This document shows, one piece after another, positions 1 to 64,000 of a DNA stretch of 64,000 bases; position 1 is the first letter of the stretch, and each line of letters starts with the position of its first letter. The stretch is from Isoetes taiwanensis (Eukaryota > Streptophyta > Lycopodiopsida > Isoetales > Isoetaceae), in NCBI GenBank assembly GCA_021234155.1, contig JAJEKV010000041.1, positions 1,738,447-1,802,446 of the forward strand, written 5' to 3'. The position numbers and the translations under genes were made by a program. The notes beneath the pieces are model-generated. The model did not search any database. It was not told where the DNA came from and saw nothing but the letters and a program-made list of their open reading frames with translations.

Positions 1-1226
1 ATAGACAATGTCTTGTGCAAAGTCAACCGAGATGGAATCTTGTTGAGATGTGTAGATGAAGATGAGTCTGCTCTAATTATCAGAGAGATGCATAAAGGTA
101 TCTGTGGAGGACATTTTGCTGGGGATACTACAGCAAAAAAGATTCTCAGGTCTGGATATTATTGGCCTACTGTTTTTAGAGATTGCTATGAGATCATAAA
201 GACTTGCCATCAATGTCAGATTTTTAGCAAAAGAATTTTATCACCAGCTGCCCTGAATCCTATCGTATCTCCAGGACCTTTTCAGATTTGGGGCCTAGAT
301 TATATTGGCCCCATTAAACCTTCTTCTGCAGGTCAGCATCAACATATCATTGTGGCCACAGACTACTTTACCAAGTGGGCAGAGGCCATACCCCTGAGGC
401 AGGCTAATGCCCTCACAACTGCAAGGTTTTTACATGAATATGTTTGTGTTAGGTTTGGTATTCCTCTCCAGTTGCATTCTGATAGGGGTACACCTTTTGT
501 CAATGAAGTCATTGCTAACTTGTTGAGCATTTTGAAGGTCAAGCATACCAAAAGTTCTTCCTATTACCCTCAAGGTAATGGGCAAGCTGAAGCTACTAAC
601 AAAGTGTTGAAAAATATCTTGCAGAAAACAGTTGAGATCAACAAGAGGGATTGGCATGTCAAAATAGTGGATGCACTTTGGGCTTATAGGGTCTCACCAT
701 CAAAGCAGCTACAAATCACACACATTTCAATTTGGTTTATGGCATAGAGGCAGTTTTACCAGTAGAACTCGAGTTGCCTTCTTTGAGGTTAGCTCATAAA
801 TTATGCTTACCTTTTGAACATGCCTTACAGGAAAGATTGGATGCCTTGTTACATCTAGATGAATACAGAATAGAGGCTGAGAACACTAATTTGTTGAAAA
901 AGGCTAGGGATCTGGCTGCATTTAAGGTTGCACATAAAATACAAGGTATTCTCAGGAAGGGAGAGCTTGTCCTCAAGTGGAATAAGTCAAAGGAAGATTC
1001 AGCTGGCAAATTTGATAATATTTGGGAAGGACCCATTTGTAGTGTTAGAATCTGCAGGTACCAACTCTTATTGGCTACAAGAGGTTGCTTCAGGAATGCT
1101 ATTACCAAACCCTATCAACATCCTGCATTTGAAAAGGTATTGGGACCAGCATGCTTGCTTGTCCCTCTTTTTACACTAAAAAGCTTAAAGATCTACAGTA
1201 GGTTTAGAATAATTAGATCAATTTGA
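1..1226 (+). pseudogene. Ty3/gypsy integrase, OTA (Tat/Athila-like) clade, frameshifted
   Basis: This is the 3' part of a pol gene that enters from the left edge. An N-terminal zinc-binding segment shows the H-x-H-x-C-x-x-C pattern, ending in C-H-Q-C near base 215. The catalytic core follows, with Asp in the GLDYIG segment (about 290-305), Asp in SDRGTPF (about 478-498) and Glu in GNGQAEATN (about 575-600). The reading frame breaks near 710 and resumes from about 720 with a YGIEAVLPVELELPSLR segment, typical of the non-chromodomain Tat/Athila/Ogre lineage. Seen: the motifs and the frame change. Known: these catalyse cDNA insertion. Inferred: a dead copy. No chromodomain follows, unlike the other gypsy elements here. 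Confidence 0.9.
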
Positions 1227-1340
1227 CTTTTGAGCACATTACTTTAATAAGTTGGTTTTATGTTTGTAGGTTGGGCTGACTAGAGAACAGTATAAGTGAT
1301 CCCAAGAAGAGAATGATTACTAATGGTTACCAAGTGTCAT

Positions 1341-1660
1341 ATGCAGGAGCATCCTTTTTTCCATCTCTATTCATCTGTCTTAAAGTATTCCTACCATCCA
1401 TTCAGCCTTCTATTCTTTTTTCCACACCTTAACAGCACTCTGCAAAATCATCTTCACCATCATGGCAGAGTTGCAAGGATTTGAGATTAATTAGTTTGTG
1501 TGTTTCCATGACAGGTGCACCCTTTCTCCATTTTTTCATCTGTCATAAGTAGTCCTACCATCCATCTAAACTCCTTATTTTTGTTTTCACTCCCAAAAGA
1601 AGAAAGCACTCTGCAATTCAGCTTCACCACCATAGCAGAGTTGCAATTTTTGAAGATCAA
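1341..1660 (+). repeat. diverged tandem duplication of about 168 bp downstream of the gypsy integrase
   Basis: Two imperfect copies (about 1341-1480 and 1509-1655) share the order: pyrimidine-rich block, ATCTGTC, CTACCATCCATC, CACTCTGCAA, CTTCACCA and GCAGAGTTGCAA. This non-coding block lies between integrase and the presumed 3' LTR, where Tat/Athila-type elements often carry long spacers. Confidence 0.55.
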
Positions 1661-1740
1661 GGAGGAGACATATATTTTCTTGTTTTGGCAAAATCTCAAC
1701 ACTTGCACATTCACTTCATCTCCATTCCATCACCACCCCA

Positions 1741-1875
1741 TATTCACACTCACTCTTGCCTTTTTCACTCACCATATTCCATTCATATCATCCTATCACC
1801 ACATTCACACTCACTCTTGCCTTTTTCACTCACCATATTCCATTCATGTCATCCTATCACCACATTCACACTCAT
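1741..1875 (+). repeat. 61-bp tandem repeat, two full copies and a partial third
   Basis: The unit beginning TATTCACACTCACTC at 1741 recurs at 1802 with only a few substitutions, and its first bases recur at 1863. The region is C/T-rich and its open frames are by-products of the repeat. Confidence 0.8.
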
Positions 1876-2015
1876 TCCACCAACACTTGCACTTTACACT
1901 CTCACTCTATCATGTTCTCACTTGGACACCTTGGTACAAAGTTGAAGACCCCTCTATTTATTCACTTTTGACATTACATGGCTGAGGGGACCAGCCATTT
2001 TCTTGTTTTGGCGAG

Positions 2016-2038
2016 ATGTTGCCCCCAAAGGGCAACAT
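2016..2038. repeat. perfect 9-bp inverted repeat, possible start of the 3' LTR
   Basis: ATGTTGCCC at 2016-2024 and GGGCAACAT at 2030-2038 flank a 5-base loop. The TGTTG sequence just after a purine-rich stretch (GCTGAGGGGA, 1981-1990) would suit an LTR start for the gypsy element at 1-1226, but the matching 5' LTR is outside the window. The block 2040-2760 that would then be LTR is non-coding. Confidence 0.35.
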
Positions 2039-2759
2039 ATTAATTGTGGTCTATGCATTCAAGCTATGTTAAGCCATTTTGGAAGACTAGGTCAAAGTTT
2101 GGAAGAACTTGGCATTCAACATTGATGTAGAGGTCAAAGGATGCTTACCTTCTAGGTCAACAAGGGCTCAAGTTAAAAGTTCACAAGAGGTATTTTATTT
2201 GTGGTCAAATGCTTAGTCAAGAATATACTCTAGAAGAATCTGGGTTATGAAGTTTGGAAGACATCTTTTAAAGTTTGGAAGTTAAAAGATTGGAAGACTC
2301 CTGTACACATGGCACCAAATCCTGGTTCTCTCTTTCTTTCCCACCTCTATATTCATGTCTCATTTCCAATTGCCTTTATTTGGCCATTGTGCCCACTTCT
2401 TTACCATACTTGCCAAGTTTGTTTATCTCAAGTATTTCTCTACCCATATTCTCCTTTTCCTTTCATAATACTACCATTAAGATATTTTTCTATCATGATC
2501 CATGCACATCCCCTTGGGTTTCCATTGTTCTATCCTCTCTTACTCCATATTCCTTCACTTTCATGACCATCATTTGTTTTCTTCCTCCTACCCCATGGGA
2601 ACCATTACCTAGGTATTTGTGCCATCTACTATAGCTCCAAATCAGCTCCAAAAATTGAAGGATCACATGGCTACACCCCCATGGTCCAAAGCTTGCTAGA
2701 TTTCCATAATATCTAACACATGTAATTCTTATTGGCAAGATGCTTTAGCATATTCTGTG

Positions 2760-3780
2760 TTTCGGGGTGTTTTTAAAAAAAGAAAAAAAAAATAGTCAGC
2801 GTCACGTTCTGTTCTTTCTCTGATCTATCTTTATCTAATCGATTCTAGATAGCCAGATCTGTGCTACTAAAACTGCGTCAGATTTCCGGGCAAATTTGTT
2901 GCTCCACTCTTGAAGTATCCGCAGGGCCTTCCCAATGGGATCAAGATTTTGATCTTCGAAGAAATGCTTGGGTTAAAAGGGCCGAAATCCTCAGGCCAAG
3001 TCCGGCGAAATCCCATGGCCATATCCGTAGCTTCTGCATGATTTGTGCTATACCTATCTTCAGAAAATCTACCCAAACCTATTCCGGCCAAGCTTAATCA
3101 AAGGTAGTTTTCAGATTGAAACTTAATCAAAGGTCTGCACTCTAGATCATCGGTCATGCCCAAAAACGTGGCCTGCGGCCTAGCCTGCCTCTGCTGCTAA
3201 AATATATACCCAGTCCAGGACCGATCATAATTCGCCTTTCTTTTGCTCTGCAGTGTGGAATAATCGCCGGAATGAATTGGGTAGGTTAGGCTCATTCGGT
3301 GCGGAAAAGACAGCAGAATAGACAGTTTTAACCATGGCAGCCATGGCTAGATAAAAAGGGAGCTTCGAAAAGCTTGGCTACGGCCCCATTTGCTTTCATC
3401 GAATTTACCATTAATGTAATTCAAGCAAATCCTTAACAATTCTTCTTACTTTTGTAATACCAAGCTTAACCTCCGCCATAGCCATAGCCATAGCCAGCCA
3501 ATCATTCTGTTCATTCTGGAAAAATAATTGTGGTGGATAATCCACTATCGCCCACACGGAGAAATTCCAAGGCCAAACGCCGCCCCACATCTGACTACTG
3601 GGCCACTGCGAACTGTTGAGCGCCATTTTTTTGTTGGCTGTCAACGCCCGTTACAGCCAAGAATCCGACCCATTTTCTCAGACGAAGCAGATCATCCCGG
3701 AAGCCTAAATATCTGCCGATTTCTGTATATCAGAGGCCGATTTGCCAATTCATAGCAAGATTCAACTTTTTCTTCTCTAA
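2760..3780. other. non-coding interval, nothing recognised
   Basis: There is an A-rich tract at about 2774-2792 and a short GCCATA microsatellite near 3474-3497. The open frames are short, overlap on both strands and match no family I know. Part may be promoter-proximal sequence of the exon fragment at 3992. Confidence 0.4.
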
Positions 3781-3823
3781 TCACCTTCTAATCTAGATGT
3801 TTATGCAGCCGAACCTGTTTCTG

Positions 3824-3832
3824 TATAAATAG
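3824..3832 (+). promoter_or_regulatory. TATA box upstream of the TH2-like fragment
   Basis: TATAAATAG lies 168 bases before the ATG at 3992. Transcription would start near 3855 and leave a leader of about 135 bases, a normal plant promoter geometry. An alternative is a TATA box in an unrecognised LTR. Confidence 0.45.
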
Positions 3833-3991
3833 AAGAGGCGACTCCATTCTTAACTCGTTCGACTCAGCCCAGCCTACAGTACTCGCCTTCTTACAGCCAA
3901 AGACATTTCAGAACTAGTGAATTTCTAATCCTTGACAATACAATATCAAGAGTTCTTGTTAGATTTGAGCCCTTAATTTCATCCTTGCTAC

Positions 3992-4376
3992 TTGGAAATG
4001 GTGCATCCAAAGAATTTTGTGTTTGTTGTCGATTTCGACAATACATGTTCAGTTGAAGATACCTCTGACCTTTTAATTAGCTTGGGAAGAAAAGAGGCCT
4101 GCTATGAAGATATTATCACAATTCTTTGTCAAAATATTGAGAATTTTCTTGTTGATATTTCTACTAGTTCCAAAGATCCTAGGGGTTTCTTAAAGCAGCT
4201 TGAGGAATTTGAGAAAACAACAATCAACAGGTGATGGAACATTCTCTTCTCAAAGGAATTCCTACACAGTTGCTTCTCATCAATCCAGAATCACTTGGCT
4301 ATTGCAGAAGAAAATGTTGGACGTTAACTGGGGTCCAATTGCACAGTTTGAATAATAGGCCGCCGCGATAAATTTC
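3992..4376 (+). pseudogene. fragment of TH2-like HAD phosphatase (thiamine phosphate phosphatase)
   Basis: The frame from ATG 3992 begins with a HAD motif I, DFDNT (aspartate nucleophile D-x-D-x-T), followed by C-S-V-E-D-T-S, close to the HAD domain of plant TH2, which dephosphorylates thiamine monophosphate. About 65 residues later comes an LEEFEKTTINR segment that fits the conserved helix of the same domain. The frame stops at 4232-4234, but after a one-base shift the next residues (VMEHSLLKGI) continue the family pattern, so a single-base deletion is likely. An intron donor at 4231 (CAG/GTGATG) is the alternative; continuity of the homology across it argues for a frameshift. Only about 90 residues remain of a much longer protein. 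Family recognition is from memory of the motif context. Confidence 0.5.
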
Positions 4377-4379
4377 TTG

Positions 4380-5530
4380 TATTTATAATACCCCTAAAGG
4401 ACCATGGCCAAAATTCCTAAAAATCCAAAATACAGGCATATTCGGGCATATACGCACCAAAATACGTGAACTGTATCGCGAGTTTTGGCAAAAAATACAG
4501 TCTCTAACCCTAGAAATCGGGAATCAGCTTAAATCTCGCCGGAATTGGATCCTTAAGCTCTGTAACACGACTATTATTGGATTCCTCCATCTAAGCAACA
4601 CATTAAGCCTAAAAATATGGTCTGTAATCCCGGGAATCTCAAAATCAAACCTATATACAAGAAGAAATGTACACAGACAATTTTCGAAGGCCCAGAAGCG
4701 CTCAAATCTGACATTGATCAATGTTAAGCATGATCTGAAGGATTCTTGAAGTCTCTGAGTACTCCCCGATCAGATCCAAAGAGATTTGATTGATTTTATC
4801 TTCTAAAATTATTTGATGACCTGAGATTGATATTTTCCAGCAATTGAAGTATTCATTACTATTGTGATTGATTTACCTCCATATCAATGAAAATTTGATG
4901 CCAAGTTGAAGAAATTCTTTCTGATATGATCCTTAACAATTTTGTCTTTCAAAAAATCTTACAGAAAATTCCCCTATGTCTTTAATTGCGTTTGATTCAG
5001 TTGCCACCAATCCTCGAGACATCTGAGACCCATATGCTTTGAGAAAACAAAAAAATATCATTTACAACTCGAGTTAGAAAAATTTGCATTCTGTTTTGAC
5101 TGTTCTTGGCTGTATTTTGCCAAATCCGAATGCAAAAATACCTATGAGCATCCAAATGAAGATCTGACCTCATGCCCACACTCCCTGCTACCCTTGTGAT
5201 ATATTGGCTTTGAAAATTTCCAAAAAAGTGGTCAGGAACTCTAGTTCCAATTTTCTGATCACTGTTTTCCAGTTTGACTGCTATTGACCAATTTTTGACC
5301 CCAATTTAAGCTCAAATATCTCTCAGGAGTATGATCTGACTTAGTAAGGGATTTCACCATTGGATTCCTACAACTTTTTTGTGCCAGTCTAAATCGTTTG
5401 ACCCAACAATTCAATCCATTATCGATTGTTGTACCAATTTGAGTCAAGGTTCCATTTTCTAGAAATGGGAAAGGTATGAAACTTTGAGTTTTTCGCTTTT
5501 TTGTTGGATTTATCTTGCATAGACTGATCA
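4380..5530. other. AT-rich non-coding interval, nothing recognised
   Basis: Only short overlapping open frames occur. No repeat termini, splice-supported exon or family motif was seen. Confidence 0.4.
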
Positions 5531-5619
5531 CCTTAAGTGATCTGGAGGTCCCAACCCCAACTTGGGTCCCTACTCAAGTTGGCTTATTGTGGTTGACCTT
5601 TGAAGCCAGGTTCTGTGTA

Positions 5620-6220
5620 GACAGATCTCCGGCCTGGTAGGTCGAGGACCAAGTTAACTGGTCTAGGAGCATGATGCTCAGCCTTGGGAGGAGTCTAATC
5701 CCCAAGAGGTATTAGCAAGACTAATACTGGCAGTATACACTGTGCCTTGAATAGGCAAGAGTCCAAGAGGACGTGGCATCAGTTGGTAGCCTGATGGATA
5801 GGCCGTATGGGTTGGGAGTCATGACCCCAAACATACGCTGACCTTTGTACGTTGTCTTTCGACCAAAAGATGATGGGATAAAGGTAGAAAGGAAAGGTGA
5901 TGGGTGGCGAGTCCAGTCATTTTCCTTTGCCCTTTGCAGTTTGCTTAAGTTCGTGGAACTTAGAGACAGATTTCTTGTGTGATTCCTGGCATTGAGAAGC
6001 ACAACTGAGGACAGTTGTCTTTTACCCCGGTGGGTTGTTACGATTCTGAGTTAGAATCTGGTTAAGTAACAGTCACCGAGATCTGTATAGACAGATTAGA
6101 GCATGAAGCTCAGCCTTGGGAGAAGCCTAGCGCCCCAAGAGGTATTAGTCAGGCTAATACTAAGTAGTGTACACCACTGTGCCTTGGATAGGCAGAACGT
6201 CCATATGGACATGGCATCAG
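5620..6220 (+). repeat. diverged tandem duplication of an LTR-like module, offset about 435 bp
   Basis: The series CAGCCTTGGGA, CCCAAGAGGTATTAG, GACTAATACT, CACTGTGCCTTG, ATAGGCA, GGCATCAG and TCATGACCCCAAACATACG occurs at about 5664-5840 and again from about 6099 on. It is non-coding and leads into the TATA-box array, so it reads as the upstream half of an LTR or LTR-like promoter. Confidence 0.6.
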
Positions 6221-6707
6221 AGGAGGGTCATGACCCCAAACATACGTTGGTCCTTACAAGTTGCCTTCGGCCAAAGAGGAGGGTCATGACCCCAAACATA
6301 CGTTGGTCCTTACAAGTTGCCTTCGGCCAAAAGGCAGCCAATTAAGGCCAGAGGGCAAAAGGCTAAAGGGGAGTACAGCATATAAATAGAGAAGAGGACA
6401 TATAAATAGGGAAGAGGACGTTAGAGGAGGGTCATGACCCCAAACATACGTTGGTCCTTACAAGTTGCCTTCGGCCAAAAGGCAGCCAATTAAGGCCAGA
6501 GGGAAAAAGGCTAAAGGGGAGTACAGCATATAAATAGAGAAGAGGACATATAAATAGGGAAGAGGACGTTGAAGGAGGGGGCGTGAGTTTTGGCCATGGG
6601 CTTTTCTTTGTCTCTCTACGCCCGGGACATATAAATAGGGAAGAGGACGTTGAAGGAGGGGACGTGAGTTTTGGCCATGGGCTTTTGCTGTCTCTCTCTG
6701 CTCGGGG
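6220..6707 (+). repeat. nested tandem array (56-, 148- and about 81-bp units)
   Basis: The 15-mer GAGGAGGGTCATGAC starts at 6220, 6276 and 6424. The 148-bp unit 6276-6423 repeats almost exactly as 6424-6571. Its end, with TATAAATAGGG and GAAGAGGACGTT, is part of a third, about 81-bp unit (about 6546-6626 and 6627-6707). The array therefore grew in at least three steps with different boundaries. Confidence 0.85.
6381..6638 (+). promoter_or_regulatory. five repeated TATA boxes
   Basis: TATAAATAG occurs at 6381, 6401, 6529, 6549 and 6630, each within a purine-rich context (AGAGAAGAGGACA or AGGGAAGAGGACG). The repeats amplify a core promoter. No open reading frame follows directly; the next recognisable gene (Vti1, minus strand) points the other way. 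Confidence 0.6.
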
Positions 6708-6779
6708 GTGAATCTGAGGATTCTATGGTTGGGTGGAGAGTTCTGCCTTTTCCCTACTGTGTGCTAGGATAAGAACTTA

Positions 6780-8930
6780 GCTGATTCCTGAGTTGGTTTC
6801 GTAACAATGTTGGAAAATGTGAAGCCATAATGACTGCTTCTGCATTCAGAAATGGTCAAATGTAAAGTGGCAGAATATATAGTCATACCTCAGTCAGGAA
6901 GCAACCATGAAATCAAATCAAAAGACATGACGTAATACATTTGTGTCTTTTAGCCATTTAAAGGAAAGCAATAAAGCACAGAAAGTGAGACGTAATGTGA
7001 GTTATTAGAAGATAACTCTTTAATAAAATGTCAATCTTTCGCTAAGTAAACACTCCTTTTCGTTACAAACATGGAAATGGAAATGGAAATGGAAACGGAA
7101 ACGGAAATAAAGAGTTCCTGGAGGTAATAATGTTCCACATTTATAGATCTAAATAAACTGCATATAGCAAATGTTGATTGCCTAAATCAACCTTGTAGGT
7201 CCATTGCAGCTTGATTAGCTCATTGATGTTAGTTTCCAAAAGCTTATTAAAGAAACAAATTGCATCAGGTTTAACAGAATCTGTTCAGTAACAATAATCA
7301 AATTAAGTGGAATATTTTAAAGGCATAGCCACGTAGAATGTACGGCTTGTTGTTCTTTCATCCATATAATACATCAAATTGCGCAAAGGATAAACTGGCA
7401 AAGCATGTCATCATAGCAATTTTAGCTTTCATGAAGCTAAACAAAAAAAGAAGATGTAACATTACCAATAAACTTACCAAAGTAAAGCTCTGAGGTTGTT
7501 GGAAGCACATGAGTGCATCATTGAATAGACGATTTATTAACCAAAGCTTCGTCCCAGCCAGCACATTTTATAGATATTGGCTTGCTCTGCTGTAAAATAT
7601 GGCGTAATCCTCAAATAACTCTTGCCCAGGTACCTAAAATGTTGTCTGAACAATCATATACAATGGACTTTGAAGATGTTGCAGTGTTACTTAAGAAGAT
7701 AATAAGAGTAGTGTGAAGGAAAGCCAACCGAAATGTCAGATTATCTCGGCAAATGATAGCAAAATGTTAATCAGCGCCTAACCAATTCAGTATAGGCAAC
7801 AACATGAATAAAGACGGGCTTGAGCCCATAGATACTTTCACAATATTTTAAGATTCTGTGCTTTTTCCACATAAATGCTGCATATAGCAGAACACATGCA
7901 GTGTAATCATGAAAGTAGAAAAAAGAAACTATACCTGCTTAAATCGTTGTATAATAGACTTTGATCAGAAGCTTCAGCCATGTCACAAAATGCCTGCAGA
8001 TATTGTCAACCCACGTAGAACAGTTAAAGCCACGGCCAAATGCTCCAATTCTCCACAAAATGCTGAAGCTAAGCAAGGTTCAATGCACAAAGATGCTGCT
8101 ATGACCTTGCTCATATTTGTCTACTTTGCTTGGCCAATGGAAATGACTCAATTAAATGTCTATAAGACCATTCAATAGGAAAACAAAAATATTTTCTTCA
8201 TGTAAATCCCATCTTAGACTTAATCATATAAATGGCAACCAGAAAATTGTTTATACCTCTTAAATGTTCCAAGTAGCATTGGAAGTTTGTTTTAAAAAAA
8301 TTGGACGTTTAACTTGCAATCATAACTTGCCATACAGAAATTGATGTCGTCAGTTCTGCATAAAGAATGGCAAAAACAATCAGACTACCTGTGCCCTTGG
8401 CAAGAATTAATATGGTTCCAGACATATAGTGAAAAAATCTTGGCATACAACAATATCGAAATCAGAGAAAGAAGGAATACTTCAGAGAAACACCCTAAAT
8501 GCTCCAAATCTGCTCACCTCCAGCCGAACTTGATGCATTCATCCTTGGGCTGTTCCCTGCGTGTTGGAAAAGGACCAGCTCCTAGTGACGTTTTTTTAGG
8601 TATCAACCTCATGATTCTCAAAGAAAATCATATCTAGAAGAAGGCAGGGGCTGACCCGATACAAAATATGTCCATTCTATGATGAAGAGATAAATCAAAA
8701 GCTCTAGAAGTCCTAAAGGAAAAAGAGAGACACTCGGCATCCATGACGTGAAGAATAAGCGTCCCAGCAATCGTCGGATGCATCCCTCTTGCCACCTGCA
8801 ATCGGATAAGGAAGCATGCCAATCTTTCGATTTTTGGATAAACAGTTTTTTCCCAGCGACTAAAACCCTTAAGACCTTGGGATATCGACCTTAAAAAGAA
8901 AGGTCAAAAAACTTTTGGCCAAACCAGAAA
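6780..8930. other. interval downstream of the SNARE gene, no gene recognised
   Basis: Several short minus-strand stretches look exon-like, for instance the open frame 8634-8822 preceded by a GATTGCAG acceptor-like sequence, and a short ATG frame ending at a CAG/GTATAG donor near 7940. None gives a chain I can assign to a family. It may be long 3' UTR, old gene debris or transposon. A GGAAAT/GGAAAC hexamer run lies at 7071-7108. Confidence 0.3.
7071..7108 (+). repeat. hexanucleotide microsatellite GGAAA(T/C), about six units
   Basis: Consecutive TGGAAA units change to CGGAAA in the last two copies, so the array has an internal variant step. Confidence 0.85.
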
Positions 8931-8968
8931 AATCAAATTAAAGATACATACATAATCATAACTTAACA

Positions 8969-9032
8969 GCTGGATCCTTAGACATCTGTGATCCTTTCCA
9001 GCTGGATCCTTAGACATCTGTGATCCTTTCCA
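8969..9032. repeat. perfect 32-bp tandem duplication in the presumed SNARE 3' UTR
   Basis: The unit starting GCTGGATCCTTAGACATC covers 8969-9000 and recurs without change at 9001-9032, about 165 bases past the stop codon of the minus-strand gene. The perfect match implies a young event. Confidence 0.9.
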
Positions 9033-9196
9033 CACATGAAAAACACACAATCAAATTGGTGCAATAGAAGCAGCACTTGTTTTCAACGCATGAGAGCAAG
9101 AGGCCATATCATGCGCATGACCACAAAAAACATTATAGAAAAATTTTCTTTTTACATGTGCTATATATGCAGCACTAAATTAATATTATACCAGAG

Positions 9197-10806
9197 CTAA
9201 TAACTGATATACTTGAAATAACAGATGAGCAATATGGCTGCCACAAGAACGCTTATCATCCCCCCCATAATCCACTTGTTTTTGCTCATCCTTCTTGCCA
9301 TGCTGTTGAGTATTTTTCTACTTTTGCCAATATTGTCATCCGCTCCATAAAGCTGAAATCGGACAACTTGTTCATGTCAAAATGACGAATCATCAGAACT
9401 GATGTTGCAAATAAAGTGAATTAACCATACCGTAGTAGTTGCATGCAGTAATGTTTGGCGTTGTTGATGCAAACCATGCAGCATTGAAACTCCCAACTCC
9501 TCTGTTTCCAGAAGTTTAACCCTGCTTTCCTTGATCCTGTTTCCAGATTCATTTAACCGATCTGTAGCCAGCAATAGTCGCCCTCGCTGATCATCAGATG
9601 TCTACAAGTATATATGAGTGAAAGCCATTATTTTTGCATCAAAAGTCAGAATATCACGTCTTCAAAGACAGTATCTACAACAAGACCTACTTTATTTATT
9701 AGGCCTAATCTTCAGACAAAATCTTTATCCCAAACAATAACATCACATATTTAATGCCACAAAGATATGTGATAACCAATATACAAGAAATAACATCTAC
9801 AGTAATAACATCTGCATAAGGAAGACATCATCTAAGATTTGCATCGTTTTTTTACTCATCTGAGAAATGACTTGATTGGACCAAGAGGAAATGGAATTTT
9901 AAGCTCAAAACTAAGACTACTCTGAACGAGATTATGGATTTCAAGTTCTTCAACTCTGTGAACCAATTCTTTGTTAAACCAGGGCTTGAATCTATAGCAG
10001 ACAATACCTTGTCAGCAATGCAGCCATTAGAAAATGTGCTTGTAAGTACTAGCATCCATTGCTAAGGAATTAGGCTACACACATTGCGACTAATCTTATT
10101 AAAGCTCGCCATAACTCCATCTACTCAGCCATGATAATGATAAGGTACTGCCTTATAATTAGAAGTCTATTGTTAAGAAACATAAGACAAAGCAATCATC
10201 CCATACCTAAATTATGTTAAGAGCATTTCTCCTGTCTTATTATAAGACCCACTCAGACTTTTTGTATGATAATGACCAAAAAATAAAAAAGATAAGCTAA
10301 TGACACGTACAGTTAAGGAATCACCCAGTCCAGCTTCAAGGAGCTCTTCTCTACTAGTAAGTCTATCATTGGATGCTGCACTTTTCTGCACTTGCCGCTT
10401 CAAGTTAGTTAAATCTGATTTGTATTCCCTCAACTTTGCAAGCAAGGCAGCTGTTTGTGATGGAGGAAGACTTCGAGCTTCCAAGTCCATCCGTCGAATC
10501 TGCCAAGACAGCAAACAACATTAGCCTCTAAAAATTTCTTTTCATCTACGACTCTGTTCGTAGGTACTCACTAAAGACTCTGCTTCATCAATACCAGACT
10601 TCAGTTCAGTCACCTTCTGCTTCTTCTGCTCTGGAAAGACAAAGGCCATCTCTGATTAGCTTCTGCTTCGTCTATTATACATAATTGCCTGGTATATATA
10701 ATAAATAGATACCTCCACTGAGAAGACCAACCGATGTGCATTTTCTGGAAAGATTGGCAGAAAGCTCACAGTATTGCCGCTCATAGCCATGAAAAATATC
10801 ACTCAT
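9197..10806 (-). CDS. VTI1: Vti1-type Qb-SNARE, five coding exons, 222 residues, intact
   Basis: Coding exons (minus strand) are 10806-10713, 10630-10572, 10499-10311, 9601-9431 and 9352-9197; all introns are GT-AG. The sum is 669 nt, 222 residues plus TAG. The N-terminus MSDIFHGYERQYCELSANLS is the hallmark start of plant VTI11-family proteins. Residues about 1-95 form the N-terminal helical bundle with MDLEARSLPPS and LAKLREYKSDL; about 125-190 are the SNARE coiled coil (DRLNESGNRIKES, LETEELGVSML, DDNIGKSRKIL); about 199-216 are a C-terminal membrane anchor. Known role: v-SNARE for traffic between trans-Golgi, prevacuolar compartment and vacuole. The length matches the family (about 221). 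No stop or frameshift was found, and the gene sits between transposons. The VTI11 versus VTI12 subtype was not resolved. Confidence 0.95.
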
Positions 10807-10842
10807 GGTTTTAGCAGCTAATTCTCTCCCCTGAGTTCTTCC

Positions 10843-11325
10843 CTGGAATTAATAGTCACTGCATGCTTGTAAAATACTTCAACCATGAACGCGTTTGTTT
10901 ACAAAAAATATTTATAAGGATATCTATCAATTGGAAATGAGTAACTAGAACAGAAATTAGATAGCATTCCTTTTCCACGTCGTTGGTTTTAGACACTACA
11001 ACCAGGTCAATTGCAAAATTGTGTTTTTGTGCGATTCTAGACGTTCAAACATCATATATTACGCAGAAAGCTTGCAGTTGCAACAAATCTATCTTAACCC
11101 TATCTCTAAATCTCATTTGAGCTACAATTACTGCTCGTGAAAAGAGTACATTCTTGATTAGAGAGAAACGCGAAAATACTAACTTTGATTTTACAACCAA
11201 AACCCGTTTATCGAAGGCAGCTAGCCCGTTTCACTTAGGGTATAAACAATAATGATGTTAAAACATTATAATGGAGGCTTTCTTTAGCTATAAGATAAAA
11301 CAAAGAAAGGAACTCAGTAATTCAC
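10843..11325 (-). other. intron in the 5' UTR of the SNARE gene
   Basis: On the minus strand a donor TCAAG/GTGAA lies at 11326/11325 and an acceptor TTCCAG/GG at 10843/10842, 36 bases before the ATG. The 483-base AT-rich intron would join an upstream leader exon (about 11450-11326) to the start codon exon. Confidence 0.6.
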
Positions 11326-11391
11326 CTTGAATTGCCAAAACCTGAGCGCATCCACTCGTTGAATACCGGATCCACACGGGCTTGGGGCGGA

Positions 11392-11418
11392 GCAGGGCAG
11401 GGCAGGGCAGGGCAGGGC
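11392..11418 (-). repeat. GCAGG pentanucleotide repeat, five units, in the presumed 5' UTR of the SNARE gene
   Basis: Five perfect GCAGG units plus GC lie in the inferred leader exon. On the transcript strand it reads as CCTGC repeats. Such tracts vary in length by slippage. Confidence 0.8.
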
Positions 11419-11599
11419 TTGAGCTAGTCCTCTACTTTTCTTTCAATATTCGATCGCCATAGCCTGCGCTCTGAGTTCTGAGCACTTTAGCTATTCTTTC
11501 TCTCTCACGTACCATAGTTTTTTTTCTCCACGTAAACCACCAGGTGTGAATTCCCGGTGCTTATATTGGCCCCGAAAACCGAGCGCCTTATTTTGTTAA

Positions 11600-11840
11600 C
11601 CACGATCGTGTTTATTTATCATGGAAAAACTACCCTTATGTTTTGATAAATTTATGCAATGCCCCTGGTCTGACATATTTTGCTGTGTAAAATTTCGTTA
11701 TGTCATAAAATACCCTTGTGTTTTCTGTATTTAGTTTTCTCTATTTAGTAATATGGCCCTATATTCATTTTTGGATCTGGCAAGCGGTTTTCTGGACAAG
11801 CAGCCAAATTCGTTTTTGTCACAAGGGCCCCGTTCCATCT
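11600..11840. other. AT-rich spacer upstream of the SNARE gene
   Basis: It holds the presumed upstream promoter side of the minus-strand gene. No clear TATA box or other signal was found. Open frames on both strands at 11731-11959 overlap each other and merge into the LTR remnant of element D. Confidence 0.35.
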
Positions 11841-12592
11841 CCAGCATTTTTCCAGTAGCATCTCCATCTCCAATTTCGTCACAGTATTTGCAGCAACGAT
11901 ATTCTGGAGCAAGGATTCTTAACATTTTATCATATTTCATTGTGAATTGTTTGATTTGACCAATTGTTATGATGTATATATATTGAGAATATTATGGATA
12001 TTTAATCTTGTGGATTTTCGCTGTCTTTGATGAATAAGAATGGATCATTCCCAATGGCAAAGTGGAAGATTAAATTCTTCACCAATACTATAACTTTTGT
12101 CAAGTTTAAGATCCATTTAGATCTAGCTTTAAGTTAGACAAGATCTCAAGTTGCCAGGAGGGTTAACTGGGCAGGCTCGTCACAGTTGGTATCAGAGCAA
12201 TGTTGGATCTTTGGGGGCAGATTGCAGATTAAGTTGAGATTATGGAATTTTGATACTAATGGTTCTCCCTTCAGAGACAATTGAAGATGCTATCCTCAGC
12301 AGGAGGAGCAGTATCTAGAGGCTTTGTCGTTTGTATAAAGGTGCTAAGGGAGAATTCTCGTTGTGAGCAATGGAAGCAACTAATGATGATGTTGAGGTAT
12401 GGATTAGTGAATAAATTGGCATTGCATATATTGATTCAAATTGGCTGGAGGAATGCTTCACCATATCTATGAGCAACCCATGAGGACATGGGATTAGATT
12501 TTAAAGGAGAGATTGTAACAGACCTGCCCACTTGATGGGCCAGTATACGTACTTATATATGCACACATATACATGGCATGTATGGAGCATGA
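11840..12592 (+). mobile_element. miniature LTR element D (partial 5' LTR, PBS, 329-bp interior, PPT, start of 3' LTR)
   Basis: The right part of an LTR (about 11840-12184) ends in CTCGTCACA. It matches, over CTTCACCAATACTAT, TTGCCAGGAGGGT and GGCAGGCTCGT, the end of the LTR-like insertion E at 19193 read on the minus strand. A PBS lies at 12187-12198 and a purine tract at about 12502-12512. A new LTR start TGTAACAGACCTG is at 12514; its first bases, including CCACTTGATGGGCCAGTAT, match the other end of E. The interior (12185-12513) has no gag or pol. Either this is a TRIM-like non-autonomous element or a deletion removed the coding part. The 3' LTR breaks off at about 12592 against a LINE. 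Confidence 0.7.
12187..12198 (+). promoter_or_regulatory. primer binding site of element D (initiator tRNA-Met type)
   Basis: TGGTATCAGAGC, two bases after the LTR end at 12184, is the usual plant PBS complementary to the 3' end of initiator tRNA-Met. Confidence 0.85.
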
Positions 12593-14560
12593 GTCCAGGG
12601 TTTCGTCTTTTTGGAGAAAGGATTGTTGCGGAGCATGAAGGCGAGCTTGGCAAGCCACCCCTCAAATTGGTCAATGTAGAGACCAAACAATGTTGGGGAG
12701 AGCGGGCATCCTTGGATGACCCCAATATTACTATTGACAGGTTGTCTTGTTCGTGTCAGTCAGCCGGAACATGTCTCATAGAGTCTGTATACCACATTTA
12801 GCAAGTCTTCAAGGGCCCCCAACTGTCTTAGTCTTTCCCACAACTTTTCTCTAGGCACAGTGTCAAAGCCCTTTACAAAGTCGACAAAGCAATAGTAGAA
12901 ATCCTGATGGCAGTTCCTGCTATCTTCATCCAATGTCTGGAGCGTGAATATATTGTCAATGGTGGAGTGTCGGGGCCTGAATCCTGCTTGTGTGAGCGTC
13001 CTCACCTCTGCCTCCTCTACCCACATCGTCAATTGCTGTTCAAAGATGCTGGCCATTAGTTTTGCAAAGAGTAAACTGACCATGATTGTTCTGTAATTGG
13101 CTAGGTTGTGTGGATCTCCTGCCTTGTAGATGGGGACTACTCTGCTAGTGATCCACTGCTGGGAAAATCCTTCCTGTAATGCCCTATTAAATTGTGCGGC
13201 CAAGATGGGCGCTATTGGTGGTCCCCCCCACTTGAGCAGCTCTGCCTGCATGCCATCCAAGTCTGTCGCCTTGCCATTGAACTTGACGCTGTAGGCCTTG
13301 AGTGACATCTGCCTCTGTGATTTCCAAGGCCGGGCCCCTTTGGGGAGGTGCCTCTAGCCGAACCCCAGGAGGGTCATAGAGCTGGTGCAAGTCTTGCACC
13401 CATTGGTCCGGACTAATATTTCCTGCAGGTTGCAGAGGTTTGCTCAGCACCTTCCTCCAAAATGTTCTGGGATGCCTCTCCATTAGGTAAAACATTTCCC
13501 TTTGATGCTCTATAATGTATCTGGCTTTCTCTCCTTTCACAAAAAGATGGTACTGTCTGATCACGAGGGTGCGCAAGGTGAGGTCAGTGACCTGTCGAAT
13601 CCAGCGCTTGAGGTCCTTACATTCATCATCAAACCATTGGTTACGGGGGAAAGCTGTAGTTCCCGAGACCTTATGGGGGAGGCTTCTACCAAAAGCATCT
13701 CTCCGCGGCAGTCATAAGCACTGTGACCAATTTGTCAGACTGTTGTTGTAGTGTGGGGAGCTGCAAAATTTTCGTTAGGTCAGGTACTAGCATCTGGGCA
13801 TAAGTCACTGCGCGGTCATAATCCAGCCGCAATTGAGGCAAGCGGGGGGTTGGATCACATGTATTGCCAATCTACTTGGAGAAAAAGTGGCTGGTGACCC
13901 GAGTCAATCTCTTCATCTCTATTATTTGTGCCTACTCAGAGCTGGGCGACTTTCAGCCACCAATGTGTAATCCGCCACACTGGATCTGCCTTCCTGATTT
14001 TCCTGCATGCAGGTGTAGCCGACAAACAAGGGCCACTGCGCCAAACCATTGCATATGACTAAATCAAAGATGTTGCACATCTGAAGCAATTGACGACCAT
14101 GTCATGTGATCTAATGGGGGTCATCAGTTGATCCAAGCAGTCTCTATAGGGCGGAGCTGCAGGACGTCTTCTGGCAATGGGTCAAACCTCGTGAGCTGTT
14201 CTATTCCCATGCGTGCATTGAAGTCTCCTAGCATCACAACTTTGCCCAATTGCCTGTACAGTTGTGTGTCATCATATAGATCGACATACGAATCCATCCT
14301 ATCCCCTCCTAGGCCAGGAATCGACTCCTTATTAGCCTTCCACATAACATGGGGATAGGTTGCTTTTGAGCCTTGGAGGTCACCAATTTGAAACATCTAG
14401 AGCACCAACTTGCATGGATTCCAATTTTCTGTTAGCGGTTTGGTGGAGCAGCATCTTCCCTACAGAAGTCTATCCCCCTTTGGATCGATCCTTCTGGATC
14501 GGCCATAAGTTTCTGCCCAAAAAGCTCTCACGGTAGGTATAGTACCTGGTTCAGAAGCAA
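12593..14560 (-). pseudogene. LINE ORF2 remnant: endonuclease plus reverse transcriptase, minus strand, several frameshifts
   Basis: Reading from high to low coordinates: an endonuclease/phosphatase-type segment with VMLGDFNARMG (open frame 14396-14124), a linker with RHPRTFWRKVL (13576-13187), then RT. The RT has TIMVSLLFAKLMASI, QAGFRPRHSTIDNIF and palm motif A FVDFVKGFDTVPRE in frame 13308-12760. A further frame shift follows, to GCPLSPTLFGLYID at about 12740-12690. The copy ends at about 12592, before the YADD motif, where it meets LTR sequence of element D. The upper limit near 14560 is approximate. This is the same family as the GC-rich copy at 43.7-48.8 kb. Confidence 0.85.
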
Positions 14561-15350
14561 CCATCCAAAAAAAATTCAAGCATCAAAAAATAAAACTTTT
14601 TTGTTGTGGTTGTTTATGGTTGATTTTATGCTTCCTTATCTTTCTTAATCATAACAACATCATCTTTTATTAAAAAACACAACAATGCCTATTACAAAGG
14701 ATAATGGTAATCATGAAAATTATTAATATTTATATCATCCCTTCAGGAATTTTTTTTTTTCATATCTAGGTTTCTTTTGTATTGTTTCCAACACAAACCA
14801 TTACATCCAACACTTTCAAATTAAAATCCCACTAAAACCCCCTTTAATTGGGTGCATATTAACAGGAAGTTGACTCCAAGCATCGAGAGCTGTAGCGCAT
14901 GAATTTAGTGTGTATGAAATCGTGGCAGGGTGAAAGAATATCACTGCTAAAACATTTGTGAGGGAAAATATTTAAACTCGAAATTTTGATAACTCTATGT
15001 TACTGCCTTCAACCAATGAATATCAGAGATGAGAGTGGAAAAGAATCCAACTTAGAAGTTACTATCTCGATCAAAGGAGCTTCCTTCTATCTCTCATCGG
15101 CGAAATTCTATAACATGGTCACGGGAACCATTTCCCAATGACAATAAGAACCCCTAGATTGTTTCCACCTTACTATGGTTGCACAAGTCTGACGGATTTG
15201 TTGCCACCACAGTGTTGGTTTAGAGGAAAGACAATTGCTAGGCTGGAGTCTTCTATTTCAATTAGAAAATAAAGCTACCATTGGATAAGTATAATGAGAA
15301 ACTACATTGTGGCCTTTGAGATCAAGTAACCTTTTTCTACCTAGAACTTA
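14560..15350. other. non-coding interval, nothing recognised
   Basis: AT-rich with a poly(T) run near 14751-14760. No open frame of note and no termini were found. Confidence 0.35.
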
Positions 15351-15353
15351 ACA

Positions 15354-15384
15354 CTAGTACCGAATGCCCGGCGTTGCCGGGCAT
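15354..15384 (-). mobile_element. possible Helitron 3' end (minus strand)
   Basis: On the minus strand a 9-bp perfect stem with a 3-base loop (15384-15364, core GCCCGGC/GCCGGGC) is followed after six bases by CTAG (15357-15354) and then T. Helitrons end in CTRR next to T, preceded by a GC-rich hairpin. The element would extend to higher coordinates, but its TC start was not located and no Rep/helicase gene is present. Confidence 0.4.
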
Positions 15385-15594
15385 ACGTACAAATATAAGT
15401 TAATGCGCTACATTTGATTGGACTAAATAGGTAGTGATAGAGGGCATGAACGATTACATCCAAAACCTTAAAAAGAAAACCCTCAATTATTATTCTAGAT
15501 ATTGAAATATATGATGATGTTCCAAGTTGAAATTTATTATATGAAGATGATATTAGCTAATACATGTTATAGAATAGAATAGATTTTTAGCGTC

Positions 15595-15715
15595 CACGGA
15601 GACTAATTGGCCTATGGGACCCAAAAAAAAAGAGTAGGAAGCGTATTACAGACAGGATTAAAAAACCCCCCGCCCCTAAGGGTTTTCGAGGGAAAACCCT
15701 TATAGAGAGAGTGAT
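15595..15715 (-). mobile_element. LINE 3' tail, minus strand
   Basis: Read on the minus strand this matches the tail of the LINE at 48.69-48.81 kb: a GGTTTTCCCTCGAAAACC hairpin, a C/G-rich run, TTTAATCC, CGTAATNCGCTT, TTGGGTCCCATAG and GTCTCCGTGGACG. It is a strongly 5'-truncated insertion or a fragment. Confidence 0.7.
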
Positions 15716-15719
15716 AATG

Positions 15720-16119
15720 CGATATAGATGTCGATGTGGACGTGTGAGTTTGGATGTTGGAACTATTTTGAGAGTGTATTTTGAATGTATTGAGTTGGAG
15801 TCTTGTGATATTTGTGGTTATAAAGAAGAGGCATATGTACTACATCATTTGCAATGGTGTTAGGGATACGGGTTCACGTCAAATGAGAAGACATCAACTT
15901 GAAATAAATGTTTCTTAATGCGGTGCAATCACTTAATTTGCGCTTCATCATGGTTGATGGCGTTGGAAGTCCTTTCAAAAGCAATGGCTCCATAAATAGT
16001 ATATGCATACACCATAGGGAGGAAGAGGGATGTAAGACTTCTTTCTTAAACAATAAAGCAAGGAAATCATCATAAAGTTTATTAAACTACTTGTACTATT
16101 GAAAGGTTTAAGGTATGCA
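15720..16119. other. flank of element C, no gene recognised
   Basis: Short frames only. It adjoins the GTTAA target duplication of the large LTR element, and its pre-insertion continuation is the sequence from 33133. Confidence 0.35.
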
Positions 16120-16124
16120 GTTAA
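16120..16124. repeat. left target-site duplication of element C (GTTAA)
   Basis: GTTAA here and at 33128-33132 bracket the two LTRs exactly. Confidence 0.85.
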
Positions 16125-17732
16125 TGTGACGCTCCCTGAACATAAACGACACTCGGGCGTATACATACATGGACTTTCCCCTCCCATGGCAACCAACTCG
16201 CCACGAGCAGGGCCCTCCGTCTAACTCGGGCCATCTATAAAAAGATGCTCGAGTGAAGGACACAGAGGGGTCATTCGGCCCACGCCTTCAATGGGGCTCC
16301 TATGTCGCGGAAGCGTGAATACCAGGTTAGCACACAGCATAATCATATCATAAAATACCACCACGAGGGGTGGCACATCCATCCAAGTGATAACAACAAA
16401 GAATATGCATTTAATACTAGGGAAAACACCCCAAACCCATGGTTCTACCCCGGTTCAGACTCCAGTGAGGATCGACTGACGGCTAGGTCTCAAGAGATCA
16501 GCAGACCGAATCTTAGCATGGCGTTGGCTGGCATGGAACATTGGCTAGGGTTGTCCACTCCATCCGCCCCTCCTGTGCACACTTTGCAGATGAGTCGAAT
16601 CATGCTATGGCATCACTATAGCCTTCCGGAGTCGCAGACTCAAGGTATCACCCTTCGAGCCTACTCCAGGGTTCATGACGCCCCGGTCCGATGAGGCAGG
16701 TCAGGGAAGTGTCCCCTTCCAGGATCACAGTGGTTCCATGGGTGAGCTAGAGAATAGATGCCGCATCAGCGACCCCCGCATCCATACCCGACTTACTCAC
16801 CCTAAATCTACTCAAAGTACAGGGTGCCCCATTCGGGTCACACCTCTGCACCCAGGGAGTGTCAGACCCATACTCGGCCCTCTACGTGACCGGCTATCAG
16901 GCCTAGCCCACTGTAGGAGTCTCAGGAGCCTTCTATGTTCGTGCAAGATCCCACCCCCACTTCACCACTGCGTCCCTTCTCTGGTACTAAGCAATTCCAT
17001 AGCATCCATGACTCGGTGGTCTCTTGTGCACAGGCCGTATTAATTGGGAATTAAAGGAGCTACTAGGAGCATACTAAAGCATGAAGCACAGAGGTCTCTA
17101 CCCCCCTCTAATCCCTACTTTACGGAAGACTAACAGAGATACTTTCATAGATTCATCCATCCATTCATAATAACCATAATCCATAATTGAAATGTAAATC
17201 CTAAATATCAAAGAAGGGTTAATCCTAAGTAAGAACAACCAGAGAAGACTCAAAGAACTTAACTGAAGTGCTAGTCTTAAAGATATTAACTAGATTATCT
17301 ACTAACCCGAGTTTCGACTTGATCCATTGTCATAAGGCGCCTCCATCTCTCCGTAATCTGGTGTTCAGCAACAACTGGGGTGTTCAGCAACAGTTCCAGG
17401 TACTTGGGCGCTCAGTTGCTCCTCCTCCTGGCTCGATTTTGGGGTGAAATGGGGGTAGTGATCCACCTTGATGGCCCAAGTTAGCATTCCCATGCTGGCC
17501 AATCGAGTTTGGCCATGTGGCACCTTCCCAAGTAATCAATTAACTTAATTAAACTAATTAGACATTAATTCCTTAATTATAGGTTATTATCCTTAATAAT
17601 TAATTTAGCATAGCTAAATTAATCCCTTTTAGGTCAACCCCCTAGGTTACAATACCCCATGGTGGCGTACCTTTACGGGGTGACATGTCAGTATATTTAT
17701 ACGTATATCGTATAAATACTTGGAACGTCACA
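16125..17732 (-). repeat. 3' LTR of element C
   Basis: 1608 bp, nearly identical to 31536-33127. On the plus strand it holds a 130-codon open frame (16302-16694) that is also present in the other LTR; this is expected of identical LTRs and is antisense to the element. A 25-bp palindrome (17694-17718, arms TATTTATACG/CGTATAAATA) sits near the U3 start and has lost pairing in the other LTR. Confidence 0.95.
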
Positions 17733-17747
17733 TTCTCCCCTTCTTAG
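17733..17747 (-). promoter_or_regulatory. polypurine tract of element C
   Basis: On the minus strand CTAAGAAGGGGAGAA runs directly into the 3' LTR start TGTGACG, the position expected for the plus-strand primer. Confidence 0.8.
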
Positions 17748-18221
17748 AAATAATGCTATCCTCAGCATTAGGGTTAGTAAAAAATATAGGAAAGTACATT
17801 ATGAAGGAAGGTAATTCCTTATTTCCGAAGGTAATACATTAAAACTTAAAGTTTGAAACAGTTTAAGCACCGTGGTGCATTTCACATGATCTTCACAAGA
17901 AAGTTTAAGGACCGAAGTCCGATATCAAACATCAGAGTAGCAAAAAGGAAACACATGTAAACAAGATAAACTGGAAAAAGTCGGGCCATCAGCAACCCTC
18001 TATACATGGGCAGGTCACGTACTGCTCACTGGCCTGCACATGTCAATACATCAGTATATATAGATAAGAGAAATAGGTTGTGGTTAAAGGGACCACCCCC
18101 TGTAAGAAATAAAAGAAAAATCTATCTACAAGGGAACCTATCATGCCTATGGTTCGCAATCCATTGCGGCGTAAGGAATGGTCAAGTTCCCATTATAGCC
18201 GAGATGAACGCGGCCTATCAA
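17748..18221. other. 3' untranslated part of element C
   Basis: No coding frame on the element's strand. It lies between the chromodomain ORF and the PPT. Confidence 0.6.
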
Positions 18222-19192
18222 CTACATGCTTTCCAAGCAATTCGAGGTCATGCCCACATTGATAATACACCACGTCCTAGAGAACACGAAGGTGATCTCA
18301 TCATCGGTAACTATTATCAAGCACGATGCATTTACCCCTCTACTGCATGATTCTCGGCGAATCAAGCCTTCAAGCTTACCGCCGGGAGCGGGGTTGATAG
18401 CATCGTTGATGGTGCGGCCCTGAGATTCTCGCATGAAGTCTGGATAGTGCTTCTCAAGGTCTATCTTCATCACCCATGTAGCATCCTCAGCTGGCAAGTG
18501 TTTCCACTTAACCAAGTATTGTAGCATTTGACTCCTTCTAGTCTGCTTATAGGCTCGATCAAGAAGAGCTTTAGGCACTATATCTAGATGCTCTTCTGTT
18601 ATTTCCAGAAGGGTGGGTGTATCCAATATCTCATCTGGATCCGGGGTGTGTTGCTTCAATAGACTCACATGAAAGACCTTGTGGATCTTCAAGCGGGGTG
18701 GCAAATCCAAGCGATATGCCTGTTCTCCAACACGTTCAATGATTTTGAACGGCCCAGCCCATCTGGGTGCCAGCTTCTTGCAGTTACCAATCTTAAGCTT
18801 GGCTTGTTTTACCCTAATCTTAAGCCAAACTGATTCGCCCACCTGGAAGACTCGTGGGGTCCTGTGCTTATCTGCTACACTCTTCTAACGACTGCATGCA
18901 GCCAATAAGTAACCACGAACTTCTTCAACCAAAGCTTGCATTTCCAAGTGTTGAGAAACCTCCACTTTAGAAACGGGATTATGCCATGTGTCTGGAGTAA
19001 GGCATTGATAACCATAATTTATCATGAAGGGAGACATTCTGGAAGACTCCTGTTTCATGCTGTTATAGGCAAATTCAACCAGATAAATATAGTCAGCCCA
19101 TTGTGACTGCTTACTCCACACATAACTTCGTAGCATATCTTCTATAATACGATTGGTACGCTCTGTCTGACCATCCGTCTGAGGATGATATG
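18222..19192 (-). pseudogene. element C integrase C-terminal half with chromodomain
   Basis: The frame from 19192 to 18885 continues the integrase core after insertion E, with the catalytic Glu region HPQTDGQTERTNRIIEDML. After a frame shift near 18880 a second open frame (18842-18222) has the SH3-like C-terminal domain (APRWAGPFKIIERVG, HKVFHVSLLK). A chromodomain follows at about 18578-18432 (LQYLVKWKHLPAEDATW) with the usual tryptophans. Chromodomains of such elements direct integration to particular chromatin. Seen: motifs and frame break. Inferred: type II chromodomain. Confidence 0.88.
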
Positions 19193-20299
19193 TGTAACGA
19201 GCCTGCCGAGTTGACCCTCCTGGCAATTCGGGATCTCATCTAAACTTCCACTAATTCTAGGTTGATAGTATTGGTGAAGAATTGAATCTTCTTACTCATA
19301 ATAATCAGAGAACAACCATAGTATATCCATCGTCAAATACAATAATATTCAGAGAAATACTATCGTCAATACATTCACAAGATCTAGCTCAGCAATTTAA
19401 CACAAGAGCTTCTCCTCTGGAACTCAATCACGATCCCTGGCTACACTGCTGCCGCTAGCTTGACCACTGCCTGCTAATCCACTGCACCATGCACTCAAAG
19501 GGGTTAGTCCTCGTGACTAAGTGGGGATCGCATAGCTGCCTCTGCATACATGGAAACACTCTGGAATTTTGGATAACAAGAACATAAACAACTCAAGACA
19601 CAAGAACTTATGGTGAAATGCTAGACGATGACAACAAAGTAAACATCATGAACATCCAAATAAAAGAACATAACTAAAGTACCAAACCATCATGAACAAA
19701 CTCCGGGACAATGGGTAGCTCAGCCAGCCTACATATAGGCCCTGTTAGCAGCATGTTGCCCAGCCAGCTTACATTCCAAGCCCTGTAGCGGGTGGTGGGG
19801 TGAACCTCGTATACGCATACCCTCTCAGCCCACGTCTGGCACTGGAGGACCTCTTACCATAGGGTTTCACAAGAGTTGACTGACGTAGCAATCCCTGCCA
19901 GGAGAACTAACGCCCGGTGTCACAGAGCACAAGAACCACAGAGAATCACAGATGAACATGAGCATGCCGGAGCAACCTAGGCCACCGAACCTAGAAGTCC
20001 GACCCCGGAGGTTCCAATAAACATAATCAAATACCAAGACAACAGTGGAACAATGCAAATACGATGACATGTGGTGTTCATTAGAATGTTTACTATAAAT
20101 GTGCCTAGATCATACTCTTAGCCGTTGTCAAGGTTGCCCATACAACCTAATCATGCCGAGGTAGCTAGATCGGTGATGAAACCCTGATGACAGCTCAAAT
20201 ATTGATGTAGCGTGCTCAAACCACCCCTGTAAGGTTGATGCAGTACTCGCTTGATCATATTATTTACTTAAGCTCTCTTAGGTATGGTTCCAATGTTTA

Positions 20300-22960
20300 A
20301 CACTAGAGTGGTCAGGTGATGGACCAGAAATGGTCCATTTGCAGTGTTTACTTTAAAATTCATATAAAATCAATGGTACAAAATCTATTCGAACCCTTCC
20401 TAGGAGTTTATATATGGCAGTCATGGTCCACTAGAAAAATACCTAAAAATATATACACCTCCATTCTTGTAAGTTATGCTCTAGCAAACTCAGGGGGGGT
20501 CAAGTACCAAAAGCTTCATCTTTACATAAAGTAAAACTGTCTCGACAAAACGATTTTTTTAAATTTTTTGATTACCAAGATATTTTTCTACACGAGATAG
20601 AGAAAATGACACAAAACACCACATGTCAATCCGAAGTCTGTGAAGAAAGATAGGGCCATTCAAACATGACAGGGTCAAAACTGCTTTCTGCCTCCTCAGA
20701 ACCAATTATGGTTCCCAGAAGGCAGTTGTAGTATAAATACAACAACTTTTACAAGGAAATGCATTTTGAGCTAATATTTGACATATGAGCAATTGACAAG
20801 TTTCTTCATCCCATAAAAATGTTAGCTGACCTTGAATTTGACGTTTGGACTTTCACTTTTGATCTCAAGTTTAGGTAACTTGTAATAATGATTAATATTT
20901 CCCCACATAGAACAAAACTTACTCTATGATGTCCTCCAAAAAATCATAATATGAAAGTTCAAAATGATATGAAACTAATGCAAAAACAAGCTCATTAAAA
21001 AAGCAAAAGACATGGTCACAAGAAATCAAGAAAGGTTTCTGTACCTGAGCCCATTATTGGTCCATAGGTCCATTTAAAATCAATAACTTCCTTATATTAA
21101 TTGATCTGAAGTTGAATTTTGGGATATGAATAGCTTCTCATTTACTTTAATAAGGAAAATATTTGTTGACCATAACCTTGAGATTTGGATTAAACTTTAT
21201 AGAATCAAATTCAAATATGTCTTCTATGTTTATTCTAGATTTATGCCTCGAGATGTGACTTTGAAAAAACACATTCTCAAAATGTCCCATGTCATGAAAT
21301 CACTGCAAAAAAATTCAAAGAAAAATATGGAAGTTTATGACTATAAAAAGTCAAGTTAGACTGCTATGTGCAGCTCCACTTGTAGACCATTATTGGTCCA
21401 CCGGACTGGAAGTTTAAAAATTAATAGAGGCAACATCTTAATCAATTTTGATCTCAACTTTAGAATGTAGTTTATGTGTACAACTCTCTATGGGGTAAAA
21501 TTAATTGGTTAGACGAGCTTCCATAATTGGAGGGCAATGTTTAAGCACAAATAACTGTGAATTTATGGGGTATTTATTTGCCAATTGAATCTACATGGAC
21601 TTCCACTTACACCATTCAAAAATTATATTGTTAAAGATAAGAAACCATGGTATCATTATGGGGACAAAATGGATAGGGGCTAGTGAGAGATATATGCTCT
21701 ATACAATTGGTCTAGTTATGGACCATAAATGGTTCATGCTTAATTATATTCATATCTTTCAAATAGTATATTATTTCAATATGAAAATTAAGAGTTATAT
21801 TGCAAAGGAAGACCCGCATTCATGAAAAATATAGTGTACATAAAAGATGACCTACTTGTAACATTATCCTATTGGAACTCTAATGCTTTGTAGCAGCAAT
21901 GGATACACCAGTTTTATACTAGTAAAAAATAACTATGTTTCTCCGCATATTTTTGCAAGAAAGCCACACAACCTATATAGGGGACCTATATATATGTCCC
22001 TTGTCATATTTTGAACCATTTGAAAGGCTTACTTGGAGAAATGTAGTGTGTTTTCTACAAAGCTGAGAAAGACGCATCAAAGGTCATATGGTTTATACTT
22101 AAACTTCACAATCTTCACTTTCATTCATCAATAAACATCACTCGCTAGTAAATGATGAGTTTTCAGCCTATAATTTTGGAATTAACTCAAATTTTTAACC
22201 TCTAATGTGTTAATCCTATGGTTGTACATCATCTTTAAATCTAGTTAATTGCATGGTTAAACCCTAATTACACTATATGCAAGTTGATAGAGTAATTTTC
22301 TATGTAGATATAAGAAGAATGCATCATTCATTACCCTCGTAATACTTACAGGTGGTGATTTTGGAGCATTTTAACATTATTATAATTTTGTCCTAAATTC
22401 TGTATTGGAAATTCTCTATTAGATTTTGAAGTTGATATAACTTATGAACACTCCAAAAAAACATAAGATTATACACATATAGTTAAGAATTCATGGCCAC
22501 AAGAATTAACCCAAAACTTGTAATAATAAGAGAGAAATAATTCCTAAACCGCATGCAGCATTTTTGAACAAAATAGGGTTTGCCGGCTTCCACGGACGTT
22601 AGATGATAGCAACCAAAGTTGAAAACATACAAATCAATGTGTTTTATCATAAATAGACAAATACTTTCAGTTTTAGCAAGGTTTAGGCTTGTTTATACTA
22701 GGAAAACCCAAGAATGCAGTTCTGGACTATTGCAGAAACTGTCAAATTCTCTAATATTTGAACAATCACTACAACATATAGGTGAGTTCATTGCCCTTGA
22801 AATTCTTGAAGGTCATTAAGAATCAAGTAAAGATTGATATGGTGGCGATATATCACGAAATTGAAACTTCTATTCTCAGATATATTGGTTTAAGTGACAG
22901 TGGGTCAACTGGACCAATTCTGGTCCATGGACCAGGAATGGTCCCCGGGACCACTCTCGT
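20300..22960. repeat. diverged tandem array of about 350-bp units with a TGGTCCA palindrome motif, inside E
   Basis: Hyphenated palindromes of the type GGACCA...TGGTCC recur near 20320, 20700 (weak), 21055, 21390, 21720 and 22905. Several are followed by A/T-rich text containing AAATCAATA and TGATCTNAANTT. Spacing of the first five is roughly 330-380 bp. The copies are heavily diverged, so the array is old. Confidence 0.5.
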
Positions 22961-24389
22961 GTTAAATATTTAAAATTCCACTTCTTAGCTAATGAATTAA
23001 TTGCGCATTCAGACTGCGCCTCCAACTTACACTTTTCCTGCTTAAAAATCCATGGGGTCCCCTGACCGCAACTGCCTGGAACTTCCGTCAAGCAGCTCCC
23101 AGGCAAGCCCCATCTCTAGGAGCAAGCCGGTACAATTACCTTGGTTATCTAGTTACAAATTACACATTTATTCATTCTTAATGTTATTCTTACTACTCAT
23201 AATTATTCTCCCCAATCTTCATGCTCGGATCTCTTCTGCCGGCTAAATCCTTCTTTGCCTTAAGCCAAAATGCAAGCCAACTATATCCATGGTTATTTAA
23301 CTTTATAATTTAGCATCCAAACAATTTGACAAGACAACAAAGTGACATCTCCAAATATAAACAACAAGAAAAATAGAAACGAAAACCCAAAAGTTACAAG
23401 AACAGAAAAGAATCTGAGACTTGGCCTCTTCGACTCTGGTTCCTACATCGATCCTCCACAATCAAGTTCGAAATTGATGTTAAACCCTTTCCTGGCAGAC
23501 CCACAGTGGATTCAGGGTAATTTAAGGCAGTTCTGAGCAATTCCGAGCCATCTTTCGGCCCTTCTACCATGACCCAACAAGCATTTCCAGCTCCAAATTC
23601 AATATAAAACAGATGCTTCTACAATTTCGGCTCCTTAGCAACCCAAATCGACCTGTTCCAGGTCGTTTCCAAGTGCTTCCCATAGATCCAGTTTCCGCTG
23701 TGGCGATTCGATTGCAGATAAAACCGGTTGCTGCAGCCCATAATTCCTGAACTAGATTACTTCTGCATCCATTTCGACCTACTCCAGGCCCTTCTGAGGC
23801 ATAAATCGGCCTCTATCATGCAATTTCGACCTCTGCCATGAGTTTGGGTCTGATCTAAGGCAGTTGGGTCACCGTTCTGTATTATGGAATGACCATGTCG
23901 ACCTCTGATTTTATCAAATCAGCCCTTGATTCCTTCAATTTGACTTCTTAGCAAGCCAAATCCATCTGTTCTTGGTCCTTCTGAGAAGCTTCCATAAACT
24001 TAGCATCCGACTGTGGCAACTCTGCTGCAGTTTACACCGTTGATGTAGCTCATAATATCCCGATTTAATTCTAGAATACATGCAGCTTCACTTTGCTTTA
24101 CCAAAGCATCAACAATTCTCACCATAGCTGTTACACCGAAATTATTTATCCAAAGCATGCATCTAATGATTCAAAGCAGCTAATAACTCACTTGAATCCG
24201 TGAAAACCCCACCTGATAGAAGAATATTTGATGCCGTTCCCAAGCTCTGGCATCCTCACTTGATCCGCCAATCCTCCCAGTGCAATCCTTCTTTGCCTTC
24301 ATGCTCCAGGTTGCCTTCTCTTGCGAAAACCTTCATGTCTCCAATCCCCACTAAGCTCTCCAAGAAACTCTTGCTTATATGCTCCTCCA

Positions 24390-24478
24390 TGTTGCATGCA
24401 TGTTGCATGTTCTATCTTGCATGCATGTTCCATCTTGCATGCATGTTCTACCTTGCATGCATGTCAAGCATGCATATA
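24390..24478. repeat. 18-bp minisatellite rich in TTGCATGCATG
   Basis: Units CTTGCATGCATGTTC(C/T)A(T/C) occupy 24416-24433 and 24434-24451, with a variant unit 24452-24469 and degenerate copies before. Each unit has the CATGCATG palindrome, the core of plant RY-type elements. Confidence 0.8.
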
Positions 24479-24531
24479 CGGACATGAGTACGCATACTGG
24501 CCCATCAAGTGGCCAGGATCGTTACAATATG

Positions 24532-25754
24532 CCGTACTCATAGCAAGCTTGGTTTGGATGGTGGTAAAGAAATCTTTCCAGAATGCGCTTACGAATTTGG
24601 GATCCCTGTTGGATACAATGACTCGTGGCATTCCGTGCAATCTGAAGATCTCCTTTGCAAATAGCAAAGCGGTATCGAAGGCTGTATCTGTGGTGCGACA
24701 TGGCAAGAAATGAGCCATTTTCGACAATTTGTCGACCACTACCATCAATGCATCATATCCACGGAGAGTACGTGGAAGGCCCACAATGAAATCCATGGTT
24801 ATCACTTCCCACTTAGCGTTGGGCACATCCAGAGGTTGCAACTCTCCTGGAATCCTTAATTGCTCAGTCTTGGTTTGTTGACACACTTGACACTGCTTAA
24901 TGTACCTGGCAATGTCCTTCTTCATGGAAGGCCAAAAATAACTGGAGCGGATCTTAAAGTAGGTCTTCATAAAACCTGCATGTCCAGCTATAGGGCTGTT
25001 GTGCATGTCATGGAGAATTAGCTTACGTACTCCTGAAGTCTCAGGTACACACAACTTATCCTTGTAATATAACAAGTTGCCCTCTTTCTTATACGAACGG
25101 AAAGTTTCGCGTTCTTTATCTGTGCGTGCCTCCTTAGCCAAACTATCCCAAACATCACGGAACTCGGGATCTGCGGCCAAAGACTGTTCTATCTGTTTCC
25201 CAAACTCACTAGTGAGTGTGGAAATTGCATTACAATGGGTTCGGGTTACTAAGGGATGGCGTGACAATGCATCCGCAACCACATTGTGCTTCCCAGGTTT
25301 ATACGTAATGTCAAAATCATACTCCTCTAGAAATTCCATCCATCTTCTCTGACGGAGGTTGAGATTCGGTTGGGTGGATAGATAACGGAGACTCTGATGA
25401 TCTATATCAAGTTGAAATCTTCTACCAAGAAGGTAGTGTCTCCATAAACGCAGAGCGCGGACAACGGCTAACAACTCCTGGTCATGGGTAGGGTATCGCT
25501 GCTCAGTCTCGTTCATTTTCTTCGAATCATAGGCAATAACCCTCCCCATTTTAAGGTTAACCCGACGACCATGAGTATGTCTGATTTTTCCACTGGCTAA
25601 AGTGACAGGTTTCGGTCGGGACCTCAAAGTCTCAAGCTGCAATACCTGGGCCATTCTAGGAGAAGCAAAATTATGTGTACTTCCCGTATCCATAAGAATT
25701 ATAAAAGGCTTACTGTCTACTTGACCGATGGTAGAAATAACAGCAGGCTGACTT
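24532..25754 (-). pseudogene. element C pol: protease joined directly to RNase H, then integrase core
   Basis: A retropepsin motif DTGS lies at 25690-25679. About 35 residues later (near 25560) the frame runs straight into RNase H sequence (RVIAYDSKKMNETEQRY, HYLLGRRFQLDIDHQSL) and ends with GKHNVVADALSRH. All of RT and the start of RNase H, including its first catalytic Asp, are missing, so about 1.2 kb or more was deleted without breaking the frame. The integrase follows, with the zinc-binding H-H-C-C segment ending CQVCQQ, and the first Asp in TMDFIVGLP. The second catalytic site reads VSNRDPKF, with Asn (AAC, 24610-24608) where Asp is invariant. The frame is interrupted at 24531 by insertion E. 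Confidence 0.92.
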
Positions 25755-27051
25755 TCAGCTTTGCCGGTTTCTATGGCTGAGGATATGAGACGCACCGTGA
25801 ATATAGTCGGGAGCCTCCTCCTCGACAGGTGGTGTAGACTCGAGATCGTCCCAATCGAGGTCGGCCATGGCCAACTGGGCAGTCTGTGTGACATAAGGGC
25901 AATTCTGCATGAAATGCCCGGGCCGCATACACCTATAACATGCTTTATCTCTGCGGAGCTGCTCTCGGGCCTCTTTGGGAATAGACTGTAAGAGGTTCCG
26001 AACTTCCTTACCGACATTGTTCGGTTTGTCGGGCATGTTGAAGGTGACTTTCTTTTCCTGGCGGCCGTTAGAGTTCTGCTGAGGGGGCCCCGGACTTGGT
26101 GAACGGCCCTTATAAGGTGTGTACGGGCGTGGCTGGGAGTAAGAGGCGGGGCGCTGGTACTGGTTTCGTGGTGCGTCCTCTTCAAGACTCAATGCCTTAG
26201 CCTCAGCCTCAGCAACTGATTTCGGGTCTATGGCCTTAACCATTCGTTTAATTGAGCCCTCCACCGCCCTCTTTTCATTCATTCCTGGCACATACAACCT
26301 CAAGCGCATGAATTCATCAGTGTAGGCCTGAACGGACATGTCCTTCTGCTCTAACCTGTAAAAAGTTTGAATCTGTTGGCATTTGTGCGCACGAGCACAT
26401 AATGCGACTTAAAAGCTTTGGCAAACTTTTTGAACTTGCACCTGCTTCTGTCCAGATGCTTGGCTCTGGCATAGCCCTTCCACCAAATACGAGCGGCTCC
26501 TGTAAGGTTTGTGGTGGCAACCTTTCCTGTATCCTTTTCTGTCATGCCATAGGATTTTCCAAACTCCTTCATCTCGTCCAACCAGGACTCTGCATTCAGC
26601 CCGCCCTTAGATTTCCCATCAAACTGGGCCAATTTCCTATTTTTCCATATACTGGTTATGGCCGTATCAACCGTCTTACGGTACTCTTTGTCCCGGCGCT
26701 TTGCATGGTCACCAGATGATACAGACGACTCAGAGGACACAGAAGTGGCTGATTGTGAGGATGTGGCACTATCCGTAGAGGAACTTCGACGACGTTTAGA
26801 ATGGTGCCTCCTTTGTGCGGGTACAGGGCCTGGTTCAGGTGCAGGTGGCGCTGTGGTGGTGGACTTGGCGGTAACGGAGGTAACTCCGGCCCATCCTCCT
26901 GTATATGCTGCAGTGGGTTGGCATTCAACACATAAGCTTGCAGCTCTACTAACTGTCGCTTGATCAATAGGAGTTCCTGTTCAGGCGTTAGTCTGCTAGC
27001 ATTCGAGGGTGTCTGCCATGAGGCGTTACGTGCACCGTCTATATTGACCAT
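25755..27051 (-). pseudogene. element C gag with CCHC zinc knuckle, frameshifted
   Basis: The start codon is at 27051. An N-terminal leucine-rich stretch (LLLIKRQLVELQAYVL) and proline-rich linker shift frame near 26830. The capsid-like domain (26740-26351) has WLDEMKEFGKSYGMTE and AARIWWKGYARAK. A second shift near 26360 leads to DEFMRLRLYVPGMNE. The nucleocapsid has C-Y-R-C-M-R-P-G-H-F-M-Q-N-C, a complete CCHC knuckle (about 25945-25905). Gag packages the element RNA. The frame ends at 25755, overlapping the protease frame. Confidence 0.88.
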
Positions 27052-27307
27052 AAGAGGGTATAAGGAGAATTATTGTGATACCAAGTGTGACAAAGAAGAT
27101 CATTTTAAGTAGTGCTAGGAAAGAATAATAAAGACAATACAAGAGAATGAAAGAAAGGATCTTTATTATTAAGTCAAAGCAGCAGTTACATTAGAAATAT
27201 ATCTTTAACAAAACTTAGGGTTATATAGTATAGAGATAGTTATTATACATTGGGCAATTCTTAAACAACTCTTACTTAACCATAAGAAGAAACTGGAGAG
27301 ACCGGGC

Positions 27308-27825
27308 CTAGGGCTGCGCAAAAGGGTACAGGATAGAGTAGCGGACGCTCTCCCGTACGGCCCTGACTACCTTGTAGCGAGCCCATGCCTGGATAATAAC
27401 ATGCTGGTAGTCTAAGGTAGAACTGATAATGAGCAAGTTAAAAAGGTTTCTTAATGCAAAGAAAATCTCCCATAAATGGTCATTGGCGTCCGCAAAAGCT
27501 TCGTGCCTTGTCATTTCCCAGTAATCCCAGGTTCGACGAAGAGTTTGCTGTAAATGCTCAAAGGCCCGTTCTCGGAGAATGTTAACTATTTCCAAGCCTT
27601 TAGCTGAGTCATAGGGCTCCCCCTCTTGCACGGGTTCCCCTGATTCATAATCCTCATCCCGGTCCGGGTACTCCCCATATCGTTGGCCGTAGTCTTGGTC
27701 GGGAGGTCCTGGATCGTCCCTTCGTATGTCGTTGGTGATTCTTTCCTCGATTTCTGCGAGCTCATCGTCTACAAGACGGCAAGAATGAATATACGATGTG
27801 GAACAATTTCTTCTACTCTAACTCT
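27308..27825 (-). CDS. element C extra ORF C, unknown protein upstream of gag
   Basis: An open frame of about 170 codons without a clear ATG near its start. An acidic, proline-containing first part (EIEERITND, YGEYPDRDEDYESGE) is followed by a helical part rich in R, E, L and aromatic residues (TLRRTWDYWEMTRHEAF, VRAVRESVRYSILYP). The sequence just upstream, TTCTTGCCGTCTTGTAG/ACG, is a good splice acceptor, so it may be joined by splicing to ORF B, with an AT-rich intron at about 27780-27997. I know no matching family. Confidence 0.55.
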
Positions 27826-27997
27826 AAGGAAGAGAGATAAGCATTTGTAGGAGAAAGACAATTCAATGGTATTCCATAATACAATGAAATATAAGAAAAT
27901 AGTATACGTGATGGCTCCGTAGAGGACATGCCAATCAAAAATTACACATGCTTGAGTTGCCCAAAGGCTACATGCCTACAATGTATACTAGGAAGGT

Positions 27998-29397
27998 CTA
28001 GGAGCTAGGCCCCACATCCTGATCCCTAGGTATAGGAGGTGGTGGCAGCAGTCGATGACGTAACAAAGTCACCCCTGGGTCTACTGTGGCAGCTGCAATG
28101 GAGGCAACCTCTGGCGGATAGGCGGCAGCCAATGGGGCCGCCGTAAGGAGCTTCATACTCATCCATGGTGCGATATCCTGCCCCAATGCAGTGAGGGCAA
28201 GATCCCGTCGGACGAGTACGTAAGTAAGCGTGCGTAGGGAAGCTTCTTGTGCCCTGCCAACATGGAAAGAGCACGGAGGTTCCACCATGAAGCCTCGGCC
28301 TCTGGCCCTAAGTCCCGGGCTACAAAAAGGACTTGCCCCTGCCGAAAAGCTGATAGGAAGAAGCGGGTGAGGTGATTCCCCAACACCTTCCCCTGCGGGG
28401 TTTCCGACGTGGCAACCTTCTTATCTAGGTCCATAGGGACTTCTTCTTCCTTGAGTTCCTCCTGCTCTTCCTTCAAATGGGTAGGGTTATGGTATAGATC
28501 TTCTTTTTCCTCGTCCGAACCGGAGGGAACTTCGACCATATTAATATTTGGGACATGAGGCCCCATGGCTGTAAAGGCATCCGGTGAAGGCTGAGATGGC
28601 GGATCCTGTAACACCAGTTCCCGAAGCCGTAACAAAGTTTCGGCCAGCTCTATGGTCTCCTGATGGAACTGGAGTAGTTGCTGTACTTCCTGGGGAAGGT
28701 CAATAGGAGTAAAGTCAATGAAATCATCCATACAGTACTCCGCTAACTCATAGAGCACATGGTCCTTGCGTCGGCGCTTAAACCCGGCCACCATGTGATA
28801 AGTCCAGATGATATCATCCAAAAGAAGATACTCTTGCCCTTGGTGATACACAACTGGAAGGGCGTCTAACCCGGACAAGCGTGCAGCTTGTTCCCGACGT
28901 GGTGGCATCTCCTCTGCCAACTGCTTCCAACGGACGAAGTCACCCATGCCTATGTGCTCATCTTCTTCCTCATCGGAGGACTCGGGAAGTTTGCCTTTCT
29001 CGGCCGGCAATGTCTCATCCTCAACATACTGATCCATGAGGATGGCTAGGGCAAAGGCAACTTCAAGATATTGTCGCCCCTGGTGCTGAACAACTGGCGG
29101 CTGTTTACTCCATCTAAGTTTGCCCTTGAGCACATCATATGCGTGGGTGTCACCCCCAAGCATTTCTCGGACTACATCCCGTTCTAGGTACAGCTGGGGA
29201 GGTTCCCCGAAAGGAATACACAGAGGGAGCATCTCCTCTGTGTAAAACTGTAGGAATCCGGCATAATCTGGGTGCCGCTGCATATTAGAGATGAGGTCGA
29301 GGCGCTGGCATAGAAAGGGCTGTAAAAGGTCAAAGGGCACCTGAGGATCCCAATGCTCTCCATCCTGGTACTATGCAAGTAGATTGATGGCGGCCAT
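27998..29397 (-). pseudogene. element C extra ORF B, acidic protein of unknown function
   Basis: The first ATG (29397) is followed eight codons later by an in-frame TAG (29373-29371); beyond it the frame is open to 28159, about 400 residues. A one-base shift near 28280 would extend it to 27998, where the text (TYVLVRRDLALTALGQDI) looks more protein-like than the original frame. Two similar segments, QHQGRQYLEV and YHQGQEYLLL, suggest an internal repeat. Acidic runs occur at SSDEEEDEH, SGSDEEKEDLY and LKEEQEELKEEEV. Such runs occur in many histone-binding proteins, which is notable beside an H3-like ORF, but they are common elsewhere too. No family recognised. Confidence 0.6.
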
Positions 29398-29399
29398 GG

Positions 29400-29605
29400 G
29401 CGCTGGAAGAGAGGAGGGAAGAAGATGGACAGATATGGACAATTGAAAATGAAACCCTAGAGATCCTTTTACTCCCCTTTTTTTTTTTTAAAGTGATTTA
29501 TTTATCCGACACAAGCATTTTAGGTACATATAATACAAGGACAAAAATGTAAATTTCTATTTAATATAACAAAAATAGTTACAACGTAGACATTCTCAAA
29601 ACCCA
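29400..29605. other. short spacer between the H3-like ORF and ORF B
   Basis: AT-rich, with a poly(T) tract at about 29478-29490. No coding content. Confidence 0.5.
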
Positions 29606-30322
29606 CTAAGGACGCTCTCCCCGATTCCTGCGGGCCAGGGCCAAATCCTTTGGTATTATAGTGACTCTCTTTGCGTGGATAGCGCAAAGATTTGCATCAC
29701 CAAAAAGTGCCACCAAGTAGGCTTCTGCAGCCTCTTGAAGTGCTAGAATGGCAAAAGTCTGGAAGCGGAGGTCGGGTTTGAATTCTTGGGCTATCTCCCG
29801 TACCAACCTTTGAAAAGGCAGCTTCCGTATCAGAAGTTCCGTGGTCTTCTGGAACTTACGGATCTCCCGTAAGGCCACGGTGCCGGGTCTGAACCGGTGG
29901 GGCTTCTTTGGTGGAGCGGGTTTGGGAGTCGGGCCCCTGTGCGGTGGTATCGTCTTGCCCCCAACGACAGGATGGGGCCGGGAAGCATCCACCCGCTCCT
30001 GCCTCCGGCTGGAACTCGCATTCTTCCCAATAGCTCCGACAACCTTCAACTTCTCCTTGTACTGGCTGCCGGACCTATGGGCTACGCCTTTTCTCCGATG
30101 TTTAATGGGCGTCCTGTCCGTCTGGTTTGGCCCCTGCTCGGTCTCTGGTCCCCCATTACCTTGTTGGTCCTGTCGGGCCTTTTTCTCTCGTTCCCGTTGG
30201 AGTCTTTCCTGTTCCTCCCGGAACTTTCGAGCTCTCTGGAGGTCGGCTTCAACCTCAGCGTACCGTCGTTCTACAATGCGGCGAAGGAGTTCAGCGTGGT
30301 ATCGGTTGGTCGCTGGTTCATA
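29606..30322 (-). CDS. histone H3-like fold fused behind a coiled coil, inside element C
   Basis: The open frame of 238 codons ends at TAG 29608-29606; the upstream stop in frame is TGA 30325-30323. Residues about 10-50 are a charged coiled-coil segment ([17 protein letters not shown]). A basic linker follows, then from about 29908 to 29609 a near full histone fold: [37 protein letters not shown] (helix 1), DLRFQ loop, [15 protein letters not shown] (helix 2), [26 protein letters not shown]. Loop 1 has no insertion, unlike CENH3. The canonical N-terminal tail with K4, K9 and K27 is replaced by unrelated text; K36/K37 equivalents remain. There is no ATG in this frame, so it is probably the C-terminal part of ORF A. 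Function in the element is unknown. Confidence 0.93.
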
Positions 30323-31008
30323 TCAATCTGGATCGTCGTCAAATAATCCAGGCTGATGTCAGGAATCTCTCCCCACATGAAGCTCTGGGAAGCTTCATGC
30401 CATTCAAATGGGGGAATTTCGATTGCCCTGCCATCAATGACGGCGACTCCATCTCCTAAATACCTATACTCTTGACCTCGAGCCACCGTATCGGCTCGTT
30501 CTAGCTCTCTGCGGTCATCCTCCCTGGCCAAGTTCCGGATACGGTCGGCCTCTGTTCTTATGGCCTCCTCCTCAGAGTGTTCCTCACATTCAGGAGGGTA
30601 AAATTTAATCAACATCATGACCAAGTCAGGTTGCTCGGCCATGGTATAAGGAAGCTGTCGGAGATTCAACCTAACCAAAAACTGTTCCGAGTAATGATAT
30701 ATTGGATAGGGTATCCTAGCGTCATCAGCAAATCTGAGTACCAACTCATCCAGAAGTATATCAATCAAGGCAGGGTCAGTAGCCATATGCTGGGCGATTA
30801 AGGCATAAATCTGGGCTATGGTGAGGCCAGCGGGGTCCATGGTACTCTTAGTGGTGGCCATAACTATGGCGCTGGGGTCTAGGGCGGCAGGAAGTGAGGC
30901 GCTCGCGATTAGGAAGACGATAGGGGAGGCGCTAGGGGTAGAAGAGGCGGTAGAGAAAAACCAAGGTGCAAAAGCAGGGTCGGGTCCGGTAGCTGTGGCG
31001 GACGTCAA
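30271..31008 (-). CDS. element C extra ORF A, N-terminal part, leads into the H3-like frame
   Basis: 245 codons from ATG 31008; ATGs at 30861 and 30840 ([14 protein letters not shown]) are more likely starts because the first part is low-complexity. Helical text ([19 protein letters not shown]) is followed by an acidic charged stretch ([15 protein letters not shown]) and [20 protein letters not shown]. The frame overlaps the H3-like frame by 52 bases (30322-30271). Either one indel or a ribosomal frameshift would make a single protein of roughly 410-460 residues: N-terminal domain, coiled coil, H3 fold. It is the first coding region after the PBS. No family recognised for the N-terminal part. 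Confidence 0.7.
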
Positions 31009-31522
31009 ACCTAGCGGGCGGAGGCGCTGTAAAATAGGGGAGGGGTAAAAAATTTAACGGCCGCCTAACCTTTAAATTTTAAAAATTGTCTTGTAAAATT
31101 TTTTTTTTTAAATTTATACGGCGGAAATACGCGCGATTATACGGTCGGGCGCCGACGGCATTATACGCGTTCCTACCACAGCTGTAAGTCGATGAAAAGC
31201 AAGCGGCGCCCGAGTTGACTTTCGGGGCCCCTCCTTGACCCGCTTCCGCCTGCTGATGACCCTCCTAGGGTATTTGAGTATGCCCGATCCATTGGAACCA
31301 CTTTCGCCTTCATCTGAGCTACCCACAAAAAGTTATGGTCCTCCCAAACTTGGGTCCTCCAGTCGCCCTAAACTTTTAAGACTTACAATGTATTACATCA
31401 ACCTAGCACAAAACCAAACATCAAAGAATTAAACAGTCCCACTAATTTAATCTCCCACCTAACTACCGAACTAACGAGTTAGGTTTTGGTCAGTGATATG
31501 ATTTCGAGCAACCGAAATCACG
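31009..31522. other. leader of element C between PBS and ORF A
   Basis: Contains GC-rich stretches with CGCG and CGGCGCC motifs and an A/T tract at about 31073-31115. No supported ORF on the element's strand. Confidence 0.5.
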
Positions 31523-31534
31523 GCTCTGATACCA
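31523..31534 (-). promoter_or_regulatory. primer binding site of element C
   Basis: GCTCTGATACCA on the plus strand is TGGTATCAGAGC on the element strand, one base after the 5' LTR end: initiator tRNA-Met type. Confidence 0.92.
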
Positions 31535-31535
31535 C

Positions 31536-33127
31536 TGTGACGCTCCCTGAACATATACGACACTCGGGCGTATACATACAGGGACTTTCCCCTCCCATGG
31601 CAACCAACTCGCCACGAACAGGGCCCTCCGTCTAACTCGGGCCATCTATAAAAAGATGCTCGAGTGAAGGACACAGAGGGGTCATTCGGCCCACACCTTC
31701 AATGGGGCTCCTATGTCGCGGAAGCGTGAATACCAGGTTAGCACACAGCATAATCATATCATAAAATACCACCACGAGGGGTGGCACATCCATCCAAGTG
31801 ACAACAACAAAGAATATGCATTTAATACTAGGGAAAACACCCCAAACCCATGGTTCTACCCCGGCTCAGACTCCAGTGAGGATCGACTGACGGCGAGGTC
31901 TCAAGAGATCAGCAGACCGAATCTTAGCATGGCGTTGGCTGGCATGGAACATTGGCTAGGGTTGTCCACTCCATCCGCCCCTCCTGTGCACACTTTGCAG
32001 ATGAGTCGAATCATGCTATGGCATCACTATAGCCTTCCGGAGTCGCAGACTCAAGGTATCACCCTTCGAGCCTACTCCAGGGTTCATGACGCCCCGGTCC
32101 GATGAGGTAGGTCAGGGAAGTGTCCCCTTCCAGGATCACAGTGGTTCCATGGGTGAGCTAGAGAATACGTGGGCCGCATCAGCGACCCCCGCATCCATAC
32201 CCGACTTAGTCACCCTAAATCTACTCAAAGTACAGGGTGCCCCATTCGGGTCACACCTCTGCACCCAGGGAGTGTCAGACCCATACCCGGCCCTCTACGT
32301 GACCGGCTATCAGGCCTAGCCCACTGTAGGAGTCTCAGGAGCCTTGTATGTTTGTGCAAGACCCCACCCCCACTTCACCACTGTGTCCCTTCTCTGGTAC
32401 TAAGCAATTCCATAGCATCCACGACTCGATGGTCTCTTGTGCACAGGCCGCATTAATTGGGAATTAAAGGAGCTACTAGGAGCATACTAAAGCATGAAGC
32501 ACAGAGGTCTCTACCCCCCTCTAATCCCTACTTTACGGAAGACTAACAGAGATATTTTCATAGATTCATCCATCCATTCATAATAACCATAATCCATAAT
32601 TGAAATGTAAATCCTAAATATCAAAGAAGGGTTAATCCTAAGTAAGAACAACCAGAGAAGACTCAAAGAACTTAACTGAAGTGCTAGCCTTAAAGATATT
32701 AACTAGATTATCTACTAACCCGAGTTTCGACTTGATCCATTGTCATGAGGCGCCTCCTGTTCAGCAAAACTGGGGTGTTCAGCAACAGTTCCAGGTACTT
32801 GGGCGCTCAGTTGCTCCTCCTCCTGGCTCGATTTTGGGGTGAAATGGGGGTAGTGATCCACCTTGATGGCCCAAGTTAGCATTCCCATGCTGGCCAATCG
32901 AGTTTGGCCATGTGGCACCTTCCCAAGTAATCAATTAACTTAATTAAACTAATTAGACATTAATTCCTTAATTATAGGTTATTATCCTTAATAATTAATT
33001 TAGCATAGCTAAATTAATCCCTTTTAGGTCAACCCCCTAGGTTACAATACCCCATGGTGGTGTACCTTTATGGGGTGACATGTCAGTATATTTATACGTA
33101 TACCATATAAATACTTAGAACGTCACA
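31536..33127 (-). repeat. 5' LTR of element C
   Basis: 1592 bp. It differs from the 3' LTR by scattered substitutions and by lack of a short CCATCTCTCCGTAATCTGG-like stretch near 32757. It contains the same antisense 130-codon frame (31713-32105). Confidence 0.95.
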
Positions 33128-33132
33128 GTTAA
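33128..33132. repeat. right target-site duplication of element C (GTTAA)
   Basis: Matches 16120-16124. Confidence 0.85.
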
Positions 33133-34180
33133 TGAGATAAAAATCAACTATTGTTTCGTGTTGAAGCATGTGGCAATTTGTGGATGGGGTAAAGTCCTTA
33201 GTTATATCAATGCACCATTTCTAGTTTTAACATTTAGGAATTAAAATGGAGGGGGGCAATAACATGACATATATGCCAATCTCAAGCTTCATTTTAGGGA
33301 GATGGGCAAAGGAATCTCAAGCGTCATTATGAATTACATGGGCAGAGGTTTTGACCAGCTGACAATGTTGGGAACCTTGTTTCTTTTAAGTTACGTATAC
33401 GTATATTTGATCACGGGTTTTTGCAGGTTCTGAACATTTACGTATATCTGATCCCGTGTTTTTGTAGGTTCTGTTTATTACATTTCGAAATAGAATTAGC
33501 ATACAAACGCTAGTCTGACTTTCTTCATCAAGAGAATAGCCAAAGTACCACAATATCAATCAATTGCTTTAGACTTTTCCAGCAGGGCCAAATATTTCAT
33601 TATCAAAAACTGTATCACCACTGTACTTGAGCTCACCGTTATTTCACCTGCAGGCTCAACTCTCTCATGTGCAGTCTTTGGTCTCCTCGAAAGCTCTCCG
33701 CTAGATCTACCCTGTGGCATCAAAATTTCCAATATGAAAACTTACCATGTGAACCAATCTTCTATTTGAAGTTCGTGTCTTGAAAAGATAGAACCTAGAA
33801 AGAATAAGGCAAATAATCATATGACTGGAAAAGCCTATATAACACAAAATCTTAAGCTGCAAAAACAAAAGGTACCTGTAAAGTTTACCAAAAGGGGTTG
33901 CATATAGCCGCTTGAAGGACCAAACAGAGTGGTATGAGCAATATGAAGACAGTGCTTAGCTTGAACATAATCCTGCAAGGTATATATGGAGCAAGAGCTT
34001 TTGTAAAGAAGCTAGACACATCTATTAATTACATACCTTGCTAAGAAGCGTCTTCAAACAAACTGTCTTCAAGCTTTATATGTTATAAATTTCCAAACGA
34101 ATCACCTGGCCATAGCTCAATTCTATAGAGAGATGATATGCTGCAAATTCGGGCACAATTAGAATAAATGCACTTGATAA
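33133..34180. other. right flank of element C and possible 3' end of the aldo-keto reductase gene
   Basis: A diverged tandem pair of about 41 bp (ACGTATAT, TGATC, GTTTTTG, AGGTTCTG) lies at about 33398-33475. Exon-like stretches in the expected direction are present near 33870-33990 and 34105-34180, but I could not align them to the family. Confidence 0.3.
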
Positions 34181-35940
34181 GGCAACCTGAGAATTTTCTG
34201 CTATTCTTGATGGGGTCACAGACTTGGGCAAAACAACAATAGTTTTTCTGTAGACTCCACCTTATGAGAAGCTGGGCAGATGTCTTATTGTATTTTGCTG
34301 CAATCTGTGATAGCTTATAGACTCCACCTTATGAGAAGCTGGACAAATGTCTTATTGTATTATGCTGCAATCTATGATAGCTTATATAAGTATGGACCAC
34401 AAAACCATTAATTGTCATGCGGAATAGAGGAGATTCACCTTTAGAAAATTTGGATTAGCAAGATGCTTCCCTGTAGTAAGAGAAGAATATGCTTCCGGAA
34501 TAATTCCATGTTCCTGACAGAACTTAACCAAATGTAGTATTTAAAGGGTGGATTTCTATGTGGTCTGGTATTTAACGGGTGGATTTCTATCTGTGCATCA
34601 AGACAGTAAAAAATAAAGATATGACATGAACACAAACATATATGCTTATGTTAAATATCCTACCTGCTTTACATATGGCCGTACCAATAAATTAGCAAAA
34701 AGCTCTTCTAAGTGATGAATGCCATAGTTGCTAACTCCAATTGACTTTGCTTTACCTGATTTAATATGTACCTCCATAGCCCTCTAGGATTACAACCTTA
34801 GAGGCATAGGGGCATGAATAAGATATATATCAATACCTTATTCCATAAGACGCCGCCTTTAAGTTAATGAATAAAGAAAAGCTCTAAGAGTAAAAATGCG
34901 AACAGAGAATTTTCTGCTATTCTTGATGGGGTCACAGACCTGGGAAAAACAACATAATTTTTCTGTAGACTCCACCTTATGAGAAGTTGGGCAGATGTCT
35001 TATTGTATTTTGCTGCAGTCTGTGATAGCTTATATAAGTGTGGACTACAAAACCATTAATTGTCATGCGGAGTAGAGGAGACTCACCTTTAGGATATTTG
35101 GATTAGCAAGATGCTTCCCTGTAGTAAGAGGAGAATATGCTTCCAGAATAATTCCATATTTCTGACAGAACTTAACCAAATGTAGTCTGGTATTTAAAGG
35201 GTGGATTTCTATCTCAAGGTCAAGACAAGATGAAAATAAAGATATGACATGAACACAAACATATATGCTTATGTTAAATATCCTACCTGCTTTACAAATG
35301 GCCATACCAATGAATTAGAAAAAAGCTCTTCTAAGTGATGAATGCCATGGTTGCTAACTCCAATTGACTTTGCTTTACCTGATTTAAGGAGTACCTTCAC
35401 AGCCCTCCAAGATTCCAACCTTAGAGGCATAGGGGCATGAATAAGATATAGATCAACACCTTATTCCATAAGACACCACCTTCAAGTTAACGAATAAAGA
35501 AAAGCTCTAAGAGCAAGAATGCGAACATAAAAGCTCACCATAGCCCATTTCCAATTCGGCTAGACTCCTATTAAAAGACGCCAAAGTAGCCTCATATCCA
35601 TGGTCAGGATTCCTAAGTTTGGTGGTTATAAGTATTTCTTCTCTGGGAATGCAACTTTTATGTACAACTCTACCTGAAGAAAACATTAATTATGTTCTTC
35701 TTAACAGCAAGCAAAGAAATCACGCGAGATATACTCACCAATGCCTTTCTCGTTGTTATATCCTCAAGCTATATCAATATGGGGATACCCTAACCTATGG
35801 GCTTCAGCCACAGCGCTGTAAGCTTCATCAGTCTTCATCTGCCATACACCCAGGCCAATCCTTGGTATTTGAACTGAGAGGCCTTCAAATCCTGCATTTT
35901 TTAGCTCAAACGTACTGGATGCAAGGGAAGGCTGCGCCAT
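34181..35940 (-). pseudogene. aldo-keto reductase gene, broken, with duplicated exons
   Basis: Exon 1 (35940-35739) starts MAQPSLASS and contains IPRIGLGVWQMKTDEAY and LGYPHIDIA, then an in-frame TGA (35766-35764) just before GYNNEKGIG, the catalytic Tyr region. Exon 2 (35673-35539): IPREEILITTKLRNPDHGY. Exon 3 (35459-35287): DLYLIHAPMPLR and GKAKSIGVSNHGIHHLEEL. Exon 4 (35212-35097): IEIHPLNTRLHLVKFCQ and GIILEAYSPLTTGKHLANP. A fifth exon near 34240-34190 has [14 protein letters not shown], the cofactor-binding motif. Degenerate second copies of exons 3 and 4 lie at about 34830-34440. Known role: NAD(P)H-dependent reduction of aldehydes and ketones. The stop, and the partial copies, argue for a pseudogene. 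Confidence 0.85.
34188..35525. repeat. tandem duplication (about 620-720 bp units) of aldo-keto reductase exons
   Basis: Unit 34188-34904 and unit 34905-35525 both start GAGAATTTTCTGCTATTC and run through the exon 5, exon 4 and exon 3 regions. The left unit is longer because it holds its own 67-bp tandem duplication (34251-34317 and 34318-34384, starting TAGACTCCACCTTATGAG). The left copy of exon 3 has extra stops. Confidence 0.85.
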
Positions 35941-35999
35941 GTGCCGGAATTCAATGCTTCGATCAATATAAGGGAAAGGTTTCTATTTTCAAAATAAAT

Positions 36000-36745
36000 T
36001 TGATTTTTGGCCCGAAGTTGCTGAAAAACCTTAAGGTAAATTGATTCCACAGAGGATCCATTTACAAAGGCAACCAGATTCAGAATACAAATTCAACTCA
36101 GCAAGAATCAGCTATAGCCTTACCGTCGGCATCTTTATCTTCGTCCGTGACAGAGTTATACAATAGCAGCATCCACATAGGGTGTCGATTTCCTTTCAAA
36201 CAAAGAAAATACAAACCGTAACCTGCAAATTGGAGCTTTGAATCCATCTGTGGGTCGACTTGCATGCCTATATCACCACGATGACCAGCTGTCAATAGGC
36301 ACGATATGTGGTTTGGATTTCCCCTGGCCAGCTGCATCCCAGCAGATCGCAAAGAGAGGGAGCCCCAAAATCGTAGAACAAAAAGTTTCTTCGATTTTTG
36401 GCAAATCGGGAATTTTTTCTGGCGTCCAGACTCTTCAAAACCTTAGGAAAATATCTTAAAAACAATTCCAAAAAGTTTTTTTATCATACCTGAAAATCCC
36501 AAATTAAAAAGGTTCATTGTATCCCATTTCTCCCCTTGTACTTCTCTTCCTAATTAACCCCTATTTCATGTTCATAGGCTACTTTAACATATTATAAGGA
36601 GACATAACATGATTTTTTTCTACTTCAACGCTCATTACAAGCTATTCATCATAATTAATTAGGGCATGGCCATTGCTATGATCCGGTCTACCGAGATCAT
36701 GCCTCTGATACTATTGTGATGTTCACTTCCACCGACACTGCCTGC
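36000..36745. other. interval upstream of the aldo-keto reductase remnant
   Basis: Mostly AT-rich. At 36702-36716 the text CCTCTGATACTATTG resembles a reversed, decayed PBS next to an LTR end, so a minus-strand LTR remnant may lie here. Confidence 0.3.
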
Positions 36746-36747
36746 CG

Positions 36748-39358
36748 TATCTGTTGAAGGTATAGCTGTAGATCCCAAGAAGACGGAGGCAATTCAGTTT
36801 TGGTCTGTGCCAAAGAATGTATCTGAGTTGCGTAGTTTCTTGGGATTGGCCAGTTATTATCGCAGATTTGTCTGGAAGTTTGCCAAGATTGCAGCTGCTT
36901 TGACTATGTTGTTAAAAACTAATGTCCAGTGGCAGTGGACGGTGAAGCAGCAGCAGGCAATGGATATGCTGAAGAGGTTGCTGACCTCAGCACCTATTCT
37001 ATTGATTCCAGACATGAGTAAACCTTATGAGGTTTACACGGATGCATGACTTATGCCATTGGTGCTGTTCTCATGCAGGATGGTAGAGTAGTGGCGTATG
37101 AAAGTCGCCAACTCAATGCTGCTGAGAAGAACTATTCCACCTATGAGCAGGAGTTACTGGCAATGGTTCATGCGCTCAAAGTCTGGAAACATTATCTCCG
37201 CAATAAGTGTGAGTTTGTGGTCTACACGGATCATAAACTTTTGAAATTCCTGCAAAGCCAGGCCGAGGTAAGTCCAAGGCAAGCAAGATGGTTGGACTTT
37301 CTTTCGCAATTTCATTTTCATGTTGAACATCTTCCCGGAAAAAAGAATCGCATTCTTGATGCTTTTTCTAGGGTTCGGGAAGTAAATGTGATGGTTCAAT
37401 GTGAAATTGCTTTGGTGTCACAGATTAAGCAAGCATATGACTTGGATGCCTATATTTTGAGTATGCAGCATCTATCCAAGTTACCTGATGCTTGGGACAT
37501 CTAGAATGGACTCTGATATCATAAGGGACGTATTTATGTTCCTGTTGTGGACACTTTGAGAAAGCAATTATTGAGCGAATTTCATGATGCACCTTATGCT
37601 GGGCATGGGGGTGAATGGAAAACGTATGAATTGCTCAAGAGAATATTTTACTGGCCTAGCTTGAAAAAGGATGTGCAGGATTATGTGAAAGTTTGCAAGA
37701 CTTGTCAGCAGGTTAAATCGGGTCGAGGCAAGACTCCAGGGCTAATGCAACCTCTGCCTGTGCCAGAGGAGAGGTGGAGTGAAATCTCTATGGATTTCAT
37801 TGTAAAGTTGCCTCGTACTGTGCATCACTATACCCAGATACTTGTCATTGTGGATAGGTTTGATGAAGTATGCACGCTTTATACCTCTGACAAAGAATGA
37901 TGATGCCTTGGCGGTGGCCAAGGCTTATATGCAGCATGTATTTCCTATTTTTGGATTACCCAAAGCTATTGTAAGCGATCGAGAGGTGAAATTCACTCGA
38001 AATTTTTGGCGTGAATTGTTCTCTGTATTGAAATGCACTCTTCAGTTCTCTAGTGGAGATCATCCGAAAACGGATGGGCAAACTGAAAGAATGAATCAAA
38101 TTCTAGAGGATATGCTGAGATTGTATGTGGCCACTCAGCAGTCCAGATGGGAGGACTATTTGCCAATTATAGAGTTTGCTTACAACACAAGGCATCCAAA
38201 AGCAAAACACCACATGGTTTTTCCCATGGTTATGACTAGAAAACCATTCCACAAAACCAATGGATTTTTGTGGGTTAATTTCATTAAAAACCATATGAGG
38301 CTAAACTACTTGGTTTTCTTGTAAGGTTCACTAGGGTGGTATTATGGCATGGAAATTGCTAACGACTCCTTCCTAGTGTTTGTCAAAGTGGTATTTTATG
38401 TTGGTAAATAGATGTGATATATTATAATGTTTTAAAGGTAGGGTTTCCTAATGTGGTATAATATAGTGGTTGTGGATGTGGTTTGATGTCGCGGCTCTAT
38501 TTATGTGATTTTATGATGTGGTTAGTTATGGTGGTAAAATGTCATGGCTAATTTTCATGGTAAATGCACACGGCTCACGATGTGTTATATGCAGTAAATC
38601 ACCATTATTTAATTAGTGGAAGTGTTTAGGTTATTATTGTATTAAAAACACTACTATGTTTATCAAACTTAGATGTAATTGTTAGTTGTAGAAATGCATG
38701 GTTTTGTAGTACACTAGATTCATGGTTATCATTTATAAACAAGTATTGCTATATAGTCTAAAGCATTTCAAACTACTAGACTAAACTATTAAAGATTGTG
38801 GATGGTTTCTTATGTATTGTAGTACTTATTAAGGTTGGTAATCCACACAACACATGTTTTTTTCTAGTATAGTTTTAAACAATGTGTAGAGATAAACAAA
38901 ACAACATAAGAAACCTAACGACATTGTTTTCAGTTGTCATGAGGAAAGAGAATTACACTGCAATGGTAACAAAAAAATTCTTGCATTGTCTAATGAGTAT
39001 ACATTTCCCATTTGAATTTTTTAGTACATAATCACATATTGTTCATTTCAAAAGTATCATCTCATTTTCAAGTAATAGATTCTAAACTTTACAATCTCAA
39101 AATGAGCAATCTATTATGCAATATATTCCACAATGTATAAATGTAATGTAGCAAAGAACAATATAATGTAATCGACAATTTACAATTGGCTTTATTTTTT
39201 AAAAACAGGGGGCGTCCATATCTGCAATGCCAGAAACAAGCATATAAGTGAGAATATTTGGAAGCAAAAGGACAAATATGCTCCAGATTCTAAAACCTAC
39301 AAGAAGATTTCTGTGTTCCGTGTTTGCAACATAAACATGAATGTTCTCTGCTGTCCAA
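36748..39358 (+). repeat. duplicated segment, copy 1 (gypsy RT end, RNase H, integrase and CACTA-like left end)
   Basis: Near-identical to about 40265-42861. It starts inside RT ([21 protein letters not shown]), continues through RNase H (RVVAYESRQLNAAEKNYSTYEQEL) and integrase (MDFIVKLPRTVHHY, VSDREVKFTRNFW, GQTERMNQILEDM), then from 38186 the left end of the CACTA-like element, and stops at 39358 against SINE-like sequence. Both copies share a frameshift at the RNase H TDA site, so this damage predates the duplication. Each copy also has its own mutations. Confidence 0.92.
38186..39358 (+). mobile_element. truncated left end of the CACTA-like element, duplicate copy
   Basis: The same CACAAGGCATCC terminus and the same position in the integrase as at 41699. 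It ends abruptly at 39358, so the transposon was already inserted when the segment duplicated. Confidence 0.8.
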
Positions 39359-39660
39359 ATTTTTATTGCTTTGTTTAATGTCCAAATTTTTATTGCTTTG
39401 TTTAAGGTCCATACTATACTAATCTTGTACAGACTAGCTAGCTTATCCCACTGCCTTGCGGCAGCCAAAGTGGAGGACACATATAGGCTTTTAAGTTCTA
39501 CCACGTCGGGGATCATCATCGTATAACCCCAGTAACCAACTCCCAAAGATAAACATACATTGGCAAGGTTTGAACCCATGACCAAATGCACATTTATTTT
39601 GGCATTACTAGGCCTATACCAACTCACCACACATCCTTTGGGCAAAACTTTTGCCTTACA
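39359..39660 (-). mobile_element. tRNA-derived SINE-like element, copy 1 (minus strand)
   Basis: On the minus strand a box A-like GTGGTGAGTTGGTATAGGCC is followed about 45 bases later by a box B-like GGGTTCAAACCTTG, the spacing expected of a polymerase III promoter from a tRNA. The body ends in AACAAAGCAATAAAAA, which is repeated at the junction. Family assignment is tentative. Confidence 0.45.
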
Positions 39661-39780
39661 TGCACACTTTGTAGGCAGGATATAATCCCGCCTTAGGAAG
39701 TCTAGGTCCTAGGGGCAACTCTAGGGGCATGGCTTTTTTAGCCTCACCATCCTAGTGCCACCTACCATAGTCCCATTGTT

Positions 39781-40010
39781 TTTTTATTGCTTTGTTTAAG
39801 GTTCATACTATACTAATCTTGTACAGACTAGCTAGCTTATCCCACTGCCTTGCGGCAGCCAAAGTGGAGGACACATATAGGCTTTTAAGTTCTACCACGT
39901 CGGGGATCATCATCGTATAACCCCAGTAACCAACTCCCAAAGATAAACATACATTGGCAAGGTTTGAACCCATGACCAAATGCACATTTATTTTGGCATC
40001 GTGATGCACA
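39781..40010 (-). mobile_element. SINE-like element, copy 2, lacking box A
   Basis: Near-identical to 39380-39608 over box B and body. It adjoins the RT remnant at 40013, where a short repeat TATCGTGATGC or CATCGTGATGC marks the junction. Confidence 0.45.
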
Positions 40011-40012
40011 TT

Positions 40013-41698
40013 AGTATCGTGATGCCTTTTGGACTAACGAATGCTCCTGCTACTTTTTCCAGAATGATGAATGAGATTTTTGCAGGATGTCTTGATACTT
40101 TTGTTGAAGTATTTTTAGATGATATCCTGGTGTATAGCAAAACCTTAGAGGAGCATTTGAATCATTTGCGCTCTGTGTTAACTCTGCTCAGACAGCATAA
40201 GTTGTATGCAAAGATGTCAAAGTGTGAATTTTTGAAAGCACAGGTGGAATATTTGGGCCACATTGTATCTGCTGAAGGTGTAGCTGTAGATCCCAAGAAG
40301 ACGGAGGCAATTCAGTTTTGGTCTGTGCCAAAGAATGTATCTGAGTTGCGTAGTTTCTTGGGATTGGCCAGTTATTATCGCAGATTTGTCTGGAAGTTTG
40401 CCAAGATTGCAGCTGCTTTGACTATGTTGTTAAAAACTAATGTCCAGTGGCAGTGGACGGTGAAGCAGCAGCAGGCAATGGATATGCTGAAGAGGTTGCT
40501 GACCTCAGCACCTATTCTATTGATTTGAGACATGAGTAAACCTTATGAGGTTTACACGGATGCATGACTTATGCCATTGATGCTGTTCTCATGCAGGATG
40601 GTAGAGTAGTGGCGTATGAAAGTCGCCAACTCAATGCTGCTGAGAAGAACTATTCCACCTATGAGCAGGAGTTACTGGCAATGGTTCATGCGCTCAAAGT
40701 CTGGAAACATTATCTCCGCAATAAGTGTGAGTTTGTTACACGGATCATAAGCTTTTGAAATTCCTGCAAAGCCAGGCCGAGGTAAGTCCAAGGCAAGCAA
40801 GATGGTTGGACTTTCTTTCGCAATTTCATTTTCATGTTGAACATCTTCCCGGAAAAAAGAATCCTGTTGCTGATGCTCTTTCTAGGGTTCGGGAAGTAAA
40901 TGTGATGGTTCAATGTGAAATTGCTTTGGTGTCACAGATTAAGCAAGCATATGACTTGGATGCCTATATTTTGAGTATGCAGCATCTATCCAAGTTACCT
41001 GATGCTTGGGACATCCAGAATGGACTCTGATATCATAAGGGACGTATTTATGTTCCTGCTATGGACACTTTGAGAAAGCAATTATTGAGCGAATTTCATG
41101 ATGCACCTTATGCTAGGCATGGGGGTGAATGGAAAACGTATGAATCGCTCAAGAGAATATTTTACTGGCCTAGCTTGAAAAAGGATGTGCAGGATTATGT
41201 GAAAGTTTGCGAGACTTGTCAGCAGGTTAAAGCGGGTCGAGGCAAGACTCCAGGGCTAATGCAACCTCTGCCTGTGCCAGAGGAGAGGTGGAGTAAAATC
41301 TCTATGGATTTCATTGTAAAGTTGCCTCGTACTGTGCATCACTATACCCAGATACTTGTCATTGTGGGTAGGTTGACGAAGTATGCACGCTTTATACCTC
41401 TGACAAAGAATGATGATGCCTTGGCGGCGGCCAAGGCTTATATGCAGCATGTATTTCCTATTTTTGGATTACCCAAAGCTATTGTAAGCGATCGAGAGGT
41501 GAAATTCACTCGAAATTTTTGGCGTGAATTGTTCTCTGTATTGAAATGCACTCTTCAGTTCTCTAGTGGAGATCATCCGAAAACGGATGGGCAAACTGAA
41601 AGAATGAATCAAATTCTAGAGGATATGCTGAGATTGTATGTGGCCACTCAGCAGTCCAGATGGGAGGACTATTTGCCAATTATAGAGTTTGCTTACAA
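40013..41698 (+). pseudogene. element A (gypsy, chromovirus-like) pol: RT, RNase H, first part of integrase
   Basis: RT begins at its palm ([13 protein letters not shown]) with the catalytic F-L-D-D-I-L box, so the 5' part is lost. Thumb and connection follow. A TGA at 40526-40528, the shared frameshift after TDA near 40563, and a small deletion near 40736 break the chain. RNase H ends PGKKNPVADALSRV. Integrase starts at 41061 with HDAPYARHGGEW and the C-x-x-C pair CETCQQ. Two of the three catalytic acids are clear (MDFIVKL, SDREVKF), and GQTERMNQ holds the Glu. The frame is cut at 41698 by the CACTA-like element and resumes at 56066. Confidence 0.92.
41696..41698. repeat. left 3-bp target duplication of the CACTA-like element (CAA)
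   Basis: CAA here and at 56063-56065. With one copy removed the integrase codons on both sides are in the same frame. Confidence 0.85.
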
Positions 41699-42719
41699 CA
41701 CAAGGCATCCAAAAGCAAAACACCACATGGTTTTTCCCATGGTTATGACTAGAAAACCATTCCACAAAACCAATGGATTTTTGTGGGTTAATTTCATTAA
41801 AAACCATATGAGGCTAAACTACTTGGTTTTCTTGTAAGGTTCACTAGGGTGGTATTATGGCATGGAAATTGCTAACGGCTCCTTCCTAGTGTTTGTCAAA
41901 GTGGTATTTTATGTTGGTAAATAGATGTGATATATTATAATGTTTTAAAGGTAGGGTTTCCTAATGTGGTATAATATAGTGGTTGTGGATGTGGTTTGAT
42001 GTCGCGGCTCTATTTATGTGATTTTATGATGTGGTTAGTTATGGTGGTAAAATGTCATGGCTAATTTTCATGGTAAATGCACACGGCTCACGATGTGTTA
42101 TATGCAGTAAATCACCATTATTTAATTAGTGGAAGTGTTTAGGTTATTGTATTAAAACACTACTATGTTTATCAAACTTAGATGTAATTGTTAGTTGTAG
42201 AAATGCATGGTTTTGTAGTACACTAGATTCATGGTTATCATTTATAAACAAGTATTGCTATATAGTCTAAAGCATTTCAAACTACTAGACTAAACTATTA
42301 AAGATTGTGGATGGTTTCTTATGTATTGTAGTACTTATTAAGGTTGGTAATCCACACAACACATGTTTTTTTCTAGTATAGTTTTAAACAATGTGTAGAG
42401 ATAAACAAAACAACATAAGAAACCTAACGGCATTGTTTTCAGTTGTCATGAGGAAAGAGAATTACACTGCAATGGTAACAAAAAAATTCTTGCATTGTCT
42501 AATGAGTATACATTTCCCATTTGAATTTTTTATTACATAATCACATATTGTTCATTTCAAAAGTATCATCTCATTTTCAAGTAATAGATTCTAAACTTTA
42601 CAATCTCAAAATGAGCAATCTATTATGCAATATATTCCACAATGTATAAATGTAATGTAGCAAAGAACAATATAATGTAATCGACAATTTACAATTGGCT
42701 TTATTTTTTAAAAACAGGG

Positions 42720-43430
42720 GGCGTCCATATCTGCAATGCCAGAAACAAGCATATAAGTGAGAATATTTGGAAGCAAAAGGACAAATATGCTCCAGATTCT
42801 GAAACCTACAAGAAGATTTCTGTGTTCCGTGTTTGCAACATAAACATGAATGTTCTCTGCTGTCCTCTAAAATTTGAAGAACCAACAAGTGAGATGCAAA
42901 TACTAAATAGATAAGCACACCAGCTATACCTGGAACACGGTAATCTTGAAGCCGCTAGTGAGATCCTTTATTGTTGGCAAAATTGCAAGTGCTTGCTGTC
43001 AAAAGACCTGTTTTTCAGATTCCAGATTGGGGTTTTTCTTCTAATCTGGGTTGAAGCAATAACAATAATTAAATCATCTTCCTTTGGCCAATCAAAGTTC
43101 TTGACAACAGGAAAAGAAGAACAAAAGATATTAAAAGCATAACAAACAGGCAAAAACATGTTTGTTAGAGAGGCAGAGACATCACAGTTCCATTATTGAT
43201 AGCACATCAAATACCTTTACAATGTGTCTGCGTATTGGAATTACAATCTTGAATGCGATCAGATCAGACATTAGAGGTGTAAAAGGAAACCGTTCAAGAC
43301 ATGTATACATCAAATACCTTTGCACAACTTTTTGTAAGTTCTCAAAGTACCAAATTTTGTGGATTCCCTCTTTCTCATCAGAAATCACTGCAAGTGCTCT
43401 GCGTCATTTGCCCTTGCTTCAAGAGTAATA
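42720..43430 (-). pseudogene. exon-like gene fragment captured in the CACTA-like element
   Basis: On the minus strand a 66-base exon has an acceptor TTTTGACAG and donor CAG/GTATAG and encodes ALAILPTIKDLTSGFKITVF. A second (acceptor AAATTTTAG, donor CTT/GTAGGT) encodes AENIHVYVANTEHRNL, and a third follows GGCATTGCAG. Upstream text with FDWPKEDDLIIVIAST also looks coding. Clean splice sites and phase suggest a host gene piece; I cannot name the gene. Part of it is also in the duplicate at 39.2-39.36 kb. Confidence 0.5.
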
Positions 43431-46400
43431 ACCAAACCCTGATCGTATCCCACACAAACATGTGAATCTTAAGCTAAGAAAAAATCCAAACAAAAAAAAA
43501 AGGACCATGGAGATACCAGAGGGGTGCCAATCTGGAGCCCAATCTTCTTCCTGTATCCAAAGGTAATACCTTGAGCTCTGCCATGGCTGTTGTTTGCTGC
43601 CAGAGCTTGTCATTGCACTGCACCTTCGCCCCTGAATCCCTTTTGCCTCCATCCTCCCTATTCCGGTGCCTCCATACTTTCTATTTGCCTTCACCCTTTC
43701 CGCAGCCAGAGACCCCTCAAACTTTGGAAGTCATGGCCACAGAAGATGGGCCGGCCTGGGAAACCCAAGGCGAGGGGTCACAGACAAACGTCCCGATCAG
43801 CCATCATGGACGGGGAGAGTCATCCTCCATGAAGAAGGAGGCTGGGGCTGAGGCTAAGGCCCCTCAGCCGAGGCCACCACGGGCTGGAAGGGATTGATTG
43901 CTCGCACCACATAGGAACTCCGCCGGGCAGAATTGGAGCCACGTCAAAGCGGGAGTGGAGGCTAACGGTGCTCATATTGAGGCTAAAGATTCTCACTGGC
44001 CGGCATGGCGGTGGAGATGGAGTCCCGGCATCCCATGTGCTCAAAAGGCAAATCGGGTCGAGAAGAACCGCATCACAGTCCGGAGACCCGCGACGCCGCA
44101 TGTGGAAGATGGCCTTGGCCTTGCGCGCGTTCTTGAGCTGACAACAGGCCGTGTGAGGTCGCCGACATGCGGCCACGCTTAGACTCGCGGTTCATCACTC
44201 GACACCATGACACGAAGTGGAAACGCCGCAATGCGTGAGACGATGGTCACGGTGTGTTTCGGCCCGGTCAGGCCCGGGAGGCAGCCACCACCATGGCCTG
44301 GGGGCCGCCTTTGCGCAGGCAGCCCGGCACCGGCCGAGGGATCTTGAGCAAGACGGAACAGCAAGCCGGCCCTCGGCGGTGGTTGGGGCTCGAACCGGTG
44401 CAGCTCGCTACCGGCACGAGCTCCGGGGGTTGCGGGCAACCATCCAGGAAGAGCCCGGGGTCTCCCTAGGGAGGTTCATAGTCACCGCAGCAAAGTGCGA
44501 GGCAGGAGATGGCCAAGCAGCGGCCGAGCCGCAAGAGCATCAGGTTCGACTTCCGAAGGGGTACGAGAACGCTCCGCCTACCCGCACCGCCTCCCGCCAC
44601 GCCCGCCCCCGCCTTGCTTTGCCCCGCCCTCCCGGCCACTCCCGCCATCCCGGCCACACTCCGCCACTCCCGCCATCCCGGCCACCACCACCCCACCCCG
44701 GCCGCGGGACCCGGCCCTCGCCCACCTTTGACCAGCGGTAGCGGGGAACTCGTGAGGCCTTGGCGAGAGGCCCTGTCGGTAGTTCGAGGCATGCGAGCAG
44801 CGGGGGGAGAGTCTCCAATCCACAACATCCGAACACACATTCTCGATCGGATGACATTCCGAGGCAGTTCACATTTCTCGAGCAGCCCGTCATGGGGCTC
44901 CTATTTGCCCGGTCGTGGCGCATTGTCATATTCGCGGTTGCGGATGCCGCAGTGCGTGATACCATATTGCGCCCGGGCCGCCCGATCTTTGAAGGGGACA
45001 TCCACATGCGTGGGCCAGGGACCTCACACGCGTGCAGCGGAGGCGGGGCGGGAGCTGTGTGGGGTCGAGAGGCATTAGCCACCGGGGGAATGCCGCGGGG
45101 ATTGGTTCGGCCGGGATGCACATTTTTGAAACTGACCCCACTCTCTGCTGCCGGACCAGCACCCCAACGCGGTACCGCAGCGGCCCACCTACTGCTTCTC
45201 CTACCCGGCCCCCCTTCTCCACGCTCCCTACTCCTGCTCCCTCATGGCCCCGCCCTCTCGACCACATGCTGCCTCCGGCTCCATCTACTTCTCACTCGGC
45301 CCTCTGCTTCCGGAGTCCTCCCCGATTTCAGGTGCGCATACCATCCCTGCTTTGTCAAATAGGAATTGTGTCTCGGGTGGTCTCATGGGTGTTGGGGCTT
45401 CCCTTGGCGAAGGGGGCGGTCGAACTCCGTGGCGCCGATATGGATCTCATCTTTCTCATGGAGACATGGGAGCATCTTTGAGCCACGGGCTACGTCTGTA
45501 GGGTTACCAACATTTCTCGATCTTCAATACGTAATGCGGAGCCGAGGGTCATGGTGGGTGGCTTGCTACTACCAGGACAACCTTGGCACATTGGGTTACC
45601 CTCGGAAGGCAGGACCCGGACCTAGCCGGTACTTATGGATTCGTGTGCATAATACCGGTGGCAACCCTCTTTTTACGGCGCTGTTATTTCCCTCGCGAGA
45701 CATCACCTTCTATATGCAGCCACCCCGTCGCGGATAGGATGGACCCTTATGTCGATCTATATGATGACATCTGGACAGCACCGGCGGTTGGGTAGGGTCG
45801 TCCTTCTTGGGAGATTTCAATGCATCGGGCGGGGAGTAGAGCAGCCCATGCGACTTGACCCCCTCGGCCGACGATGTCCTGCGGACTACGTCCATGAGAA
45901 GCAACCGGCCACGAGGGTCGGATGGCGAGCCGAGTCACTTTCGCTTTTTGAGATAATTGCTCTGCTATGTGGCATTTTTGACTTGATAATTTGCAATGGC
46001 CTTTCGGTGGCGATTCGCAAGTGCACATGCACGGGACAATGGGGGAGGGTCTAGTGTGGTGGACTATGTGCTCGTAGTTGCGCCAAGATATGCATCTCAT
46101 CGATCGTTCCGGGTGGGCACAGGCGATCGGGGATGAGGAGGTCGATTTCAGATCACCTCCCACTTTATTTGGACCTGGTTTGGCAAGCCGCGAGAACCCC
46201 ACTATGCCGGCCCCGGCCCGTCACCGGTTGAGACTAGATTATGAGCGAGCCGCACGGACTTCTGTAGAGATGCTCATGGGCGCCCTCCGATAATTCTTGA
46301 GACCTCCATACTAGAGCGGCGTGACAGACCGGTGACTTAGCTATTACGGGATGCGGCCGGACGGAGTGCTTTGGCGGACCCCCCTCCCCCGTGCCGCTCG

Positions 46401-48696
46401 GGGTCAGCAACATTCAGCGTAGCAGATGGTTTGATGCGGGTGTAAAAGCATAGCGGCAGCTCGGTCACGATGCGGATCCGGTCTTCGCCTTGGCCACCAC
46501 CTGTTGAGTGCCCATCACAAAAGGACACAAATGCGGTACCTTGCCGCGGTATCGAGGGGAGATGTTCGGGCTTCTTGGACCTCATCCTCGAACTTACTGA
46601 GGGGAGTGCTTGAGGCCACCCGATGACTGAGGGACATCACACCGGGCGATTGGGGAACGGTACTTGCAAAGCTCTATGACCGCCAGGGGCAGCGACGCCC
46701 ATACCCCCACATGATGGCCCCCATTGGTTCTCGTGGGCCGAGGATGTTGAGGAGGGCAGAACGGTGGCTAATGGGAAGGCGGTGACCTCGATGGTATCGC
46801 GAGGCCGAGTTACTCAAATGGGCGGGGGCGGCTTGTCAGGTCCTCACTACCACCGTTTCAACGAGCATTGCGGGAAGGTCTCCAGACAATGGACCACAAG
46901 GCGTGGTTGTTCCCATTCACAAAGGGGCGAGGCGACCCACCTTTGTCCGACCAATTACGGGACGATCATGGTCGTTTCGATTTGCCAACCTGTTGGTCGG
47001 GCATTCTCGAGCAGCAGATTGACCCATTTGGCAAGAGGCGGCGCACAGATGTCGCGAGCCCTCACACAAGCGGGCTTTAGACCCGCCACTCAGCGATTGA
47101 CCATATCTTTACACCGCTGGCACGATTGAAGGCGGCCCGGAATCATGGCGGGACTTGTATTGCTGTGCTTTTGGACCGAAGGCTTTTGATACGGGGAAAA
47201 AGGGGAAAGGCTAGGCTAGACTGCGTCAAGCCCGGGCTCAGCTGCCGTCTGAGTAATGCCATATACGAGTTGTATGAGAGTTGTTTTGGCAGGATGTCTC
47301 GACCCGCCAAGCATTCACCCGGTAGTATCGGGTCCTGTGGTTGCCCCTCTCGCCAACACTTTTTGGCCCTACATTGTCGGTTAGAGCCCCGGCTTCGAGC
47401 ATGGGGGATGGCATCTGACTTTTGCACCAGGTCATCCGCCTGACTCATCTATGCGGACGATGTTGGCCCTCGGCCCACACCCCGGAAGCTATCTGATCTC
47501 ACTGGATGCCCTAGACACATTTTGTCGGGACTCTGAGACATCTTACATGCGTCAATCCGGCCAAGACCGGGGTGGTTCTCATATCCTCTTCGTCACCCCA
47601 TGCCTCCTGCACTCACATATCGGGGGAAACGTGGGCGTCATGCCCACCTACAAGTACACGGGGGTGGAGTTCCCCTCTTCGCTCTGGCGGGAGGCGTCTA
47701 TCCGCTTCCCGGTGTGGCAGCTGGAAAGTGCTTTATGCCATGCGAGATGCTGATCACCAGTGAGCTCTATGATTGGGGCCATCGGTCACATCTCTTTTGA
47801 ACCGGTCGAGCCTGTCCTTCATGCTGGGGGGTCGGTTTGGGGCCCTAGTCTCTTTGGCGACACTGGAATGACTTGGAGCAGTGCGAAGGCATTTTGGCAC
47901 GCGGGCACTTAGGGTGAAACCTTGAGTCCCCCCATCGGTTGCTGCTAGAAATCGGATTCTTGCCGCTTCAGCGGCAGCCCTTGATAGACACATCGTCTAT
48001 TTTTTCGAAAGTGGTTACTATGGGTGATGCTCGGCTCCGCACTGCTTACACTGTGGCCATGGTCCGCAGCGGCTTAGGGCCTGTTGGAGGTAAGAGAGAG
48101 TGGTTCGCCCGGATGGGCGATGGAGAACACAGATGCGTCTTGAGGTGGGCCGCGACCCGTCGGGACAGCTTTGGGAGTACCTAGGCGCTTGCTTGTTTCC
48201 TTGGCAAGCTCTGGGACCCCGGTGCTCTGGAGCGAGGTCAAAATGGCCCATTACAAGGAACACATCAACCCGTGTTAGCGGGGAGGCCTCTACCGGTTCC
48301 CTACGCCCTGAAAGACTCATTGCCTCCATTGCCCATTCGGGTGCCCACCATGTTCGCGATCGAGGCAGGCGGTGGATTGGGGCCCCCGCCGGACAGACTC
48401 TGTCAGTCTTTGTCAAAGCGGGTGCCATTGAGGATGAGTCTCACACTTTCCGTTGCCCGGCGTTGATCCGGATCCGGGCGGATATGCTCCCGCTTAATGC
48501 GGCGGACTTGCCCTTGCATTTGCTGATGAAACACCGTCGATGACGTGCCCAGGGTCGATACATTCAGAGGTCTTGGACCCAGAGGTCACCTTTGCTTGCT
48601 GCCCGGATTAGGCACTACGGGTGTGGTGCATGATTTGTATATATTTGGGTGTTTTGCATTTTATATGTTAGGGGCGGTTTGTCGGTGACGATTCTT

Positions 48697-48720
48697 TGCC
48701 ACGGTTTTTCCCTCGAAAAC
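48697..48720 (+). ncRNA. LINE 3' tail stem-loop
   Basis: CGGTTTT...AAAACCG: 7-bp stem around TCCCTCG. In the other tails (15.68, 51.94 and 52.54 kb) the outer pair is G-C instead of C-G, a paired change. Confidence 0.6.
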
Positions 48721-48816
48721 CGCCGGGGGGGGGTTTTAATCCAAGGCGTAATCCGCTTGCTTGCGTTTTTGTATTGGGTCCCATAGACCGATTGGTCTCC
48801 GTGGACGATAAAAGTG

Positions 48817-48842
48817 CCTTCCTTCCTTCCTTCCTTCCTTCC
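48817..48842 (+). repeat. (CCTT)n microsatellite at the LINE 3' end
   Basis: Six CCTT units plus CC directly after the LINE tail GGACGATAAAAGTG. Confidence 0.9.
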
Positions 48843-48844
48843 AA

Positions 48845-50440
48845 TCTGACAAAAGAAAATAGGGAAGATTTAGATCCTTCAAATCTGACAATAGAAAACA
48901 ATGAAAAGCAAAGACAGGAAAACCGCTGGACCTCCAAGGGCGGAGTGCTCAGGATACGCTGGAATGGCCGGAGTTGGATCCGTCAGGGGGCCTGAATAGG
49001 AGGCCGCTGCAGTCTGGAGTCGACATGCACAGTAAGTCTGCTGAATAGGGTTTCGAATGCAGAGTATGCTGAATATGGTGTCGAATGGGGCATTTGAAAT
49101 TATCCCGCCCATTGGTGGGAGGGCGGGATAATTAATTGAATTATTGCACACATATTTTTTTGTTCAATGGATCCTGGCATATTCTAAAAAATATGCCAGA
49201 TCTGGGGTGGGAAAAATTACACCTCAGACCCACATATTGAAGAATGCTCCCCACATGCAAGTAATAAGTATAAAAATACGTGTCAAAAAGATAAATACAT
49301 GGCCCTAGACCATTCCAAGTAGAGGAAATTTCTTGAGGCGACACCCAAGCGGCGAACCTGCAGTGCCGCCGAGTCTGGCGGGCTACCGAGGGAATATTTT
49401 TGAGGCAATGAACTTTCCCTTACATAATGCACAGTTGGGCGAATTACACTCCGCCATGTGGTAAGTGTGGAAATCTTATTCCTTACTTTGTTTCGGCGGC
49501 AAGCACTCTTCTGGAATTTCACAGAGATTCAAGTCGCAGAGTCATATTTCGCATAGATTCAAGGCGATTTAAGCTTAGAAGGTTGTTAACTACAGAACCC
49601 ATAGCCATCGCCACAATCAGAGAACAAAATGCTCTAGTTTTACCGTTGGAAGTTATGGCGATGGTGGCTTTATCTTCTACTGCGCCGAATATAGATCCCC
49701 ATAAGCCCTTTCCCATCCTTTTTTTTGTCAGATTTTTACCTGAATAGGCGGTTCCAGCAGGTTCAATCTCTATGGGCCTGTTTCCTGCCCACTCTTAGTA
49801 ATTCTTGCACAAGTTAATCTACGGATATGGCCATCGGACAAAAGAACGACAAGTGTGCATTACGTATGGTTAGTGATAAATTAGGTTAAGTGATAGTGTT
49901 TGAAATTTTGAAGTAACCATTGGATTATAATCCATTGAATTGTCAAATATAAATAATAAATACCTGAAAATGTACAAACACATCCCCGACTCACTGGTTT
50001 GCAAAACCAAGGCTTCACTGCTGAACTCCGGTGAAACTGATGCAAGCCGAAAGACTCCACGAATCACTTGTCCAAAACATGTGTGACTGTTAGTTCAAAA
50101 AGTAAAGATTCGCTTCAAATTGACATGGAATATGATGAGGTGGCAACTAGGTGACATATCATGCCAAGTAAGGAAGGTCAACCAAGTATGAAGTACAACC
50201 TTAGTTTTTCATGGCATGGTGTGGCAATGTTTCGCGACATGGTAAGATATAGATGGTGTGGACATGATGACTAAGGATTTTTATAAGAAATAGGACAACT
50301 TTCAATGTTTCGTGAAGGAACTGCCAAGGGAATATTGGGGCACTAAGCAAACCTACTGATCCCACTCAAAGCAACCATTTCAAAAAATTGGCCTAGTCAT
50401 TTTCTATTTAAAGTGCATAAAATGCTTGGTCATCATGTGA
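48845..50440. other. interior of the CACTA-like element, no gene assigned
   Basis: A frame at 49427-49747 ends in MAMVALSSTAPNIDPHKPF and could be a captured first exon. The rest is AT-rich without motifs. Confidence 0.3.
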
Positions 50441-50441
50441 C

Positions 50442-51132
50442 ATGCCACACCATCCAAAGAAATGCCATGCCGCCATGGAGAAATATGCTTTTCTAAAAGT
50501 TCCAAATACTATGGTAGTTCAAAATAAGGATAATTGTGAAGGACAATGGTATGGTAAGCTCAGGTATATTTTCTCCCATAAAGAAGGATCTGAAACAAAT
50601 GTGTATTTTGCAGCAGACTATTATAGATACCAGCGATTAAATTCTAGCATTGATTTTGATGATGCAACTGGAATGCCCATCTTGGCTGAAGGAATGGAGC
50701 CTTTCAATGCGGATTAAGCATCAATGCTTTGACAGGTGTTAGCAGCTGCTCCTTTATTTGTTATATATGTCATTTCAAGTTATTTTATTTGTTGATTGAA
50801 TGACATCATTTTCCAGTAGTCGTAGAATATGAAAAGAAAGCGTGTAATTGGCAGAAAGTTTATTGTACTCAATGCTCTGGTAATAAATCTATTTGATTCA
50901 AAAGAAATTGTGTCTATGTTATTTCCAGGTTTTTTTATGTCTCGTGTATACTGATGGAATCACTGTTTGTGTTATCAGTTATAAGCAGCTTGCTCAGTTG
51001 TTACCTGTCCGATATGATCATCCAATATTCAACATTCTTCCGAAATATTCAAAACAGAAAAACATTATTATGAAGGTTCATATCAATGGCATTCAATGGT
51101 TGCATTTGAATTTAGTATGTAACATGTGTTAG
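50442..51132 (+). pseudogene. possible C-terminal remnant of the CACTA-like transposase
   Basis: The open frame 50442-50717 contains EGQWYGKLRYIFSHKEGSE and a run of aromatic residues (YFAADYYRYQRL). Many plant CACTA transposases have a late segment of the form W-Y-G-x-hydrophobic-FF/FS, then a hydrophobic strand and aromatic residues. A second piece (to 51132) has PVRYDHPIFNILPK and could be the next exon. The assignment rests on resemblance and on location inside the transposon; a captured host exon is the alternative. Confidence 0.3.
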
Positions 51133-51182
51133 AGTATGCAACTTATCGTATCGATTCGAGACATCGGATCCACATTCTAGAA

Positions 51183-52790
51183 TGGGGTGAGCATGCATGT
51201 CTTGCATCCTTTCTGGTTAGGGTTTCGCTATTTTAGGCGCGGTTCTGCATCAACGTCTCATCGGCGCTTCCTCTTCTCTCAGCAGTACCTTATTCTCTTT
51301 GATTTGTTTCCAGGCAGGGGAGGGGCTTCTTCCTGCTTGGTTTGGCCCATTTGGCGTTTCTGTCATGCTGTGGCATGTCCTTTCTCGGCCTTGGCCCTTC
51401 TTTAGCCTTCATCCTGTGACCTTCGTCCTCGATTCTAGTTTGATAAGGAAGTTCTTTGGTATTCGGGCGGTTTGTTGGTTTCATGCGAGCCCCATTCTAG
51501 AATCGCATCGATTCGAGACATCGGATCGACATTCTAGAATGGGGCGAGCATGCATGTCTTGCATGCATGCGGCGCATGCCCTTTCTGGTTAGGGTTTCGC
51601 TATTTTAGGCGCGGTTCTGCATCAACGTCTCATCGGCGCTTCCTCTTCTCTCAGCAGTACCTTATTCTCTTTGAACCCACCCTCCCCCCCTTCTTTGTTT
51701 ATTGTATTGTGCACAAATTTCTGTTTATCATGTTTTTCTTCCACCCGTTGGGTGATGCTTTTTTCCACCCCCTGGGTGATGCTATCCTCTGGTATGTTTG
51801 TGTTGTCTCGTTTGTTGTGTTGGTGATGTGCAGGTACAGGTTGGCGAGCGGCATCTGTTTCGACTTCTCCATGCGGGGGTTTTTGGGAGCGATTTCTATG
51901 CCTTACGTTTGTCCAAGCCCCTTGCCGAAGGCTTATCACTAGGGTTTTTCCTCAAAACCCGAGAAAGTGGGTTTTTAATCCGTTGATAAGCTTTCGGCGG
52001 TACATCAACCATTCATCTATTAGCATTGTATTTTTGGGGTCCAAATGATATAATTGGATTTTCCCTTTATTTTTTTCGTGGGTAGTTCGCATGTGTGCGG
52101 CTACCCTTCGGCCCACCATTGTAGAAAATCTCTTTGAGATGAATGAGAAGCCTATCTATGGGCGGTTTGTTGGTTTCATCACGAGCCCCATTCTAGAATC
52201 GGCAAACACTCGTTTGCTACTTTATTCTGAGTTATTCATCGACGTTTCATCGGGCTTCCTCTTCTCTCGGCATTACCTTATTCTCTTTGAACCCACCCTC
52301 CCCTTCTTTGTTTATTATATTTTGTACAAGTTCTATTTATCATGTTTTCCACCCGATTGGGTGATGCTTTTCCACCCTTTGGGTGATGCTATTCTTTGGT
52401 ATGTTTTCGTTTGTTGTTGGTGATGTGCGGTCTACGGGTTGGTTGGCGCCATCCGTTTCGACTTCTCCATGCGGCGGGTTTTGGGGAGCGAGTCTATGCC
52501 TTTACGTTTGTCTAATCCCTTGCGAGGAAGGCTTATCACTAGGGTTTTTCCTCGAAAACCCGAAAGGGTGGGTTTTTAAATCCGGTGATAAGCTTTCGGC
52601 GGTACATCAGCCACTCATCTATTAGCATTGTATTTGTTTTGGGGTCCAAATGATATAATTGGATTTTCCCTTTATTTTTCGTGGGTAGTTCGCATGTGTG
52701 CGGCTATCCACTGTCCACCATTGTAGAAAATCTGTTGAGATGAATGAGAAGCCTATCTATCGGGCGCTTTGTTGGTTTCATGCGAGTCGC
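51183..52790 (+). repeat. tandem duplicated LINE-tail-like block (about 613-bp offset)
   Basis: The series TTATTCTCTTTGAACCCACC, TTCTTTGTTTATT, GGGTGATGCT, CGACTTCTCCATGCGG, GGCTTATCACTAGGGTTTTTCC, GATAAGCTTTCGGCGGTACATCA and GGGTCCAAATGATATAATTG occurs at about 51661-52080 and again at about 52275-52690. A shorter 5' part (TCTGGTTAGGGTTTCGC...) is at 51209 and 51585. Both long copies carry the tail hairpin. Confidence 0.8.
51490..51544. repeat. 14-bp perfect inverted repeat with TTCTAGAA cores
   Basis: CCCCATTCTAGAAT (51490-51503) and ATTCTAGAATGGGG (51531-51544) with a 27-base spacer. The core is itself palindromic, fits a two-unit heat shock element (nTTCnnGAAn), and recurs at about 51174 and 52190. 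Confidence 0.7.
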
Positions 52791-52920
52791 AGTGCAAGAA
52801 TGGCAACATACTTCATCAACTTGCTCAATAGATTTTAAGTGTTTCTCAACAACTTTTTGTTCTAGCTTGTATATTATGATTATATGAATCTGACTATAGA
52901 AGACTTCTTATTTCTCTCAT

Positions 52921-53340
52921 TTAAGCCAAGAAAGTTTCCTTCTCTCTAGTTCTCTCAATTTGGACCAATTTTTTTATCCAATTTTTTGCTTTCCTCACTT
53001 TATTGAAAAAGTCCTTCATGAAATTGAGATTGGGATTAGATTGGGGATGTGCCTTCATCACTAACACTATAGCAATTATCCCAGAAGCAAGAGTTTGAAT
53101 TAGATTACTATAAACTTGATCTGCATCTTTCTGCGTATTTGACCATGTGTAGGAGGTAGTAGGAGAAAGCACATAAATCGATGCAGAGTTAGAAATAAAA
53201 GTATCCCAATTAGCCCACTCAGTGCTTGCCATGTTGATTCTATTGCCGAGATTCATGTCCCAAGAAGGAGTGTTATTAAAATCTCGTGCAACAATCCAAT
53301 TAAGAGGTGGCTTACTGGAGGTCCAAGAATTAATGTCCAA
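52921..53340 (-). pseudogene. L1-type LINE endonuclease fragment
   Basis: Open frame of 139 codons with a D-F-N motif (ARDFNNTPSWD, normally GDFN), a T-S-Y-T-W-S-N segment and a terminal helical linker (KVRKAKNWIKKLVQIER). This arrangement is usual in apurinic-type LINE endonucleases. The first Gly of GDFN is Arg. A different family from the LINE at 43.7 kb. Confidence 0.65.
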
Positions 53341-53499
53341 CCAAAGAATCTCTTTCCTTAGAATTAAGCGTAGATATTTAACCCCAAATATGAAATCATG
53401 AATGTTAAAGCACTATTAAAATATGAGAGATGTTTGATATTTTATTATATAGTTGCAATATCACCACTCATTTTAGATGCTTCCATCCAAATTGAAAAT

Positions 53500-54142
53500 G
53501 ACGAGTGCGTTTACATAGGCTAGGGTACCAGCTGCTCGACAGGTGTTGTCTGAAGGGAGTGTTGGATACATCAAGAGCTCGGCAGGCTCAGTTTCAGTAA
53601 CAATTACCTTCAGATGACATATTTTACCAGTGTGATTGTCATAATGTAGTTCAAGCCTTTGGTATTCCCATGGTTGAGGTGGAGCATCAAGCTCATATTA
53701 AGTGCGTTGACATCTTATCTTGTTGTGGTTAGATTATCTCGCAGTTTCGTGTATAATTAGCTCGTCTTTTGCAACGCCTTGAACTTTCTCCTTTTCAGTC
53801 CATCAAGCTGCTGGCAAAAAACTTTGTTTCGATTATGTTTGATACTAGTGATGCAGTGGACTCTATGGTTTCTAGAGGGATTGATCCATTTGATGGGCAA
53901 TGCAAAACAATTGTTTTCGCGCAGAAATTCATGATTGGCCACGGAAAGCCCACTTGTTTCGGGCTTTGGTAGAGCCTGTTTTACTGTATGGTTCTGAAGT
54001 GTGGGGGCCTGCCATTAGTGCTAGTGCTTGGGAGAGCTTGGAGCGGGTGCAAAAGTCCTTTCTCACTTACAGCCTCGGAGTTAAAACAACGGTGCCCTAT
54101 GCTATTCTTTTACAAGAGACAGGTTTTTGGCCAAATGAATAA
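53500..54142 (+). pseudogene. LINE RT C-terminal remnant
   Basis: Frames on the plus strand include ALVEPVLLYGSEVWGPAIS and ERVQKSFLTYSLGVK with LLQETGFWP, the typical post-thumb segment of LINE RTs. Upstream pieces are broken by stops. Opposite orientation to the endonuclease fragment at 52.9 kb. Confidence 0.65.
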
Positions 54143-54249
54143 CACTGTTCATTTGGTATTTGACCGGATCAATATTCATTAGTTGGCTGGCAATGCATCA
54201 TTCACAAATTTAACTTTTTCTCTTCTTCGATCATCATGCCGAGAGATCA

Positions 54250-55240
54250 AGCATCAGATGCGGCTACTGCAACTTTGATTCTCTAACAAATTACAAATCT
54301 CGATGCCATTATCCATCAATGGTCTCCTGCAATATAGCTTGAAACTTTCTAAAAGAACCATGTATTCGACCTCCAGGTAGAAATCCTGTACCACTAAATT
54401 CGACCTCCCTGTAGAAATCTTGTACCACCTATCATATGATAACGATAGGCTAATTTGAGTGCAAGCCACAATTCCCATGTGCATATGATCATAAGATATA
54501 GAAATCATTCAAAAACATGTGGTTGTTAAAGGGTTAAATCTATGTGAACACAATAGTAGAAATTGACAAAAAATGATATGCCCGCGGATCACATGAAATC
54601 CTTTAAACGAGACCAGTACGGTTTTTAACTAAGCATTGTGGAGATCAATGGAGCTAATTCTGCCGAAGCTTGAACTGTCGGGGTTATAAATACCTAGGGT
54701 CAATGCTCAAGCAATATTATGGTCAATGCTTTTAAAACAATGATTTCTACTAAAGTGTTTTGCATGGTTGTAAAGGTTAGAAATTAAATAAGAAAAGTGA
54801 CATAACAATTTACATAAAGTCTCTATCGAAATGAACTTGAATTGAAATTTTATTAACTCGCAAATTGCCTTCATTTGTTTCTTTCTCAACATCAAAGTGA
54901 TCTAGAGAAACCAACATTTAAGATGCAATACATCAAATAATAATGTGGAAGCATAATGTGTGTACATCCACAACTACAAACTAAGTTTGTCATCTTCACA
55001 TGTAAAGTTCTAAGTTGATCATTTGTCTATTCCATAATCCGGATATCACAACTATTCTATAGAGATGCACAAATTAAGTGTTTTAGAATAAGTTCCATCT
55101 TCGGCATTGGGATCCTAAAACTTCGAATCCAAAAGAAATATTCACAAGTTAATGTACTACTTGAATATTCAAGGTTTCTATAACCTCAACATCACAATCG
55201 TGTGCACTTGTAGGACCTGACATTACAAACCTTGAGATCA
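54250..55240. other. AT-rich interior of the CACTA-like element
   Basis: No coding content recognised. A short repeated phrase, CGACCTCC(A/C)(G/T)GTAGAAAT, occurs near 54368 and 54402. Confidence 0.4.
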
Positions 55241-55997
55241 TTTCCACCCTAGAAATTGGGACTGTAATTAATATCTCAAATTATGTTTGTTAAGTTTAGA
55301 TAAAACCACTATAAAATATCATCAACTATAAAGAAAAAACCATGAAAGATTCGACTATATAGACTACGTTAGCTTCCATCTTAGAAAGATTGACCAGCAA
55401 AACCATGTTAAAAACCATAAAGTCATAATAACTTAGGAAAATAGATGTAAAACCACACAATGACTTAAATGTTCCATAACAAAAATCACTAGCATTCTTT
55501 CTGAATAAGAAATTGCAAAAGTCAATCAATACATATTAAAAAATTAGTAACAATTTGGCAAGTCATGTTAGCTTAGAAATTACTATGGAAAACCTCACAT
55601 GAAAAATGCTATGTCTAGAACCATCAAAGTATTTATGGTCAAAAAACACTAACATTTTGGCATGTCGTGTTTTCTTGCAAAACTAGGATGAAAAACCACA
55701 AACAAAAACATGTTATTAAACTATATAAAAAATCTTGAAGTATTACCAATTAAATCCGCTCCCAAAACCATCTACACATGTTAAAAAACCAGTAAACATC
55801 TCTTTCTTACTCTCAGTGTTGCAAACTGCATGATTAACCATCATGACATGTCAAACCAGTACCAAAAACCTGGATAAGAACCTTTATCACTTTCAAATAA
55901 CCATATTAGAGTATAAACTAGCATATAAAACCACATTCACGTTTTAAAAACCACTTTAATATGTGGATTTTATTGAGAAAAAGTATTTTTTGCTTAG

Positions 55998-56020
55998 AAA
56001 ACCACTATCATAGTGGTTTT
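55998..56020. repeat. 23-bp palindrome near the right end of the CACTA-like element
   Basis: AAAACCACTAT, one base, ATAGTGGTTTT: perfect 11-bp arms, ending 42 bases before the terminus. The arms contain the subterminal AAAACCA motif. Confidence 0.85.
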
Positions 56021-56062
56021 GTAGTGGTTATTTATAATGGTTAAATTTTTGGGCGCCTTGTG

Positions 56063-56749
56063 CAATAACGGGTTCCAACAGAGCATCAAGACTAGCCCGT
56101 TTGTGGCTATGTTTGGGAGAAATCCCAGAGGACCTGTATCGCTTGGTTTTGAAGGGCTGAAAACTGATGCTGCTATAAGTATGCTTGAAGGCATGGATGT
56201 GACAATTGGATTGTATCAATTGCATATGAGACAGGCCCAGGATCGGGCAAGGGCACATGCCAATTTGTCGAGAGCCCCGATCGAGCTGCATGAAGGTCAG
56301 ATGGTGTACCTTCGTGTGGTCTTTCCCGCAAATCTGAAAAGAAAAGCAATATTGCCATTGCTTGCAGGAAAGAAACCAAAGCTCTCCCCAAGATACAACG
56401 GTCCTTATAAGATTTTGAAGAAATATAGTGATGTTGCCTTCAAGTTGCAACTTCCACCGAATGTGGACATTCATCCAGTTGCGACCAGCTCTAGGAAAAG
56501 CGGCGAATGTTGTGCCTTCTCAGGAATACATGGTGGAGTTGGATAGAATCCCTACCCCTGAAAGAATATTGAATTCCCAGATAGCGCGGATCCGCCAAAG
56601 AGACCAGATGGAATTTCTGGTAAAATGAAAACATAGATCTGTCTCCGAGGCGACGTGGGAGAGTTGTCGTTTCATGACTCAATATCCGGATGTTTTGACT
56701 CAATGATCTGGAGCCGATTCTTGAGGACAAGAATCCCCGGGGGGGGGGA
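56063..56749 (+). pseudogene. element A integrase C-terminus with chromodomain
   Basis: After the second CAA the integrase frame resumes (IKTSPFVAMFGRNPRGP), then GQMVYLRVVFPANL and PRYNGPYKILKKYSDVAFK, the SH3-like C-terminal domain. A shift near 56480 leads to SQEYMVELDRIPTPERILN, then a chromodomain (MEFLVKWKHRSVSEATWES). A stop follows at 56703-56705. A G-run PPT (56739-56749) is interrupted by element F, and the 3' LTR of A resumes at 63085. Confidence 0.88.
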
Positions 56750-57445
56750 TGTTACGGCTCAATGCGGCTTGGGGAGTGGCTCAGGCAAGACGCAACATGA
56801 GTTAATATTCCGAAGGTTAGAGATTGTTTGCTAAGGGTTATAATTTTATAACATGGCATATGGGTATAGCTAGGTATGTCAACATTTTAAAGGTGAACAA
56901 ACAATTGTGCATTTTTAAAAATACAAATACTTGGTGATAACGCCCGCGACCCCTTTATCTGGCTACTTTCGAAATAGTATCGAGGAAGCGGACGTTTCCC
57001 GGATTCAAGGGAAAAGGGCGGATTCGGTTCTGCCTTAAGATTAAACCCAGCTATTCTTGGCCGATTCATAGATATTTCGGATCTTCTACCTTTTACTAGA
57101 TAACTAGGGATTAGAAAAGGCCAAACCGGAAATAGGCTATTCTTCCCTTTAAATACAACTGCTCTTCTTATTCTTAGACAGAAAACTCCGTCCGTGTGAT
57201 CAAGGTTTCCAGTGTCTTGCAGTAGTGAGGATTGAACGAGCTTCTTATTAAGCCTTGGTTTCTTGGTTGCGGTCTTAACAGCAAGTAACGGATCTTGGGC
57301 AAAGCCTAGCCCGGTTGGGTGGTTAAATCTCCTAACGATTGGAGAGTGTTTCTAAATTCTTTGGGTTTTCTTTCTTTGAAGTGTTGTGTTTATCTTTCAT
57401 TGTATCAAGTTGGTATCAGAGCCTGCCGTTCTTGAACCTGTAACG

Positions 57446-58520
57446 ATGGCTCACCGTTACAATATCTCTGAAGAGCAATACCCAAAGAGGCTTTAAGAAG
57501 CTGGCGACTTTATCGCTACTCGGATAAGCGTTACCCGACCTACATCCCGGAAGATTATCGGTATAAACTAGAGCAGATTGCTCTACTCTATGGCTTCCTT
57601 CCGGTAATGCCCGACCACCTCCATTACACGGAGATCCTCCACTGTTCATCCACCACCACACGAAAATCCGCCGCCGGATCGGTAACCCGAGATCCTTTGA
57701 TGACTGCTGAAACTGATATGCCAACTAAGAGGAATAAGGCTCCTAAATGGTTGGAAAAAGTTGATCTGCCATACTTTACTGGCGGAGCGTCTGTTAAGCC
57801 AATGCAAGTAATAAGTTTCCTGGGGATATGGGAAAAGTTCTTTGAGAGTTTACGCGACCGAACAAGAGCTGCAAACCATGGACACATATTTAGATGAACA
57901 AGCTCAAGTTTGGTGGCAAGGCCTTGAGATTGATGCGACTGAAGTTAACTCATGGGCAGTTTTTCGTAGTGCATTTGAAGCCCATTATTTGCCTGCGAAC
58001 TATTACAGGATATTGCAAAAAGAATGGGACCTTGTTAAACAGGATGACGGAGAAACAGTATCAGAATATTATATGAAATTTAGTCATCTAGGTTCACAAG
58101 TTAGGAACTTGGGTGAACACGAACTCTTAAGGAAGTTCGTGAATGGATTGAGGGAGGACATATTTGCAGAGTTAGATCTTATTGAACCAGTCAACATGGA
58201 AGACGCAATTAAAAAAGCAGGAGCTGCAGAATGAAAGTTGAACCCCAAGGCTCGTAAGTTGGTTATATGGGAAGGAGTACCTTCTCGTGAACAGAAAAGA
58301 CCAAAGCGTGAAAAATTTGAAAATAGAAGGGATAGGAAAAACAAAAGGGGCCGGGAAGAGCGTAAGACCAGGTTCAATGGGAGGAATGGAAAACGCTCTA
58401 ATAATAATACGAAGCCCAAGCAGGGAGCAGAGTAAAGGGCCAAAGACTAGATGTTATAATTGTGGGGGTCCACATTATCAATCAACTCCCCACTCAAGAA
58501 TACAGACTCAAACGGGATAA
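57446..58520 (+). pseudogene. element F gag, frameshifted
   Basis: ATG 57446 gives MAHRYNISEEQYPKRL then a stop. A capsid-like domain continues in other frames: PKWLEKVDLPYFTGG and VISFLGIWEKFF (57750-57840), then 57842-58234 with EQAQVWWQGLEI, YYMKFSHLGSQVRNLGEHEL and KFVNGLREDIF. A knuckle-like C-Y-N-C-G-G-P-H follows at about 58452-58475, lacking a clear last Cys. Confidence 0.85.
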
Positions 58521-59037
58521 AAATACAAAGAAAGTGCAGTTTAAGGAGCCGCCGCCTAAGGAAAGGCAAGTTGCTCAATCTCACCATGTGGAAGATAGAC
58601 CCGAAACTTCCAGGGAAGGAGAGGAAAGAAATAAAGGAAAGCTTGCAGCCATTGAACAGGAAAAAGGGAGACTGCAAATTGCATACCTAAAGAATTTGTC
58701 AGAAGACGATACATGGGCTTCAGAAGCATGGCTGTTTAAGATGAAAGGTTCAGTAAAAGGTCAAGAGGTGACTGTTTTACTTGACGATGGTTCAACCCAT
58801 GATTTTATCTCACAAGACTTGGTGTACAAATTAGGATTACCTATCTGTGATTTGCAAACAAAGATCACAGTTGTGCAAGGTTTAAAAGGTCCTAGGAACC
58901 AGTGTGATAAATATGTGGTAGCTCCCATCCAAATAGGGCAGTATTCTGAAGAAAGAGTTTTGATTATAGCCCCTCTAGGAACTATGGATGTGATACTAGG
59001 AATTGGATGGCGAGAACAAGATGATGCGGAAACCTAA
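58462..59037 (+). pseudogene. element F protease region
   Basis: The 191-codon frame has VTVLLDDGSTHDFIS, in which D-D-G-S stands where retropepsins have D-S/T-G-S, then LGTMDVILGIGW. The second residue of the catalytic triplet is changed, so activity is doubtful. Confidence 0.82.
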
Positions 59038-59299
59038 TTACGAGGAAAAAAAGACAAGTAACTATAATGGTTGAAGGGCAGCCCTTGAAGGCGTATGATT
59101 CCACATCTCAAGCTGAACCCCCTTGACATATTACGAAACTAAGAAGTTAATCAGGGTGCTGAATCGTACTTTATATACCTGAGAAACTCTGATCCGCCAT
59201 CACAGGTGCCTCTCGAATTATACAGCTTTCTGAGACAATTCGACGATCTCTTCAAAGATGAGGAAACCTTAGATCTACCTCCTCACCGTCCAGAGGATC

Positions 59300-60622
59300 A
59301 TGCTATACAGTTGCAAGAAAGCGCTAAACCTCCAAACAGGGGCGCCCTATAGAGTCAGCCATTTTGAGAAATTGGAGCTTGAGAAACAGATAACAGAGAT
59401 GTTAGAGCGACAGCTAATACGGCCAAGCTGTTCTCCTTTCGGCGCACCTGTTATTCTTATCAAAAAGAAAGATAAGGGATATAGAATGTGTGTGGATTAT
59501 AGAGCTCTCAATAAGTTGACTGTCAAAGATAAATTTCCAGTACCTAGAGCTGATGATTTATTTGATGAATTACGAGGTGCCTGTATATTTAGCAAAATTG
59601 ATTTGAAATCAGGATATCACCAGATCCGAATTAAGGAAGAAGACATTGGTAAAACGGCATTCAGAACAACTTTTGGTCATTATGAGTTTCGTGTAATGCC
59701 TTTTGGTCTGACCAATGCTCCGGCAACCTTCTGTCGTCTTATGGGGAGAGTTCTAGCACCCGTCTTAGGGAAAAGTGTTGTAGTCTTCTTTGATGATATA
59801 CTTATATATAGTAGAACTATTGAGGAGCACAAGCAACACCTTCAACAGGTTTTTGACCTTCTGAGGCAAAATAAGTTGTTTGTTAACGAGTCCAAAAGCA
59901 GGTTCTTTATGCAAGAAGTTGGATATCTAGGTCATATCATATCCAAAGAAGGCATACGGATGGATCCCGAAAAGATTAGGGTTATTATTGATTGGCCACG
60001 GCCTGAAAACCTCAAGGACTTACGATCTTTTGTACAGTTATGCAGTTATTATCGCAGATTTGTGAAGGATTTTGCAAAAATAACCCTTTCTCTTAGCAGG
60101 TTTTTAAAGAAAGATACCCCTTTTGTTTGGAATCCGGAAGCTGAAGAAGCTTTCCGAATTCTGAAAGAGAGCATGGCAACTGAACCGGTATTAGTGCTAC
60201 CTGATTGGAATAAGCCTTTTACAGTTTGTTCAGATGCAAGTGGAAATGCTATTGGAGCAGTATTGATGCAAGATGGGCATCCATTAGCATATGTCAGCCG
60301 AATGCTCAAGCCATTAGAGCAAAAGTATAGTACTTATGAAAAAGAATTGATTGCTTTAGTTCATGCCCTTAAGAAGTGGAGACATTATCTTATGGGATCT
60401 AAGTTTGTGGCTCGTTTCGATCAGCAAAGCTTGAAACATATACAAACACAGGATATTATCAATGCGCGGCAATTAAAGCTCATTGACACTATAAAGGATT
60501 TTGAAGGGATGCAGCTTGAATATAAGCACGGGGAAGGAGAACCGGGTTCTGCAGATGCATTAAGTGGGATAAGTATTCAAGCTATAAGCATGAAAGGTAA
60601 TTTGTTGATTTGGAACCTATGA
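59300..60622 (+). CDS. element F reverse transcriptase and RNase H, 440-codon open frame
   Basis: RT: GYRMCVDYRALNKLTVKDKF with the first catalytic Asp near [26 protein letters not shown], then FFDDILIYS with the Asp pair. The thumb has VGYLGHIISKEGIRMDPEK. RNase H: TVCSDASGNAIGAVLMQDG, YSTYEKELIALVHALKKWR, HYLMGSKFVARFDQQSLKH (T-D-H changed to F-D-Q) and ADALSG. The frame is unbroken, longer than any other pol piece in the window, but the pieces before and after it are damaged. Confidence 0.92.
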   Translation: MLYSCKKALNLQTGAPYRVSHFEKLELEKQITEMLERQLIRPSCSPFGAPVILIKKKDKGYRMCVDYRALNKLTVKDKFPVPRADDLFDELRGACIFSKIDLKSGYHQIRIKEEDIGKTAFRTTFGHYEFRVMPFGLTNAPATFCRLMGRVLAPVLGKSVVVFFDDILIYSRTIEEHKQHLQQVFDLLRQNKLFVNESKSRFFMQEVGYLGHIISKEGIRMDPEKIRVIIDWPRPENLKDLRSFVQLCSYYRRFVKDFAKITLSLSRFLKKDTPFVWNPEAEEAFRILKESMATEPVLVLPDWNKPFTVCSDASGNAIGAVLMQDGHPLAYVSRMLKPLEQKYSTYEKELIALVHALKKWRHYLMGSKFVARFDQQSLKHIQTQDIINARQLKLIDTIKDFEGMQLEYKHGEGEPGSADALSGISIQAISMKGNLLIWNL

Positions 60623-60639
60623 AAAAAGAATATGTGGGC

Positions 60640-62118
60640 GATCCCTCCTTTGCTACTCCATATGCAGTCTGACGAAGGATGGAAGAGATCCTTTGGCGAA
60701 TCTGAGGATTCATAATGGGTTATTACTCTCAGGAAATCGTACTTGTGTTACACAAGCATCTGAGGTTGAAGGTTATACTGGGAATGTCATGAACCTCCAT
60801 ATTACGGACATAGAGGAATTCGAGCTACTTTGGCAATCGTTAAAAGGCGTTTCTTTTGGCCAAAGCTTGAAAGGGATGTAAGAAAATATGTGAAGCATGT
60901 CTTATTTGTCAACAAGTAAAAGCTTCTACCGGTAAAGCCTCTTTGGATTAGTACTGACCTTTGCCTATTCCCGAGAAACCATGGAAGCATATCACCATGG
61001 ATTTTATTCAAGGCTTACCAAAGACTGTTCACAAGAATGACCAAATTTGGACAGTAGTAGACAGATTGTCTAAACAGGCTCATTTTATTCCTTGTAAATC
61101 TAGCATGACTGCTCCGCAAGCAAGCAAGATTTTCTTAAAGGAAATATTTAAGGTCCACGGGATGCCAGATGCAATCATAACAGATAGGGATCCCCTATTC
61201 TGTAGCAAGTTTTGGGGTGGACTTATGAAAAACTTAGGCACGACTCTAAAGTATTCCACTGCATATCATCCCCAAAGCGGATGGTCGGTGACCGAGGTAG
61301 TAAATCGAGTTATTGAGGATATCTTTGAGATCTTATGTTCTTTGAAAGGAAAAGCCGATTGGGAAGAATATCTTTATCTCCTGGAGTTTGCCTATAATAA
61401 CACGGTACACTCAGTTACACAAAGAACTCCTTTTGAAGTGGTGTACAGATATTCTTTGGAATCCCCAATTGCGAAACTTGGTGGAGAAGTACCTGCCTCC
61501 GATGAAGCCACTACGGACTTTGCAGAAATCTTGCAAGAGGTAAAAGCTTCGAATCGAAAAGTCGAGGGAATTGATGGCTTCCAAACTTGCTAAGAAGCGA
61601 AAAAGGGTTGAGTACAAAAAGATCAATGGGTTTGGATTCACCTTCCAAAGAAGCGTCTGGAAGATGGGTATCGGTATGTAAAACTGGCCCCTAGGTATTA
61701 TGGTCCATTCAAGTTGGCGACAAAGTCGGTGAGAATGCTTATCGTTTACATTTATATGGGAAATGGACTAATTTTGCACCCGGTTTTTAATGTGGGAATC
61801 TTTGAAACCCTATAAAGGGAAGTGAAATTTCTCACGAGATTTTTGCGGAGAATGGAGCAATCGGAACCTCCCAACATTAAAGATGATGAAGAGGTGTTGG
61901 AACAGGAAAAAATCTTGGCGCACCAAGATAAGAAGACTAGGAATTCTTCCTATCGAAGGTATCTTGTGAAATTTAAATTTCATCCGTCCACAGATGCGGT
62001 CTGGTATTCTAAGGTGCAACTAAAAGAATTTGGTGGACGAATACGAAGAAACTTTGCAAGATTAGAAGGCAAAGTTCAAGACCTACAAAACTTTATATTT
62101 GAAATTCCATATTATTAA
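60640..62118 (+). pseudogene. element F integrase and degenerate chromodomain
   Basis: A zinc-binding part in broken frames (CLICQQVKA at about 60893-60925) precedes the open frame 60961-61593 with the first Asp (TMDFIQGLP), second (TDRDPLF) and Glu (VTEVVNRVIEDI). A shift at about 61590 leads to the C-terminal domain. A chromodomain-like end (61822-62118) has YRRYLVKFKFHPSTDAVWY. Text 62120-62410 is non-coding and holds short repeats of CTAACTGAACTGA. Confidence 0.88.
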
Positions 62119-62395
62119 TTGCAATTATTTTATTGACAAAATATCTAGATATTGATATGCATAAAATTGCTAAATTCTTTACTAACGATTGTAAAGAGAT
62201 CAAGTCCTCTAACTGAACTGAGGCCTTCCCTAACTGAAAAGGGACGAAAGCCCTCTAATGGAACTGAGGCCATTTCTAACTGAACTGAAATGGGAAATTT
62301 GTAACCTTTAAAAGAATTAAGGTTATAGAATTAAATATCCTTAACAGAACTAGGATAGACAATCTTTCCTCGGGGTTAACGCGGACGTTTAACCT

Positions 62396-62410
62396 CGGGA
62401 AGGGAAGGAT
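62396..62410 (+). promoter_or_regulatory. polypurine tract of element F
   Basis: CGGGAAGGGAAGGAT directly before the 3' LTR start at 62411. Confidence 0.8.
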
Positions 62411-63084
62411 TGTTACGGCTCAATGCCAGCTTGGGGGAGTGGCTCAGGCAAGACGCAACATGAGTTAATATTCCAAAGGTTAGAGATTGTTTGCTAAGGG
62501 TTATAATTTTATAACATGGCATATGGGTATAGCTAGGTATGTCAACATTTTAAAGGTGAACAAACAATTGTGCATTTTTAAAAATACAAAGGGGCGCGGC
62601 TGATAACGGCCCGCGACCCCTTTATCTGAAACTGCTCGAAATAGTATCAGAGCAGCAGACGTTTCCCGGATTCAAGGGAAAAGGGCGGATTCGGTTCTGC
62701 CTTAAGATTAAACCCAGCTATTCTTGGCCGATTCATAGATATTTCGGATCTTCTACCTTTTACTAGATAACTAGGGATTAGAAAAGGCCAAACCGGAAAT
62801 AGGCTATTCTTCCCTTTAAATACAACTGCTCTTCTTATTCTTAGACAGAAAACTCCGTCCGTGTGATCAAGGTTTCCAGTGTCTTGCAGTAGTGAGGATT
62901 GAACGAGCTTCTTATTAAGCCTTGGTTTCTTGGTTGCGGTCTTAACAGCAAGTAACGGATCTTGCGCAAAGCCTAGCCCGGTTGGGTGGTTAAATCTCCT
63001 AACGATTGGAGAGTGTTTCTAAATTCTTTGGGTTTTCTTTCTTTGAAGTGTTGTGTTTATCTTTCATTGTATCAGGGGAGATAA

Positions 63085-64000
63085 TGTTATGCCTAAAATA
63101 TTTTTACAGACCATTGTTATATATTGTGCATGCATATTAATATGGGGCATAATGAAATGTTCTATGGTATTTGGGCCATAGATGTGTAATGGTCGCATGT
63201 CACCTAGTCTAAGTTATCATGGTGCTCCATGGCAAGATAGACTAGGGTATGATGTTGCCTTGCCATTGGGCTTGGGAATGATCATATGGGGTTTGGAATG
63301 ATTTCCCTTCAATGAATAACAAGGCAACTTAAATACATTTAGCGCTAAGTTTGCAAATACCTTAATGGTTTGAAAACCATTGTGTTGTAAAAGGTGAGCA
63401 CCCCTTAAATCGGGGATGCCACCGATCTGCCAGCTAACAGCAGCGTGAGTTGCGAGACTGGAATCGACTACTGCCAATTTAGCTTCTGGCCAGGGAACCA
63501 ACTGGTTAGTCCTGGGCATGTGCTTCCATCAAGCAAGGGCGGCGACTGTTAGAGGGGAGGAAGCCGGAGAAAGACTAGAGCGGTCGGATTTTGTTGCAGA
63601 AGGGAGCAACAAGAGCAGATCGAAGGGAGAGGCCGGAATTGTTACAGAAAAGGGTTGAGCAAGGATTCAAAGACAGGGCTTGTGCGCACGAAATGGCAGT
63701 ACAGTATAAAGCTTAATTTTGATAAGCTCATGGTGACGGTCGGATGGTCTGTCAGCTTTACGCTGATGGTCTGCGCTAGTTACCATCCTCTTTTGCTTAC
63801 CATAAAATGAATTAAGCTCCCTTGTAATAAGCCGGGTGGTGTGACTGTCATTTATGGCAGATCATGCTACCATGAATCCTAGGCTCCCTAAACTATGAGG
63901 CTCTCTCTCTTGCGAGCTCTGTAATATCAGCTTAAGCAAAGCCTTAGGCATGCTCTGGGCTGCTCCTTGCGAAGGCAGTGCTAGTTTTTATTCACTACTA
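63085..64000 (+). repeat. 3' LTR of element A, running off the window
   Basis: After the GGGGA copy the text GATAA leads to TGTTATGCCTAAAATA, a proper LTR start following the G-rich PPT that element F split. No open frame on the plus strand; the minus frame 63217-63519 overlaps the LTR and has no family motif. The end of the LTR is not in the window. Confidence 0.65.

Follow-up and report, generated by a model that had tools for sequence, protein, structure and literature searches.

A histone H3 core at the C-terminus of the first protein of a chromodomain LTR retrotransposon in Isoetes taiwanensis

Does the histone H3 fold that lies between the primer-binding site (PBS) and gag of an LTR retrotransposon in Isoetes taiwanensis belong to the element, and what might a mobile element do with a histone? 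The locus is found in contig JAJEKV010000041.1 of assembly GCA_021234155.1, in a stretch of 64,000 nucleotides that we call the window. The original prediction, made from the letters without database searches, described an H3-like protein that the element carries and may supply for its own use.

The element is a Ty3/gypsy chromodomain LTR retrotransposon (chromovirus), as attested by its LTRs, target-site duplication, PBS, chromodomain and the order protease, reverse transcriptase (RT), RNase H, integrase (Table 1). This order is read in a second copy, L041, with RT recognized by eye and RNase H and integrase through their match to the window proteins. From 5' to 3' the element runs LTR, PBS, N-terminal domain plus H3, ORF3, ORF4, gag, pol, LTR. 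The coordinates bear out the predicted position of H3, on the element's strand between PBS and gag, and the target duplication flanking the element. The LTRs, which had been called exact, are only close: they are 97.1% identical, the 1610 aligned columns containing 27 mismatches and 20 gap bases. We take the PBS to be of the initiator tRNA-Met type. Compared with L041, the window copy lacks about 1.36 kb, RT included. Its integrase, whose core match stays below the Pfam cut-off, is split by roughly 5.3 kb of foreign sequence, and a scan of 19100-24600, around that insert, gave no repeat of at least 30 bp. A search of the whole window against Rfam gave no match.

Table 1 Features of the H3-bearing element in the window, in the order of transcription between the two target-site duplications.
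Feature	Position	Strand	Remark
Target-site duplication GTTAA, right	33128-33132	none	exact against the left copy
5' LTR (TGTGAC...GTCACA), 1592 bp	31536-33127	-	aligned to the 3' LTR
PBS TGGTATCAGAGC	31523-31534	-	one base from the 5' LTR; also in 13/20 other copies
N-terminal domain of the fused protein, begins MATTKST; no Pfam family	30271-30861	-	frame shifted relative to the H3 part here
Remaining N-terminal part: charged stretch and basic linker where the H3 tail would be	29909-30322	-	
Histone H3 core spanning H3 positions 36-135, with RGERP at its end	29609-29908	-	stop at 29606-29608
ORF3, conserved, no Pfam match	28159-29370	-	5' start cut by a stop; in 19/20 other copies
ORF4, uncharacterised protein	27308-27817	-	in 16/20 other copies
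gag, CCHC knuckle, two frames	25755-26980	-	below Pfam cut-offs; in 15/20 other copies
Protease, RNase H, N-terminal part of integrase	24464-26188	-	RT absent in the window copy (L041 has RT)
Foreign insert within integrase	19236-24463	none	true edges about 19194 and 24526
Integrase core, C-terminal part	18885-19235	-	assigned by its similarity to L041; itself without a Pfam match
SH3-like domain and chromodomain	18222-18884	-	PF00385, 32.5 bits (cut-off 25.1)
3' LTR, 1608 bp	16125-17732	-	aligned to the 5' LTR
Target-site duplication GTTAA, left	16120-16124	none	exact against the right copy

Other repeats share the window. A second pol region of the Ty3/gypsy type is present twice in direct orientation (36747-38944 and 40265-42453), with segments 97-100% identical at a spacing of about 3.5 kb; an integrase zinc domain is recognized in the second copy. 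The doubled region is best read as a recent tandem duplication or the product of an unequal exchange. Direct repeats of 98-99% identity lie at 56771-57268 and 62434-62935, with a spacing of 5.66 kb, and the RT, RNase H and integrase frames between them (59273-61593, plus strand) indicate another, compact LTR element. On the minus strand, an RT match at 12760-13353 (PF00078, 33.7 bits, cut-off 29.6) marks a further retroelement remnant. Positions 34227-35532 hold a diverged tandem duplication (92-93%, spacing 623-648), whose minus-strand frames, judged by eye, are presumably pieces of an aldo-keto reductase. Finally, two copies of a 148-bp unit, 99% identical, stand head to tail at 6275-6570.

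The H3 fold was predicted to stand in a frame free of stops, and it does. The minus-strand frame 29606-30322 is open over 238 amino acids; PF00125 is recognized in residues 124-233 at 131.1 bits, against a cut-off of 26.4, and 109 residues match H3 chains in the PDB with a best E-value of 8.3e-51, values far beyond chance. The core of the window copy is 81-84% identical to canonical H3; where the alignment is confined to the core, identity is 83-87%, and the element copies retrieved by searching the genome with H3 are 71-86% identical to it. Against host H3, 45 of 46 element cores show no gap, so that loop 1 has its canonical length. When 8000 candidates were scored in a search with the H3 part, the 120 matches listed were H3-type proteins at 77-85% identity, none of them nearer to the element.

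The H3 fold of the original prediction thus stands, but it is not a separate small protein: in open copies the fold is the C-terminus of a protein of 416-451 amino acids. This fused protein consists of an N-terminal domain, a charged stretch, a basic linker and, at the extreme C-terminus, the H3 core. In the window the N-terminal domain is the next frame upstream, divided from the H3 part by a frameshift. We read the junction in 20 other copies (L021-L040), chosen as stop-free in the H3 frame: both parts share one frame in 18 of them (the exceptions are L022 and L024), and ten have an uninterrupted frame between the ATG region and the end (L021, L023, L026, L027, L032, L035 and L037-L040), a count that reflects this choice. 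The protein has 416-421 residues in six members of the main clade, 451 in L062 and 430 in L063, the last two from deep lineages. In all eight, PF00125 is found and the linker ahead of the core carries a net charge of +8 to +13 per 90 residues.

In place of the H3 tail, the fused protein has 316-351 residues of unrelated protein. Its N-terminal domain has no relatives in Pfam, and its fold predicted from the single sequence has a mean pLDDT of 39. No relative of the N-terminal part appeared among 127 candidates, a weak result given that a length limit of about 416 amino acids drops most open fused proteins.

The core itself keeps most of what a histone H3 is made of. Residues R42, T45, R49, K56, R63, K64, R69, R72, K79, R83, F84, Q85, C110, H113, K115, R116, T118, K122, D123, L126 and R129 are each retained in at least 44 of 45-46 copies; presumably they serve pairing with H4, DNA contact and chaperone binding. 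L126, R129 and I130, which we take to form the ASF1 side of H3, persist in 45, 44 and 43 of 45 copies; for C110, H113 and D123, assigned by us to the four-helix bundle, the counts are 46, 45 and 46 of 46.

Other positions have changed relative to host H3, and nearly always in the same way: Y54F (43/46), S86T (44/46), S87F (44/46), V89I (45/46), G102A (43/46), E105G (43/46), T107A (46/46), I124L (45/45), Q125A (41/45) and A135P (41/45). Some of these sites are, we assume, near the H3-H3' bundle. E59 is replaced by Q or D in 35 of 46 copies and K36 by R in 37 of 45. The chaperone site of helix alpha-2 reads FAIL in 44 of 46 element cores versus SAVL, TAVL or HAVL in the host genes.

The canonical tail with K4, K9, K14, K18, K23 and K27 is absent, its place being taken by the linker and the domain. 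The 36 residues preceding the core contain one or two lysines in the six main-clade proteins and four and five in the two deep-lineage ones, where the canonical tail sequence is missing too.

How many such genes are there? We searched the genome (1,658,258,908 bases in 1110 contigs) and scored the best 150 matches per search. The top of the genome H3 search is occupied by 15 single-exon host H3 genes of 96-98% identity, after which the score falls from 270 to 188 bits; matches below these host genes were counted as element copies by identity, whatever LTRs each might have. The union of a listing of 150 places and one of 135 gives at least 237 places on 94 contigs. Stops interrupt H3 in 59 of the best 150 copies of the first search and in 6 of the 135 element copies of the second; among the 20 best, taken unfiltered (L001-L020), ten carry one.

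The surroundings of these copies are those of the element. ORF3 was found in 90 places with P0121, a relative of it; in 44 of them an H3 from the two listings lies immediately upstream in the same orientation. From the other 46 we sampled eight at even steps, and all eight have H3 on the same strand, three clean and five with stops, gaps or shifts. H3 is thus upstream of ORF3 in 52 of the 52 places examined out of 90 (44 by coordinates, 8 by sequence). Ahead of the H3 gene, the 20 copies have a near-full 5' LTR in 12 cases, a partial one in four and none within the fetched stretch in four, and the exact 12-base PBS in 13. Downstream on the same strand ORF3 follows in 19 of 20, ORF4 in 16 and gag in 15.

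A longer series was read in L026 and its neighbour L041 (C1056): 5' LTR, PBS, N-terminal domain with H3, ORF3, ORF4, gag, protease, RT, RNase H, integrase and chromodomain. It extends 135 bases into the 3' LTR; there the match ends and a frame follows that resembles Ty1/copia by eye. In L033 (9608-9874) and L036 (8582-9399) a far more distant gag/pol, 35-45% identical, comes after the H3 block; these are either nested elements or the result of a gag-pol swap under the same 5' block.

We measured selection on 31 copies, the 20 best unfiltered and 11 chosen as stop-free. Over the H3 fold mean dN is 0.028 and mean dS 0.398, with a pooled dN/dS of 0.076; for the N-terminal part of the same copies the ratio is 0.237. 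A codon bootstrap over 30 copies places the H3 ratio between 0.044 and 0.115, and the N-terminal part exceeds it in all 2000 draws. L014 was left out of this bootstrap, and of the main group in the comparison between frames, because of its gapped alignment. Reading the H3 DNA in the two shifted frames gives ratios of 2.1 and 3.0. The other frames of the element (ORF1, ORF3, ORF4 and gag) lie at 0.10-0.23, with ORF3 at 0.17, which makes the H3 core the most constrained part measured.

Sorted by rising dS, pairs of copies give H3 ratios of 0.267, 0.163, 0.077, 0.051 and 0.039. Per pair, nonsynonymous differences remain flat across the bins (5.2-6.5) while synonymous ones climb from 6.3 to 34.7; the flat nonsynonymous count means that these differences are mostly decay after insertion. 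The pattern points to an active line, held under constraint, from which dead copies are shed. The H3 part has 5 stops in about 3100 codons against 8 in about 3840 for the N-terminal part, no clear deficit, as expected if stops arise after insertion, and the complete lack of H3-frame stops in the comparison between frames reflects the stop-free picking of L021-L040. The dN/dS among copies, 0.076 pooled and down to 0.039 in old pairs, is thus far from the value near 1 that would speak for a captured fragment.

Common to most copies and under strong purifying selection, the H3 part is a conserved additional ORF (aORF) of a plant LTR retrotransposon. The claim that it belongs to the element therefore holds well beyond the window, given the places counted, the ORF3 linkage and the LTR, PBS and gag around it.

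Where does the gene come from? A DNA tree built from 46 element cores and five of the 15 host H3 genes parts the two sets by one branch with a support of 97/98. The long-branch lineages L052, L058 and L061 are placed close to the base on the element's side. Saturation at synonymous sites is seen both between element and host and among the deep lineages (pS 0.78-0.94), and the host genes are themselves nearly saturated against one another (dS 1.9).

Two of these three, followed further as L062 and L063, share the fused architecture; their N-terminal domain is about 35% and their ORF3 35-53% identical to that of the window copy. In the third, L052, ORF3 is directly downstream of H3 (C1014:355137). 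Most likely, then, H3 was acquired before the lineages of L052, L058 and L061 split. Across deep lineages whose N-terminal domains are about 35% identical to the window's, the H3 core has hardly changed, and we regard it as an old, selected gene of the element, kept through deep divergence. That several lineages captured H3 separately is less likely: the deep branches are long and one fork among them is weak (89/63), but the N-terminal domain shared by two of three deep lineages argues for a single capture.

In the window copy a stop lies close to the ORF3 start. Relatives of ORF3, 471-472 amino acids long, occur in two ENA contigs of 3374 and 2953 bases and are 44% and 42% identical to the window's; one of them, P0121, is only 73% identical to its best match in the Isoetes taiwanensis genome and so probably comes from another species. 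None was found in viral contigs. The fold predicted for ORF3 from an alignment of three sequences has a mean pLDDT of 38, and this low-confidence model repeats a strand-strand-helix motif three times. Homology between ORF1 and ORF3 was considered and rejected, as hhalign finds nothing (probability 0.2%). Pfam recognizes no further histone fold in ORF3, ORF4 or gag.

The original prediction also assumed that the chromodomain of this clade reads histone tails, which is not a safe premise here. Aligned to yeast Chd1 with phmmer, the window chromodomain, by eye, is without an aromatic at positions one and three of what we take to be the aromatic cage; direct reading of H3K9 methylation is consequently not expected. 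It fits the group II chromodomains, which lack these two aromatics and whose partner is given as unknown in the accessible part of PMC3350952; the kind is also treated in the available text of PMC6317226.

We can now propose a role for the H3 core. Plants silence transposons by H3K9 and H3K27 marks. A Ty3/gypsy chromodomain lineage gained an H3 long ago and has retained it at the C-terminal end of the first protein it encodes. This core would pair with host H4, be taken up by host histone chaperones and enter nucleosomes or tetrasomes; these would serve the element best on DNA of its own, be it new cDNA or silenced copies. Such nucleosomes, bearing a large foreign domain and lacking the tail lysines 4, 9, 14, 18, 23 and 27, would escape H3K9 and H3K27 marking. 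Chromatin assembly with host H4 combined with escape from tail-based silencing, in other words a self-made H3 variant resistant to silencing, is the reading that we tentatively rank first, at somewhat less than an even chance. Its narrower form is possible but more doubtful: a 'stealth nucleosome' of tail-less H3 and host H4 on element DNA, selected because it could not be methylated at H3K9 or H3K27.

It is the pattern of conserved residues that suggests assembly with H4, and the tail loss alone that suggests escape from silencing. Each part has its difficulties. The nearly fixed changes in the core, some of them presumably near the H3-H3' bundle, could alter the pairing, and the N-terminal domain without Pfam relatives may direct a quite different role. 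Escape is only one among the uses of an H3 fold, and the loss of lysines ahead of the core is not universal, as the four and five of the deep lineages attest. Moreover, 59 of the best 150 copies carry a stop and the surrounding frames are often broken, which does not look like an escape that succeeds.

Next in rank, though on the unlikely side, is a role in delivery, with the H3-H4 unit serving as a handle for nuclear entry and chromatin docking. Host importins and chaperones of the ASF1 or CAF-1 kind would attach to the H3 core and bring the pre-integration complex or cDNA to replicating chromatin, while the N-terminal domain would bind gag, integrase or cDNA. The retained residues of the presumed ASF1 side and four-helix bundle would suit this use, as would the basic linker before the core in all eight proteins and the position of the fused protein as the 5'-most long frame of the element. 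A chromodomain of group II type, for which reading of H3K9 methylation should not be assumed, makes another tether plausible (PMC3350952, accessible part). DNA-contact residues are nevertheless kept throughout the core, beyond what docking to chaperones alone would need.

The same DNA-binding surface, together with the basic linker and a gene lying before gag in the same orientation, is compatible with packaging, in which the fused protein would condense element cDNA or RNA in a nucleosome-like manner, a role discussed for viral histones. We consider it improbable, since host H4 at least would be required and ORF3, ORF4 and gag contribute no histone fold detectable by Pfam. Least probable among the functional readings is a poison or decoy that would compete for H4 and chaperones, or cap host nucleosomes with a bulky domain, and so loosen host heterochromatin generally instead of targeting the element's DNA; an intact core without its canonical tail would fit, yet a general attack on chromatin is costly for a vertically inherited element. 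A non-functional one-off capture of a local host fragment, the outcome set against the original prediction, is practically negligible: the window copy is indeed broken in several genes and host-gene capture by plant LTR elements is common according to the available text of PMC7264820, but it is excluded by the at least 237 places, the dN/dS down to 0.039, the tree apart from five host H3 genes and the identical fused architecture in two deep lineages.

With a selected H3 that lacks its tail, one can test directly whether swapping the histone itself frees a mobile element from histone-tail silencing. The centromeric variant CENH3 (CENP-A) is comparable in joining an H3 fold to a long divergent N-terminus. 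We take a longer loop 1 and a diverged core to be the marks of CENH3; the element core has neither, being ungapped against host H3 in 45 of 46 cases, with a canonical loop 1, and 83-87% identical in alignments confined to it, and a CENH3 identity is thereby ruled out.

VANDALs are DNA transposons, and we know of no histone fold in them. Their protein VANC offers a parallel to our favoured explanation, as a plant transposon protein that removes silent marks from its own kind, but it acts by sequence-specific binding (PMC10398659, accessible part), unlike the mechanism proposed for the element's H3.

Additional internal genes conserved in all or most copies are known as aORFs in plant LTR elements, and the H3 part resembles them in this respect (PMC7264820 and PMC6317226, as far as their available texts go). 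Those described in the accessible text of PMC7264820 are mostly located between pol and the 3' LTR, with env-like or uncharacterised products, whereas our element has three extra frames between PBS and gag, the first of which ends in H3. The word histone is absent from the main text of PMC7264820 and from the accessible text of PMC13317346, and its sole mention in that of PMC6317226 concerns chromodomains. In orchids, Ty3/gypsy elements carry an AlkB-type RNA demethylase (PMC9289625, available text): there too a host-type domain has become fixed in a large gypsy lineage, with a proposed bearing on host surveillance. Unlike the element's H3, it is an enzyme domain, recent and found in two orchid species. 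The screen in the same text covers 121 angiosperms only and reports 15 extra domains, none of the nine named being a histone.

Within the titles and opening lines of abstracts of the open-access literature we found no histone gene in a retroelement, which agrees with the original prediction that no plant LTR element with an H3 had been described, though absence from print is not thereby proven. Histones are known instead as cargo of DNA viruses. A single H3 is encoded by Manila clam xenomavirus, Dishui Lake phycodnavirus, Sylvanvirus and others (PMC9145170), a review whose accessible text yielded no mention of retrotransposons or retroviruses. The element is like these in having one H3, theirs being 73-87% identical to host-type H3. 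Some viral H3 proteins have a longer or divergent N-tail and an altered alpha-2 site, SAIL or TAIL (PMC9145170), where the element has FAIL. The viral genes are sporadic, in DNA viruses or metagenome bins, while the element's H3 belongs to an LTR retrotransposon family, with measured selection. Moreover, the element has swapped the tail itself for unrelated protein. Its H3 is a natural separation of the two halves of the histone, the functions of the fold frozen and those of the tail discarded, and it suggests that mobile elements may include one that makes chromatin of its own.
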